This document shows positions 1 through 64,000 of a DNA stretch of 64,000 nt, one piece after another; within the stretch, counting starts at the first letter, position 1; each line of letters opens with the position of its first letter. A program made the translations under genes and the position numbers. Location: positions 17,960,278-18,024,277 of the forward strand of contig CM033114.1 in NCBI GenBank assembly GCA_019321725.1. The letters are read 5' to 3'. The stretch comes from Paulownia fortunei (taxonomy: Eukaryota; Streptophyta; Magnoliopsida; Lamiales; Paulowniaceae). The notes beneath the pieces are model-generated. The model saw only the letters and a list, made by a program, of their open reading frames with translations. It was not told the DNA's origin and did no database searches.

Positions 1-500
1 ATGATAGTTACCCACCATTAGATAAGAAATTAAGCCTTCAAGAAGCATTAGCTCAATTGAAAAGTACTGTCAACCGATTCATGTTGCGAATTGAATCTAG
101 TAATCCATCACAAGAGAAGACGTTGACTCTTGATGAAGCAACACTCAATTAGCAAACACTCAGAGTCAATTCATGTTGGAAGCTACAACTAATGTCCAAA
201 ATCTATCATCATAATTTTAAAACTTGGATATTGAAATTAGTGAGTTGGATAATATGATTCCAAATAGACAACAAGACAAATTGTCTTGCACACTTGAGGC
301 AAATGGAGTGGGCGAAGAAGATTGTGATGTTATTTTGAGAAGCGGTAAAGAGTTAGAAACTCTTTTGTTAGTTGAAAAACTCATCACGGATAAATAAGAG
401 GTATCAACACAAATACCTCTAGTGGAGAATGGAGAAAACCAAGAAAATGTTCAACCAAGCCCATCTCAAAAGTTGTCAGTGAGGGTTTCTTATCATCATC
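1..500 (+). pseudogene. Athila-type gag relic (C-terminal part)
   Basis: Decayed gag C-terminus of a Ty3/gypsy element. It aligns by eye with the better preserved gag relic at 40880-41560: both contain an AQLxST..NxFM stretch, the LTLDEA/LILDEA stretch, and the [LR]SGKEL motif typical of Athila gag (here ILRSGKELETLL near 333-370). Stops break every frame, so no product is expected. It runs off the left edge of the window. It lies next to a copia scrap and the first PPR copy, so it is probably part of the repeat debris around that gene. Confidence 0.6.
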
Positions 501-644
501 TTCTATAAAATAACAAGCTTATGTCAAATATTGTGGAGGATAATATGGGCACCTCATCGGACAAGCATGAATTGGAGGATCACGAGTTGGTATATTGTTC
601 ATTAAAGTATTCTATGATGGAAAATTAAAGTGGGCCTTTATGGG

Positions 645-760
645 AGGAATATAACAATTGTATTGGACTTCATAATTCAAGTTTTCTATGAATGAACTGA
701 GCATATTGTTGAGAGATATTGAATTTATTGTGATTCAACTACTAGCAATATATAGTGATA
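645..760 (+). pseudogene. Scrap of copia RNase H 3' end
   Basis: A short stretch related to the end of the copia pol relic at 52310-52500, where the family normally reads HxRTKHIExD. It can be recognised only by comparison with the other duplicate and is too decayed to stand alone. Confidence 0.3.
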
Positions 761-1131
761 AAAAAAAAATACCATTCTACTTTTATTTTAACTTTACTAA
801 TATCACTTCAATCATAATTGAGGGGTTATTTGTCATGAATTTCATACCACATGTAGTTATTTGCAAAGTTCAATATCTTATGGTGAATGCAATAACTGTG
901 ATATAAATGTGAATATAAAATGATATATACACCTCTTATTTGTAACCCATATTAAACTTAATAAATAGTACTCCACTTTTACCAAAAACTGTTATTAATC
1001 CCCAAAATTATATGTCCTACCACAATAATTACTTCATTTGCTACCTACGAAGAGCAAATCGTAGCAATATAAAGAATAAAGGGATTTTGGTTGGGTTATT
1101 CTATAGTCTGAAACGAAATTTACCGTCTGAG

Positions 1132-1997
1132 AGCATCTCCAATCCAACACCAAATCCTATATCAAAACATCAAATTTGGTGTAATTTCATCTCCAATGGA
1201 ACATCAAATATTACACCAAATTTGGTGTAATATATATATATTCCCAATTTATCTCCAAAATTGTTCTACTCCCAATTTTAATTTTATTTGTATCCTATAT
1301 TATATATTTAATTAATTTATAATTTAGTTTTATTTATTCAATTTTAGTTTTCGTATTATTTTGCAATAATATTTATAGTGATTAATTGTCATAATTAATA
1401 AGTAATTAACATTTGCAATAAATTTTAATAATTATCAATAATAAATAAATACATTAAAATAACATTATCTGCATAAAATTCAAAAATAACATACAACATA
1501 AATATTAAAAATTAAAATTTAAAAAATAAAATATTACATAAAGATGCTCGACATAGATAAATCAAGAATAAAGATGTTCGCTTTATATTTCGAGATGCAT
1601 TACTTGATCATTTGTGGAATGAATATACTAATTTTGAGGATTAAATAACCAAAATATATTAGTTTTTATATTTATTTTATGAAAGTTTTTTTATTCTACA
1701 TAATGTGCAATGTAATATTTTTCTTTATTGTAATATTAATTGTAATGTTTATCTTTGTAATATAATCAATAAATGTAATATTAATTATATATAATTTTTT
1801 ATTTAGTAGAATTAATAGTAATAAAATATAAATAATTAAATAACTTTATAAAAAAAAGTGATAATTGATAAAAAAAAAATATTCATTTTGTATAAAATTT
1901 GGTGCAGTGATTGAAAATGATTTAGATAAAATTATATCAAAATATTAAATTTTTTATAAAATATATACTAAATTTGGTGCATTAGATCGTAGATGGT
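1132..1997. mobile_element. Non-autonomous TIR transposon (866 bp, MITE-like)
   Basis: The ends are imperfect inverted repeats: AGCATCTCCAATC at the left and the complement of ACCATCTACGATC at the right. Subterminal repeats of caccaaatttggtg type occur near both ends. The 4-bp sequence tgag flanks both sides (1128-1131 and 1998-2001). The paralogous site at 54125-54130 reads straight through (cctgagtaattctg), which acts as an empty site. The interior is AT-rich with no coding capacity. The TIR resembles PIF/Harbinger MITEs, but the flanking repeat is not the TTA/TAA expected for them, so the superfamily is open. Confidence 0.7.
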
Positions 1998-2027
1998 TGA
2001 GTTATTCTGAAAGCAAAGAATGAGATA

Positions 2028-3848
2028 ATGGGCTTTTGCTTGGGGCAATTTCTAACTTCTCCCCCAAATTGTTATGAATCAGGTCAGTTCCATTTTTTCT
2101 CTCTTAACCCACTTCGTTTTCTCTCCGTCTTTCGTTGTTTCGGTACAAAATCTGTTGCAAATTGCGATTCCCATGAGAAAATCAAGCTTGAGCTGGGAAA
2201 TTTTAATGGGTTGAATGATGCTCTTAGTTTGTATGAGAAAATGGCCAGATTGAGGCATTTTCCTTGTGTGAAACGGTTTAATCAATTGATTTCGCGTGTG
2301 GTCAATCTGAAAGAGTATTCCGCTGCCATTTGCCTTTTCAAAGATATCTGCATTTTGGGATTTCAGTTGATGAATATACTATGAGTATTGCTATTAACAG
2401 TTATTGCCTCTCCAACCGGGTTAATTTTGGGTTTTCAATACTGGGTTCGTTCTTCAAACGCGGTTGTGTTCCCGATGCAATCACTTTTGGCACCTTATTG
2501 AAGGGTTTATTTCTAGAAAACAGGATTACCGAAGCTCAAGAATTGTTTAGGAAGATAGTAAGAGAAAGGTTGTGTGAGCTAGATGTTGTTGCATACGGGA
2601 CTGTGATTGATGGACTTTGCAAGGGAGGTAACACCGCAGTGGCAGTCGAACTGCTCAGAGTAATGGAAAAAGGGAGTTGTAAGCCTGACACCCAGATATA
2701 TAACATGGTTATTGATGGATTATGTAAGGACAGAATGATAGATTCTGCCTTGAAGCTTTTTGATGAAATGTCTGAGAAAGCCATCACACGTGATGTTGTC
2801 ACTTACACTACTTTGATTTGTGGCTTATGTAATTTGAGTCGTTGGAGAGAAGTTAAAATGTTATTAAAGGAGATGATAGACTGCAAAATTTATCCGAATG
2901 TGATGACATTCAGTTCCTTGATTGATGCTTTATGTAAGGAAGGGTTGGTGGATGAAGCGGAAGATGTACTCCACATCATGTTGCAGAAAAATGTGGTTCC
3001 TAATGTAGTCACCTACAATGCATTGATGGATGGATATTGTCTGCAAGGACGAGTAGATAAAGCTAGGAAGGTTTTTGATTCTATGGCTAGCAAGAATATT
3101 GTTCCTAGTATTCACAGTTTTAACATCTTAATCAATGGATATTGCAAGAAGATGAAGATAGACGATGCCATGCATATCTTCGCTGAGATCCCTCATAAAG
3201 GGTTGAAGCTAATGTGGTTACATATAACTCTCTATTACATGGGCTGTTTCGTGGGGGCAGATGTTCTTCTGCACTAAAGCTTTTTGATGAGTTACAAGCT
3301 GCTGGGTTAAAACCAGACTTCTATACTAACTGTAACTTGTTGGATGGACTATGTAGGAACGGGCATGCCGAACAAGGATTGCTGATGTTGGATGCGTTGG
3401 AGAACAAAGGAGAGCATTTTCATATTTCTTACTACAATATCGTCATGGATGGATTCTGTAAAGCTAAAAAGCTTCATATAGCTCGAGCTATTTTTAGTGA
3501 TCTCCCTTCTAAAGGATTGGAAAGTAATGTGGTAACCTACGTTATCCTGATAAAAGGATGTTTTCAAAATGGGCTACTGGAAGAAGCTAAAGATCTTCTT
3601 TTGAAGATGGAACAGGCAAGTTTGTTGCCGAATGGGGTTACCTACAATGTTATTGTTCAGGGAAATCTAAAGAGGGGTGAATATGATGATGCAGCAAAGT
3701 TTCTTGAGGAAATGGGTGCTAAAGGATTCTCCCCAGATTCATCTACGTTTGCCTTGCTGCTTGATTTATCACGACAATGGAAGACAATCCTACTCTTTTT
3801 AAAATGATTCAAATCTTGGCTCCAAGTACTTTAAAACAAAAACTATGA
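2028..3848 (+). pseudogene. P-class PPR protein, restorer-of-fertility-like, pseudogene copy 1
   Basis: Similar to organelle RNA-binding PPR proteins of the Rf-like clade; a functional relative would bind one mitochondrial transcript. The N-terminus is rich in Phe, Ser and Arg and could be a mitochondrial presequence, followed by the segment typical of the clade (LNDALSLYEKMARLR). About a dozen 35-residue repeats follow, with motifs such as VVTYTTLICGLC and VVTYNALMDGYC. The reading frame is broken three times relative to copy 2: a lost base in a G run near 2357, a lost base near 3211 (gaagctaatg against gaagcccaatg), and a lost base near 3770. The reconstructed end is the TGA at 3846-3848. 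The longest open piece is 2330-3277. I chose 2028 as start because copy 2 starts at the homologous point. It looks like a pseudogene, although sequencing error in homopolymers cannot be excluded. Confidence 0.85.
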
Positions 3849-3935
3849 GCCAAGGAACTTTTCTGTCAATCATGCAAAAATGAGGAGGAAAATATTGATT
3901 ATTTGTTCTGTATATGTCCATATGGCAAGCAATTT
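3849..3935 (+). other. Zinc-binding-like tail in frame after the PPR stop, copy 1
   Basis: Directly after the TGA and in the same frame, the sequence encodes a Cys-rich stretch: FCQSC, then acidic residues, then DYLFCICPYGKQF. This resembles the zinc-binding domain (zf-RVT type) found at the end of LINE-like reverse transcriptases. The same stretch is conserved behind the stop of copy 2. Similarity between the copies ends abruptly at 3935. Confidence 0.5.
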
Positions 3936-4572
3936 GCACTGGTTCTTTAAGCAGGTACTGCTTTCTGTTCTCTCGAATTAGGAGTTAAATAAAATGATTA
4001 CTAAAAATTAAATCATGCAGATGAAGGCTCTCTCTGCTACATGGAAGGAAATCCAAAACACAATTTTAGTTAGTTCTATTTGTTTCGTGTTTTCTTAAGG
4101 AATGGAGTGGCTGCTGAAATAAACACCGATCAAAGTGACAATGAAACAGGCATAAGTCCGTCTTTCTTGCAAAAACCAGAGCGTCATTACCAAAGTTTAC
4201 TGCCCTCATTCAGTAACCATCTACATGAATCGCGAATAGACAAAAGAACATATTCAATTGCTAAATCAAGTTTAATTTTACATGCTATATACATACAAAT
4301 TTATATGATTGCAGAAGACAATCTACCAAGTTGCACAGTTGGGACGAACTGATTTGACAAGTACGAGCTTGGAAAGCATTACTTGGAAGCAAGATTAAGC
4401 CTGACGGCCGGCATTCACGATGCATACTTAGATAATAACTTTAGGTTTCGAATCTTAGTCCTACACGGCCTATCGTTATCGTGTGGTGTGTGCCCATCGT
4501 TAAACCTGGCAAACAGAATCGAAACTAAAGGATCTGTTGGTCTCAGTTCGTTTCAATATCCCCTACAGCCTA
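3936..4572. other. Non-coding 3' flank of PPR copy 1
   Basis: Unique to copy 1. Two open stretches of 66-90 codons (4080-4352 and 4383-4583) show no recognisable domain or codon signature. I see no feature I can support here. Confidence 0.4.
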
Positions 4573-4580
4573 AGCTAACC

Positions 4581-5817
4581 TAGAGTTGTCAAGTGGGCCA
4601 GTCCGATTAGAATCGGCTCTGGACCGTTTTAAGCCGTGAAGAAGTGGGCTGTTCAAATCCAGCCCCGGACCTAAAGCGGTCCGGTCCATGTTGAATAATG
4701 TTTTTTTTTTAGTAGGCTCAATTCGGCCCACTAGCCTGGTTTTAGTGGCCCGGTCTCGGGCCTGAACGAGTTTTATGAACTGGGCCTACGGGCTGGGTTA
4801 TGGGCTGACCCATTGGGTTTTTTTTTATGATTTTTTGATAAAATTTTTTTATGTTTTTTGATGATTTTTTATTTTATTAATTTTTTGTTTAGTTTAGTAT
4901 ATTAAATACTTTTATATTTTGTTAGTAATATACTTAATTTTTAACTTTATATTTTATTTTGATATTTTTTTTAGTTTAGTATACTAAGTAGTATTACATT
5001 ATTTAGTAATATACTTTGTAACTTTATATTTTATTTTAATATTTTGTTACATGGTATATTAAGTAGTATTATATTTTTTAGTAATATACTTATTTTTTAA
5101 CTTTATATTTTATTGTGATAATTCTTTTTAGTTCAGTAAGTAGTATTATATTTTTTAGTAATATACTTACTTTCTAACTTTATATTTCATTGAAATGAAT
5201 TATTTTTTAATTTAGTATATTAAGTAGTACTATATTTTTTAGTAATATACTTACTTTCTAACTTTATATTTTATTTTGATGAATTTAGAAAAAATGTATT
5301 CAAAAGTTGGGTATTTATAAAAAAAATCAACTATTTAAAAATATTAAATATTATATACAGTGGTACAAACACTTGTAATAAAAATAACACAATAAATTAA
5401 TTTAAAAAGAAATAAACTATTGCAACAGTAATATTACTGTTGTACTCACCACTTTGCTAGCAAATAACATATTATTGATAGGTAGCCTGTTGAATTATTT
5501 ATATGTATGGTTCAAAAAAATTAACAAAATTGAGAATGGTTCAATGGTTGGCTTCTGCATTTTTTCTTCCAAAGTTCAAATTGGAATTTTTGGCATGGGT
5601 CGACCCATGATGTGCCTGGGTCGGTCCTGAACTTGGACCGGTTCTGAAGTGAGCTTGGGTTTAAACGGGCCTGTTCATAGGTTGGGCTGAATTATATTTA
5701 TTAGGCCCAATTAAGGCCGTTCATATAATGAAAATCGGTCCATATAACCTGTACTGTTCATGGGCCAGTCCTGAGCCAGTTCCAGGCATGTTGGGCACAT
5801 GCCAATTTACAACTATA
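4581..5817. mobile_element. Non-autonomous hAT-like transposon (1237 bp)
   Basis: Terminal inverted repeats: TAGAGTTGTCAAGTGGGCC at the left, and at the right the complement of TATAGTTGTAAATTGGCATG. The flanks are an 8-bp target duplication with one mismatch (agctaacc at 4573-4580, agctaatc at 5818-5825), as expected for hAT. Both subterminal regions are GC-rich and full of gggcc, ggcccgg and ggtccg words that can pair with each other. The core is AT-rich with a minisatellite. There is no transposase ORF. Confidence 0.8.
4880..5290. repeat. Minisatellite, about 5 units of 76-84 bp, inside the hAT-like element
   Basis: The word agtaatatactt recurs at about 4924, 5004, 5080, 5157 and 5241. Each copy is embedded in a unit of the type tatattaagtagtattatat, then the core word, then ctaactttatattttatt. 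Confidence 0.8.
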
Positions 5818-7247
5818 AGCTAATCTTGTTGAACAGTAAATGCAATTATTGTTTTTAAATTAATTTTGTGCATTTTATAAAATTGAGGTATTGCTAGAAT
5901 TAAAATTTTTGTAGTAATAATTTGTTCTCTACAACTTAACCAGTGGAGTTTATGATTGTATTTGATTGGATATATTGTTCACTTGCAATATTTTTATTTT
6001 TTTAAAAAAAGGTCCAAACACCCATATACATACGTATACACACACAAGAATCTTTCTCTGTATGTGATTTTTATTTTAATATAAAATTTGATGTTCTATA
6101 TTAATATTTATGTGATGATTAGAAGATGTATGCATATGTTTTTGATATAATGATTTGAATATGTATAATGACATATATAAAAATATATAATAATTGAAAT
6201 ATATTTATATATTATATAGATATATAAATATATATATTTGTAAGCAATTAGTATGTTTTGAAAATATTTTGAGGGAGAAAATAAGTTTTAGAGAAGATCA
6301 AATGTTTGATTTCATTTTCTAAGAAAGAAAATTGTTCTGAAGGAAGAAAACCAATCATTGCCTCAGATTCTCAACAAGCTCCATTCAGAAGAGTACTTTT
6401 ATAAATAGCTCAACTTTTCATTTTTTATTTTTATTTTTTTCGCCTCAAACATTCAATGTGGTAGCCACTATTACGGGCGATTTCAACCAGCCTTCGATAG
6501 TCTGATCTTGATAGAACTATTTTCATTTGAAAACAAACATTCTAAGGTTTCCACAGCCACTTGAATCAAGATAATACTATTTTTCTATGATAAGTTGGTA
6601 CAGTTTAGGATATAAAAATTAAAATTTAATCATATTTTGTTTAAACTAAGGCCAGATTTGTATGGATTCTTGCTACTAGTATGGTTCTGAATCGTTTTTA
6701 ACATTGTATAATTTCTTTAATAATATTTAGATATTTATTTGAATTATATGGTATTTTTGAAATTTCAAGGTATGTAGAACAAGAAGATTTTTATAGAGTA
6801 TCCAATTATAGTGAAGGATTAAAGTTTGATTATGCTTATACATGTGTTGCTAGTTTATGGTTCCAATTGTATATGGATATATTTGGGTAATTTAGAAAAC
6901 TTATTATTAGATAATAACTATCTAAAATTTATCCTTTTTTATAAAAAAAAAATCAGTCATATTAAGGAATAATGTTGCTACATTCTTCCAAGTCAAAGTC
7001 ATTCATAATTCATTTGTTTATAGAAGCCGAGGGTGAACTTGAGGTTTCATTAGATTGATTATGTTGGCTTAAATCTCACTGGTGGAAAGGTTAGTTCCTT
7101 TATCCTACTTTAATTCAATTATTATATTGCATGAATATAATATGTACCATAATTGTGTTACAAATAAAATAAGTTATTTATATTGCTAACAATGGAAATT
7201 GGTTTATGTGTTACTTTTGGATAAAATATTATAAAATTTATGTATCT

Positions 7248-7470
7248 GCTTGATATGAATGTGGTTATCGTTGATGGTTACAAACTTGAATTGAATTAGA
7301 TATATATGTTATGTTCTACTTATGCTTGATATGGTATGTGTTTGTTGGTGGTTAGACACTTGATTGAATTATATACATATTGTTATGACATTATTACTTG
7401 TGCTTGACATAATATGTTATTATTGGTGGTTGGAACTTCAATTGAATTGAATACTATCAATTGTATTTTG
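7248..7470. repeat. Degenerate tandem repeat, 3 units of about 77 bp
   Basis: Units begin at about 7248, 7324 and 7402 with gcttgatatg or gcttgacataatatg. Each continues with a ttgttggtggtt word and an acttgaattgaatta word. Confidence 0.65.
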
Positions 7471-7506
7471 AGCAAAATACTATATCACTTTTGTAATGTA
7501 ATAATG

Positions 7507-7919
7507 GACGAGTCACGTGAGACTGTGAGGCAAGAGCCTATGGTGATAGAGTATTTATGGTTGACTCTACGTTTGCAATTGAGACCATGATATAATTACC
7601 CTTGTGCTATAGTGAGTAGACATGACATTGTACTAATTATATTATGATAATTTGATAATGTATTAATCAGTGAGCCATGTGAAATTGTCTGAGACAGGTA
7701 ACCATAGTGACAGAGTTTTTATGGTTGAGTCCACGTGTGCAACTAAGACCATGATACAATGTTGTTGTGTTATAGGTGGATGGGTATGTTATTGCATTAC
7801 ATTAAGCAGGATGCTCCACATTTGATGGTGTGAGGCAAGATATTCCAATAGGGGTAGAGTGTTGTGGTTTAGCCAAGTGAGAAAATGAGACCATAATACA
7901 ATCACTCTTGGGGTGCATT
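7507..7919. repeat. Degenerate tandem repeat, 3 units of 115-160 bp
   Basis: Units begin at about 7507, 7669 and 7806. Each contains a gtgaggcaag-like word, then gtgatagagt followed by tatggttgagtc, then gagaccatgatacaat. The units are diverged and shorten from left to right. Confidence 0.65.
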
Positions 7920-9224
7920 CTTACATACTCATTAAACTATGTAAAATTACTTGAATTTAATATGAGATTATGAAAAGGAGGTTAAATGATTTTTCTGTAA
8001 ATTGCGAGACTTATGTTGTGCCTATTGCATATTTTGAGAGGATGATGTATGTTGTTTCTGTGTTGTTATGAAAGATATATGTATATTTTTGTATAATTCC
8101 TGAATATGGTGATGTTTGCTTATGTGGAGTCCTTGTAGTATAGTAGAATTCACTAGGCTTTATAGCTCATGCTTTTATTATTCTCCTCTCCAGGATAGTT
8201 GATAGTGATAGTTTATAGATTAATACGTGCAGCATCCTCTATGCCACTGCGACTTCTGAGTTAGTGTTGATTTGATTCTACACTTGGTATAGATTTGATG
8301 TATTAAAGCTTATTTACTATGTATTCAATATTTTGGAGATTGTTGGTTATAGTTCTTCGATATTATTTGAGGCATACTAATATTACTGATCTAGTATTAT
8401 AATATAATTCGTATTGGGTTAGAGTCGCTCGACTGCTAAGAGGGTGTTGATGTGTCTTATTGGAGGGCCCCATGTAGCATGGGTGGTTACATCAATTGTT
8501 TTGTTCATTAGTTGTATAATTTTATTATAGGACTACTATTATAGAGCATGTTGCTACAAAAGGGTACATATGATGGGCTGCTTTTTGTGATGCTCGCAAA
8601 TGTTCTACTATTGGCTAGAAAGCAAACTATAATAGCTAATTTGAGCTGAGGGTTTTATGCCACTCACTCCCCAAGAGAAATATATTGTAGGTTGAAGGGG
8701 CTTGGAATGAGGATGGCAGGGGTCCTAGTATTTAGGATGCTTTTCCCTTGTTCCTGGTAAATACTAGTATTTACTTTATAATCTGGTAGTGTGAGAAATG
8801 TATTTGTCATTAGAATATAAATTTGATTTTTGATTTTACAGTTGAAATATGATATTTGCCATCGATATTGAAATTATTTTTTACTCGTGGATGTCAAAGC
8901 ACTTCTCATCAGGTCTCTATGGTGTGTGGTGATGGACATATGAATGGCTTGGTTTCATAATCTTTTCCTTCTTTCTTTTTGCTTTACAGGTTGGGTAGGG
9001 TAGGGTAGAGGGTGTTGTGAAATTTGAAGGAGAGAATATGGAATGTGTCATATCTTTCCTCCATTGGATGGTTCCATGGGTTATGATTACTATAATATGG
9101 CTATTGAGAGTAAGATAATATGTCACCTAGTTAAAACCCTCGTCTCACTCTGTGTAGGTTTAAGTTCTTGCATGCTCTATCTTATGTACTCTAATGAATT
9201 CCAGTGATAGGGCCTTATCAATAG

Positions 9225-12200
9225 GATAAAAAGTCCAAAAAAACAAAAATTGAAAAAAGATGAAAAAAAAAAAGAAGAATAAGAAAGAGCAAACCAATTT
9301 GTTGCACCAAAAAAATTTACTTTTAAACTCTAAATAAATAGTTAATAAACTTATTGCAAATCTTATTTTATATCGCACCTTTTAAGATTTAGTTTCAAAA
9401 TTAATATTTTTTTCATAGCATATTATAATCTCATTCTCTTTTGTTCTATTATAAACTTTTAATTTTTTATTTATATGAAGGTATATTATTAGATAATGTA
9501 AATCTATGTTATCAACAAATAAAACATAATTTAAAAAATTGAGATAAAAAATAAAAGTAAATAGAACAAAAATGGTATGGATGTCATTAAAAGAAATTTA
9601 GAAGAAGGATTAAAATACATTTATTCAATATGTAGCAATTTGATATTTACGGTAAAACTCAGGTATCACTTAAAAATAACACTCTTAAAAATTATAAAAA
9701 TTCAAGTATCAATATGATATTTATGATATAATTTAGGTAACAAAATAATTTATTTAAACAAAATAAAATATAATATGAAAAATTGAAACAAAATTAAAAT
9801 TGGATAAGTCTGAAAGTGTATATATTTTTCATAATTTTTCATTTTACCACATGACCCTTGCTTAGTATTTTTAAAATTATAAATAATTCAAATATAAGAG
9901 TAATTTATATTCTTTTCTTCAGTAAATATAATTGAACTTTAATTTTAATCTTTTACTTAATTCTAATAATTTATACATTTTGAAAATTATATTTTTTTCA
10001 TTAGTATTCATTATTTTCTCACATCTGAATTTGCATGTTCTCTTCAAATATTCAAGAAGATAAAATTTAAATTTAAGTTATTTTTATTTTAAAATATTTA
10101 TTTAAGAAACTTTAGTTTTTTGTCCCAAACATAAAAGTTAATAAATATTATAATAATTGATGATTGCCTTAAAATTGTAATTTTCTTAAATATTTATTAA
10201 TTTAAACCTCAGGAGAGGTGGATTCCATTATCCCTAATTTCAGATTTTATGATAAAAGTATTTATATAGTTGCTAATGGAATAAAAAAAATAAAAAGGTA
10301 ATTTTTTTATCGATATTCTATATTGCAATTTTTATTTTTGGTTCTTCGTTGGAAGGAATGAGAGAGAGAAAATGAAGTGATCAAGAGGAGTATATAAGCA
10401 AATGGATAAGATTAGTCTTTATATATTTTTTGAACTAATTAGTAATTATGAAGAATATCATGATATTGTACTTGTTTTTGACAAAAAAGCTAATTTACTT
10501 TACTTGAAAGTTTTTTATTAAAATGTGACATTTTGTGATTTATTTTTTAAATAGTTTCTCTTGATTAACTTTGAATATTACATTAAGTAAAAATATTAAT
10601 TATCATTACAAATAGTTGAAAAGCTAATTGGCAGTAATCTTTTATTGTAAATAATTTTATAAAAAAATGATATGAATAAGATAAAATTTTAGAATTTATA
10701 ATCTCTTATCAATTATTTTTTACATCTGGAGAATAATTAAAATCTTTATAATTACACATGGTTCATAAATTTACAACAACATTATTTTTGGCGTAATTTT
10801 TATAAAAAAATGAAAGACTCGAGTTCATTTGCAAATGCCATATTTAATAGTATAATAAATTATAAACTTTCAGGAAAAAAACTAAAAATGAGTAATTTTC
10901 AGATGTATTTTTTCATAGATAAATAATAATACATATTTTGTATATTATTAAACCCCATGATTTAGATTGTAGTCTAAAGATTTGTTTCATAATTATGCAT
11001 TTTAAAAGCCCTCACTTAGTGTTTTTAAAATTATATGTACTTCATACATATAAGAGTAATTTATATTTTTCCTTCAGTGAATATAATTGAACTTTAATTT
11101 TAATCTTTTATTTAATTCTAATAAGTTATGCATTTTGAAAACTATATTTTTTTCCATTAGTAGTCATTGTTTTCTCGTAACTGAATTTGCATGTTCTCTT
11201 TAAATATTCAAGAAGATAGAATTTAATTTAAGATTTTTTCATTTAAAATACTTTAGTTTTTGTCTCAAACATAAAAGTTAATCAATATTATAATAATTGA
11301 TGATTGCCTCAAAATTAAAATTTTGGTCTCCGATTTCTTTTTTTAAAACTACATATAGTTTTATTGTTTTATAAATTAAAATATTTAGTATACAATCGAA
11401 GAGAGTCTTAAAATTTAAAATTATTGATGATTGCCTCAAAATTAATATTTTATCTTCTATTTCTTTTTTTAAAACTATATATGATTTTATTATTTATAAA
11501 ATTAAGGTATTTAGTATTTAATCAAAGAGAGTTTCAAAATTTGAATTTTGGTTTATCACTTTTTCTAAATTTTTATTTAAAACCTGACTTCTAATTAAAA
11601 TGATGGATTATTATCCTATATGTTAGATTTTTTTTTTTTGTTTTTAAATACATTTCTTTTTGGAATTTTTGACATAATATGGCTAGAGATATGTTTTACC
11701 AAAATTACAATTCTCAGGAGAAGTGAATTCATATAATTTTAAGTTCAAGTATTATGATAAAGGTATTCACATGATTGTTAATAAAGGCTTAGAAAGATTT
11801 TAGATTAAATTTTTATATATTGAGATTTAAAAAAAAAAGATTAGATAGAATAAGAGAAAGTCACTATGTAATAATTTAAAGTCTATAAGTGTATATATGC
11901 TATTGTAAGAAGAAAAATTAAAAGAAAATCATTTAATATGTAACAATTTTGACATAACAAAAGTCAAGTATGTTTTAACTGTATGTTAATTCAAGTACTA
12001 ATATGACATTCACGGTAACAATTCATTCAGCAAATTTAGTTATAAAGTTTACTATGTTAAATCATGCATAGTAAATTTAAGAAATTATTTTCACCTTGAG
12101 GTGTGAATCTTTAGCAACCACATGCTCATATTTACTAAACAAACTTTTAGAGAAATTTATTTAAAAATCAAAGTATCATATCCCTTTTATTTTTGAAAAA

Positions 12201-15200
12201 AAGGCGTAGCTTATAAATATTTAATTGATAGTTATATTTTACAATGAATAATTTTTTAAAAAAAGAAATGAATGAGATCAAATTTAAAATTTTATAGTTC
12301 TTTCAACGACATAAGAAATATATATTAATTTTATATATCAAGAATAATAAAACTTTTTATAATTATACATGGTTCACAATTTACAATTGTAATTTGTAAT
12401 AAAATGGAAGAGTCAAGTTCTATTTCACATGTCATCTGTAATATTATAATACATCGTACACTTTCAGGAAAAAAAATAAAGTGAGTTATTTTCAGATGCA
12501 TTTTTTGTTATACATTAATAATATTACATAAACCTCATGATTTAAATATTGGTCTAATATTTCTTTTTTCATATTTATGCATTTTTAAAGATGACCCTCA
12601 GTGTTTGAAAATTATATGTATTTCGAACATATAAAAGTTAATTTGTACTCTTTCCTTAAATAAATATACTTGAACTTTAATTTTGATCTTTTACATATTT
12701 CTAATAATTTATACTTTTTGAAAACTATGTTTTTGTGAAAAGTCCAAAAAGTTAAGAAGAAAACAGATTTAAACTATAAACAAGAATTTATTATGACTTT
12801 CAAACAATTTTCCAACCATGTCTCATAAGCATATATAGAGAAATTCACATGATAAATTACGGTCGTTTCAAAGTTGAAAATTACGCACCACTATATTTTT
12901 ATGAAAAAGGGAATAACTTTGAAAAATTAATTGGTAGTTATCTTTTATAGTAATTAATTTTATAAAAAAATTGAAATGAATAAAATAAAATTTTAATTTT
13001 ATAATCTCTTGTAGATTAATTTTTAGATATGGAGAATAATTAGAATTTTTATAATATTACATGGTTCATAAATTTACAACTGCAAATTTTTTTAATAAAA
13101 TGAAAGACTTTAGTCATTGCAAATGACATATTTAATAGTATAATGAATTGTAAACTTTCAAAAAAAATTAAAATATGTTATTTCATATGCATGTTTTTCT
13201 TAGATAAATAATAATACAAATTTTGTATATTGTTAAACCTCATGATTTAGATTGTGGTCTAAAGATTTTTTTCATAATTATGCATTTTAAAAGATGACCC
13301 TCACTTAATGTTTCTAAAATTATATATACTAATAAAAGTACTTTATATTCTTTCCATCACTAAATTTAATTTAACTTTAGTTTTGATTTTTTACTTAATT
13401 CTAATAATTTATGCATTTTGAAAACTATATTTTTTTCCATTAGTATTCATTGTTTTCTCATATATGAATTTGCAAGTTATCTTTTAAATAATCAAGAAGA
13501 TATAATTTAATTTAAGATTTTTTATTTTAAAATACTCATTTAAAAATCTTTAGTTTTTGTCTCAAACATAAAAGTTAATCAATATTATTATAATTGATGA
13601 TTGCCTCAAAATTAAAATTTTGGTCTCCTATTTCTTTTTTAAAACTACATATAGTTTTATTGTTTTAGAAATTAAGATATTAGGTATACAATCGAAGAGA
13701 GTTTCAAAATTAAATTATTGATGATTGCCTCAAAATTAAAATGTTGTCTTCTATTTCTTTTTAAAAACAATATATGATTTTATTATTTCTAGTTTAAGAT
13801 ATTTAGTTATCAATCAAAGTGAGTTTCAAATTTGAATTTTGGCTTATCACTTTTCTCACATTTTTTTAAAGCCTAGCTTTTAATTATAATAATGGATTAT
13901 TGTCAAATATGTAAGGATATATTCTTTTGTTTTTAATTACAATTTTTTGTTTTGGGAATTTTTTATATAACAGGGCTAGAGATATATTTTACTAAAATTG
14001 CAAACCTTAGGAAAAGTGAATTCAAATAATCTTAAGTTCAAGTGTTATGATAATGATATTTACATGATTGTTAATAAAACCTTAGAAGAGATTTTAAATT
14101 AAATTTTTATATAGTGAGATTTTAAAAAAAAGATTAGATAGAATAAGACAAAGTCACTTTGTAACAATTTAATGTCTAAAAATGTATATATGCTAATGTA
14201 AGAAGAAAAATTAAAAGAGCATCATTTAATATGTACAATTTTGATATTTACGGACAAAAATCAAGTATTTCTTAACTGTATGTTAATTCAGGTACTAATA
14301 TGACATTAACTATAAAATTCATTCAACAAATTCAGCCTTCATATTTATTATGTTAAATCATTCATAGTAAGTTTAAGGGATTATTTTCACTTTGAGGTGT
14401 GAATCTTTGGCAACTAGCCCTTATTAAATAAACAATTCTTAGAGAAGTTCATTTAAAGATCAAAGTACCATATCCTTTTATTTTTGAAAAAAGGCATAAC
14501 TTATAAATATCTAATTGATAGTTATATTTTATATTAAATAATTTACAAAAAAAAAGAAATGAATGAGATCAAATTTTAAACTTTATAGTCCAGACAACGA
14601 CATAAGGAGTACATATTAATTATGTATATAAAGAATAGTTTTAATTTTTAATTTATACATGGTTCACTATTTACAATTATATAATTTTATAATAAAATAG
14701 AAGAGTCAAGTTCAATAGCATATGTTATCTTTAATAGTATAATATATAATACACTTTCAGGAAAAAAAAAGAGAAATTATTTACAGATGTATTTTTTATT
14801 ATAAATAAATAATAATACGTAGACCTCATATTTAAATGCTGGTCTAATATTTTTTTTTCTTCATATTTATGCATTTTAAAGATGGCCCTCACTTAGCGTT
14901 TTGAAAATTATATGTTCGAACATATAAAAGTTAATTTATCCTCGTTCCTTAATTAAATATACTTGAACTTATTTCTAATAATTTATGCATTTTGAAAACT
15001 TTGTTTTTATGAAAAGTTCAAAAAAGTTAAAAAGAAAACAGATTTAAACTCTAAACTAGAATTTGTTATAACTTTCAAAAATTATATTTTATTTTGCTCC
15101 TCATTAATTTTAGTTTCAATATTATATTGTAACTCCAACATCTTGTGTTTATTATAGTTTTTTATTTCTTACTTATATGAAATTATTAGACAATCTTAAT

Positions 15201-15724
15201 CAATATTAATAATAGATGGAACTTAATATAATTAAAAGAAGTAAAATAAAAATAGTAAAGGATAATTTAAATTAATAGAATTAAAAAGGGTGTACATGTG
15301 GCAAAAGTGAGTCCTGTTTAAACGGACATCCTTAAAATTTAGGAAAATCTAGACATTAGTAAATGATATTTATGACAAAACTCATGTAACGAAATAATTA
15401 GATTTAACAAAATGAAATATATAATATAAAGATTGAAACAAGAATTTAAATTGAATAGAATGTAAACAAAAAATAGAAGAACTTCATATAACATGTATCG
15501 ATTTGATATTACTTGGGTATTTTTTTTTGTTTAATTATTTATATTAATCTTTACTTATAGAAAATAAAAAATTTAGAAATACTTGAAATATTTTTGTTTT
15601 GCACTAATTAAGTATTTAAGTAATATTTCTTTATTTATAAAATTACCTTCAAACATTTTAGTTATTAACTTATATAATTAGTAAACTTCTAAGAATCACG
15701 TGCAACACATGTGCTTCTTACTAC
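9225..15724. repeat. Large AT-rich non-coding repeat family, block 1
   Basis: The same ordered set of words occurs repeatedly here and in 44140-49782: gatgattgcctcaaaattaa (11299, 11427, 13599, 13718), gttaataaaaccttagaaga (14070, related near 11780), gaaatgaatgagatcaaatt (12266, 14559), and aaaagtccaaaaa (9230, 12740). No ORF of note is present. Block 1 contains about two full tandem turns of the unit plus partial ones. Inverted copies lie at 50480-51340 and 56820-57617. The right end is a Helitron-like hairpin (15697-15724), so a decayed non-autonomous Helitron is one explanation; I see no matching 5' end in this block. Confidence 0.6.
15697..15724 (+). other. Helitron-like 3' terminal hairpin
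   Basis: CACGTG, a CAACA loop and CATGTG form a 6-bp stem with one G-T pair. Seven bases later comes CTAC, where Helitrons have CTRR. The GC-rich hairpin followed by the terminal tetranucleotide in an AT-rich setting is the Helitron 3' pattern. The last base departs from the consensus. Confidence 0.4.
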
Positions 15725-16137
15725 AAAAATGTATGTGACCACTAAGAAGACATATGCTTCCTAGAAAATTTGAACACATAGTCATAGAACGCAGTTTTAA
15801 GCTTAGGAACAGAGGGTCCGTTTGAAAGAGCAATACCCTCTTCAAAATGATTTAGATCTGCTTGGTTCAGAAAGCCCTCAGCTGCCCATAATTTATATTT
15901 GAAAACTGCTCATTAGCATGGACATTTTCCATGTTATATCACAAACTTATTTTTAGTAAAGTAATCTTTTACAAGAAAAGGAAAAATATACACTTCCAGG
16001 ACTACATGAGAAAGTCACACAACATAACTGCGATTTAGATTTGAAGATGAATAAGTTAATGACTTTGAACTTAATTGCTTAAAAAAATAATATGATCCAT
16101 TGAACTTACTTGAGTGATTTACCAATTTAAAGCTATT

Positions 16138-16237
16138 NNNNNNNNNNNNNNNNNNNNNNNNNNNNNNNNNNNNNNNNNNNNNNNNNNNNNNNNNNNNNNN
16201 NNNNNNNNNNNNNNNNNNNNNNNNNNNNNNNNNNNNN
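16138..16237. other. Assembly gap of 100 N
   Basis: Exactly 100 undetermined bases, the usual placeholder for a gap of unknown size. Translations across it are meaningless. Confidence 0.99.
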
Positions 16238-16500
16238 TTCAATTATCAATTTATGTTCAAGTTGAGTTTTCTACATTGTTCTTAATGCTTTCAATTACTT
16301 GGTCACTAATTGAATGATTTGCTAATCATACTGACCCGATAGGTAATATATGTGTCAAGTTCTATGTGTAGAAAACCATAAATTGCATGTGAGATAGGAA
16401 TATACTTACATGGTTTGTGTAGTCTTGTTGGAGATCCATAGAACCTAATGAATTGTTGATTGTTGTAATTCACACTTAATTTTTTCTTTGTCTAGATAGA
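16238..16500 (+). mobile_element. Fragment of an LTR related to the element H LTR
   Basis: Matches the interior of the H LTR around 21370-21600: shared words include ggtcactaattgaatg/ggccactaatagatg, gttctatgtgtagaaaacca/gttctacgtgtagaaagcca, and ccatagaacctaatgaattg/ccatggaacctaatgattta. The left end is cut by the assembly gap, so a whole second element may be missing from the assembly. Confidence 0.65.
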
Positions 16501-16724
16501 GTTTTTCTGCTTGTTACTTCTTCTAGTACCATATCCATTAGACTCTATTTCCTCTGGAGGTTGCTTTTAATCCATTGCTCTAATAAGAGGAGAGAGGATG
16601 ACACTTAACATGTTAAGCCTCCATGTATTGGGCAATAACTTTTTTTGCAACTCTTGTGGAAGTCCCATTTAGTCAGGACGAGTTGGAGTGCAACTGCTCA
16701 TGTTGGAGGATCTTTATCTAGGTG

Positions 16725-16995
16725 CCACTGAGTCAGACACTTCTAGGGTAACAAGGTAGAGGCTCTTAAGGCCATTGGAGCAGACGCTTTAGGGAAAATT
16801 TCTAGCGGAGACTCATGAGGCCACTAGGGTGGACGCTGAGGCGAAAGCTCTTAAGGCTGCAGATATGGATGCTCTTGGGTTCGCTAGGGCAGAGACTCCT
16901 AAGGCTTCTCGGGAGACAACTCTTAAGGCTAGGGGCATTTCTGGCAAATGCTGGGGTAGACACTCCTAAGGCCACGGGGGGGACACTTTTAGTGG
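16725..16995 (+). repeat. Coding-like minisatellite of about 24 bp
   Basis: Repeats of the type gcagagactcctaaggctnctngg: cttaaggcc, catgaggcc, cttaaggct, cctaaggct and cctaaggcc recur at roughly 24-bp steps. In one frame this reads as a short repeat of the type ETPKA. The GC content is well above the neighbourhood. Stops interrupt it, so it is probably a decayed repeat domain of an element or gene. Confidence 0.55.
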
Positions 16996-17950
16996 ATTCT
17001 CCAAAGACCGCGAGTCTAGTGGTCACTTTTGGCATATTTTGAGGGTCGTTGCTTTGCTCCACTTTTGTTAGTCCTTTATTCTTAGTGATAGTTCCTCAAT
17101 TGGGAGTTACTACTCCGGTATCACACGAGCGTATTGGTGTTGAGACCTAGAAGATTGCTCGAGCGAGACCACAATGGGCTACTGATCTACTCCGTCTCCA
17201 TAGCCCCCCATTCTGGGTGGGCATGATGAATGCTTGTTTTTTTTGCTCGTGATTGGGTTTGCATCCTCTATGTCCAGGTAGGAGTTCCTTTAGACGGTGC
17301 TAAAGTGATGTCTTGTGTTACCTGAGGTTCATATGCGAACAACTTCTATTGAATTATCATTCCTAGCAGCTTTTAGATAGAGAGGTTCATGCTTGCAATA
17401 CAAAAAAAAACCGTTAGGGGTTATCTAAGAGTGTCTCGAGGAAACCCCTCTTATGCTTAAGTCAACAATAGTTTTAGAGAGAAAATAGTAACTGAATACG
17501 CTAAAATGAGCAAATAAATTACGTACCTTGTTTATAAGGAGGATGAGAGTATTTATACCTGTTTAAATAGGACATGGACAGCATGGTCATTTGATATGAT
17601 CAGGGTCTTGTGAGCCTGTATGCCTATTAGGCTAATATCTAATATTCTGGATCGTACAAGCCTCTTACATGACTTGGGTCGCTTGAGTCTGAATACCTTA
17701 TTGGGCTAAAGTTGGATAACATTTGAGCCTAATTTAAAATTTGCCCATCATATTAACATAGTTATTTGGTTGTATAATTATTCTTATAATCTCGCCACTA
17801 CTTTTTATTTCTCTATCTACCGAGGCAATATTTAGGAGGAGCATACAATGATATGGTGCTCTATAAATTCCTCCCAAATCTCAAATATACATATACATTT
17901 GTTTACATACACCTTACATATCCCTAGGCATACACTGAGAGAGTACTAGC
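16996..17950. other. Unassigned sequence
   Basis: No coding signature. The text at 17400-17780 looks like transposon UTR, but no ends or domains could be fixed. Confidence 0.35.
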
Positions 17951-17959
17951 TTGGTCTTT

Positions 17960-19290
17960 CATTTTTCTTTCTTTTGTTTTTCTATTTTTTTCTTTCATCA
18001 AGTGACTGTTGCCACTCCCACTGTGTATTTGAAAATTGCAAAAAATTAATATAAATATCAAATTATTGACATATATAAAAATTAAAGTTGTGCAATTTAC
18101 GTAGGATTGAGAGCTTTTGTATAATAAACAATTTCATCCCCAATAATTGCTTCTGCAAGGAATTAAATCCATGTCCTTGACTTTCATATCAATTGTTGGA
18201 TCACGTACTTCTTTTGTACTAAAAACTATAGTTGTTGCCAATGATGCAACTCAAATATTTAAATCATAAAGTAGCACAAGTGCTGCTTTTTTATTGTGGC
18301 TCCACCACAAGAGTAATTATTTTTGTGACAACCAACAATCTCATCCCAACAATTGTCATGTGACCCACCATGAGAGCAATTGTTACCATAAAGGCCAACA
18401 ATTTATGATGTAGCACTATCAAGTGGCGAAAATATCAAACCTCATATTTCACCATATTTTCAAAAGTTAGAAAAATCTTTTAAAACACTTTCCATGTGCC
18501 ATTTTTAGTTTTCAATTTTTTTTTGAAATATATGGGCATTTAAAAAAATGTTAATGAACAATATAAGTGTTGTTGTAACTTAATTTTCTCAATTATATCT
18601 CTAAACCATTGATATTGCTTTTAGTGATATATCTAGAAACTAAAATAGTACCCATTATATTTGTTTGGAAACTAAAATGTGGTTAGTTAAGGTAGAAATT
18701 TTTAATTTTTTTTTTAAAACTTAGTGTTCATTAAACTTATTTGTGAATCTTATATTTACACAGAGAACACTAAAATCTAAATTACATATCTCATAAAATT
18801 TAGTGTTTTGAGTTAATTTAAACTCACCTTAAATATTATACTCCATCTCTTCCAGCTATTGTTTCTATTTTCTTTTAGAGAGTGATTAGAAAATACCAGC
18901 TTGACATTTTTTTATCTTTCCTTTTATTTTTATCTTTTTGACTTTTAACAAATGATTTGTCCATTCCCAATATGTATCTAAATATTACAAAAAATTAATA
19001 TGGTATCAATTTTTTTGAGAAAGACAAAAAATAAAGTTGTACAATTTATGATCTAGTTTTATCAAGAGGCGTAAAAATCATTCTTCATATTCTACTATAT
19101 GTTTTTGAAGGTAGGAAAATCTTTTAAAAAGTTTTCAAATGTTTCCAAAGTGTTTCGGCGTATTAAAAAATGTGAACTATACCCTAATTTTCTTACATAG
19201 TAACTTAATTTTCTCAAGTATACCCTAATTCATTGATTTGCTTTTAGTATATTTAGAAACTAAAATAGTGCTCATTCTATTTGCTCCAAA
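17960..19290. repeat. Old tandem duplication (about 17960-18690 and 18880-19290)
   Basis: Both halves carry, in the same order: gcaaaaaattaatat/acaaaaaattaatat, aattaaagttgtgcaatttac/aataaagttgtacaatttat, tatcaagtggcgaaaat/tatcaagaggcgtaaaa, and gcttttagtgatatatctagaaac/gcttttagtatatttagaaac. The copies are clearly diverged. There is no coding content. Confidence 0.65.
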
Positions 19291-20330
19291 ATATTTCTCT
19301 GAAATCAAATGTAAAAACGATAATAACAGGGCTAGGTTTCAGAGAGATAGAAGAGAGACAAATTTACAGAGAGAACTGATTATGACAATATATGTTTTAT
19401 ATCTCAACAACTAATGGTTTATTTTCAAATAAAAGTTCCCACTGAAAGTCATTTGATTCTGGCACCTAACAACCAAATTATTGTTCATGAGCCAGATAAC
19501 GAAGGTAGGGCACGATTTTTTTTTTTTTAAATAGTAGATAAAGAGATATTTTTTTTTTTTTAATGAGGACAAAATCTAAAATTTTAAAATTTTATATTAA
19601 AATTTTATATTATTTTAAAAAATTATGAAATTAAAGGGACAAGCACTGCCGCCGGCCCCTTCGCTCCGCCTTTAAGCACATTTTTTCTACTTAATTATTA
19701 GCAGAATCCATTACTATCCAATTAAGATAGGAAGCTACAACAGCTCACAGCCCATCGTAAATATAGTAGCTAAATGATTAGCATCTCATGTAATTGCAGT
19801 TGCAACTATCTAAGAAATGCTGTAAAAACTTCTTCATAAACAATGTTGGTTCCACGGCAAATCATCATTCTCTGCTCAAAATTTTTTGTGCACATACAAA
19901 ATATATTCCCCTTTTCAATTCTTCTTTAATTAGTTCACTTTCACATTATGTAAGTTTTTTTTATACTAGAAAGTAATATATGCTTTAGACGTAACAAGAA
20001 AATTAATAAAAATATTAAAGTTATCACTGATTGTAAATATTTATGTAAAAATATTTTTTTGATCCAATAATGATTATGATTTTTATAAACTTAATAGTGG
20101 CAAATATTGTTAATAAGTTGCTCAAATTAAAAATTAATGACACAAAATACTATAACTAATATCCTTGTTTGTTGTAGCAAGAGGTCAAATGTAGCAATTT
20201 TTACCATGAATAATATCATTGGTCATAAAGCTCTGTTACATATTTCTATTATTTAACTATTATTTCATCCGATTGTAGGTAAATCACAAAAAGGAGATTT
20301 TACGTGTATCTAGTAGGTTAGCATTGCATT
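19291..20330. other. Non-coding AT-rich stretch
   Basis: Long A and T runs (19517-19560) and no supported feature. Confidence 0.4.
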
Positions 20331-20522
20331 ATGTTCTTTGGTGCCTTTATTGTTTTAGTTTTTATTTTTTTTTCTTCTGTTGATGCCATCTCTGATATTC
20401 ACAAACAAACACTTGCAAGATTCTCAAATCAAATGAAGGAAAAATTGAGGAATCTTTCACATTATGGTGTGAGAAATTGTCATCTGCTTATATATTTTGT
20501 AATATTTTATCCCCAATCATAG
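20331..20522 (+). CDS. Candidate small ORF with signal-peptide-like start (63 aa)
   Basis: Begins MFFGAFIVLVFIFFSSVDA, a hydrophobic N-terminus with a plausible signal-peptidase site, followed by a polar stretch (ISDIHKQTLARFSNQMKEK). No family recognised. It could be a first exon cut off by the H LTR, which starts about 85 bp downstream, or a chance ORF. No Kozak or promoter evidence was found. Confidence 0.15.
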   Translation: MFFGAFIVLVFIFFSSVDAISDIHKQTLARFSNQMKEKLRNLSHYGVRNCHLLIYFVIFYPQS

Positions 20523-20606
20523 AGGTATGTCTTAAAAAATAATGTTGCCCACTGAATCATGCCATTGTAACATTTGAACAACCAAATTATTGTACTAGAA
20601 AACTGA

Positions 20607-21983
20607 TGAGTTGTTTTATACCAACTATTTTGATATCCTCTTTATTTAGTATTTTATTGATTTTCAAGGATTCTGTGTTGTTTTATGCATTTTGTGTAAT
20701 TGAATAGATACAAAAAAAAGAGAAGGAAAATTGGTAATGAATACGAAAATTCTCCAGAAGTTGAAGAATTAGTGTCGCAGCCCCAGAATTTGATGTTGCA
20801 GCCTTGAAGTTCAAAATCTTCAGTTGATTTTGTGTCACGGCCTAGGTTTCCTGAGCCAAAACACAAAGAGGACCTTGAAGCGGCATCATTTGCTAAAAGT
20901 TTGTCTAGAGAATTTCATGCCGGGGCCTGAGAGTTTCGTGCTGCAGCGCCAATTAAAAAAAATTCCATATAGTTTAATGTCGCGATGCCAATCTGTCGGG
21001 CCGCAACTTTAATCGGCGAAAAATTTAAAAAATAATTTTTAAGCAGGTTTGGGACTTCTTTTTGAAGAGCTATAAAATCCAATATCTTTCACGAATCGAA
21101 GGACTTCTTTTGGCTGGAGAACACTTAGAAATGCCAGAGGAAAGCAACACAAGGCTTGAAGATTCAAGATTGATTTTTTTTTTCTTCAAGATTTCAGAGT
21201 TCTTTTTTTTTTTTTTTTTTTACTTATCTTTTGTCATGAATTCATATTTGTGTATGAATTTGTTAGACATGATTAGGAGTTGAGTTTTTCTAATCTAGAG
21301 TTTTGATATAACCTAATGAGGATGATTTGAGTTTATCTTGTTAATTCAATTCAATTGAATGTTTATTTTCTCTAGTTGAGTATTCTACATAGGTTTTAAT
21401 GTTTTAATTTCTAATTAATTGGCCACTAATAGATGAATTGTTAATCATATGGATCTGGAGGTGATGTATTTGTTTAGTTCTACGTGTAGAAAGCCACACA
21501 ATTGCATGTTAGGTATGAATATACTTATATGGTTTATATACTCTTAATTGATATCCATGGAACCTAATGATTTATTAATTTTTTAATTCATATAAAAATA
21601 TAATGGGTTAGTAATTGGTAAAATTTTTATTAGATCTTAGAAGAGGCTATTGAATAATTGAAGAATTATGGACTATCAACTAGGAACATAAATTGAGATT
21701 GGTGCAATTGATTGTTCAAGTTTGACTAATTATGGTGAAATCATAAACTTTAGATTTTTAAGTTATAAGAAGTTAGTATGTATTTACTTTCAAATCTTGG
21801 TTAGTGTTAGTTTAATTTATTTCATTTTCATCAACTCAAGTGTTTCATTTGTTCAAATAAAATTAGAGTTAACCCAATTTTGGTATTTAATAGTTGATCA
21901 GTCCTCATGGGAATAATATTCTATTCATCATTTTATTACTTGTTAACTATAACGTGTATTTGTTTTTCATAACATCCATAATA
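20607..21983 (+). mobile_element. Element H 5' LTR
   Basis: It starts at tgatgagttgttttatacca and ends a few bases before the PBS; the exact end is uncertain within about 15 bp. No second full copy is in the window, so the left boundary rests on the TG start. A related fragment lies at 16238-16500. Confidence 0.55.
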
Positions 21984-21989
21984 AGTTTT

Positions 21990-22006
21990 TGGCGCCGTTG
22001 CTTGGA
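21990..22006 (+). other. Element H primer-binding site (tRNA-Asp)
   Basis: tggcgccgttgcttgga. The first 12 bases match the complement of the plant tRNA-Asp 3' end (TGGCGCCGTTGCCGGGG), and the last ones have decayed. Confidence 0.75.
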
Positions 22007-22129
22007 CCGTTTAATTTTATTAAATTTAATTTAAATTTTCTCTTTTATTTTCCTTTTATTGTTATTTTTACTTTTTCCAGAAGTTATTCTTAGGTGCAGG
22101 AGAAAATTTGGAAGTGAAATCTTGATTTC

Positions 22130-23300
22130 TTTTGACTGAGAATTTGAAAAAACTTGTAAATGAAATTGAAAGAAAAAGAGAGAAACCTCCAAACCAGCGC
22201 AAGACACCAAATAACAACAATAATGCACCACAACAAGCAGTTAGGATGAACAACAGGGCGCTTTGTGATTACGAATGCCTTTGGTTAATGAGAACCTTAC
22301 ATGGATTGTACACCCTACCATTTAGGGCAACAACTTTGAGATCAAGTCGACTATCCCCAAATGGTTCAGGCTAATCAGTTTTGTGGGTTAGCCAATAAGG
22401 ATCTGAATGCACACATAGCCTATTTTCTTGAAATCTACGATACGTTCAAGCGCAATGTGTTACTAATGATGCCATTAGATTGAGGGTTTTTCCTTTTGCA
22501 CTTAGGACAAAGCAAAGGGTTGGTTGAACTCATTACTACCTGGGCTAATCACCATTTGGGCTGACTTAGCTCAAACTTTTCTAGCTAAATTCTTCCCACC
22601 AGCTAAGACGATGAAGATGTGGAATGGCATCACCACATGTATTCAATATGACATAGAATCATTGTATGAGGCATGGGAAAGGTACAAGAATTTGTTGAGG
22701 AGATTCCCACATCAAGGCTTACCAGAATAGTTGCAAGTCCATACAATATATGATAGGTTAAGTGGCGTAACCCAAACTTTAGTATATTGCTAATATGTTG
22801 AGAGCAAGACCTCACAGTTTATTGTCTAGCAACTCTGAGACAAACCCTAAGAAAAATGGGCAAGCCATTAATCTTCGTTGTAGTAAGGGGTTGTTGGAAC
22901 TTGAAAGAAAAGTCACTGATCTAAAGAAGCTAGCAAAGGAGAGCATAGTTGAGGAGTTTGCTGAAACACCTAATAAGAAAGTTGAGAAATTAAAGTTAAT
23001 GTTGTTTCCATAAAATCCTCTACCATATGTGTCACCCATCAATATTTTCTTAACTCTTCCAGAAATAAAAGCTAGATAAGAATTTTTCTAAATTTTTGGA
23101 TGTCTTTTAAAAATTTTATATTAATATTCCTTTTGCAGATGATTTGGAGCAATTGTCCAGCTATGTAAAGTTCATGAAAGAGATCATTTCCAATAAAAGA
23201 AAGCTGGAGGAATATGAGACACTGGCGTTTATTAAGGAATACAATAACATCTTGCAGAAAAAGTTGAAAAACCTAGGGAGTTTTATGATTTATTGTAGAA
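22130..23300 (+). pseudogene. Element H gag
   Basis: Capsid-type gag with the conserved stretches AHIAYFLEI, WADLAQTFLAKFFPPAKT, YEAWERYKNLLRRFPHQGLP (22530-22730) and, further on, LSSYVKFMKEIISNKRKLEE near 23155. An Asn-rich stretch sits near 22210. Stops and frame changes occur throughout. Its frame order matches Athila gag-pol. Confidence 0.75.
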
Positions 23301-23309
23301 AATTCATTC

Positions 23310-23477
23310 TTTAAAAAAGCTTTATATGATCTTGGTGAAATTATTAGTTTAACACCACTCTTTATGTACAGAAAACTAAAACTTGGAGAAGCAAAGCCAA
23401 CCACAGTCTTACTACAACTCGCTCATAGGTCCATTAAGTACTCAAGATGAATAGTCGAAGATATGCTGGTCAAAGTT
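23310..23477 (+). pseudogene. Element H protease, left half
   Basis: DLGE at 23328-23339 stands where the aspartic protease has DLGA or DTGA, followed by RKLKLGEAKPTTVLLQLA and VEDMLVK. The reading is cut at 23477 by the insertion of A1 and resumes at 35244. The active-site Ala is replaced by Glu, so the enzyme was probably already dead or has decayed since. Confidence 0.7.
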
Positions 23478-25089
23478 TGATAAGTGCATATTTTGACATA
23501 TTTTTATATTAAATCCTTTATACTTTTCTTGCTTTATTCTTGTTAATATTCTTGTTTTATTAATATTTTGTGTTAGGGAATAAATGGAAGCATGTTTATA
23601 GACTTGTGAAGTTTTTGTAATTTGAGCATAACTTCATGATCAAAAGCCCTATGGACTTGAAACTTATTTCATTTGAAAGCCAAGAGATAGAGGTACAACT
23701 TTTTCTTTGAAATCTTAGCCCAATTCAATTTTGATGATAGCAGAAAATTCGTCCAAGTAGTTGCACAAAATGGATCACCAAAATTCGAATCAGAGTTCAG
23801 CCCAATATTGACTTATTTTACCAATTGGGTTATATCTCTTGAGCCCAAATTTATTTTGGGCAAAAATTTGGATATGTTATACCCAAGAGGTAAATAAACA
23901 AGTTTTTGGAAGACAAGATGGTGTGAAAATGTATCAAAATGGTAAAAACATAGGCTGCAATTTGCTGCTGCTGTTAAAGGGCGGCTCTTGGACATGACTC
24001 GGTAATTTGACCATATCTCCTTCATCCGACTACCAAATTTGACAAGAGATATATGAAAATATATCAACGCCAAAAAATCTACAATTTTAATTCTTCAAGT
24101 ATCTTCAAAATCTGGCTGTATCTGACCAAAAAATATAATTTAATTCAGTGGGTGAGAAATTTATGTAACAACTTACCAACTCTTGGCAACTAGCATTCCA
24201 CTTGATTAACCCCTCCATTATTTGTTTGGCCTCTAGCTTACTCCAAGTACTATAAATAGGTCATGTATTAAGCTTGTAAGAGGAAGGGGGTAGATGGTTT
24301 CTTTAGGCTAAGTTATCTAGTTTGTATGTTTTCTAGTATTGTAAGTTTTCGAGTAGTAATAGAAATGCATTCTCTAGTTTATCTTATATTTTTAGTCTTT
24401 GCTACTTTTATTATGTCTTTCTAAATTTCATTTTGTTGAGGAAAAAGAGTGAACCTCTTGATGGAGGAAGATGAATGGTTATAAGGGTAGAAAATATTTA
24501 AGTATGTCGTATTATTATTTTTATTTTTGAACAAAACCCTACTTGTTTTGTGGTGATTCTTGATTTATGTATCTCCAATGGCACAAAAAATACTTGAGTT
24601 CATTTAGCTTATTGTACAGTTTTACCCCACCAACTACTAATGTGAAACCTTGATTTGTTGTTGACGAAGGTGTGCATAAATGCTTGATCCCATAAATAAG
24701 TGTTGGTGTTAAGAGATAATTTGCAATAGTAAGACAATATCATGATTACCTTATTGCATGAGTTATTTGATAATATCTTCCATTGGAACCTTCATTATGT
24801 ATGGATTCCAATTATGGCAATTAATAGAGGTAAAAATAAATAAATAATCATTTCTCTATCCAAAACTCAAGAGTGGATCCCTAATCCTCACTACTTTTAT
24901 TACTTCGGTTTTTCTTTAGTTACAGCATACATTAATTGTTCATATATTTTGATTCACATAAACTCCATCTTTTTAGAAATATAAACTTGAATTCTTCAAA
25001 CAACTTCCCTGTGGATCGACCTCGGACTCACAAGAAATTTATTACTTAATACAACCTGCACTTGGGTTTGCAACCTTAAAGTTGTAACA
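23478..25089 (+). mobile_element. A1 5' LTR (1612 bp)
   Basis: Starts tgataagtgcatattttgac and ends gttgtaaca. Matches 33629-35238 and 57618-59174 along its full length. A TATA box lies at 24251. Confidence 0.9.
24251..24260 (+). promoter_or_regulatory. LTR TATA box (A1 5' LTR)
   Basis: tataaatagg, conserved at 58358 in the A3 LTR and altered to tataattagg at 34402 in the A1 3' LTR. It probably marks the start of R about 30 bp downstream. Confidence 0.6.
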
Positions 25090-25095
25090 ATTTTT

Positions 25096-25112
25096 TTGCG
25101 CCTTTGCCGGGG
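25096..25112 (+). other. A1 primer-binding site (tRNA-Asp)
   Basis: ttgcgcctttgccgggg, two mismatches to the complement of the plant tRNA-Asp 3' end. Confidence 0.8.
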
Positions 25113-25187
25113 AAGGCAAGGTAAGTATTTAGGTCTGTTAATATTTTTCCTTTGAAAATATAGTTTGTTTATTTTCTTTATAGATAT

Positions 25188-26820
25188 ATGGTTATATGGT
25201 ATCGTAGTCATAATTCTCGACGTTTAGTAAGAAATAATTCCGAAACTTTGTTTGGAAATTTATTTGAATCATCTCCACACACTTCCACCATAGCTGAAAA
25301 TGAAAGTGTCAAGGATGAAAATGAGAATCAACAAGTGCGTACCATGCGTTATTACTTGCAACCTCTTTGAAATTCTTCTCCTTCTTGTTTTATTTTTTCT
25401 CTAAATGCAAATAACTTTTGATTTAAGTCAGGTATGATCCCTTTACTTCCTAATTTCCATGGTTTAGACTCTAAAAGCCCTTACTTGCATTTAAAAGAAT
25501 TTGATGAAGTATGTGCCACTTTTGATGATCAAACTTGCACAAATGAGATTGTTAAGCTCAAATTATTTTTTTTTTCTTTAAAAGATAAAGAAAAAATTGG
25601 CTTAATTCTTTGAAACCTAGGTCAATTGGCACTTGGCAAGAAATGCAAGCTGAATTTTTGAAAAAATTCTTTCCAACTCATAAAACTAATGCTTTGAAAA
25701 GACAAATTCAAAATTTTTCTCAAAATTCGAATGAAGCTTTCTTTCAATGTTGGGAAAGATTTAAAGATTTGTTGAATTCATGCCCACATCATGGTTTTGA
25801 AAATGACGCTTAATTAGTTTCTTTTATGAAGGTTTAGCTTCCGAAACAAAATAATTTGTTGAAACAATATGTAGTGGTGAGTTTCTTGATAAAGAACCTG
25901 ATGAAACCCTAGAATATCTAGATCATTTGATAGAAAACTCTTAATCATGGCATAGTGGTATTTCTTCCGAAGGTTCTATTAGATCTAATCTTGCTAATAG
26001 TAATAAATAAAAATATTATCTTAGCCAAGAAGATGATCTAAATGCTAGGCTTGCTAGTTTAACAAGAAAAGTTGAAGCCATGGAATTTTAAAAAGTAAAG
26101 GAAATCAAATCTGTGTAAGAGGAAGAAGTTTGTAGTAATTGTGAACTTTTGGGGTACTCAACCAATGAATGTCCAAACATTCCAGTACAAGCAAATTTTA
26201 TGAACACATTCAAAAAACCTTTACATTCTCCATATTCTGAAACTTACAATCCACAATGGAGAAATCATCCCAATTTCAGTTGGCTAGATGATAATCATGC
26301 CCAACCACTGCATTCACAAAAACCGCCACACTTTCATTCTTATCCAGCTTCACATACAAAATCCATTGAGGAGACTTTGCAAGCATTTATACATGAACAA
26401 ACAAAGACTATTCATCCCAAGGAGAAAGTTTTTAATCCACCTCCAGAAATGAAAAATAAAAATAGTCTTGACGACGAAGGTAAGTTTGAAGAAGGTAAGC
26501 GTGAAAATGATGAAAAACAAAAATATTTACCTACAGTTTCTCAAAGATTGCAAGCAACTCAGAAATTGAACTCAAATGCTGAAATTTTTGAAATTTTTAA
26601 ACAAGTAAAGATTAATATTACATTGTTGGATGCAATCAAGCAAGTTCCACCTTATGCCAAATTTTTGAAAGATTTGTGTACAATCAAAAGAAAACATCAT
26701 GTACAAAAGAAGGAATTTTTAACTGAAAGTGTTAGTTCAATCATTCAACAATTCAATCCATCTAAGTACAAAGATCCAGGTTGTCCAACCATTTCATGTA
26801 TCATAGGAAACACTAGAATA
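25188..26820 (+). pseudogene. A1 gag
   Basis: Starts at an ATG shared with A3 (MVIWYRSHNSRRLVR). The capsid-like part contains HLKEFDEVCATFDDQT, WQEMQAEFLKKFFPTHKT and FFQCWERFKDLLNSCPHHGF. The zinc knuckle at 26131-26172 reads C-x2-C-x4-Y-x4-C: the expected His is Tyr (codon at 26155). A 209-bp segment present in A3 (60492-60700) is missing after 26405. In-frame stops lie at 25811, near 25941 and near 26008, among others. Confidence 0.8.
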
Positions 26821-27200
26821 GAGCGTGCTTTGCTTGATCTAGGTGCTAGTATAAATCTTTGACCTTTCTTAGTTTATGAACAGTTAGGTTTACGAGAACT
26901 TAAAACAACTTCTGTTGTATTCCAACTAGCTGACCGTTCGATTAAAGTTCCAAAGGGAATAGTAGAAGATGTGTTGGTACAAATTGATAAGTTTTACTTT
27001 CTAGTTGATTTCATTGTTTTGGACACAGAGCCTGTTGCACAAACACATACACAAATTCCTAGCATTTTGGGTCGTCCTTTTCTTGCAACTTCAAATTCTT
27101 TGATCAATTGTAGAAATGGTATTTTGTAGTTATCATTTGGAAATATGACTTTGGAACTAAATGTGTTTAATGTTTGTATACAACCTGCAGAAGATGTCGA
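26821..27200 (+). pseudogene. A1 aspartic protease
   Basis: Active-site motif DLGAS at 26836-26850 in the context ALLDLGASINL, followed by VYEQLGL, GIVEDVLVQIDKFYF and ILGRPFLAT. A stop just after the motif (26861) and another at 27127 break it. Confidence 0.8.
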
Positions 27201-27488
27201 AGTACAGAAAGTGGATTCAATTGAGGAACTTGTTCATGAATACTTTACTACTACTAACTCTTCAGATTCTTTGGAGACTTGTTTTAAAAGTGAAAATATT
27301 TGTAAAAAGGCACACACTAATACTATCTCTGAATTTTTGCAGGTATAAGAAAAATATTTTTGGAAGCCAAGGTTTGAAGAACTTTCATCATCAACAGTAA
27401 AATCTATTCCATCAAGTATTAAAGCTCCCGTGGTTGATTTAAAACCTTTGCTAATTAATACAAACTCGATGCATCTCAAGAAGATAAG

Positions 27489-28960
27489 TTGATCAAAACT
27501 CTGAAAATACATAAGAATGCTTTAGGATGGACCATTACTGATATTAAAGGTATTAATCTTTTCATTTGCACACATAACATCTATCTAGAGGAAAATGCTA
27601 AACCTTCTAGAAAAATGCAACGAAGGCTAAATCCTAATATGAAAGAAGTAGTGAGAAATGAAGTCATTAAACTCTTAGATAATGGAATTATTTATTCTAT
27701 TTCTGATAGCAAATGGGTAAGTCCTACTCAAGTTGTACCTAAAAAATCTGTAGTTACTGTAGTCAAGAATGAGAATGATGAATTAATTCCAACTAGGACT
27801 GTTACTGGTTGGCAAATGTGCATTGACTATAGAAAATTCAACTCAGTTACTAGAAAATATCATTTTCCATTACCTTTCATGGATCAAATTTTAGAAAGAG
27901 TTGCGGGACACGAATTTTATTGCCTTTTAGATGGATATTCTGGGTATAATCAAATTGCAATTGCACTTGAAGATCAAGAGAAAACAACTTTTACATGTCC
28001 TTTTGGTACTTTTGCATATCAAATGATGCCTTTTGGATTATGTAATGCACTAGCTACATTCCAATGATGCATGCTTAGTATTTTTAGTGACATGGTTGAA
28101 TGTTTTTTCTTTAAGTCCTCATAGATGATTTTTCTGTTTTGGGTAATTCATTTGATGATTGCTTATCTAATTTAGAAAAGGTTTTGATGAGGTGTGAATA
28201 AAAAAATCTTGTGCTCAATTGGGAGAAATGTCATTTCATGGTAACAACTGGTATTGTTCTTGGACACATTATATCATCAGAAGGTATTGAGGTTGACAAA
28301 TCTAAAATTGAGTTAATTGCTAATTTGCCAACACCAAAGACTGTGAAGGAGATTAGATCATGTTTAGGACATACTGGTTTTTATAGAAGATTTATCAAAG
28401 ATTTTAGTATAATATCTAAACCTTTGTGTAATCTTCTAACAAAAGACACTATTTTTGAATGAACTGAAAACTGTGAAAATATTTTTGTTAAGTTTAAAAT
28501 CATGCTTACGTCTGCTCCAATCATGCAGCCTCCAGATTGGACTTTACTTTTTGAAATAATGTGTGATGCTAGTGATTATGCTATTGGAGCTGTCTTGGAA
28601 CAAAGAAAAGATAAAAAACCATATGTTATTTACTATGCAAGTAAAACTTTAAATGATGCTCAATTGAATTATACAACAACTGAAAAAGAATTACTTACTG
28701 TAATTTTTGCATTGGACAAATTTCGATCTTATCTTGTTGGCTCACCAATTGTTATTTTCAGTGATCATGCCGCTTTGAAATATCTTTTGTCAAAAAAAAA
28801 AAGATGCTAAACCAAGAGTGATTAGGTGGATTCTCTTACTCCAGGAATTTAATGTTACTATTCGAGATAAAAATACAGTAGAGAATGTAGTGGCTGATCA
28901 TTTGTCAAGACTTGTTTGTGATGACTCGTTTCAAACCACACCTATTAATGACACTTTCCA
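27489..28960 (+). pseudogene. A1 reverse transcriptase and RNase H
   Basis: RT fingers and palm: WVSPTQVVPKKS, CIDYRKFNSVTRK, HFPLPFMDQILERV, LDGYSGYNQIAIA, TTFTCPFGTFAYQMMPFGLC (27489-28067). The catalytic FIDD box near 28118-28129 is out of frame because of one extra base, and a stop lies at 28066. The thumb follows (VKEIRSCLGHTGFYRRFIKDFS, about 28340). RNase H at 28502-28920 shows CDASDYAIGAVL, YTTTEKELL and FSDHAALKYLL, with a stop after an A run near 28806. Wording and order are those of the Athila lineage. Confidence 0.85.
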
Positions 28961-29029
28961 TGATGAACAACTATTTAATGTTTCTATTTTACCTTGGTTT
29001 GCTGACATTGTTAATTTCTTGTGATAGAA

Positions 29030-30256
29030 AAGATGACATCGCATTGGAACTCTCAAGATAAAAAGAAGTTTTTGACTGGGGTTAAAAAAATTTATTGGGA
29101 TGATCCATACCTATTCAAATATTGTCCGGATCAAATCTTTTGAAGATGTGTGCCTGACAATGAGATAGGTAATATTATCAAATTTTGTCATTCAGAAGCA
29201 TGTGGTGGTCATTTTTCTGTAAAGAAAACTATTGCAAAAATCTTGCAATGTGGATTTTATTGGCCAACTCTTTCCAAAGACACTTACACTTTTTGAAAAA
29301 ATTGTGAAAATTTTCAAAAGTTAGGGTCCCTTTCAAAGAGAAATATGATGCCCCTACACCTTATCCTAGTGATTGAAATCTTTGACTGTTGGGGTATTGA
29401 TTTTATAGGGCCATTTCCATTATTATTTGATTTTCTTTACATATTGGTTGTCATAAATTATGTTTCAAAATGGATCGAGGCAATTCCTTGTCAAAACAAT
29501 GATCACAAAATAGTGATAAATTTTTTGAAAGAAAATATTTTAAGTCGATTTGGAATTCGTAGATCTATTATTAGTGATGGGGGAAAATATTTTTGTAACA
29601 AAGTTTTCAGAACTTTAATGAGGAAATATGGAATCATACATAAAGTTGCAACCCCTTATCACCCTCAGATAAATGGACAAGTTGAACTTGCAAATAGGGA
29701 GATAAAACAAATTTTGTAGAAAATAATTAACCCAAATCGTAAAGATTGGTCTCTTAGACTTACCGATACACTTTGGGCATATAGAACTGCTTTCAAAACA
29801 TCATTAGGCATGTCTCCTTATAAGATAGTTTATGGAAAACCTTGTCATTTACCTGTTGAACTTGAACATAAAGCCTATTGGGCAATCAAAATGTTTAACT
29901 TCAACCTTGATGAACCTTTAAAATTGCGCAAATTACAAATCAATGAACTTCAAGAACTGAGAAATAATGCATATGAGAATTCTAAAATTTATAAAGCAAG
30001 AATCAAAGATTTTCATGATAATAAAATTTCAAGAAAAATATTTGAGGTTGGTCAAAAAGTTTTGCTTTATAATTCTCGATTGCATTTGTTTCCTGAAAAA
30101 TTGAGATCAAGGTGGAATGGTCCTTTTGTGATTGACATTGAGAATCCTAGAAATTATAACATATTCAAAGTAAATGGACAAAGAGTTAAACCATTTCTAG
30201 AAAATCAATTTTCACAAGAGGAAATTATTTTTCTTTCTAACCCTTGTTATGATTAG
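29030..30256 (+). pseudogene. A1 integrase
   Basis: The N-terminal zinc-binding part (CHSEACGGHFSVKKT, then NC near 29303) is broken by a stop. The catalytic core shows D at 29399 (GIDFIGPFP), D at 29576 (ISDGG) and E at 29684 (GQVELANRE), with 35 residues between the last two: a complete D,D-35-E triad. The C-terminus runs from [15 protein letters not shown] to a stop at 30254 and keeps the WNGPFVI motif. Stops at 29296 and 29717 inactivate it. Confidence 0.85.
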
Positions 30257-30437
30257 TGTTATATATACTCATTTTCTCTGACATTTTTTTTTCTTTTATT
30301 TTTTTTCTTTTTCCTGTTAAATGACGGATAACAGTACTCCGTGGCTATAAAATTCGGACTTGTCAGTTTCCCAAACAACTGAAATTTTGTACAAATTTTC
30401 TTTGCTTTTCTCATTCTCTTTTCTTGTTCTTTTCAAA

Positions 30438-31005
30438 ATGGGTGACATTTTTCTTACTCTCAAGAAGCGATTTTCTTTTCTTCCTAAAAATAAAATTTTA
30501 AAAATTTATAAAATCAGGATTGAAAGATTGAGGATGCTTATACACAAGGGCATCTCGGAGGACATACGATGGATAATTGAAGCAAATGTAAGGGCATGTG
30601 AGTTTTCACATGAGTTTCCAGATTTGCTTACTAGATACATGTCTGGTTTTGGTAAAAACACATATTCAAAAAAAATGAAGGGCGAAAAAAATGAAAGTTT
30701 GTCATATTTGTGCTAGATGGACTTGCAACACAACGTTTCATTCTTTAGGAATGGTCTCTAAAAATCGAGAAGATAAACTTAAATTCATTATAGATGGGGT
30801 GAGTAAGGAGTCTTTAGATCACATTATATTGACTCTTGAGACGCATTCATGTGGATTAGTACAACGTGCAATTCTTGATTTATGGGATTATTTTCAAAAT
30901 GAATATAATCTTTATAGTCTTGGGAATCTTATTAAAAGACCCTTTTTACCAGTTTATAAGAAAATTGAATGGGAAGTATGTCCTCGACCCATAGAGGGCG
31001 TTTAA
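30438..31005 (+). pseudogene. A1 extra ORF of unknown function between integrase and LOG
   Basis: Starts MGDIFLTLKKRFSFLPKNK. After about 82 codons the frame slips at a run of seven A (30685-30691) and continues as KVCHICARWTC, then about 90 more residues (SLDHIILTLETHSCGLVQ, AILDLWDYFQ, RPFLPVYKKIEWEV) to the stop at 31003. One base change in the A run would give about 190 continuous codons, far longer than chance in DNA this AT-rich, so it was once a real ORF. The CxxC...WxC cluster suggests metal binding. I do not recognise the family. It could be an element gene or part of captured host DNA. Confidence 0.55.
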
Positions 31006-31209
31006 GCCGTTACTGGATGTAAAACCAGAGGAAGATGTGAGCCACAATCATAACTACATATACATTCACGTGTAAGTAGGTAATTTTTAAATTTCATATG
31101 TGTCCTTATTTTCAACATTTTTGATAAAAAAAAAGACATGCAATAAATGCATTCCCTTTTCACACCTCAATAAATATCACCGTACTCACTCTATTTTTCC
31201 ATAACTTAT

Positions 31210-31874
31210 TTTCAAAAAGAAAAAAAAAGAAAGTTTCTTCAACTGGCAAATTTAATTCCATTTGTGTTTTTTGTGGATCCAATTTTGAAAAAAAATGGTG
31301 AGTTTATAGGGGCAGCCAATAACTTTGGTAGAACTTTAGCAGAAAGAAAAAATCATTTAGTGTATGGGGAAGGCAATTTGGGATTAATGAGGAGTGTTGC
31401 TATTTCTGCTTATGTAGGAGGTGTCAAAGTTCTGGAAATTATCCCAAAATCTTTAACAGTATAGAATATCACAGGTATGATAATTGGAGATGAGATAAAA
31501 GTATCACATATTCAGGATAAAATGCCTAACATGTTAAATAATACGGATGCATTCATTATTCTACCTGGCGATTTTGGTACACTGGAGGAATTATTCCAAG
31601 TTGTCTTTTGGGCGCAACTCAACATTCACCAAAAACCTATAGGTATTCTTAATGTTAATGGTTTCTATGATGGTTTGCTATCTTTTGTAGATCATGCTGT
31701 GAAAAAATATTTTATTTCAACTTCTGCGAGAAGAATCATTATTTCTGCTCCGACACTTGAACAGAACCTGATCTAGCATATGTGTCAGAACCTGATCTAG
31801 CCTTGGCCAATGTGGATTGGTCCAACAGGAACAATGGTCGAAAACATAAATTGAATTTGACTCTCAGTCTGTGA
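31210..31874 (+). pseudogene. Captured LONELY GUY (LOG) cytokinin riboside 5'-monophosphate phosphoribohydrolase, retro-pseudogene
   Basis: LOG enzymes cleave ribose-phosphate from cytokinin nucleotides and so release active cytokinin in one step. The sequence covers nearly the whole protein without introns: SICVFCGS (31257-31280), GRTLAERKNHLVYGEGNLGL, IIPKSL, ITGMIIGDEIKVS, TDAFIILPGDFGTLEE (PGGxGTxxE signature at 31564-31590), WAQLNIHQKPIGILNVNGFY, FISTSARRIIISAPT and the C-terminal LANVDWS to a stop at 31872. Lesions: frameshift in the A run near 31288, TAG at 31462, a short duplication of cagaacctgatctag near 31763-31800, Gly to Asp in the signature, and no start codon. Plant LOG genes normally have several introns, so this looks like a cDNA copy. 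It lies inside A1, upstream of the polypurine tract, in sense orientation. Confidence 0.88.
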
Positions 31875-31980
31875 TACTTATTGTTAATGATTTTATCTAA
31901 TAGTATGTATTTTTTTTCCAGCTTTATTAGCCACATTTTAGGTGATATCTTTCAAACTCTACTTTCCTATCTATTTTTGA

Positions 31981-32020
31981 CATTGGGGACAATGTCTCGA
32001 TTAGGTTGGGGGGAGGAATA
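31981..32020 (+). other. Internal polypurine-tract-like motif, A1
   Basis: cattggggacaatgtctc followed by ggttggggggagg. A related word lies at 42107-42141 (cattgaggacaatgttg, then aagtttggggtg) in another Athila relic. The true PPT of A1 lies 1.6 kb downstream. Confidence 0.45.
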
Positions 32021-32067
32021 GTTGATATCATGACTTGTGTATTCAATGTGTGTTTTTCTAGTATTTA

Positions 32068-32106
32068 AAAATAATAATAAATAAATAAATAAATAAATAA
32101 ATAAAA
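32068..32106. repeat. Microsatellite (AAAT)n
   Basis: Perfect to near-perfect aaat/aata repeats. Confidence 0.9.
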
Positions 32107-33617
32107 ATCAAACATGTTTTTTTTATGGGTCCATTGAAAATATGAAAAATGGTGGCTGAGTAAAGGGTAATTGTAACACTCTTGAGACACATTCCTATTT
32201 TTTGCATAACATGGTAGGTTTGTGAAGTTTTTAACAAATGTTTGTGAATTACCAATTATTTTTTTGAGTCGTAGAGGTTATCCCAACTTCAATGATTAAA
32301 ATTAACCATGAATAATATGGTTTGATTGATAATGGGTGTTGTTTTGGACTTTGATGTTGTTATTTAGTTAATATATTTTTGCGATAATTATACTCAAATT
32401 TTGTTTTGCACAGATAGTTATGTTATTCAGTATGAAGACAATCATGTTAAAATAGATAGTTCTTATGCCCTTGCTCTAATCATTACTTGGATCTTCAACA
32501 TGTGGGGGTTGAGTATTATAATTTTTACTTTTGGTCTATCGAGGCAAACGACTGATAGTGCACCACTAGAAAAATGATTAAGGCATTAGGCTTTCTAGCA
32601 CCATTGCCAAATCAGCTTGTTCTCCATATGATGTTTCAAGAAAACATCCCCTTAGTAAACCACTTTGAGCCTTACAATAAATAATTTTTTTTGTAACCAT
32701 ATCTTTTTACCTAACCTAAATACACTATTATCCAACCCTTGTTCTAAAAATGATTGGAGTTTAAGACACATTCAATTGTCAGCTTGAACTTACAAAAGAA
32801 ATTCAGGTTGGAATAGAAGATAAGTGTGTGGGAGTTTCTCTTAAAAAAAAGAACAAAAAAAGAAAAAAAAAGAAAAAAAAAACAATAATAAAAAAAAAAG
32901 AAAAAAATTGCAAAGTGCTACAAGTTGCAACTAAAAATGAGTTGTTGCAAGATGAATAAGAGGGGTTCAATTCAATAACAATAGACCCCAATGTGAAATT
33001 TGTGGAGTTTGAGAATTATTTATCGATAAATTATTTATCTCTAATTTTATGAAATTTTTAGAACCTTTGTTGCATCCTATCCTTTTATTTATTAGCTACA
33101 TCACCACCCTTTGACCCCATTACAACATTTGTTAAAGACATTTTGATTTGGTGTGGTGCCTTCAGTGTAGTGGAGATTTGCACCAAAGGAAGAACCTATG
33201 ATATTTAACTTTTCTGTTAGAGATTGGGTGATGTTTTTGTAAGATTTTATGAGAATTCACTTATTTGAAGCATGCATAGTTTTATCACTATTGACATTAA
33301 CTATCCACACACACACTTGAGTATGCTTATTGTGGAAATGCATTGATTTTTGAATGACTAAGAGTTAAACTCAACACTTGTTTGATTTTATTTCCATATT
33401 ACTTTGTTCCTTCATGAGAATAAAAGTTGGAAGATAGTTATTATAGGTGTTTGTAGGTATCACTGCTGGAAACCTTCACGAGACTATAACTCGTCCTCTA
33501 TGGGCCACCTAGGGGTTTAAAGGCTTGTTGCATATGCTAAATGCAATCGTGATTTCCTACGAAAGTGGATTAGTTATATTTGTTTTAGGCTTGCTTGAGG
33601 ACAAGCATGGGTTAAGT

Positions 33618-33628
33618 GTGAGGGAATT
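33618..33628 (+). other. A1 polypurine tract
   Basis: gtgagggaatt directly before the 3' LTR start TGATAAG, in the position needed for plus-strand priming. Confidence 0.7.
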
Positions 33629-35238
33629 TGATAAGTGCATATTTTGACATATTTTTATATCAAATCCTTTATACTTTTCTTAATTTATTTTTGTTAATAT
33701 TATTGTTTTATTAATGTTTTGTGTTAGGGAATAAATGGAAGTATGTTTTCAAACTTGTGCAGTTTTTGTAATTTGAGCATAACTTCATGATCAAAAGCCT
33801 TATGGACCTGAAACTTATTTCATTTGAAAGCTAAGAGATAGAGATACAACGTTTCTATTGGAAGCTCAGTCCAATTTGATTTTGACAATAGCAGAAAATT
33901 CATCCAATTAGTTGCACAAAATGGATCACCAAAATTCAAATCAGAGTTCAGCCCAGTATTGACTTATTTTACCAATTGGGTTATATTTATTGAGCCTAAA
34001 TTTATTTTAGGCAGAAATTCGGATATGTTATACCTAAGAGGTAAATAAACAAGTTTACGGAAGATAAGATGGTGTGAAAATGTGTTAAAATGGTAAAAAC
34101 ATAGGCTGGAATTTGCTATTGTTGTTAAAGGATGGCTCTTGGACATGACTCGGTAATTTGACCATATCTCCTTCATCCGACCGTCAGCTTTGACAAAAGA
34201 TATATGAAAATATATCAGCGCCAAAATATTTACAATTTTGATTCTTCACGTATCTTTAAAATCTGGCTGTATCTGACCGAAAAATGCAATTTAATTCAGT
34301 AGGTGAGAAATTTATGTAACAACTTACCAACTCTTGGCAACTAGCATACCACTTGATTAACCCCTCCATTATTTGTTTGGCCTCTAGCTTACTCCAAATA
34401 CTATAATTAGGCAAGGTATTAAGCTTGTAAGAGAAGGGGGGTAGAGGGTTTTTTTAGGCTAAGTTATCTAGTTTGTATGTTTTCTAGTATTGTAAGTTTT
34501 CTAGTAGTAATAGAAATGCATTCTCTAGTTTCTCCTATATTTTTAGTCTTTGCTACTTTTATTATGTCTTTCTAAATTTCATTTTGCTGAGGAAAAAGGG
34601 TGAACCTCTTGATGGAGGAAGAGGAATGGTTATAAGGGTAGAAAATATTTAAGTATGTTGTATTATTATTTTTATTTTTGAACAAAACCCTACTTGTTTT
34701 GTGGTGATTCTTGATTTACGTATCTCCAATGGCACAACAAATACTTGGGTTTATTTAGCTTATTGTACGGTTTACCCCACCGACTGCTAATGTGAAACCT
34801 TAATTTGTTGTTGACGAAGGTGTGCATAAATGCTTGATCCCATAAATAAGTGTTGGTGTTAAGAGATAATTTGCAATAGTAAGACAATATCATGATTACC
34901 TTATTGCATGAGTTATTTGATAATATCTTTCCATTGGAACCTTCATTATGTATGGATTCTAATTGTGGCAATTAATAGAGGTCAAATAAATAAATAACCA
35001 TTTCTCTATCCAAAATTCAAGAGTGGATCCCTAATCCTCAGTATTTTTATTACTTTGGGTTTTTTTAGTTACAACATACATTAATTGTTCATATATTTTG
35101 ATTCACATAAACTCCATCTTTTTAGAAATATAAACTTGAATTCTTCAAACAACTTCCCTGTGGATCGACCTCGGACTCATGAGAAATTTATTACTTAATA
35201 CAACCTACACTTGGGTTTGCAATATTAAAGTTGTAGCA
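33629..35238 (+). mobile_element. A1 3' LTR (1610 bp)
   Basis: Same ends and length as 23478-25089, with scattered substitutions and small indels, so the insertion is not very recent. The TATA box is altered (tataattagg, 34402). Followed by the target repeat aagtt. Confidence 0.9.
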
Positions 35239-35243
35239 AAGTT

Positions 35244-35380
35244 GACAAGTTTATCTTTCCAGAAGACTTCATTGTTCTTGATATGGAAGAAGACTAAGAG
35301 ATCCCCATCATTCTTGATCAACCTTTCTTAGCAATAGAAAAAACCCTCATTAATGAAAGGGTCGATTGATTTTGAGGGTA
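35244..35380 (+). pseudogene. Element H protease, right half
   Basis: Continues the frame cut at 23477: after the aagtt repeat it reads DKFIFPEDFIVLDMEED, then IPIILDQPFLA, which is the expected end of an Athila protease. A stop follows the EED. Confidence 0.75.
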
Positions 35381-37150
35381 CAATAGGAGCAAGTCACTTC
35401 AACCTCTTCAAGTTAATGAAATATCTTAATGAAAAGGATAGTTGTATGTGAGTAGATACTAGCAATGAGTGTGTTAAGAAAGTTTTCCATTCCAACTATC
35501 CAGTAGATCCTCTTGAGGCATGTTTGAGGGGAGATACTAAAACGGGTGATATAGAGGTCATTGAGTATTTAAAGATTCTTGATGCTTCACCACCTATGTT
35601 CATCAAAAAACTATTTGAAGATCTTAACAAAGCCCTTACACGTCTAATACCTTTTATAGAAAAACTACCTACTCTATAGCTTAAGCAGTTGCCAAACCAC
35701 TTGAGGAATATATTTTTAGGTAAATCTTATACTCTTTTTTTTATTATTTCTGCTACATTGAAGGATGAACAAGAAGAGAAACTACTAAGGGTACTAAAAG
35801 AACATAAGACAACAATAGGTTATTGTTGACATCAAAGGCATTAGTCCTTCTATATACATGCACAATATCTTAATGGAGGACAGTTACAAGCCTTCTGTGG
35901 AGCATAATTGTCATCTCAATTGAAATAGAAAAGAGGTGGTAAGAGCTGAGGTGTTGAAACTAATCAATGCATGTATTATCTACCTTATTTCATATAGCGT
36001 TTGGGTAAGTCTTGTGCAAGTGGTACCCAAAAAAGGTAGGATAACTATGGTAGAGAATGAAAATAATGAATTGATTCCTACTAGGACAGTTAATATGTGG
36101 CATGTGTGCATGGACTGTAAGAAGCTGAATAAGGTTACTAGGGAAGACCACTTCCCTTTGCCCTTTATTGATCAAATGCTTGATAAGTTAGTTGGTCATT
36201 CTTTTTACTTCTTCCTAGATGGTTATTCTTGTTACAATCAAATTTTTATTGCACCTAAGGACTAAAAAAAACCACTTTCACATGTCCATATGGCATATTT
36301 GCCCTTAGGTGTATGCCATTTAGCTTGGGCAATGCACCATCTACTTTTCAGCGATGTATGATGGTTATATTTTCTGATATGGTGGAATACTTCATTGGAC
36401 TTTTTACAGATAAATTTTCAGTTTTGGGGGATTTCTTTTGATGTTTGTATCTAGAATTTCACACTTATGCTTAAAAGGTGTGAAGAAACCAACTTGGTTC
36501 TTAGGAGAAGTGTCACAAGTAAATCGTGCCAAGATTGAGACCATTGAGAAAGTTATCAACACCCACTTTAGTGAAAGAAGTTCAGAGCTTTCTAGGTCAT
36601 GTGGGGTTTTATAAACATTTCAACAATGACTTTTCTAAGATCACTAAGCCTCTTTTGTAATTTTCTTATGAAAGAGGTACCCTTTAAATTTGATGATGCA
36701 TGTCTTTGTGCTTTTCAGTATTTGGAATTTTCTTTGATATCTACCTCCATTACTATTGCACCTAATTGAGATTTACGTTTTGAGCTTATATATGATGCTA
36801 GTTACTTTGCCATTAGAGTAGTGTTAGGATAGTAAAAATGTAATTTTTTTTATGTAATATGTTATGCTAGTCGTATACTAACTGATGTGCAGATGAACTA
36901 CGCCATGACTAAGAAGGAACTCCTAGCTGTGATATTTGCCTTTAACAAATTCAGATCATACTGGATTGGCATGAAGGTGATAGTCTACATTAACCATTAT
37001 ACTATAAAGTATTTGATTGAGAAGAAGGATGCCAAACTTAGGTTGATTTGACAGTCTTAGTATTCTAAGAGTTTAATTGGAGATTCAAGACAAGAAGGGA
37101 ATAAAAAATATCATTGCTGATTATTTTTCTCGGTTGATGAACAAGATGTC
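35381..37150 (+). pseudogene. Element H reverse transcriptase and RNase H
   Basis: The longest open piece is 35936-36265, with VQVVPKKGRITMVENENNE, DHFPLPFIDQMLDKLVGHS and LDGYSCYNQI. The catalytic box near 36403 reads FTDK where FMDD or FIDD is expected, so the second Asp is lost. RNase H follows ([30 protein letters not shown]-like end near 37120). Many stops. Confidence 0.75.
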
Positions 37151-38430
37151 ACCTTAAGCCCCCTATTGATAAGTCATTTCCTGATGAGAAACTTTTTACT
37201 TTAGATGTCGCCAAGCGCTCTAGGTATGCTGATTTGGTAAACTTTCTAGCAAGTAATGTCTTTCCACCTGATTTGAGTCATCAAAAAAAGGAAAAGTTTC
37301 TTTCTAATGTTAAACATTATTTTTGAAAAGACCCTATCTTGTTTAAGCTTTTCTCATATTAGATTAAAAAGAAGTGTGTCCCAGATGAGGGGATACAGAG
37401 TGTTCTTCACCACTGTCACTCGTCTTTGTAAGTAGGCACTTTGGAGAGAATGAAACAACTGCTAAGGTTTTTGAGTTGGGTTTTTATTGGCCAACATTAT
37501 TTAAAGATGCTCAAGTTTTTGTAGCCTTTTTTGATAGATGACAGTAAATAGGAAATATATCTAGGAGACATGAGATGCTATTGAATAACATTCTTGAGGT
37601 AGAGTTATTCGATGTTTGGGGCATAGACTTCATGGGTCTTTATATCCTTGTGGCAGTGGACTATGTTTCCAAGTGGGTAAGGCCAATGCCTTGCCAATGA
37701 ATGATTCCAAGGTAATGATCAACTTCTTGAGAAAATAAAATTTCACTCGCTTTGGCACGCCAAAGGCAATCATAAGTGATGAGGGTAAGCACTTTTGCAA
37801 TAAGCATCTTAATGCTCTTTTATGCAAGTATGGGGTCACACATCGAGTTGCCACATCATATCATCCCTAGACGAGTGGTCAAGTTGAGATCTAAACCAGA
37901 GAGCTTAAGTAGATTTTGGATAAGACAGTGAGTTCTTCTCACAAGGATTCTTTTAGAAAGTTGGACGATCTCTTTGGGCTTATCGCACGACATACCCCGA
38001 TTAGTACATGTCTTACCATTTGGTATATGGGAAACCTTGTCACATACCAGTGGTGTTCGAGCATCAAGCTTATTGGGCAACCAAGAAGCTGAATTTTGAT
38101 CCTCAAGCTGCAAGTAACCATTATTTGTTGCAACTAAATAAGTTGGATGAATTCTACCAAGGAACTTAAAATAATGCTAAGCTATACAATGAGCGCACTA
38201 AGAAATGGCATGATAAACGCATTGTGTCATGAGTGCTTAAACCTAGTCAAAAAATTTATTTTTTAACTCTTGTTTGAGTTTGTTTCCAGGCAAGCTACAA
38301 TCAAGGTAGTTCGAATCTTTAACAGTGGTCCAAGTCCTTCCACATGGTGCTGTTGAAATTCAAAGTGAGGATCGAAAGTCCAAAGCCAATGGCCAAAGGC
38401 TCAAATGAAGGTGGAGGGGATTTGTAAAAG
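37151..38430 (+). pseudogene. Element H integrase
   Basis: Recognised from [10 protein letters not shown] (37609-37635), [20 protein letters not shown] (37776), and the SGQVEI region near 37870. The C-terminus gives YGKPCHIPVVFEH (38030-38060) and ends near 38430. Frames change several times. Confidence 0.7.
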
Positions 38431-39783
38431 TCTACCATCACCCTTGTAGAACAACTTGTTGATCCTCACTGATAGTTCTACTTATAACTATAAACTAAGT
38501 ACTTATTGGGAGACAACCCATATCATTTTATAGTTTTATGTTTTTCGTCATATTTTCTTGCAATTATTTTCTTTATAAAATTTATGAGTCAATTTTTAGG
38601 TTTTATCATGCCCTCCATGTCCTTAATCCTTTTTTTCTTTTATTTTGGTTGAAGGTTTTAACTCAAAAGCAACATTATACAAAGTAAAAATTAGTGTATT
38701 TGGTGCCACGACCCAAACTCAGTTGGAGCACCAACACTATTTCATAAGATGTGGGGCAAGTTCTGGAATAAAATCCAATGCACTTTGAGTTGCAACTCCA
38801 CTTTAAGAAGTCGTAACTCGAAGAAAAATTGACGAGTTGGTGCTGCAACACCAAACACGAAACTCAAAGTTAGGAGTCACAATGTGAATCCATTTACACA
38901 ACCAACACTCAAGCCAACCCTCAATTTTTATCCCAAATCCCTAACTCATTTTCTTTATCTTGTGCCTTAATCCTTAAATTGCTATCAAATTCCTCCACTA
39001 CCCACATCACCATCACATCCCCGCTACTCGGTGTTGTCACTCATCTACCACCGTTCCAACACCTTCACTCTTTCAACGCACGTACCTAACCACAAAATCC
39101 GCTCTAACTCTTATTTCCCACTTACAGCCTAATCATATCAACCATTATGCCCGGAGTTCACAACCACCGCACCTGGAGTTCACCACCACCAACCTGTTGT
39201 TCACCACCATCACCTTATAGAAATTTTTTCAGCCCTGGGCACAGTCTGCTCGTGAATTAGTTTCCATAGGGTTGTAAGTCTTTCTTTGACCACTTATAGT
39301 AGCTTTACAAGTTATATTGTGTTAATTGTTTATGGGCATTGATGTCTTGGGTTATGTTTCGGTTGGTCTTGAGATTATGATTGAATTCTATTTGAGGGTT
39401 GTTTCTCACCATGTTCAGTCTGGGCATTTCACCTAACACTTAGTGAGCATTTGATCTATTGCTCCATTATAGCATTCTAGCAGGTGTTTTAGTTAGTAAA
39501 ATTTATATGTTTCGAATGTTGGAGGGTTATACTTGACATAAATGCTTGTTGTCTTCTTTGGTCTCTATATCAAATATTTTTGGGTATGCAAAATATAGTA
39601 AGCCGAATTTGATCGCCTTTGTTTTCTCTATGGTTAAACTTGTGTTATTATTATGTGGATTAATTGATTGGCCTATCGGGACGCTATTTAGCGCTTGGAT
39701 TTTCCTCATTGGGACTTGTTTTAGTTCTCAGAGATTTTTTTAGCTAATTATGGTTATGTGTTTGAGTTTGTTTGTTACTTGTA
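38431..39783 (+). other. Spacer after Athila pol
   Basis: Contains the word attgggagacaaccca (38508), shared with 41878, as usual downstream of Athila pol. A CAC-rich stretch lies near 39140-39210. No gene is supported. Confidence 0.45.
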
Positions 39784-40290
39784 GCCTCCCAAAAGAGTAC
39801 TAAAAGAAAAGTCAGAGCCTAAAGGTTAGGATCTTAGAAAAGAGCAGGTTTGTCAGTAAGGAGATGGAAAATGCTTTTCAGTGTGTGCTTTAAGATAAAA
39901 AAACTTATCCTAGAGAGGGGAATGTAGCTTCCATACGAAGAACTGCAGAGACACATTTTGCAAATGATTGGTGGCTGGTTGCGGCAGACATGCTGTGCGT
40001 AGCCTAACCCTACAGTCATATCAGTAGTGCAGGATTCTATGCTAACACCTCCAAACACCAAAACAAGATCATTTTTGTGCAAGGCAAGCAGGTCTCCTAT
40101 AGCTACGGAGTATCAACTCCATTTTCAATAATCTGGAGGAGTTCAAGGATGAGTTCCATGCATTGCTCATGGGCCATGACTTGCATGAGATTATCACCAC
40201 TCTATGCTAGCGAGAGACAGAGTGGACTGGCTCCACTAGGGAACATGGAAGAGCTTTATCCTTCCCCACATTGGCGTTGAGCAAAGTTTT
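39784..40290 (+). pseudogene. Relic of the plant transposon ORF of the Athila env region
   Basis: Reading pieces: PPKRVLKEKS near 39786, RFVSKEMENAFQ (39848), TYPREGNVASI, then YANTSKHQNKIIFVQGKQVSY (about 40040-40100). This order (PKR start, FVS-E-, -P-RG-, -FYAN-, V-GK-V-) is like the putative plant transposon protein domain found downstream of Athila pol. Stops and a frame change break it. It may belong to H or to a separate element. Confidence 0.5.
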
Positions 40291-41560
40291 GGCATCATTG
40301 TCGATGATTGTTTGATTTTTTTAATATCGATACCAAGTAACTTTAATTTTAATTTGAAATATTTTTACTTAGATTAAATTTTTAAGTGTGTCCTTATTTT
40401 TTCATCTCAAGTGTTTTTCTTTGGTGTGTGAACGAGAAAAAGTCATAACTTGGTCCCTAATCTCACAAATATTTTGTTGGACAAGATGACATCTATTGCA
40501 TATTACTAGGCAACTGAATATAGCATGACAAATTAGGCTTCAAATCAAGCTTTTGGAATTAATCAAGTAGATGCCATTAATTCATTGACTGGCTAAGTAG
40601 AAGCCCTTTCCAAACAACTTGAGAAATTTGCAGCTAATGCTATTTATACATTTTTTTAGATGTGTGAGTCATATATCAATTTTCATACAAGAACACAATG
40701 CTAAGAGAGCAATCCATTTGCACCATCATATATCGAACAGGTTGAAAATGAGTATAAATACAATTAGTTACAAAATTATTCATTCTCCAACACTTATAAT
40801 CAGGGATAGCCAAATCATTTGAATGCCTTATGGAGAAATGATCATTATATGATATGACATGAACCTAGTTGCCCACTACTAGAAGAGAAGCTAAATATAG
40901 AAGAAACATTAACTCAAATAGAAAGTACTAGCAACCAATTCATGTTACAAAGTGAACTTAGCAATCTATCACACGAGAAAAAGTTGATTCTTGATGAAGC
41001 AATGGCTCATTTGGCAATAACTCAAAGCCCAATTATGTTGAAAATGGAATCTATTTATCCACCACCAGAGAAGAAACAAAGACTTGAACAAGCATTAGCT
41101 CAAATGACAAGCTATCAATGCCAATTCACATGGGAAACTGAATCTAGTTACCCCCCCTCCCCCCCCCCCCCAACTTGATAAAAAACTAAATTTTGAGGAA
41201 GAAATGGTTTAACTAGTAACTTCTCCAAGCCAATTCATGATGGAAGCCAAAACTAATTTTCAAAACCAGTCGACACAATTCCAAAGCTTTGAGGTCCAAA
41301 CTAGTCAGCTAACCAATATGCTTTCTAAGAGACAATGTAGCAATTTGCTCAGCATATTTAATGCAAACCAAAGGACTGAAGATAATAAACATTGCAATGC
41401 TATCACTTTGGAAAGTAGTAAAGAGTTAAAGTCTCTCTTGGGAGTTGAAAAATTCATCACACATGGACAAGAGGAAGAAACACTAAAGCCTCTTTTGAAA
41501 GATGAAAAAGGCAAAATAGCAAGTCAATCAATCCATCCTTGAGAACCATCACTAGGCATT
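40291..41560 (+). pseudogene. Athila-type gag relic, third element
   Basis: A PBS-like word lies at 40290-40312 (tttggcatcattgtcgatgat). Gag pieces follow: ATNQASNQAFGINQVDAINS near 40505, EALSKQLEKFAAN, repeats of the type QSPIMLKMESIYPPPEKK (40940-41178), and ITLESSKELKSLLGVEKF near 41400. Pol is missing: the sequence passes into post-pol text at 41866, an internal deletion. Homologous to 1-500. Confidence 0.6.
41151..41172. repeat. Poly-C tract
   Basis: Twenty-one C and one T inside the gag relic, where the homologous place encodes YPP. An expansion or an assembly artefact. Confidence 0.9.
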
Positions 41561-41865
41561 CCTTGTCCTGAGCTCTTGAAGAGAGCAGACTTATACAATG
41601 TTTTGTGGTAGATTTCATCATCCATTATATGGAAAAAGATAGAGACATTCAGTACACATTTGAAAAATCATTCTTTGTAACTAAGTATGCACTCATTGAT
41701 ACACAAAAAGCCCTTGATGCTATGTCGGACCATTATCATTATGCCTATCTTGGAGAATCACCTACACTTTTGCAACACACAAAGGCATGCCATGAGAAGC
41801 ATTTGTTCCTGGACCCATGTTGAGTAAAGAAGAATTCAAATTGAAGATTATAAAATAAGCACTTC

Positions 41866-42300
41866 TTGGGAGACAATCCAAGTTATTTTATTTTTCCTTG
41901 CTTTCAATGAATTTTCTTTCCAATTATTTTTCATTTGTTCTATCTTAGTAATTTAATTTAGGTTACATCATTCCCTAGTTTAAGTAGTGTTTAATTAATC
42001 TTTTCTCTCTTGTAGGTTGCAATATAAATGCTGAAATACTACTTAAAACTAATTCAGAAGCATCGTAGCCCTAAAGAGAAGTCCTCTACACTTATCTTCT
42101 ACTTTCACATTGAGGACAATGTTGTATTTAAGTTTGGGGTGACCTTTTTATTTTTTTTATTTTGTCTATGTTTCATAGTTTCATGATTCTTAGGAGTGTT
42201 ATTTTCTATTTTATTGTATTGAGTAGAATAATTTTGATTTGTCAAGTAGAGAAAATTGAGTTGTACTATTGTTGAATCGTGTGAGGCCAATGATAAAAAT
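41866..42300 (+). other. Post-pol remnant of the third Athila element
   Basis: Holds cacttcttgggagacaatcc (41871) and cattgaggacaatgttg with a G-rich run (42107-42141), both standard words between Athila pol and the 3' LTR. Confidence 0.5.
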
Positions 42301-42919
42301 TTGATTGCAATGATGGTAATTCTTGAGAATTACTCTTATGTGTTTTGGAATGTGTGTTGAGCTTATGTGTTGGTTTTGGCTTGCTTTCTAATTCTAATTT
42401 AAACTTAGCACATAGTCATTTGTTAAGTCATGTTGGAAGTACTTAGAGACAATTTATGAGGAATAGTTATTTTCTAAAAGATCTCACCAACCTTAGAACT
42501 ATTTGATCTTTAGTCGAGACAAAATACTAGATGACATAGTGTTGGTAAAAAGTTCCAGGCCATCTTTGGAATGGTTGTGCCTTTCAAGCCAATCGAATTA
42601 TCATGCTTTATCACTTTGGATTTTCCATATATTTTCAAAACATATGCTCTCCATTTTTTAGAATTATTTTTTTTTTGTTTCGAAAAAAATGTTAATTCAA
42701 AACAAATTCTCAGAATAAAATGTCGAATAAACATGACAACTTAATTACTCAAACTTAATTTGTCAAACTTGACAAGTCCTTGCTATGCATAATTTTCAGA
42801 TAATTAGCCTCCTAAGATTTCTCATATCACCACAACACACTACCCAATACATACAATATCACCGTAGCTCTCACTTGTGGAAATCGAAATAATTTGTAGA
42901 AATATTTGATTTTATTTAA

Positions 42920-42954
<35 letters not shown>

Positions 42955-43960
42955 ATATATATTTATTTATTTATATTCTTGCACAATGTCATTTTTTTTC
43001 AAAATAAAATATTTAAACACATAAAGTATACTATTTTTTGCATATTACTATAATAAAATAATTTTATTTCCAAATCTTTAATCTTAATTTTCAATTTTAT
43101 ATACGAAAGTTACCTCATATATTTTAGAGAATATGCACTCTATTTTTAGAAAATAATCTTTATTTCAAATTGAGAAAAATAACTAATCAAAAAATATTTT
43201 TTCCCAGAATGAAATATCGAATCAACTCGACAACTTAATTGGTCAAATTTAGGTTTTCAAACTCTACGAGTTCATGATTCTTTAATTTAGTATCGCATGT
43301 TGCACAATTCATTTCTACACATAGCCAACCTCCTAAAATCCTCATATCCCCATAAAACATCACCTAGTACATACCATATTATCGTAATTCTTACTTAAAA
43401 AATAATTAAAAAAAATCAAAAAACAAGAAAAAAAAAAAACAAAATGATGATGGCGTGTCTTCACTTTTTTCACAAAAGAAAAAAAAATTTCGAGGGCGTG
43501 TCTTACAATAAATGTGCACAGTGAAGCCTCATCTTTGGTAAGCATTATCTATCTATATGTTTGCTATTTATATGTCACTACAAAAAAAAAAGAAATTAAA
43601 CATTTTATTGAGCAACTTTTAATACCCCAAATTGTGAAATTCTTAGAATGTATGAAACTAGTCCAACTCAAGCTTTCTTGTGGTGAGACATTAAATATTT
43701 AGTGCCAAAATTACTTGTACTGATTGATTCTTGCAGGCAACTTATAGTGTGGTGATTGAAATGAAGTTTTGCTTACTTGATGTGGTCATCCAAATTCATA
43801 ATATTGGCAAGATTTGAAATAATCATTAACCTTCCAATTCCATGCCTTCATTCATTGGGATTTATAGAAGGTTTGCATCTTGCTGGAGATTAACGCGACA
43901 AGGCCATGCCATCTCAGCTCGCAGCCGCAACAAGAAGCTCTGAATTCAATCAATGCCATC
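42301..43960. other. Non-coding AT-rich stretch
   Basis: Contains a pure TA microsatellite (42919-42961), two weakly similar passages (near 42500-42860 and 43090-43400, each with lists of caac, aattac and catacaatatcaccgta words), and A runs. No gene seen. Confidence 0.45.
42919..42961. repeat. Microsatellite (TA)n
   Basis: Almost uninterrupted TA repeat with one phase change. Confidence 0.95.
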
Positions 43961-43967
43961 ATATCTT

Positions 43968-44133
43968 TCAAAACTTTCAAGAAAGCTCAAAACTTTTAAT
44001 AAACTCCTCGTAAAATATAGAGCTTCTTTACTATCTATCTATATCTACACTACCTATAAAAGTGGTAATAACTCAAAAAGTTTCTTGAAAGTTTTGAGAT
44101 ACCTATTATAACTAAGTATTAGATAGTAAAGAA
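43968..44133. repeat. Two interleaved perfect inverted repeats at the edge of AT-rich block 2
   Basis: tcaaaactttcaagaaa (43968-43984) pairs with 44081-44097, and ttctttactatcta (44024-44037) pairs with 44120-44133. The order is A, B, A', B'. Between them at 44044 is tctacactacctataaaag, similar to Helitron 5' ends. Confidence 0.6.
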
Positions 44134-47060
44134 AAATGTATAATTGAACTTTAACTATTTTTAAAAATATAATTTGAATATAATTATAAATGTCCTTTTA
44201 TATATCAAATTATTTTTCAAAAACTAGAAGTCTATCTTTTTCTTTTTATTGAAACTCTTTAAATAGTTTGAATTTCAAATAAAATCAGTTTCATAATAAA
44301 TTAGATCTCAAAAGATTTCCAGTCATATCTCATAAGCATATATAGAAAAATTCATATGAGAAAATCATTGTCATTTAAAGTTGAATATTATGCATAACTT
44401 TATATTAAAACATGATATTTTCTCAACAATTTGATATATTTCTATTATGATTCTAGAGAAAAATGAAAGACGAATTTACAGTAGAAATAAAAAATAAAAA
44501 TAAAAGTTAATTCTAGAAGCTTTGTGCTAAATAAAAAGTAAATGGTTTTAAGATAAGCAAATTATAATATGCTATCAAAAGTTAGAGTAAAAGTTATTTA
44601 CTCTTAAGTTTTCTCGTTAATGTTTGTCTATGTTTTTTTTGTAGGATGGATATATCCTTTTAACATTTTACATCCTAATTTCAATCATCAATTTAATTAT
44701 TTTTTCATGATACATTCTTTTGATTTAATAAATTAATAATTATGACAATATAAACTTAAAATTGAAGAATAACAAATATACTAAAAAAATGTAAATTCTT
44801 ATACTCAAATAAAAAATTAAAAATTAAAATAGACATATATGATAGCTATATTTTTTTAATTAATGAGATGAGAAAGAAAAGAGTCCAGATAAATTACAGT
44901 ATTTTCCTACCATATTTTGTTTTATTTAGGCCTTATCTATGAAAAGTCCAAAAAAGTTGGACAGAAGAAGAAGAAGAAAGAGCAAACAAATTTGTGGTAC
45001 CAAAAAAATATCACTTTTAAACTCTAAATAAAGAGTTATTATGACTTTTGCAAATCTTATTTGATATCTCACATAAGTTTTAGAAAATAATATATTTTTT
45101 CAAAGCATATTATAATCTCAATCTCTTTTGTTCTATCATAAAAATTCTATTTCTTATTTATAAGGAGGTATATTATTAGAGAATTTAAAATCTATATTAT
45201 CAATAGATAAAATTTTAATTAACTAAATGAAACATAACTTAAATAATTTAAATAAAAGTTAAAATAAATATAACAAAAATGGTGTGAATGTCATTGTAAG
45301 AAATTTAGAAGAAGAATTAAAATACTTTTATTCAATATTTAGCAATTTGATATTTATAGTAAAACTCGGGTGTCACTTAAAAATAACACCCTTAAAAATT
45401 ATAAAAATTCAGGTACCAATATGATATTTATGATATAATTTAGGTAACAAAATAGTATAATTTACAAAATATAATATAATATAAAAAATTAAAACAAGAA
45501 TTAAAATTGGATAAAGTTAAAAGTGTGTATATGCCATTATAAGAATAAAAATTAAAAGAACTTCATTTAGTATGTAGCAATTTGACATTACAGCAAAACT
45601 CATATTTTTCTTAAACTATATATTAATTCAAGTACCAATGTGATATTTGCGGCGAAAATTCATTTAATAAATTTAACTTTAAAGTTTACTATGTTAAATC
45701 ATAAATCATAAAGAGTAAGTTTAAGAGGTTATTTGTACCTTGAGGTTTGAAGTTTTGGCAACGACATTCCCACATTTGATTAAAAAATCTAAGAGATTAA
45801 AAAATCAAAGTACCATTCCCTTTATTTTTGAAAAAATGGTGTAACTTTTTAAAAACTAATTGGTAATCTTTCATAGTAAAAGATTTTATAAAAAAATGAA
45901 ATGAGTAAAATCAAATTTTAAATTTTGTAGGCTCTTCAACGACATAAAGAGTATAGATTAATTTTTTATATATAAAGAATAATTAGAATATTTATAATTA
46001 TACATGGTTCATAAATTTACAACTGCATAATTTTTAAAATAAAGTGAAAGACTCAAATTCAATTGTAAATGTCATACTTAGAGTATAATAAATTATACAC
46101 TTTTAGGAAAAAAATTCAAAAGGAGTTATTTTCACATGTAATTTTTTCATAGATAAATAATAATATATATTATGTATAATATTAAACTTTATGATTTAGA
46201 TTCTGGTCTAATGATATTTTTATAATTATGTATTTTAAAAGATTACCCTTAGTGTTTTTAAAATTGTATATATTTCAAACATATAAGACTAATTTATATT
46301 CTATCATTCAGTGTTTTTTTCTTGATTCTAATAATGTATGCATTTCAAAAACTATATTTTTTTCCATTAGATTCATTATTTTCTCAAATCTGAATTTGCA
46401 TGTTCTCTTTAAATATCCAAGAAGATAGAATTTAATTTAAGTTATTTTTTTATTTTAAGATATTCATTTAAAAAACTTTAGTTTTTGTCTCAAGCATAAA
46501 AGTTAATCAATATTATAATAATTGATGATTGCCTCAAAATTAAAATTTTGGTCTCCTATTTCATTTTTAAAACTATATATAGTTTTATTATTTAATAAAT
46601 TATTTGGTATACAACCAAAGAGAGTTTCAAAATTTATAATTATTTATGATTGCCTCAAAATTAAAAATGTGTCTTCTCATTCTTTTTTAAAACTATATGT
46701 AATTTTATTATTTACAAAATTAAGGTATTTAGTATTTAATCGAAGAAAGTTTTAAAATTTGAATTTCGGCTTATCACTATTTTTCAATATTTATTTAAAA
46801 CCTGACTTTTAATTAAAATGATGGATTATTATCATATATATTAGGTTCTTTTCTTTTGTTTTTAAATAGAATTTACTTTTGGAATTTTGTCATAATAGAG
46901 CTAGAGATATGTTTTACTAAAATTACAAACCTCAATAAAGGTTAATTCAAATATTTAAGTTCAAGTGTTGTGATAATGATATTCACATGATTGTTAATAA
47001 AACCTTAGAAGAGATTTTAAATTAATTTTTTATATATTGAGATTAAAAAAAATAAACAAA

Positions 47061-47688
47061 TGTCTCGCCTCGGGCCCACGGGGTGGGTACTCAGAAGCGA
47101 GACATAGCACAACAGGCTTTGTTAACAACTACTTTATGTTCGTCCTTACCTTACAAAAATAGTATATCGAAGTTGCTAGAAAAGTCCATTGTACCCACTT
47201 ATAAACCGCTAAATATCATTTCACAACCAATGTGGGATATCACAATCACCCCAATTAGACATGCGACGTCCTCGCTTCTGTACCCAATCACCCTCCATTG
47301 GACATGCGATGTCCTCGTGTCCGTACCCAATATACAATCTAAATATCCTCACATAACCAATGTAGGATATCAAAATCACCCTCTATTGGACATGCGACAT
47401 CCTCGTCATGTTCCTTCACAATCTAAGACTGTCCCCGGATCCCAGTACATAATAGATCGGACCTCCCACACTGGTAGTACCCCGAGGTTGGCTCTATACC
47501 ATTGCTCATGCCTCGGGCACATGGGGTGGGGGCCCGAAAGCGAGACCTGAAACAATGGGTTCCACTAGCAACTACTTCACTTTCATTCTTGCTTTACGAA
47601 AATAGTTAACCAAGTTGCTACAAGAGTCTATTTTACCCATTTATAAACCACTCTAAATATCCTCTCACATTCAACGTGGGGTATCACA
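47061..47688 (-). mobile_element. TRIM-type miniature LTR retrotransposon
   Basis: Terminal direct repeats at 47061-47244 and 47503-47688 (about 185 bp, TG...CA). On the minus strand the first LTR is followed by tggtatagagcc, the tRNA-iMet primer site with one base missing, and the second LTR is preceded by the purine tract attggggtgat. The interior is 258 bp and repeats the word ttggacatgcgacgtcctcg three times. No coding capacity. The target duplication is not clear. Confidence 0.75.
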
Positions 47689-47740
47689 ATAAGGGAAAAT
47701 CATTATGTAATAATTTAAAGTCTGAAAGTGTATATATGCT

Positions 47741-48103
47741 ATTGTAAGAAGAAAAACTAAAACAACATCATTTAATATGTAACAATTTTGACACTTATGG
47801 CAAAAGTCAAGTATTTATTAACTGTAGTTTAATTTAGATACTAATATGACATTCATGGTAATAATTCATTTAGAAAATTTAGCCTTAAAGTTTACTATAT
47901 TATATCATGCATAGTGGTTTAATTTAATATTGTAAGAAGAAAAACTAAAACAACATCATTTAATATGTAACAATTTTGACACTTATGGCAAAAGTCAAGT
48001 ATTTATTAACTGTAGTTTAATTTAGATACTAATATGACATTCATGGTAATAATTCATTTAGAAAATTTAGCCTTAAAGTTTACTATATTATATCATGCAT
48101 AGT
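47741..48103. repeat. Perfect 175-bp tandem duplication
   Basis: 47741-47915 and 47929-48103 look identical by eye over all 175 bases, with a 13-bp spacer. It lies in AT-rich block 2, where other repeats are diverged. Confidence 0.9.
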
Positions 48104-49916
48104 AAGTTTAAAAGGTTATTTCCACATGGAGCTGTAAATCTTTAGCAATCACGTCCCCATATATAATAAAATATTCTTAGAAACAATTATTAAAAGATAA
48201 AAGTACCATATCCCTTTATTTTTTTAAAAAGACATAACTTTTAAAAACTAATTGATAGTTATATCTTATAATAAATAATTTATACAAAAAAAAAGAAATG
48301 AATGAGATCAAATTTTAAATTTTATAGTCCCTTCAACGACATAAGGAGTATAGATTAATTTTATATACAAAAGATAATTCATGATTTTTATAATTATACA
48401 TGGTTCATAATTTACAATTGTGTTATTTTATAATAAAATAGATGAGTCAAGTTCAGTGCGTCATCTTTAATAGTATAGTACATCATATACTTTCTGGGAA
48501 AAAAAGTCAAAAGGATTTACTTTCATATGCATTTTTTTGTCATAGATAAGTAATAATATATATTCTGCATATTATTAAACCTCATTATTTAAATACTAGT
48601 CTAATATTTTTTTCATAATTATGCATTTTAAAAGATGACCCTCACTTAGTGTTTTGAAAATCATATATATTTCTAACATATAAAAGTTTATTTATACTCT
48701 TTCCTTTAGTAAATATACTTGAACTTTAATATTGATCTTTTACTTATTTCTAATAATTTATGCATTTTGAAAACAATGTTTTTGTCATTAGTATTCATTT
48801 GTTTTCTATATTTAAATTAGTAAATTCTCTTTAATTATTCAAGAAGATAGAATTGAACTTAAGTTATTTTTTATTTTGGATTATTCATTTCAAAAACTTT
48901 AGTTTTTGCAAAGTTACTCTTAAACATAAAAGTTCATCAATCTTATTTATTATTATGGATTGTTGCCTCAAAATAAAATTTTGGTCTCCTATTTCTTTTG
49001 AAAAACTATATATAATTTTATTATTTATTAAATGAAGGTATTTGGTATAAAAGCAAAAAGAATATCAAATTTTAAATTTTGGTTTAACATATTTTTTAAA
49101 AAAAAAATTAGCATGACTTTTAAAATGATGGATTATTTTCATTTATGTTAGGTTATATGTTTTATTTGAAAATACAATTTTTTTTCAGAATTTTTAGAAA
49201 AATATTTTATCAAAATTGCAAATCATAGGAGAGTGGATTCAAATAACCTTATGTTCAAGTATTATAATATAATATTTAAGTGATTGTTAATAAAATATTA
49301 GAAGAGATTTTATATTTAATTTTTTTAGATTGAGATTAAAGAAAATTAGATTAGATTAAAAAAAGAGAAATATTTCCTTTATTTTTATTGTATTCTTTTT
49401 TAATTCTTTATTATAATTAGGTCTAATTAATGAGATGCAAAAATATAAAAAAGTTAAGAAGAAAATAAATTTAAACTCTAAATAAGAATTTATTATGACT
49501 TTCATAAATCATATTTTATATTGCATCTCATAAATTTTAAAGTCAGTATTATATTGTAATTCCAATCTCTTATGTTCATTATAGTCTTTTTATTTCTTAT
49601 TTATATGGAGGTATATTGTTAAAAAATCTTAAATCAATGTTAATAATGGATTGAACTTAATATAATTAAATGAAGCAAAATAAAAAAATAAAGAAAAATT
49701 TAAAGTAAATAGAATTAAAAAGGTTGTACATGTTTTTGTAAAACAAATATAAAAAAAATTACAAGGATTTTATTTAATATGTGCTTGCTAACTGCCTAGG
49801 CTTTATTCAAGGCAAGATTACTACTTCCCTTTAGTCATTGGTTTGAGCCACATGTATCAGACCTAATTTACCCCACATCACAATGATATCTGCAATTTAG
49901 TGATTTCGGTTCTTGA

Positions 49917-50040
49917 ATATACTATGAGATAAATGTTGTTGTATACGGGACCATGATCAACGGACTTCGCAAGTCGGGTAACATCGCAGTGGCCATTGAA
50001 CTGGCATCACACCTGATGGAAAAGGCATCACACCTATGTT
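49917..50040 (+). pseudogene. PPR relic, third copy
   Basis: ttgaatatactatgag matches PPR copy 1 near 2373 and is joined directly to aaatgttgttgtatacggga, which matches 2582-2600; about 190 bp between them are missing. It continues NGLRKSGNIAVAIEL, as in the paralogues, then ends at a short atggaaaaggcatcacacct repeat and a stop. A small fragment left by deletion. Confidence 0.8.
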
Positions 50041-50480
50041 AGCACTATTAGAGTAGATGCTCAATGCGTCAATTGGATTGTGTGTATTATACTTTTTTTC
50101 TTTTGTAAAGATAATTTTATTGAAAATCGTATTGATAAAAAAATATTTTTTTTATCTTATGTCTTCCATCATTTATTTTTGCACATTAGATAAAGTCCTT
50201 AAATCAAATTTAGTTACGGGACATGATCGCGCATATGATGGCAATCATGGAACATGCTTATAAGGCTTTGACCTTAAATAAATTCTGAGTCGAGAGTTTT
50301 TTTAGATAGGATCAAATAGTTCAATAAGACTTGCACATACGATGCATGCTCGTAAGATGAGGATGTCGCATTTTATTGACATTAGCATAAAAACACAAGT
50401 GCATGTATGTGGGTGCTTATTAGGGAACACATACATGGAATATAGTCCACAAGAAATTCTTAATTAGAGGTTTTGCCTGT
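50041..50480. other. Unassigned sequence
   Basis: No feature seen apart from ordinary AT-rich text between the PPR relic and the inverted repeat block. Confidence 0.35.
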
Positions 50481-51340
50481 CGAAAGATATGTAATCCCAT
50501 CATTTTAATTAAAAGTCATGTTTTAAATAAAAATATAAAAAAATTAATAAACCAAAATTTTAAATTTTAACACTCTCTCGATTGTATACCAATAGCTTAA
50601 TTTAGTACATAATAAAACCATATATAGTATTGAAAAGAAATAGGAGGCCAAGATTTCAATTTTTTGAGGCAACAATCGACAATCATAAATAATATTGATT
50701 TTAAAAAATAACTTTGCAAAAAATAATTTTTTTAAAATGAGTACTTTAAAATAAAAAATTACTTAAATTTAATTTTATCTTATTCAATAATTAAAGAGAA
50801 TATACTAATCCAGATATGAACAATGAATAATAATGAAAAAAATATAGTTTTTAATATGCATAAATTATTAAAAATAAGTATAATGCCACATTAAAATTTA
50901 AGCATATTTAAAAAAGCAAAGAGTATAAATTAAATTATATGTTTGAAATATATGTAATTATAGAGCAAAATTTAAATCAATAACAACAAAATATGTATTA
51001 TTATTTATCTTTGAAAAAATGCATTTGAATATAACTTCTTCTGATTTTTTTCTTAAAAGTATATAATGTGTTATACTGTTAATGATGACACTTGTAATTG
51101 GCCTTGAATCTTCCATTTTATTTTAAAAATTATGCAATTATAAATTTGTGAGCCATGATAATTATAAAAAGCATAATTATTCTTTATATATGAAAATAAT
51201 CTATGCTCCTATGATTCTTATGTCATTGAAAAGACTATAAAATTTAAACTTTGAGTTCATTCATTTTTTTCTTTATAAAATTATTTATTAAAAGATATAA
51301 CTACTAATTAGTTTCTTAAACATTGTGCTTTTTTCAATGA
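50480..51340 (-). repeat. AT-rich repeat family, inverted copy
   Basis: Reverse complement of the family: aaataggaggccaagatttc and ttttgaggcaacaatc near 50640-50685 are the complement of the gcctcaaaatt..ggtctcctattt word, and the motif order is reversed. Confidence 0.65.
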
Positions 51341-51429
51341 TAAACGGATATGCTACTTTGATCTTGAAATAAATTTTCAAGAAGTAGCTAATTGGTGGAG
51401 ATAAGAAGTAACTGTTAGTGAGTGGAAAT

Positions 51430-52500
51430 TCTTGGTGGGGTGCTATCTTACCTCCTGCCAGAATTTGATCAATTTTTTTGACAAAAAATATTCTTTGATT
51501 CCTGGGTATGTCACTTTACCTTTAGTAAAAGTCCCATTGGGTATAAATAGGTTTACAAAATTAAGTGACAAGCAAATGAAAATATTGAATAATATAAAGC
51601 TCGTTTTGTTGTCCAAGGTACTATCACCATAATGAGCGAATTACAGTGAAACATTTGCCGCATGTGTGTCTTTTTAATAATTGCTACTTTTAGGCATTGA
51701 TCTTTCGACATTAAATATTCGAAATATATTTTTACATGGTAATTTAGATAAAGAAGTTTACATGTCATTACCACATGGACATCTCTGGGTGAAAGAGAAC
51801 AATTTGATTTATAAACTCTAAATTAAAGTCTCATTACGGATTACAGCAAGCTTACTCAAAATTGGTTCACTAAATTCTCATAATCACTCTTGGAAGTTGG
51901 TTTTCTTCGATTCTTAGTATATCACACTGTTTTCATATTGTATTGTCGCTTGATTATCTTACAATACTATGCGAATCATTCTTGCATAATATTTTTGAGT
52001 CAAATCATACATCAACCTTGCAAATCTCACTTTGATGTTGCTCATTGCTTGCTGTGTTATACTTCTCTCTATAATAGTTCTTTAGTAGACAATGTATTAT
52101 AAGCGAGATTTCTAACTATACGACATTTTACCATATGATTTCATTTCATTTTTTTTATTTCTAGTCCAATTTCCTGGAAGAGTAAGAAACAATTCATTGT
52201 TTCTCATTCTTCATTTGAATTTGAGTATCATGCTATGGTAACAACTACTTGGTTGCATTTATTGCTAAATGATCCTCCCGTCTCTTGTTCTACTGGCTCA
52301 CTTCATTGTGACAATTGCCTTGGACCTCAAAATTTAGGTTTTTCATGAATGAATTGAGTACATTGAAATTAATTTCCACATTGTTTGTGAAAAGTTGCAA
52401 TGGTAGATTATCTTTTGTGTCCCTATCTCTATCCAAAAATCAAATTGACGACATTTTTGAAAAATTTATGGTTCTTAATAGTTTCATAATGAATTAAATG
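51430..52500 (+). pseudogene. Ty1/copia pol relic (RT and RNase H end)
   Basis: Pieces in order: VPLGINRFTKLSD (51530) and KARFVVQG (near 51590) before the RT core; FLHGNLDKEVYMSLPHGH (51725-51785); a frame-shifted KSHYGLQQAY (near 51830); LEVGFLRF and HTVFIL (51890-51930). RNase H gives SPISWKSKKQFIVSHSS and LHCDN (52167-52312). The tail gives KNQIDDIFEKFMVLN, corresponding to the NQIADIFTKPL end. The catalytic YVDD region is lost. Confidence 0.75.
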
Positions 52501-53620
52501 GCCTAAATTTATGAAATGTATATTTATGAAATCTAATGGTAAATAGAATTAGACTCCAACTTAGACATGAATATAAACCTGCAAATAGATAAAGAGAATA
52601 TGATGTTTTTCTAGTTAGTTTCTTGTTGTCCAATTGGTATTAGACTCCAAATGAGTAACCTATAAAAAGCTTCCAATCTAAGAATTAAAAAAAAAAATGG
52701 TACAAACTCAAATTTCACAAAAATACCTAAAACTTCAACTTCATTAATTTTAAAAATATTAAAAACTCATATTTAATGAAAAATGACACAGCAGTTATCT
52801 TCAATATCATATGGTAAACTTATCTGAACTCTAAAATTTGAAGTATGACTTGTTCAGACAATCAAATAATAATAAATCATGCAAAATAAAATTTTAGAAC
52901 AAGTATTGAAATTATATAATGATAAGAGAGACTTAGTGTTGGATTGTTAATATCATAAATGAAATTGTGAATTTGTAATATTTTGGAATTCTTAGAATAG
53001 AAGCTTTTAAGTATTCTTGTTATCTAAGCTATTCAATTTGGAGTGTGGTAAATTGGATGACAAATAAAAGATGTACATATTATCCTTTTTGTTTAAAAAA
53101 TATTTGTATCACCGTACTTTTATGTTCCATATCTAATTAGGATTAGGATTAAGCGAATTAATTATTAGATTTCTATAAATACATATTTTCATATAAGATT
53201 ACTTTTGTCATCCTTAAAATATTAAAAAATATAATGCATCTTAAATTATTCATACTTATATATATAGATAGATAGATAGATAAAGTAGCATGGTGGTGGT
53301 AGTATCTTACACTTACGATCTAATTGATTATAAATTCGAGTCATTTAAATGAAAATATGGGAAAATAAAATTATTATTTTCAAAGAAAGAAAGAATATAC
53401 ATATATATATATATTAATATCATAATTAATATTTAATTATTAACTAATTAGATATATGTTATAGATACAGTTATAGTCGTAGATGAATACAAATGATTTT
53501 TCCACAATTAAATGTAGAAAATATATATGTAAAAAAATAAAAGTCCAACTACTTGAGAGATCAAATAAAAAATGTCATTCTATTCCTGAGTTTAACAATT
53601 AATTAATGATCAACCATAGT
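52501..53620. other. Non-coding AT-rich spacer
   Basis: Not present in copy 1 of the duplication. Contains a (GATA)n microsatellite at about 53268-53284. No gene seen. Confidence 0.45.
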
Positions 53621-54145
53621 TCAAGCGATTATAAACTTCATACCGATGGAGTTATTTGTAAGATTCACCACCGAGGTGAATAACAAAAGCCTAATAAGAT
53701 AAGTATAGAGTACAATAAATGAATATAGATATAAATGATATATAAGTACACATCTTATTTGTAACTCATTTAAAACTTGATAAATAGTATCTCAATTTGA
53801 TCAAAATATCTGTTTGAAATTTAATTAAAAATTATTTTCTTAACGTCAATTCAAATTATATAATGACAAAATGACAAATTTTATAGAAATTCATAAATGT
53901 GCAACATAATTTAAGAATAGAATTTCCATGTTGCACAATAATTACTTCATTTGCTACCTACGAGTCAGCAAACTATTGAATGTTTTACTTAATCGTAGCA
54001 ATATACATATGAAGAATAAAGGGCTTTTTACTTGGGGCAATAATTAATTTTAGATTTCTATTGTACTCGATAAAGGGATTTTGGTTGGGTTTTATTCTGT
54101 GGTCTCAAACGGAATTTGCTGCCTGAGTAATTCTGAAAGTAAAGA

Positions 54146-55973
54146 ATGAAGATGAAGGGCTTTTGCTTGGGGCAATTTCTAACTTCTCCCCCAAGTTGTT
54201 ATGAATCAGGTCAGTTCCATTTTTTCTCTCTTAACCCACTTCGTTTTCTCTCCGTCTTTCGTTGTTTCGGTACAAAATCTGTTGCAAATTGCGATTCCCA
54301 TGAGAAAATCAAGCTTGAGCTGGGAAATATTAATGGGTTGAATGATGCTCTTAGTTTGTATGAGAAAATGGCCAGATTGAGGCCTTTTCCTTGTGTGAAA
54401 CAGTTTAATCAATTGCTTTCGCGTGTGGTCAATCTGAAAGAGTATTCCGCTGCCATTTGCCTTTTCAAAGATATCTGCAATTTGGGGATTTCAGTTAATG
54501 AATATACTATGAGTATTGCTATTAACAGTTATTGCCTCTCCAACCGGGTTAATTTTGGGTTTTCAATATTGGCTTCGTTCTTCAAGCGCGGTTGTGTTCC
54601 CGATGCAATCACTTTTGGCACCTTATTGAAGGGTTTATTTCTAGAAGGATTACCGAAGTTCAAGAATTGTTTAGGAAGATAGTAAGAGAAGGGTCTGTGG
54701 GAGCTAAACGTTGTTGCATATGGGACTGTGATTGATGGACTTTGCAAGCGAGGTAACACAGCAGTGGCAATCAACCTGCTCAGAGTAATAGAAAAAGCGA
54801 GGTGTAAGCCTGACACCCAGATATATAGCATGGTTATTGGTGGCTTATGTAAAGACAGAATGATAGATTCAGCCTTGAAGCTTTTTGATGAAATGTCTGA
54901 GAAAGCCATCACACATGATGTTGTCACTTACACTACTTTGATTTGTGGCTTATGTAATTTGAGTCGTTGGAGAGAAGTTAAAATGTTATTTAAGGAGATG
55001 ATTGACTGCAAAATTTATCCAAATCTTCCGACATTCAATTCCTTGATTGATGCTTTCTGTAAGGAAGGGTTGGTGGATGAAGCCGAAGATGTACTCCAAA
55101 TCGTGATGCAGAAAAATGTGGTTCCTGATGTAGTCTCCTACAATTCTTTGATGGATGGATATTGTCTGCAAGGACGAGTAGATAAAGCTAGGAAGGTTTT
55201 TGATTCTATGACTAGCAAGAAGATTGCTCCTATGATTCACAGCTATAGCATTTTAATCAATGGATATTGCAGGAAGATGAAGATAGACGATGCCATGCAT
55301 CTCTTTCGTGAGATGCCTTGTAAAGGGTTGAAGCCCAATGTGGTTACATATAACTCTCTATTACAAGGGCTGTTTCGTTGTGGCAGATGCTCTTCTGCAT
55401 TAAAGTTTTTTGATGAGTTACAAGTTGTTGGGCTAAAACCAGACTTCTATACTTACTGTAACTTGTTAGATGGACTGTGTACTAATGGGCTTGCTAAACG
55501 AACACTGTTGTTGTTGGATGCATTGGAGCACAAAGGAGAACATCTTCATATTACATACTACAATATCGTCATGGATGGATTCTACAAAGCTAAAAAACTT
55601 CATATAGCTCGAGCTATTTTTAGTGATCTCCCTTCTAAAGGATTGGAACATGATGTGGTAACCTACAATATCCTAATAAAAGGATGTTGTCAAGATGGGC
55701 TACTTGAGGAAGCTAGAGATTTCTATTGAAGATGGAACAGGCAAGTTTGTTGCCGGATGGGTTACCTAATATGCTATTGTTCAAGAAAATTTAAAAAGGG
55801 GCGAATATGATGATGCAGCAATGTTTCACGAGGAAATGGGTGCTAAAGGATTCTTCCCAGATTCATGTACGTTTGCGTTGCTGCTTGATTTACTCGGGAC
55901 AATGGAACAGAATCCTACTCTTTTGAAAATGATTCAAAAGTTGGCACCAAGTGCTTTAAAACAAAAACAATGA
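54146..55973 (+). pseudogene. P-class PPR protein, restorer-of-fertility-like, pseudogene copy 2
   Basis: Same architecture as copy 1. The 178-codon N-terminal part (54146-54682) starts MKMKGFCLGQF with a possible mitochondrial presequence and three repeats. A 333-codon part (54728-55729) has about ten 35-residue repeats, ending in VVTYNILIKGCC. Between them a 4-bp loss (near 54648) and a 1-bp gain (near 54693) shift the frame and expose TAG at 54680; the two changes restore the frame afterwards. A 1-bp loss near 55718 gives a stop at 55727, and further indels follow. The reconstructed end is TGA at 55971. The lesions differ from those of copy 1, which is intact at each of these points. Probably non-functional, although 54728-55729 could still encode a ten-repeat fragment if translated. 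Confidence 0.87.
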
Positions 55974-56156
55974 GCCAAAGAACTCTGTCATTCATGCGAA
56001 AATGAGGAAGAAAATATGGATTATTTGTTTTGTACATGTCCATATGGCAAGCAATTTAGACATATGGCAAGAAAGGTGTTGGATATGATCCCATTAGAAC
56101 CATTCTTTGTCGATGGGATTTTGCTAAGAAAGATATTGGTTGCAATCTGGTTGTAA
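55974..56156 (+). other. Zinc-binding-like tail in frame after the PPR stop, copy 2
   Basis: In frame behind the TGA: LCHSC, acidic residues, DYLFCTCPYGKQF, then open to TAA at 56154 with HMARKVLDMIPLEPFF and ILVAIWL. The wording resembles the zf-RVT zinc-binding domain of LINE-like proteins. Copy 1 keeps the Cys part. Confidence 0.5.
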
Positions 56157-56196
56157 TGCTTGTATGAGTATAGTAGTACCAATAAACAATGCACTG

Positions 56197-56534
56197 TGCT
56201 GGCCCTCGGGGCACAGCTCAACTGGTTGATCAATCAACATGTTTCTCGCTTCCAGCGGCAGGGTGGGGGTTCGAATCCTAGTGGGAACTTGTGCTGAATT
56301 TCGATATGGAGCAATCACTGTGCTGCCTATGGGACCCTGCGGCCGGAGTTTGGTTATGGAGCAATCACTTTGGAAGCGACTCCTTGTGCGTAGAAGTGTA
56401 CAGTCATGGGGGAACCTGTGATCCAGTTGAGGCATATCCCGCGATTTACCCCCTCCTAGGTGTTTGGGCAGGTGGTTAGGAGGTCTAAAATTGATTAGTG
56501 TAAACCAGGAATTTGAATATCAAAAAATAATAAA
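56197..56534 (+). mobile_element. tRNA-derived SINE (338 bp)
   Basis: Pol III promoter boxes: A box cagctcaactgg (56214-56225) and B box ggttcgaatcc (56268-56278). The 3' end is rich in A and T (aaaaaataataaaa). A perfect 13-bp target duplication aaacaatgcactg lies at 56184-56196 and 56535-56547. Copy 1 of the PPR duplication lacks it. Open stretches on both strands here are not genes. Confidence 0.88.
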
Positions 56535-56547
56535 AAACAATGCACTG

Positions 56548-56820
56548 GGGTTGGCCATTTAAATAAAAAAAAACAAAATATGAAACGATGAATGCAAAAA
56601 GAGCTAAATCTAGAGCTGAGACTTCTTGAGCTATGGATGTCTGTTTATGCTGTCTAAATATAATTCTTTAAATGCCTGCCATGTGTTCAATCTCCCATCC
56701 CTATATATTGTGTTTATCATTTCAAACTTTCTTTTCTATACTAATCCCCTTCTCCTAGTATGTTATCTCCTTGCCCTGTTTTGTTAGCGTGATTTGGTCC
56801 AATGATTGTACTTCATATTA
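56548..56820. other. Non-coding flank
   Basis: No feature seen. Confidence 0.4.
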
Positions 56821-57617
56821 TTTAATAATTAAAATATTAGAAGATGTTTTTATAAATGAAGAAATATTAATTAAATACTGAATTAATTAAAATAAAAAAG
56901 ATAATTTTAAATATTTTATTTTAAGTATAGATCATTAAGAATGATTAAACAAAATTATTTTAAAAACTAAATTCAATTATAATTTAAAAAATAAATAGTA
57001 ATATAAGTAAGTAATTATATAAATTTATGATCACATTAACTATCCTTTTGTTTGATTTTGTTGGCTATAAAAGAGTTTTTCTTACTTAATTTTATGAATT
57101 TTCTTTGCATTAAATGCATCATACATGATCAAATCATAATTTCACAAGCTAAAAATTGATAATTACTTTTTCCAACTATTTGTAACAATATATAATTTTT
57201 TTAGTTAATGTAATATTCATAGTTAATCAAGAAAAAATACTAAAAAATAAACATAAAGTGTCATATGTAATAATAAAAATTTAATCAAACTAAATTATTT
57301 TTTTGTCAAAATCAAATACAATATCATCATATTATCTATAATTACTAATTAATCAAAAAAACATGTAATGCTAATTTTTTTCATGTCTTACTCACTTCTC
57401 TTGCTCGCTTCATTTTCTCTCTCTCATTCCTTTCAATAAAGAAGCATAACCAAAAACAAAAATTGCAATATAGAAGATATGTAAAAACTTACCTTTTCAT
57501 ATTTATTTTTTCATTCCATTAACAACTACATTCATATTTTTATTGTAAAACTTGAAATCAAGCTATTTGAATCGACACCTCATGAGGTTTAAATTAACAA
57601 ATAATTAAGAGAATACA
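56820..57617 (-). repeat. AT-rich repeat family, inverted end fragment
   Basis: Reverse complement of about 10200-10660: gttaatcaagaaaa, gtaatattcatagttaatc, tttgtcaaaatcaaataca and tctctctcattcctttc mirror words near 10560, 10485 and 10355. Element A3 is inserted at its edge. Confidence 0.6.
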
Positions 57618-59174
57618 TGATAAGTGCATATTTTGACATATTTTTGTATCAAATCTTTTATACTTTTCTTGCTTTATTCTTGTTAATATTATTATTTATT
57701 AATGTTTTGTGTTAGGGAATAAATGGAAGCATATTTTCAAACTTGTGCAATGTTTGTAATTTGAGCATAAGTTCATGATCAAAAGCCCTATGGACCTGAA
57801 GTTTATTTCATTTGAAAGCCAAGAGATAGAGGTACAACTTTTCTGTTGGAAGCTCAGCCCAATTCAGTCTTGATGTTAGCAGAAAATTCGTCCAAATAGT
57901 TGCATAAAATGGATCACCAAAATTCGGATCAGAGTTCAGCTCAATATTGATATATTTTAATAATTAGGTTATATCTCTTGAGCCCAAATTTATTTTGGGC
58001 TGAAATTCAGATATGTTATACACAATAGGTAAATAAACAAGTTTGCTGAAAACAAGATGGTGTGAAAATGTGTCAAAATGGTAAAAACATAGTCTGCAGG
58101 TTGCAGCTGCTGTTAAAAGATAGCTTTTGGACATAACTCGATAATTTGACCAAAGATATATGAAAATATATCAGCACCGAAAGATCTACAATTTTGATTC
58201 TTTACGCATCTTCAAAATCTGATTGTATCTGATCGAAAAATGCAATTCAATTCAGTGGATGAGAAATTGGTATAACAACTTACCAACTCTTGGCAACTAG
58301 CATACCACTTGATTAACCCCTTCATTATTTGTGTGGCATCTAGCTTACTCCAAGTACTATAAATAGGGCATGTATTAAGCTTGTAAGGGAAGAGCGATAT
58401 AAGATTTCTTTAGGCTAAGTTATCTAGTTTGTATGTTTTCTAATATTGTAAGTTTTCTAGTAGTAATAGAAATGTATTCTCTAGTTTCTCTTATATTTTT
58501 AGTCTTTGCTACTTTTATTATATCTTTCTAAATTTTATTTTGTTGAGAAAAAAGGGTGAACCTCTTGATGGAGGAAGATGAATGATTATAAGGTGAAAAA
58601 TATTTAAGTATGTTGTATTATTATTTTTATTTTTGATCTAAACCTTACTTGTTTTGTGGTGATTCTTGATTTATGTATCTCCAATGGCACAACAAATACT
58701 TGGGTTCATTTAGCTTATTGTACGGTTTTACCCCATCGACTACTAAGGTGAAATCTTGATTTGTTGTTGACCAAGGTATGCATAAATGTTTGATCCCATA
58801 AATAAGTATTGACGTTAAGAGATAATTTGCAATAGTAAGACAATATCATAATTATATTTTACATGAGTTACTTGATAATATCTTCCCATTGGAACCTTTA
58901 TTATGTTTCGATTCTAGTTGTGGAATAAATAACCATTTCTCTATCCAAAACTCAAGAGTGGATCCCTAATCTCAGTACTTTTATTACTTCGATTTTTCTT
59001 TAGTTACATCATATATTAATTGTTCATATATTTTGATTCACACAAACTTCATCTTTTTAGAAATATAAACTTAAATTCTTCAAACAACTTCCCTGCGGAT
59101 CGACCTCGAACTCATGAGAAATTTATTGCTTAACTACAACCTGCACTTAGGTTTACAACCTTAAAGTTGTAGCA
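57618..59174 (+). mobile_element. A3 5' LTR (1557 bp)
   Basis: Starts tgataagtgcatattttgac and ends gttgtagca. Aligns with both A1 LTRs apart from small deletions (for example near 58150 and 58926). TATA box tataaatagg at 58358. Confidence 0.9.
58358..58367 (+). promoter_or_regulatory. LTR TATA box (A3)
   Basis: tataaatagg, identical to the A1 5' LTR. Confidence 0.6.
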
Positions 59175-59180
59175 AGTTTT

Positions 59181-59197
59181 TGGCGCCGTTGCCAGGG
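59181..59197 (+). other. A3 primer-binding site (tRNA-Asp)
   Basis: tggcgccgttgccaggg, one mismatch to the complement of the plant tRNA-Asp 3' end. Confidence 0.85.
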
Positions 59198-59272
59198 AAG
59201 GCAAGGTAAGTATTTAGGTTTGTTAATATTTTTCCTTTGTAAATATAGTTTGTTTATTTTCTTTATGTGTAT

Positions 59273-60890
59273 ATGGTTATATGGTATCGTAGTCATAATT
59301 CTCGACGTTTAGTTAGAAATAATTATGAAACTTTCTTTGAAAATTTATTTGAATCATCTTCACATACTTCCACCATGGCTGAAAATGAAAGTGTTTAGGA
59401 TAAAAATGAGAATCAATAGGTGCGTACCATGTGTTATTACTTGCAACCTCCTTGAAATTCTTCTCCTTCTTATTTCATTTTTCCTCTGAATGCAAATAAC
59501 TTTCGATTTAAGGCAGGTATGATCCTTTACTTCCTAATTTCCATGGTTTAGACTTTGAAAACCCTTACTTGCATTTAAAAGAATTTGATGAAGTATGTGT
59601 CACTTTTGATGATCAAACTTGCACAAATGAGATTGTTAAGCTCAAATTATTTCCTTTTTCTTTAAAAGATAAAGCAAAAAATTGGCTTAATTCTTTAAAG
59701 CCTAGGTCAATTGACACTTGGCAAGAAATGCAAGCTGAATTTTTTAAAAAATTCTTTCCAACTCATAAAACTAATGCTTTGAAAAGACATTCAAATTTTT
59801 TCTCAAAATTCGAATGAAGTTTTTTTTCAATGTTGGGAAAGATTTAAAAATTTGTTGAATTATGCTCACATCATGGTTTTGAAAAATGGCGCTTAATTAG
59901 TTTTTTTTATGAAGGTTTAACTCCTGAAATAAAATAATTTGTTGAAACAATGTGTAATGGTGAGTTTCTTGATAAAGAACTTGATAAAACCCTAGAATAT
60001 CTAGATCATTTGGCAAAAAACTCTCAATCATGGCATAGTGTTAATTCTTCCGAAGGTTCTATTAGATCTAATCTAGCTAATAGTAATAAAGAAAAATATT
60101 ATCTGAGCCAAGAAGATGATCTAAATGCTAGACTTGCTAGTTTAACAAGAAAAGTTGAAGTCATGGAACTTAAAAAAGTAAAGAAAATCAAATATGTGCA
60201 AGAGGAAGAAGTTTGTACTAATTGTGAACTTTTGGGGCACTCCAACAATGAATGTCCGTCCAAACATTCCAATACAACAAATTTCATGAATACATTCAAA
60301 AAATCTTTTCATTCTCCATATTCTGAAACTTACAATCCACAATGGATAAATCATCCCAATTTCAGTTGGCGAGATGATAACTGTGCCTAACCGCTGCATT
60401 CACAAAAACCACCAAACTTTCATTATTATCCAGCTCCACATACAAAATCCATTGAGGAGACTTTGCAAGCATTTATGCATGAACAAACAAACATCAATAA
60501 TAAGACTTCACAAGCTATCAATGAGATCAGATGCACACTTTCAATACTGACAGCATCTTTGCGTACTCATAAAAAAGGTAAATTTCCTACTCAACCTCAA
60601 CTTAATCCTTCCACTCAGTGTCATGTTTCTTTTCAGGTGAAAATGCAGTCAAGGAGGTTAATTCAGTTACAACTCTTTGGAATGGAAAAGTTATTGACAA
60701 GACTATTCATCCCAAGGAGAAAGTTTCTAATCCACCTCCAGAAAAGAAAAATAGAAATAGTCTTGACGATGAAAGTAAGTTTGAAGAAGGTACGTTTGAA
60801 AATGATGAAAAATAAAAATATTTACCTCCAGCACTCTTTTCTCAAAGATTGCAATCAACTTAGAAATTGAACTCAAATGCTGAATTTTTT
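59273..60890 (+). pseudogene. A3 gag
   Basis: Same start as A1. The 59569-59817 piece carries HLKEFDEVCVTFDDQT and WLNSLKPRSIDTWQEM. The zinc knuckle at 60214-60255 is intact: C-x2-C-x4-H-x4-C. It keeps the 209-bp segment lost from A1. Frame changes near 59795 and 60630 and several stops inactivate it. Confidence 0.8.
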
Positions 60891-60999
60891 AAAAATTTTA
60901 AACAAGTGAAGATTAATATTCTATTGTTGGATGCAATCAAGCAAGTTCCACCTTATGCCAAATTTTTGAAAGATTATGTACAATCAAAAGAAAACATCA

Positions 61000-61420
61000 T
61001 GTACAAAAGAAGACATTTTTAACTGAAAGTGTCAGTTTAATCATTCAACAATTCACTCCACCCAAGTACAAAGATCCAGGTTGTCCAACCATTTCATGTA
61101 TCATAGGAAATACTAGAATAGAGCATGCTTTGCTTGATCTTGGTGCTAGTGTAAATCTTCTACCTTTCTCAGTTTATGAACAGTTAGGTTTGGGAGAACT
61201 TAAAACAACTTATGTTGTACTCCAACTAGCTGCCCGCTTGATTAAAGTTCCGAAGGGAATAGTAGAAGATGTGTTGGTACAAATTAATAAGTTTTACTTT
61301 TCAGTTGATTTTATTATTTTGGACACAGAGCCTGTTGCACAAACACATACACAAATTCCTATTATTTTTTGGGTCGTCTTTTTCTTGCAACTTCAAATGT
61401 TTTGATCAATTGTAAAAATG
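61000..61420 (+). pseudogene. A3 aspartic protease
   Basis: DLGAS at 61136-61150, followed by VNLLPFSVYEQLGL and GIVEDVLVQINKFYF, without the stop seen in A1. A one-base insertion near 61366 breaks the C-terminal GRxFLAT part, which continues in another frame at 61369. Confidence 0.8.
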
Positions 61421-63300
61421 GTATTTTGAAGTTATTATTTGGAAATCTGACTTTGGAACTAAATGTGTTTAATGTTTGTATGCAATCTGCAGAAGATGTC
61501 GAAGTACAGAAAGTGGATTCAATTGAGGAACTTGTTCATGAATACTTTACTACTACTAACTCTTCAGATTCTTTGGAGACTTGTTTTGAAAGTGAAAGTA
61601 TTTGTAAAAAGGCACACACTAATACTATCTCTGAATTTTTGCAGGTACAAGAAAAATATTTTTGGAAGCCAAGGTTCGAAGAACTTTCATCATCAATAGT
61701 AAAATCTATTCCATCAAGTATTAAAGCTCCCGTGGTTGATTTGAAACCTTTGCTAGTTAATTTGAAATACTCTTTCTTGGGTGAGAATGATACTTTTTCA
61801 GTAATAATTTCTTCCAAACTCGATGCATCTCAAAAAGGTAAGTTGATCAAAACTCTGAAAATGCATAAGAATGCTTTAGGATGGACCATTGATGATATTA
61901 AAGGTATTAATCATTTCATTTGCACACATAACATCTATCTAGAGAAAAATGCTAAATCTTTTAGTGAAATGCAACGAAAGTTAAATCCTAATATGAAAGA
62001 AGTAGTGAGAAATGAAGTCATTAAACTCTTAGATAATGGAATCATTTATTCTATTTTTGGTAGCAAATGGGTAAGTCCTACTCAAGTTGTACCTAAGAAA
62101 TCTAGAGTTACTGTAGTTAAGAATGAAAATAATGAATTAATTCCAACTAGGACTATTACTAGTTGGTGAATCTGCATTGACTATAGAAAACTCAACTCAA
62201 TTACTAGAAAAGATCATTTTCCATTACTTTTCATGGATCAAATTTTAGAAAGAGTTACAGGACACGAATTTTTTTACTTTTTAGATAGATATTTTGGGTA
62301 TAATCATATTGCAATTGCACTTGAAAATCAAGAGAAAACAACTTTTACATGTCCTTTTAGTACTTTTGCATATCGAAGGATGCCTTTTGGATTATGTAAT
62401 GCACCAGCTACATTCCAACGATGCATGCTTAGTATTTTTAGTGACATGGTTGAATGTTCTCTTAAAGTCTTCATAGATGATTTTTTATTTTTGGTAATTC
62501 ATTTGATGATTGCTTATCTAATTTAGAAAAGATTTTGATTAGGTGTGAAGAAAAGAATCTTGTGCTCAATTGGGAGAAATGTCACTTCATGCTAACAACT
62601 AGTATTGGTCTTGGACACATTATTCATCAGAAGGTATTGAGGTTGACAAATCTAAAATTGAGTTAATTACCAATTTGCCAACACCAAAGACTGTGAAGGG
62701 GGTTAGATCATTTTTAGGACATGCTGGTTTTTATAGAAGATTTATCAAAGATTTTAGTATAATATCTAAACCTTTGTATAATCTTCTAACAAAAGGTACT
62801 ATTTTTGAATGGACTAAAAACTGTGAAAATGCTTTTGTTAAACTTAAAAGTATGCTTACGTCTGCTCCAATCATGCAGCTTCCAGATTGGATTTTACCTT
62901 TTTAAATAATGTGTGATGCTAGTGATTATACTGTTGTAGTTGTCTTGGGATAAAGAAAAGATAAGAAACCATATATTATTTACTATGCAAGTAAAACTTT
63001 AAATGGTGCTCAATTGAATTATACAACAATTGAAAAAGAATTACTTGCTGTAGTTTTTGCATTGGACAAATTTTGATCTTATCTTGTTGGCTCACCAATT
63101 GTTGTTTTCACTGATCATGCAATTTTGAAATATCTTTTGTCAAAAAAGAATGCTAAACCAAGACTGATTAGGTGGATTCTCTTACTCTAGGAATTTAATG
63201 TTACTATTCGAGATAAAAAGGGAGTAGAGAATATAATGGCTGATTATTTGTCGAGACTTATTTGTGATGACTCATTTCAAACCACACCTATTAATGACAC
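61421..63300 (+). pseudogene. A3 reverse transcriptase and RNase H
   Basis: 61369-62169 is open up to a TGA where the family has Trp-Gln. The same frame resumes and holds HEFFYFLDR, the PFGLCNAPATFQRCM box and an intact FIDD catalytic box (62470-62481). A base is lost near 62496. The thumb is at 62675-62905. RNase H ([31 protein letters not shown]) has stops near 62903, 62951 and 63075. Confidence 0.82.
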
Positions 63301-63359
63301 TTTCCCTGATGAATAACTATTTAATATTTCTATTTTACCTTAATTTGCTAACATTGTTA

Positions 63360-64000
63360 ATTTTCTTATGACAGGAAAGATGCCATCACATTGGAATTCT
63401 CAGGACAAAAAGAAGTTTTTAACTGGGTTAAATAATTTTATTGGGATGATTCATACCTATTCAAATATTGTCCGGATCAAATCTTTCCAAGATGTGTGCC
63501 TGATAATGAGATAGGTAATATTATTAAATTTTGTCATTCAAAAGCATGTGGTGGTCATTTTTGTGTAAAGAAAACTACTGCAAAAATCTTGTAATGTGGA
63601 TTTTATTGGTCAATTCTTTTTAAAGACACTTACACTTTCTGCAAAAGTTGTGAAAATTGTCAAAAGTTAGGGTCCCTTTCAAAGAGAAATATAATGCCCC
63701 TACATCCTATCTTAATGATTGAAATCTTTGACTGTTGGGTATTGATTTTATGGGGTTATTTCCATTATTATTTGGTTTTCTTTACATATTGGTTGCCATA
63801 GATTATGTTTTAAAATGGATCAAGGTAATTCCTTGTTGAAACAATAATCACAAAATAATGATAAATTTTTTGAAAGAAAATATTTTAAGTCGATTTGGAA
63901 TTCCTAAATCTATTATCAGTAATGGGGGAAAAATATTTTTGTAACAAAGTTTTCGGAACTTTAATGAAAAAATATGGAATCATATATAAAGTTGCAATCT
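63360..64000 (+). pseudogene. A3 integrase, truncated by the window end
   Basis: Zinc-binding part FCHSKACGGHFCVKKT and CKSCENCQKLG (the Cys pair is intact, unlike A1), then a core with GIDFMG-like text near 63738 and the second Asp region near 63920 altered to ISNGG. The DNA ends before the Glu. Confidence 0.75.

What the first reader, a model, noticed from the sequence alone, without database searches (positions are those of the whole stretch)
31210..31874. An Athila retrotransposon carries an intronless copy of a plant LOG cytokinin-activation gene
Between integrase and the polypurine tract of A1 lies almost a full LOG protein-coding sequence, in sense orientation and without introns. It is recognised from ICVFCGS, LVYGEGNLGL, the PGxxGTLEE signature and the whole WAQLNIHQKPIG..LNVNGFYD block. 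Plant LOG genes have introns, so capture through RNA is the simplest route (template switching during reverse transcription, or retroposition into the element). If other members of the family carry it intact, the element could spread a growth-hormone gene. Here it has a TAG, frameshifts and Gly to Asp in the signature, so this copy is dead.
Basis: partly seen in the sequence, partly recalled or inferred. Interest (0 to 1): 0.88.

Follow-up and report, generated by a model that had tools for sequence, protein, structure and literature searches.

The report
Retrotransposon family carrying cytokinin-activating gene
A very abundant plant jumping-gene family carries, as resident genes, an enzyme that activates a plant growth hormone and a second protein resembling one used by plant viruses against host defence; the copy in this window is a dead one, but many copies elsewhere in the genome look intact.

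Summary
In detail: window 31227-31874 is an intronless, sense LOG (LONELY GUY) coding sequence between integrase and 3' LTR of a Ty3/gypsy, Athila-type element, and this copy is dead. The genome matches Paulownia fortunei.

LOG is a resident gene of the family, not a private capture: in 29 of 29 other copies examined a second ORF, a spacer and LOG lie in the same order. A genome search gave 2,486 first-look candidates; of the best 150, scored, 115 have no stop inside. Some copies have intact LOG and 99% identical LTRs.

TE-LOG proteins from Paulownia, Rehmannia, Orobanche, Populus, Reevesia, Diplodiscus and Xanthoceras form one clade, sister to plant LOGs and apart from bacterial ones. One old acquisition is favoured; the parent gene was not found and the RNA route not shown.

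The second ORF, about 184 aa, matches flexivirus cysteine-rich proteins (Carla_C4, Viral_NABP), which papers describe as silencing suppressors, one inducing hyperplasia.

LOG-domain gypsy elements were already reported for Citrus and Populus. The pairing, breadth and single clade were not met in ten paper searches. Within Paulownia I found no recent selection on LOG.

The parts
23478..25089 (+). 5' LTR of the element (TG...CA); 5-bp target duplication AAGTT at 23473-23477
25096..25113 (+). primer binding site; six other copies read TGGCGCCGTTGCCGGGGA, which I recall as tRNA-Asp type
   Evidence: tRNA type recalled
25117..25126 (+). possible 5' splice donor (AAG|GTAAGT), cut at 25120|25121, just after the PBS; present in 7 of the 7 stretches in which the PBS pattern was found (this copy and six others), of 16 stretches tried
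   Evidence: use as a donor is inferred
27459..28067 (+). reverse transcriptase piece (PF00078)
28463..28810 (+). RNase H piece (PF17919, PF17917)
29297..30256 (+). integrase in two open pieces (rve, PF00665, in the first)
30346..30352 (+). TATAAAA about 90 bases before the CRP-like ORF; a TATA match present in 27 of 29 copies aligned there
   Evidence: promoter role inferred
30438..30994 (+). CRP-like ORF (basic stretch plus C-x2-C-x4-C-x3-C), frame broken in this copy; relatives are mostly 180-184 aa
31169..31178 (+). AATAAATATC, TATA-like, about 50 bases before the LOG start; present in 29 of 30 copies
   Evidence: promoter role inferred
31227..31874 (+). LOG coding sequence, dead in this copy (start codon lost, frameshifts, TAG 31462-31464, changes at R98 and G115 of L004 numbering)
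33612..33628 (+). polypurine tract region before the 3' LTR
   Evidence: by inspection
33629..35238 (+). 3' LTR; target duplication AAGTT at 35239-35243

Best explanation
The window holds one decayed member of a very abundant Ty3/gypsy, Athila-type LTR-retrotransposon family of Paulownia whose order is LTR, gag-pol, CRP-like gene, LOG gene, LTR. LOG is an accessory gene that an ancestor of these elements acquired once, from a plant LOG lineage, early in eudicot history or with later transfer between hosts; it has been kept as a full-length protein with its active-site motif. The most likely way it works: LOG and the CRP-like protein are made from subgenomic RNAs (spliced from a donor after the PBS, or from their own TATA boxes). 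LOG then releases active cytokinin from its riboside monophosphate in the cell where the element is expressed, favouring dividing, meristem-like cells in which the element can copy itself and reach the germ line, while the CRP-like protein acts on silencing or host transcription. Shown here: anatomy, copy number, shared junctions, intact copies, LOG and CRP-like homology, single TE-LOG clade. Inferred: enzyme activity, expression, benefit to the element, timing, RNA capture.
For: Own genome: 2,486 first-look candidates, the best 150 scored, all over the Pfam cut-off, each covering at least 117 of 131 profile positions, 115 of 150 without a stop inside (my count of the table). Junctions: in 8 of 8 loci, 20 of 20 loci taken at steps down that list, and the second element of the window followed into its flank (L009), the CRP-like ORF, spacer, LOG and downstream region lie in the same order; integrase precedes them in 27 of 29 (not in L017 and L021, whose CRP-like ORF is also cut short), and the LTR follows in all 22 loci that reach that far. 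LOG without stop or gap in 20 of 30 copies. LTR pairs in 11 of the 14 elements tried give K2P 0.0037-0.044. LOG model pLDDT 85.7; TM-score to 2a33 0.96 by target and 0.77 by query length. R98 kept in 29 of 30 and E120 in 30 of 30 copies. TE-LOGs are one side of a branch, 100/100 against 22 plant LOGs, and sister to plant LOGs at 98/92 with 33 bacterial LOGs present (bootstrap not settled); Paulownia groups with Rehmannia plus Orobanche at 100/99 (likewise not settled). A Xanthoceras gene model joins LOG to a stretch 53% identical over 43 residues to window 26119-26862. A Rhamnella protein joins an integrase C-terminus, 71% identical over 108 residues to this element's, to the CRP-like domain. 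CRP: 47 of 49 relatives match Carla_C4 and 46 of 49 Viral_NABP at E 0.01; none of nine shuffles nor the reversed sequence hits either family.
Against: Within Paulownia, variants shared by two or more LOG copies have N/S 2.21 against a neutral expectation of 2.33 and 2.02 for singletons, so no recent purifying selection is seen; the test is weak, since integrase shows none either. Pairwise dN/dS of intact LOG copies is 0.49 overall but 0.87 outside the HMM-scored part, and the sample was drawn from HMM-ranked hits, which favours intact copies. Both copies met by position rather than by score (window, L009) are dead. The CRP-like ORF is free of stops and frame-breaking gaps in only 8 of 30 copies, and its tree does not place Paulownia with Orobanche: Paulownia is closer to Xanthoceras (70%) than to Orobanche (61%). 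Other-species LOGs are known here only as proteins; their place inside elements is supported for Xanthoceras (a gene model) and by print for Citrus and Populus. The plant LOG sample was chosen by similarity to LOG3 and LOG8, so a closer host subfamily could be missing; the long stem of the TE clade also invites long-branch error. No expression or enzyme data.
Confidence: 0.68

Rival explanations
1. Passenger: LOG was captured and is carried along with no benefit to the element; intact copies are simply young.
For: No recent selection signal in Paulownia; dN/dS outside the scored region 0.87; dead copies exist, among them both copies met by position.
Against: The sampled relatives compared are 56-68% identical to the Paulownia protein; 107 of the 120 listed are 215-218 aa long and 99 of 120 have the PGGxGTxE motif, over several plant orders. 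A neutral passenger would not keep this over such divergence. The gene and its order are shared by 29 of 29 other Paulownia copies.
Confidence: 0.2
2. Repeated capture: elements in each plant lineage took up a local LOG gene independently.
For: LOG genes are found in many plants; gene capture by plant elements is described in print (listing only); the two Malvaceae genera, Reevesia and Diplodiscus, do not group together in the tree.
Against: All TE-LOGs sampled form one group against plant LOGs (100/100) with a long stem, and the CRP-like partner is found in several of the same hosts.
Confidence: 0.1
3. The enzyme serves another end: nucleotide housekeeping for reverse transcription, or destruction of a nucleotide immune signal, rather than cytokinin activation.
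For: LOG belongs to a wider nucleotide-binding fold (LDcluster4 hit; the nucleosidase PpnN); specificity cannot be read from sequence, and the prokaryotic LOG equivalog cut-off is not met.
Against: Closest solved structures are LOG-type proteins and the signature residues are kept.
Confidence: 0.15
4. Lone insertion: the LOG sequence at this place is a host retrocopy that landed in element A1.
For: Lack of introns.
Against: 29 of 29 other copies share both junctions with the element; no target duplication was noticed at LOG's edges.
Confidence: 0.01

Closest known systems
Gypsy LTR-retrotransposons with a YgdH (LOG-type) domain in Citrus sinensis, C. clementina and Populus trichocarpa (PMC9289625, citing Steinbauerova et al. 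2011)
   Same: A LOG-type domain as an extra domain of a plant Ty3/gypsy element; Populus LOGs fall in the same clade as the Paulownia ones.
   Different: In the passages I read, that report names the domain in a survey only; its main text has no occurrence of carla, NABP or nucleic acid binding, and those passages do not treat Lamiales or Malvales members, copy number, intactness or a tree. The 2011 paper is not held and was not read.
Orchid Ty3/gypsy (Ogre) elements with an m6A RNA demethylase domain (PMC9289625)
   Same: A host-type enzyme domain fixed in a plant gypsy element.
   Different: Other enzyme, other lineage, orchids (title and passages seen).
Plant LOG cytokinin riboside 5'-monophosphate phosphoribohydrolases (AtLOG3, AtLOG8)
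   Same: Fold, PGGxGTxEE motif, conserved Arg; 46-48% identity.
   Different: Intronless, in a mobile element, separate clade; host LOG genes mostly have 7 exons (peanut family, passage in PMC13257298).
Cysteine-rich proteins of plant flexiviruses (carla-, allexi-, mandariviruses)
   Same: Basic stretch followed by a cysteine cluster; Pfam Carla_C4 and Viral_NABP above or near curated cut-offs.
   Different: TE protein is about 182 aa with its own N- and C-terminal parts; I had no viral sequence to align, so cysteine spacing was not compared; direction of gene exchange unknown; activity not tested.
Athila / Calypso elements with an env-like ORF after pol (recalled; Wright and Voytas 2002 seen only as a reference)
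   Same: Extra ORFs between integrase and the 3' LTR.
   Different: In the ORFs listed for that region I recognise only the CRP-like gene and LOG; no env-like protein was specifically searched for.

Membership tests
LOG (type I) cytokinin-activating enzymes | PF03641 domain over its whole length | tested here: met
   intact copy P0001: E 6.3e-38, profile 1-131 of 131; window copy only in part
LOG (type I) cytokinin-activating enzymes | PGGxGTxxE motif and conserved Arg | tested here: met
   alignment and per-copy counts; the window copy has lost both
LOG (type I) cytokinin-activating enzymes | NCBI equivalog cut-off for the enzyme model NF058542 | tested here: not met
   117.4 bits against a cut-off of 300; the broader TIGR00730 subfamily is met (172.2 against 96.35). 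The library serves bacterial and archaeal annotation; no plant LOG was run as a control.
LOG (type I) cytokinin-activating enzymes | releases cytokinin base from its riboside monophosphate | not testable with these tools
   needs an enzyme assay
Ty3/gypsy LTR-retrotransposon | LTRs, target duplication, RT-RNaseH-integrase order | tested here: met
Athila lineage | tRNA-Asp-type PBS and extra ORF after integrase | tested here: inconclusive
   PBS read, its tRNA type is recalled; extra ORFs present
Athila lineage | place in an RT/INT tree; no additional RNase H | not tested
   no reference elements were at hand; only pieces of pol were scanned
Flexivirus CRP / nucleic acid binding protein | Pfam Carla_C4 or Viral_NABP over the curated cut-off | tested here: met
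   L004 copy: Carla_C4 25.4 bits, cut-off 20.9 (Viral_NABP 20.4, cut-off 23, not met); at E 0.01, 47 and 46 of 49 relatives. The window's own two broken pieces gave no hit to either at E 1.
Flexivirus CRP / nucleic acid binding protein | silencing suppression or transcription factor activity | not testable with these tools
   known for viral proteins (PMC12172455, passages); unknown here

The most novel reading that the evidence does not exclude
A clade of Athila-type plant elements has carried, across several eudicot orders, a two-gene cassette made of a virus-type silencing-suppressor or transcription-factor protein and a cytokinin-activating enzyme, and uses it as a plant virus would: to quiet silencing and push the expressing cell toward division, which favours copying and passage to the germ line.
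Probability: 0.25. Interest if true: 0.93.

Novelty: new variant of a known kind. Interest (0 to 1): 0.74.

Why it matters
If the proteins act as their relatives do, a selfish element present in what look like thousands of copies makes a plant growth hormone and counters host defence. That would give a direct test of whether retrotransposons manipulate host development, as some viruses do. It also matters for annotation: proteins such as the Populus 'LOGL10' and many 'hypothetical proteins' of Paulownia, Reevesia and Orobanche are likely element genes and would distort LOG gene-family counts. The CRP-like protein raises the question of gene exchange between plant RNA viruses and retroelements.

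Tried and rejected
Bacterial origin of LOG: bacterial LOGs reach 50% identity, as high as plant LOGs, so I tested it; TE-LOGs are sister to plant LOGs at 98/92 with 33 bacterial rows (34 were chosen by hand from the 80 loci returned, 75 of which gave a usable frame; one of the 34 did not enter), so it was dropped.

Structure of the CRP-like protein: the model was too poor to use (pLDDT 57.5, pTM 0.28), so no fold search was made.

Viral contigs: LOG alone gave no relative, the CRP alignment gave none, the LOG alignment gave one 42% match on a 38-kb contig, not followed.

Recent selection in Paulownia: not detected for LOG; told under evidence against.

Contig-length coincidence: one CRP-like and one LOG protein are both listed with a contig of 8,723 bases (P0127, P0121), but other equal lengths can only be chance, so I do not use it.

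Not done because the genome search did not answer again: an unbiased sample of copies, a hunt for family members without LOG, and the host LOG genes with their introns in this genome.

Literature: searches (ten, the cap). Only PMC9289625, among the papers opened, ties a LOG-type domain to retrotransposons; in the listings no title or abstract start ties Carla_C4 or Viral_NABP to retrotransposons. Read as passages only: PMC9289625, PMC7264820, PMC6317226, PMC12172455, PMC13257298. Every other paper: listing only. The library states that it holds no bioRxiv preprints.

Full report
What is there. Window 31227-31874 on the + strand is a LOG coding sequence. Its open pieces match PF03641 (E 2.6e-26) and Arabidopsis LOG structures. 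It lies between integrase (29297-30256) and the 3' LTR (33629-35238) of an LTR-retrotransposon whose LTRs are 93.2% identical and which is bounded by the 5-bp duplication AAGTT. RT, RNase H and integrase are in the Ty3/gypsy order; the tRNA-Asp-type PBS that I recall as usual for Athila is present, but the lineage was not tested by a tree. This LOG copy is dead: no start codon, frame-breaking gaps, an in-frame TAG, and changes at the conserved Arg and in the PGG motif.

The genome. The genome search places the window in a 509-Mb assembly at G000:C10:17960278-18024277. LOG proteins 95-97% identical to the intact copy P0001 are listed as Paulownia fortunei hypothetical proteins; two lie on contigs whose lengths (24,664,501 and 27,090,522) equal those of C6 and C4 here, so the genome is very likely that assembly.

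LOG is a family gene. The genome search gave 2,486 first-look candidates for PF03641; only the best 150 were scored, all over the cut-off, and 115 of these 150 (my count of the table) have no stop inside the match. I examined 8 of 8 loci returned by that search, 20 loci taken at steps down the list, and the second element of the window followed into its flank (L009, 87-91% identical to the first for most parts). In 29 of 29 the CRP-like ORF, a spacer of about 230 bases, LOG and the downstream region occur in the same order and at the same junctions. Integrase was found before them in 27 of 29; L017 and L021 lack it and have a shortened CRP-like ORF. The LTR follows in all 22 loci that reach that far; L001-L007 end before it. 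LOG is free of stops and frame-breaking gaps in 20 of 30 copies, window included; the CRP-like ORF in 8 of 30. Because the loci were drawn from an HMM-ranked list, the share for LOG overstates intactness; the two copies met by position (window, L009) are both dead. Fourteen elements were tried for LTR dating and 11 gave a pair: K2P 0.0037 to 0.044, or 0.14-1.7 million years at an assumed 1.3e-8 per site and year, against 0.069 for the window element.

The protein. An intact natural copy (P0001, from L004) is 217 aa, matches PF03641 over its whole length, is modelled with pLDDT 85.7, and fits Arabidopsis LOG 2a33 with TM-score 0.96 by target and 0.77 by query length. R98 is kept in 29 of 30 and E120 in 30 of 30 copies. 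The NCBI LOG equivalog model is hit below its cut-off, the broader TIGR00730 above it.

Relatives. A protein search returned 4,465 hits, which must include ordinary LOGs; the best 120 are listed and include Rehmannia, Reevesia, Orobanche (clusters with up to 328 members), Populus, Diplodiscus and Xanthoceras. In 99 of these 120 the PGGxGTxE motif is found. A Xanthoceras gene model joins two LOG pieces through a stretch 53% identical over 43 residues (E 1e-7) to the gag-pol region of this element, which supports LOG lying in such an element there too. In a tree of 64 proteins the TE-LOGs lie together (99/96 without the Xanthoceras fragment, 95/68 with it), and Paulownia groups with Rehmannia plus Orobanche and one unnamed protein (100/99), as the hosts do; the two Malvaceae genera do not group (bootstrap not settled). 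Without the outgroup, 15 TE-LOGs are one side of a branch against 22 plant LOGs, 100/100. With 33 bacterial LOGs, TE-LOGs are sister to plant LOGs at 98/92 (bootstrap not settled). So the donor was of plant type, but none of the sampled LOG1/3 or LOG8 lineages, which include a gymnosperm, is the parent. The plant rows came from one search seeded with LOG3 and LOG8, so a closer subfamily may be missing, and long branches may mislead. Plant LOG genes mostly have 7 exons (peanut family, passage in PMC13257298); absence of introns in the element therefore fits an RNA route but does not prove it.

The second gene. The ORF before LOG (30438-30994) has 348 relatives at E 0.001 or better, 120 of them listed. 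Of 49 aligned, 47 match Carla_C4 and 46 Viral_NABP at E 0.01, best 1.7e-7 and 1.1e-8; nine shuffles gave no hit to any family, and the reversed sequence hit only an unrelated one at 0.0013, so matches near 0.001 deserve no trust by themselves. The broken window pieces hit neither family. The ORF has a basic stretch followed by four cysteines; the cysteine pattern is found in 106 of 120 relatives. A Rhamnella protein joins an integrase C-terminus, 71% identical over 108 residues to this element's, to this domain, and members are listed for Xanthoceras, Acer, Populus, Rhamnella and Orobanche. The tree of 24 CRP-like proteins is poorly resolved and does not join Paulownia with Orobanche, so co-inheritance of the two genes is not shown by trees. 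Viral proteins of this kind suppress RNA silencing, and that of chrysanthemum virus B acts as a transcription factor that induces hyperplasia (passages in PMC12172455).

Expression signals. A strong splice-donor-like site follows the PBS in 7 of 7 stretches where the PBS pattern was found, out of 16 tried. A TATA match lies before the CRP-like ORF in 27 of 29 copies and a TATA-like motif before LOG in 29 of 30. The copies are close relatives, so this conservation is no proof of use.

Selection. Pairwise dN/dS among 20 intact LOG copies is 0.49: 0.36 inside the part scored by the HMM and 0.87 outside. Variants shared by two or more copies have N/S 2.21, near the neutral 2.33. So I find no recent selection on LOG within Paulownia; integrase shows none either, so the test has little power. 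For the CRP-like ORF shared variants have lower N/S than singletons (1.60 against 3.29, Fisher p 0.04, one of four tests, uncorrected). The case for long-term constraint rests on full-length proteins, 56-68% identical to the Paulownia one among those compared, across orders.

Prior work. PMC9289625 reports the YgdH domain in gypsy consensus sequences of two Citrus species and, with a looser filter, Populus, and refers to Steinbauerova et al. 2011 and to LOG proteins. The older paper is not held. I therefore class this as a new variant of a known kind: the LOG-type domain in gypsy elements is known, while the pairing with a CRP-like gene, the extension to Lamiales and Malvales, the single clade, and the number and state of copies were not met in the ten searches made.

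Verdict. Observation confirmed. Interpretation right in its core, but the gene is old and family-wide, the parent and the RNA route are open, and a second accessory gene changes the picture from a chance capture to a two-gene cassette whose use is untested.

Noticed in passing
57618-63997, continuing in L009: Second member of the same family (about 90% identical to the first), running off the window; its LOG has stops at codons 17, 96 and 130 and its CRP-like ORF is broken.
   Followed up: yes
2282-3807 and 54143-55729: Two copies, about 92% identical, of a gene whose translation looks like a pentatricopeptide-repeat (PPR) protein; family name by inspection only.
   Followed up: no
9272-15299 and 44965-51385: Large related repeat blocks, mostly at 65-87% identity and in both orientations, with units of about 2.2 kb at 10616-12809 and 12919-15083.
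   Followed up: no
47740-48111: A 188-base unit in two tandem copies, 98% matching.
   Followed up: no
35924-36265: Reverse-transcriptase-like ORF of a more distant element just past the 3' LTR; 36002-36516 is 68% identical at DNA level to 62068-62585; RT by inspection.
   Followed up: no
25117-25126: Splice-donor-like site directly after the primer binding site, in the place of a retroviral major donor.
   Followed up: partly
P0078, P0014, P0015, P0060: A Populus protein annotated 'LOGL10' falls in the element clade, and Xanthoceras gene models fuse LOG pieces; such annotations may inflate host LOG families.
   Followed up: partly
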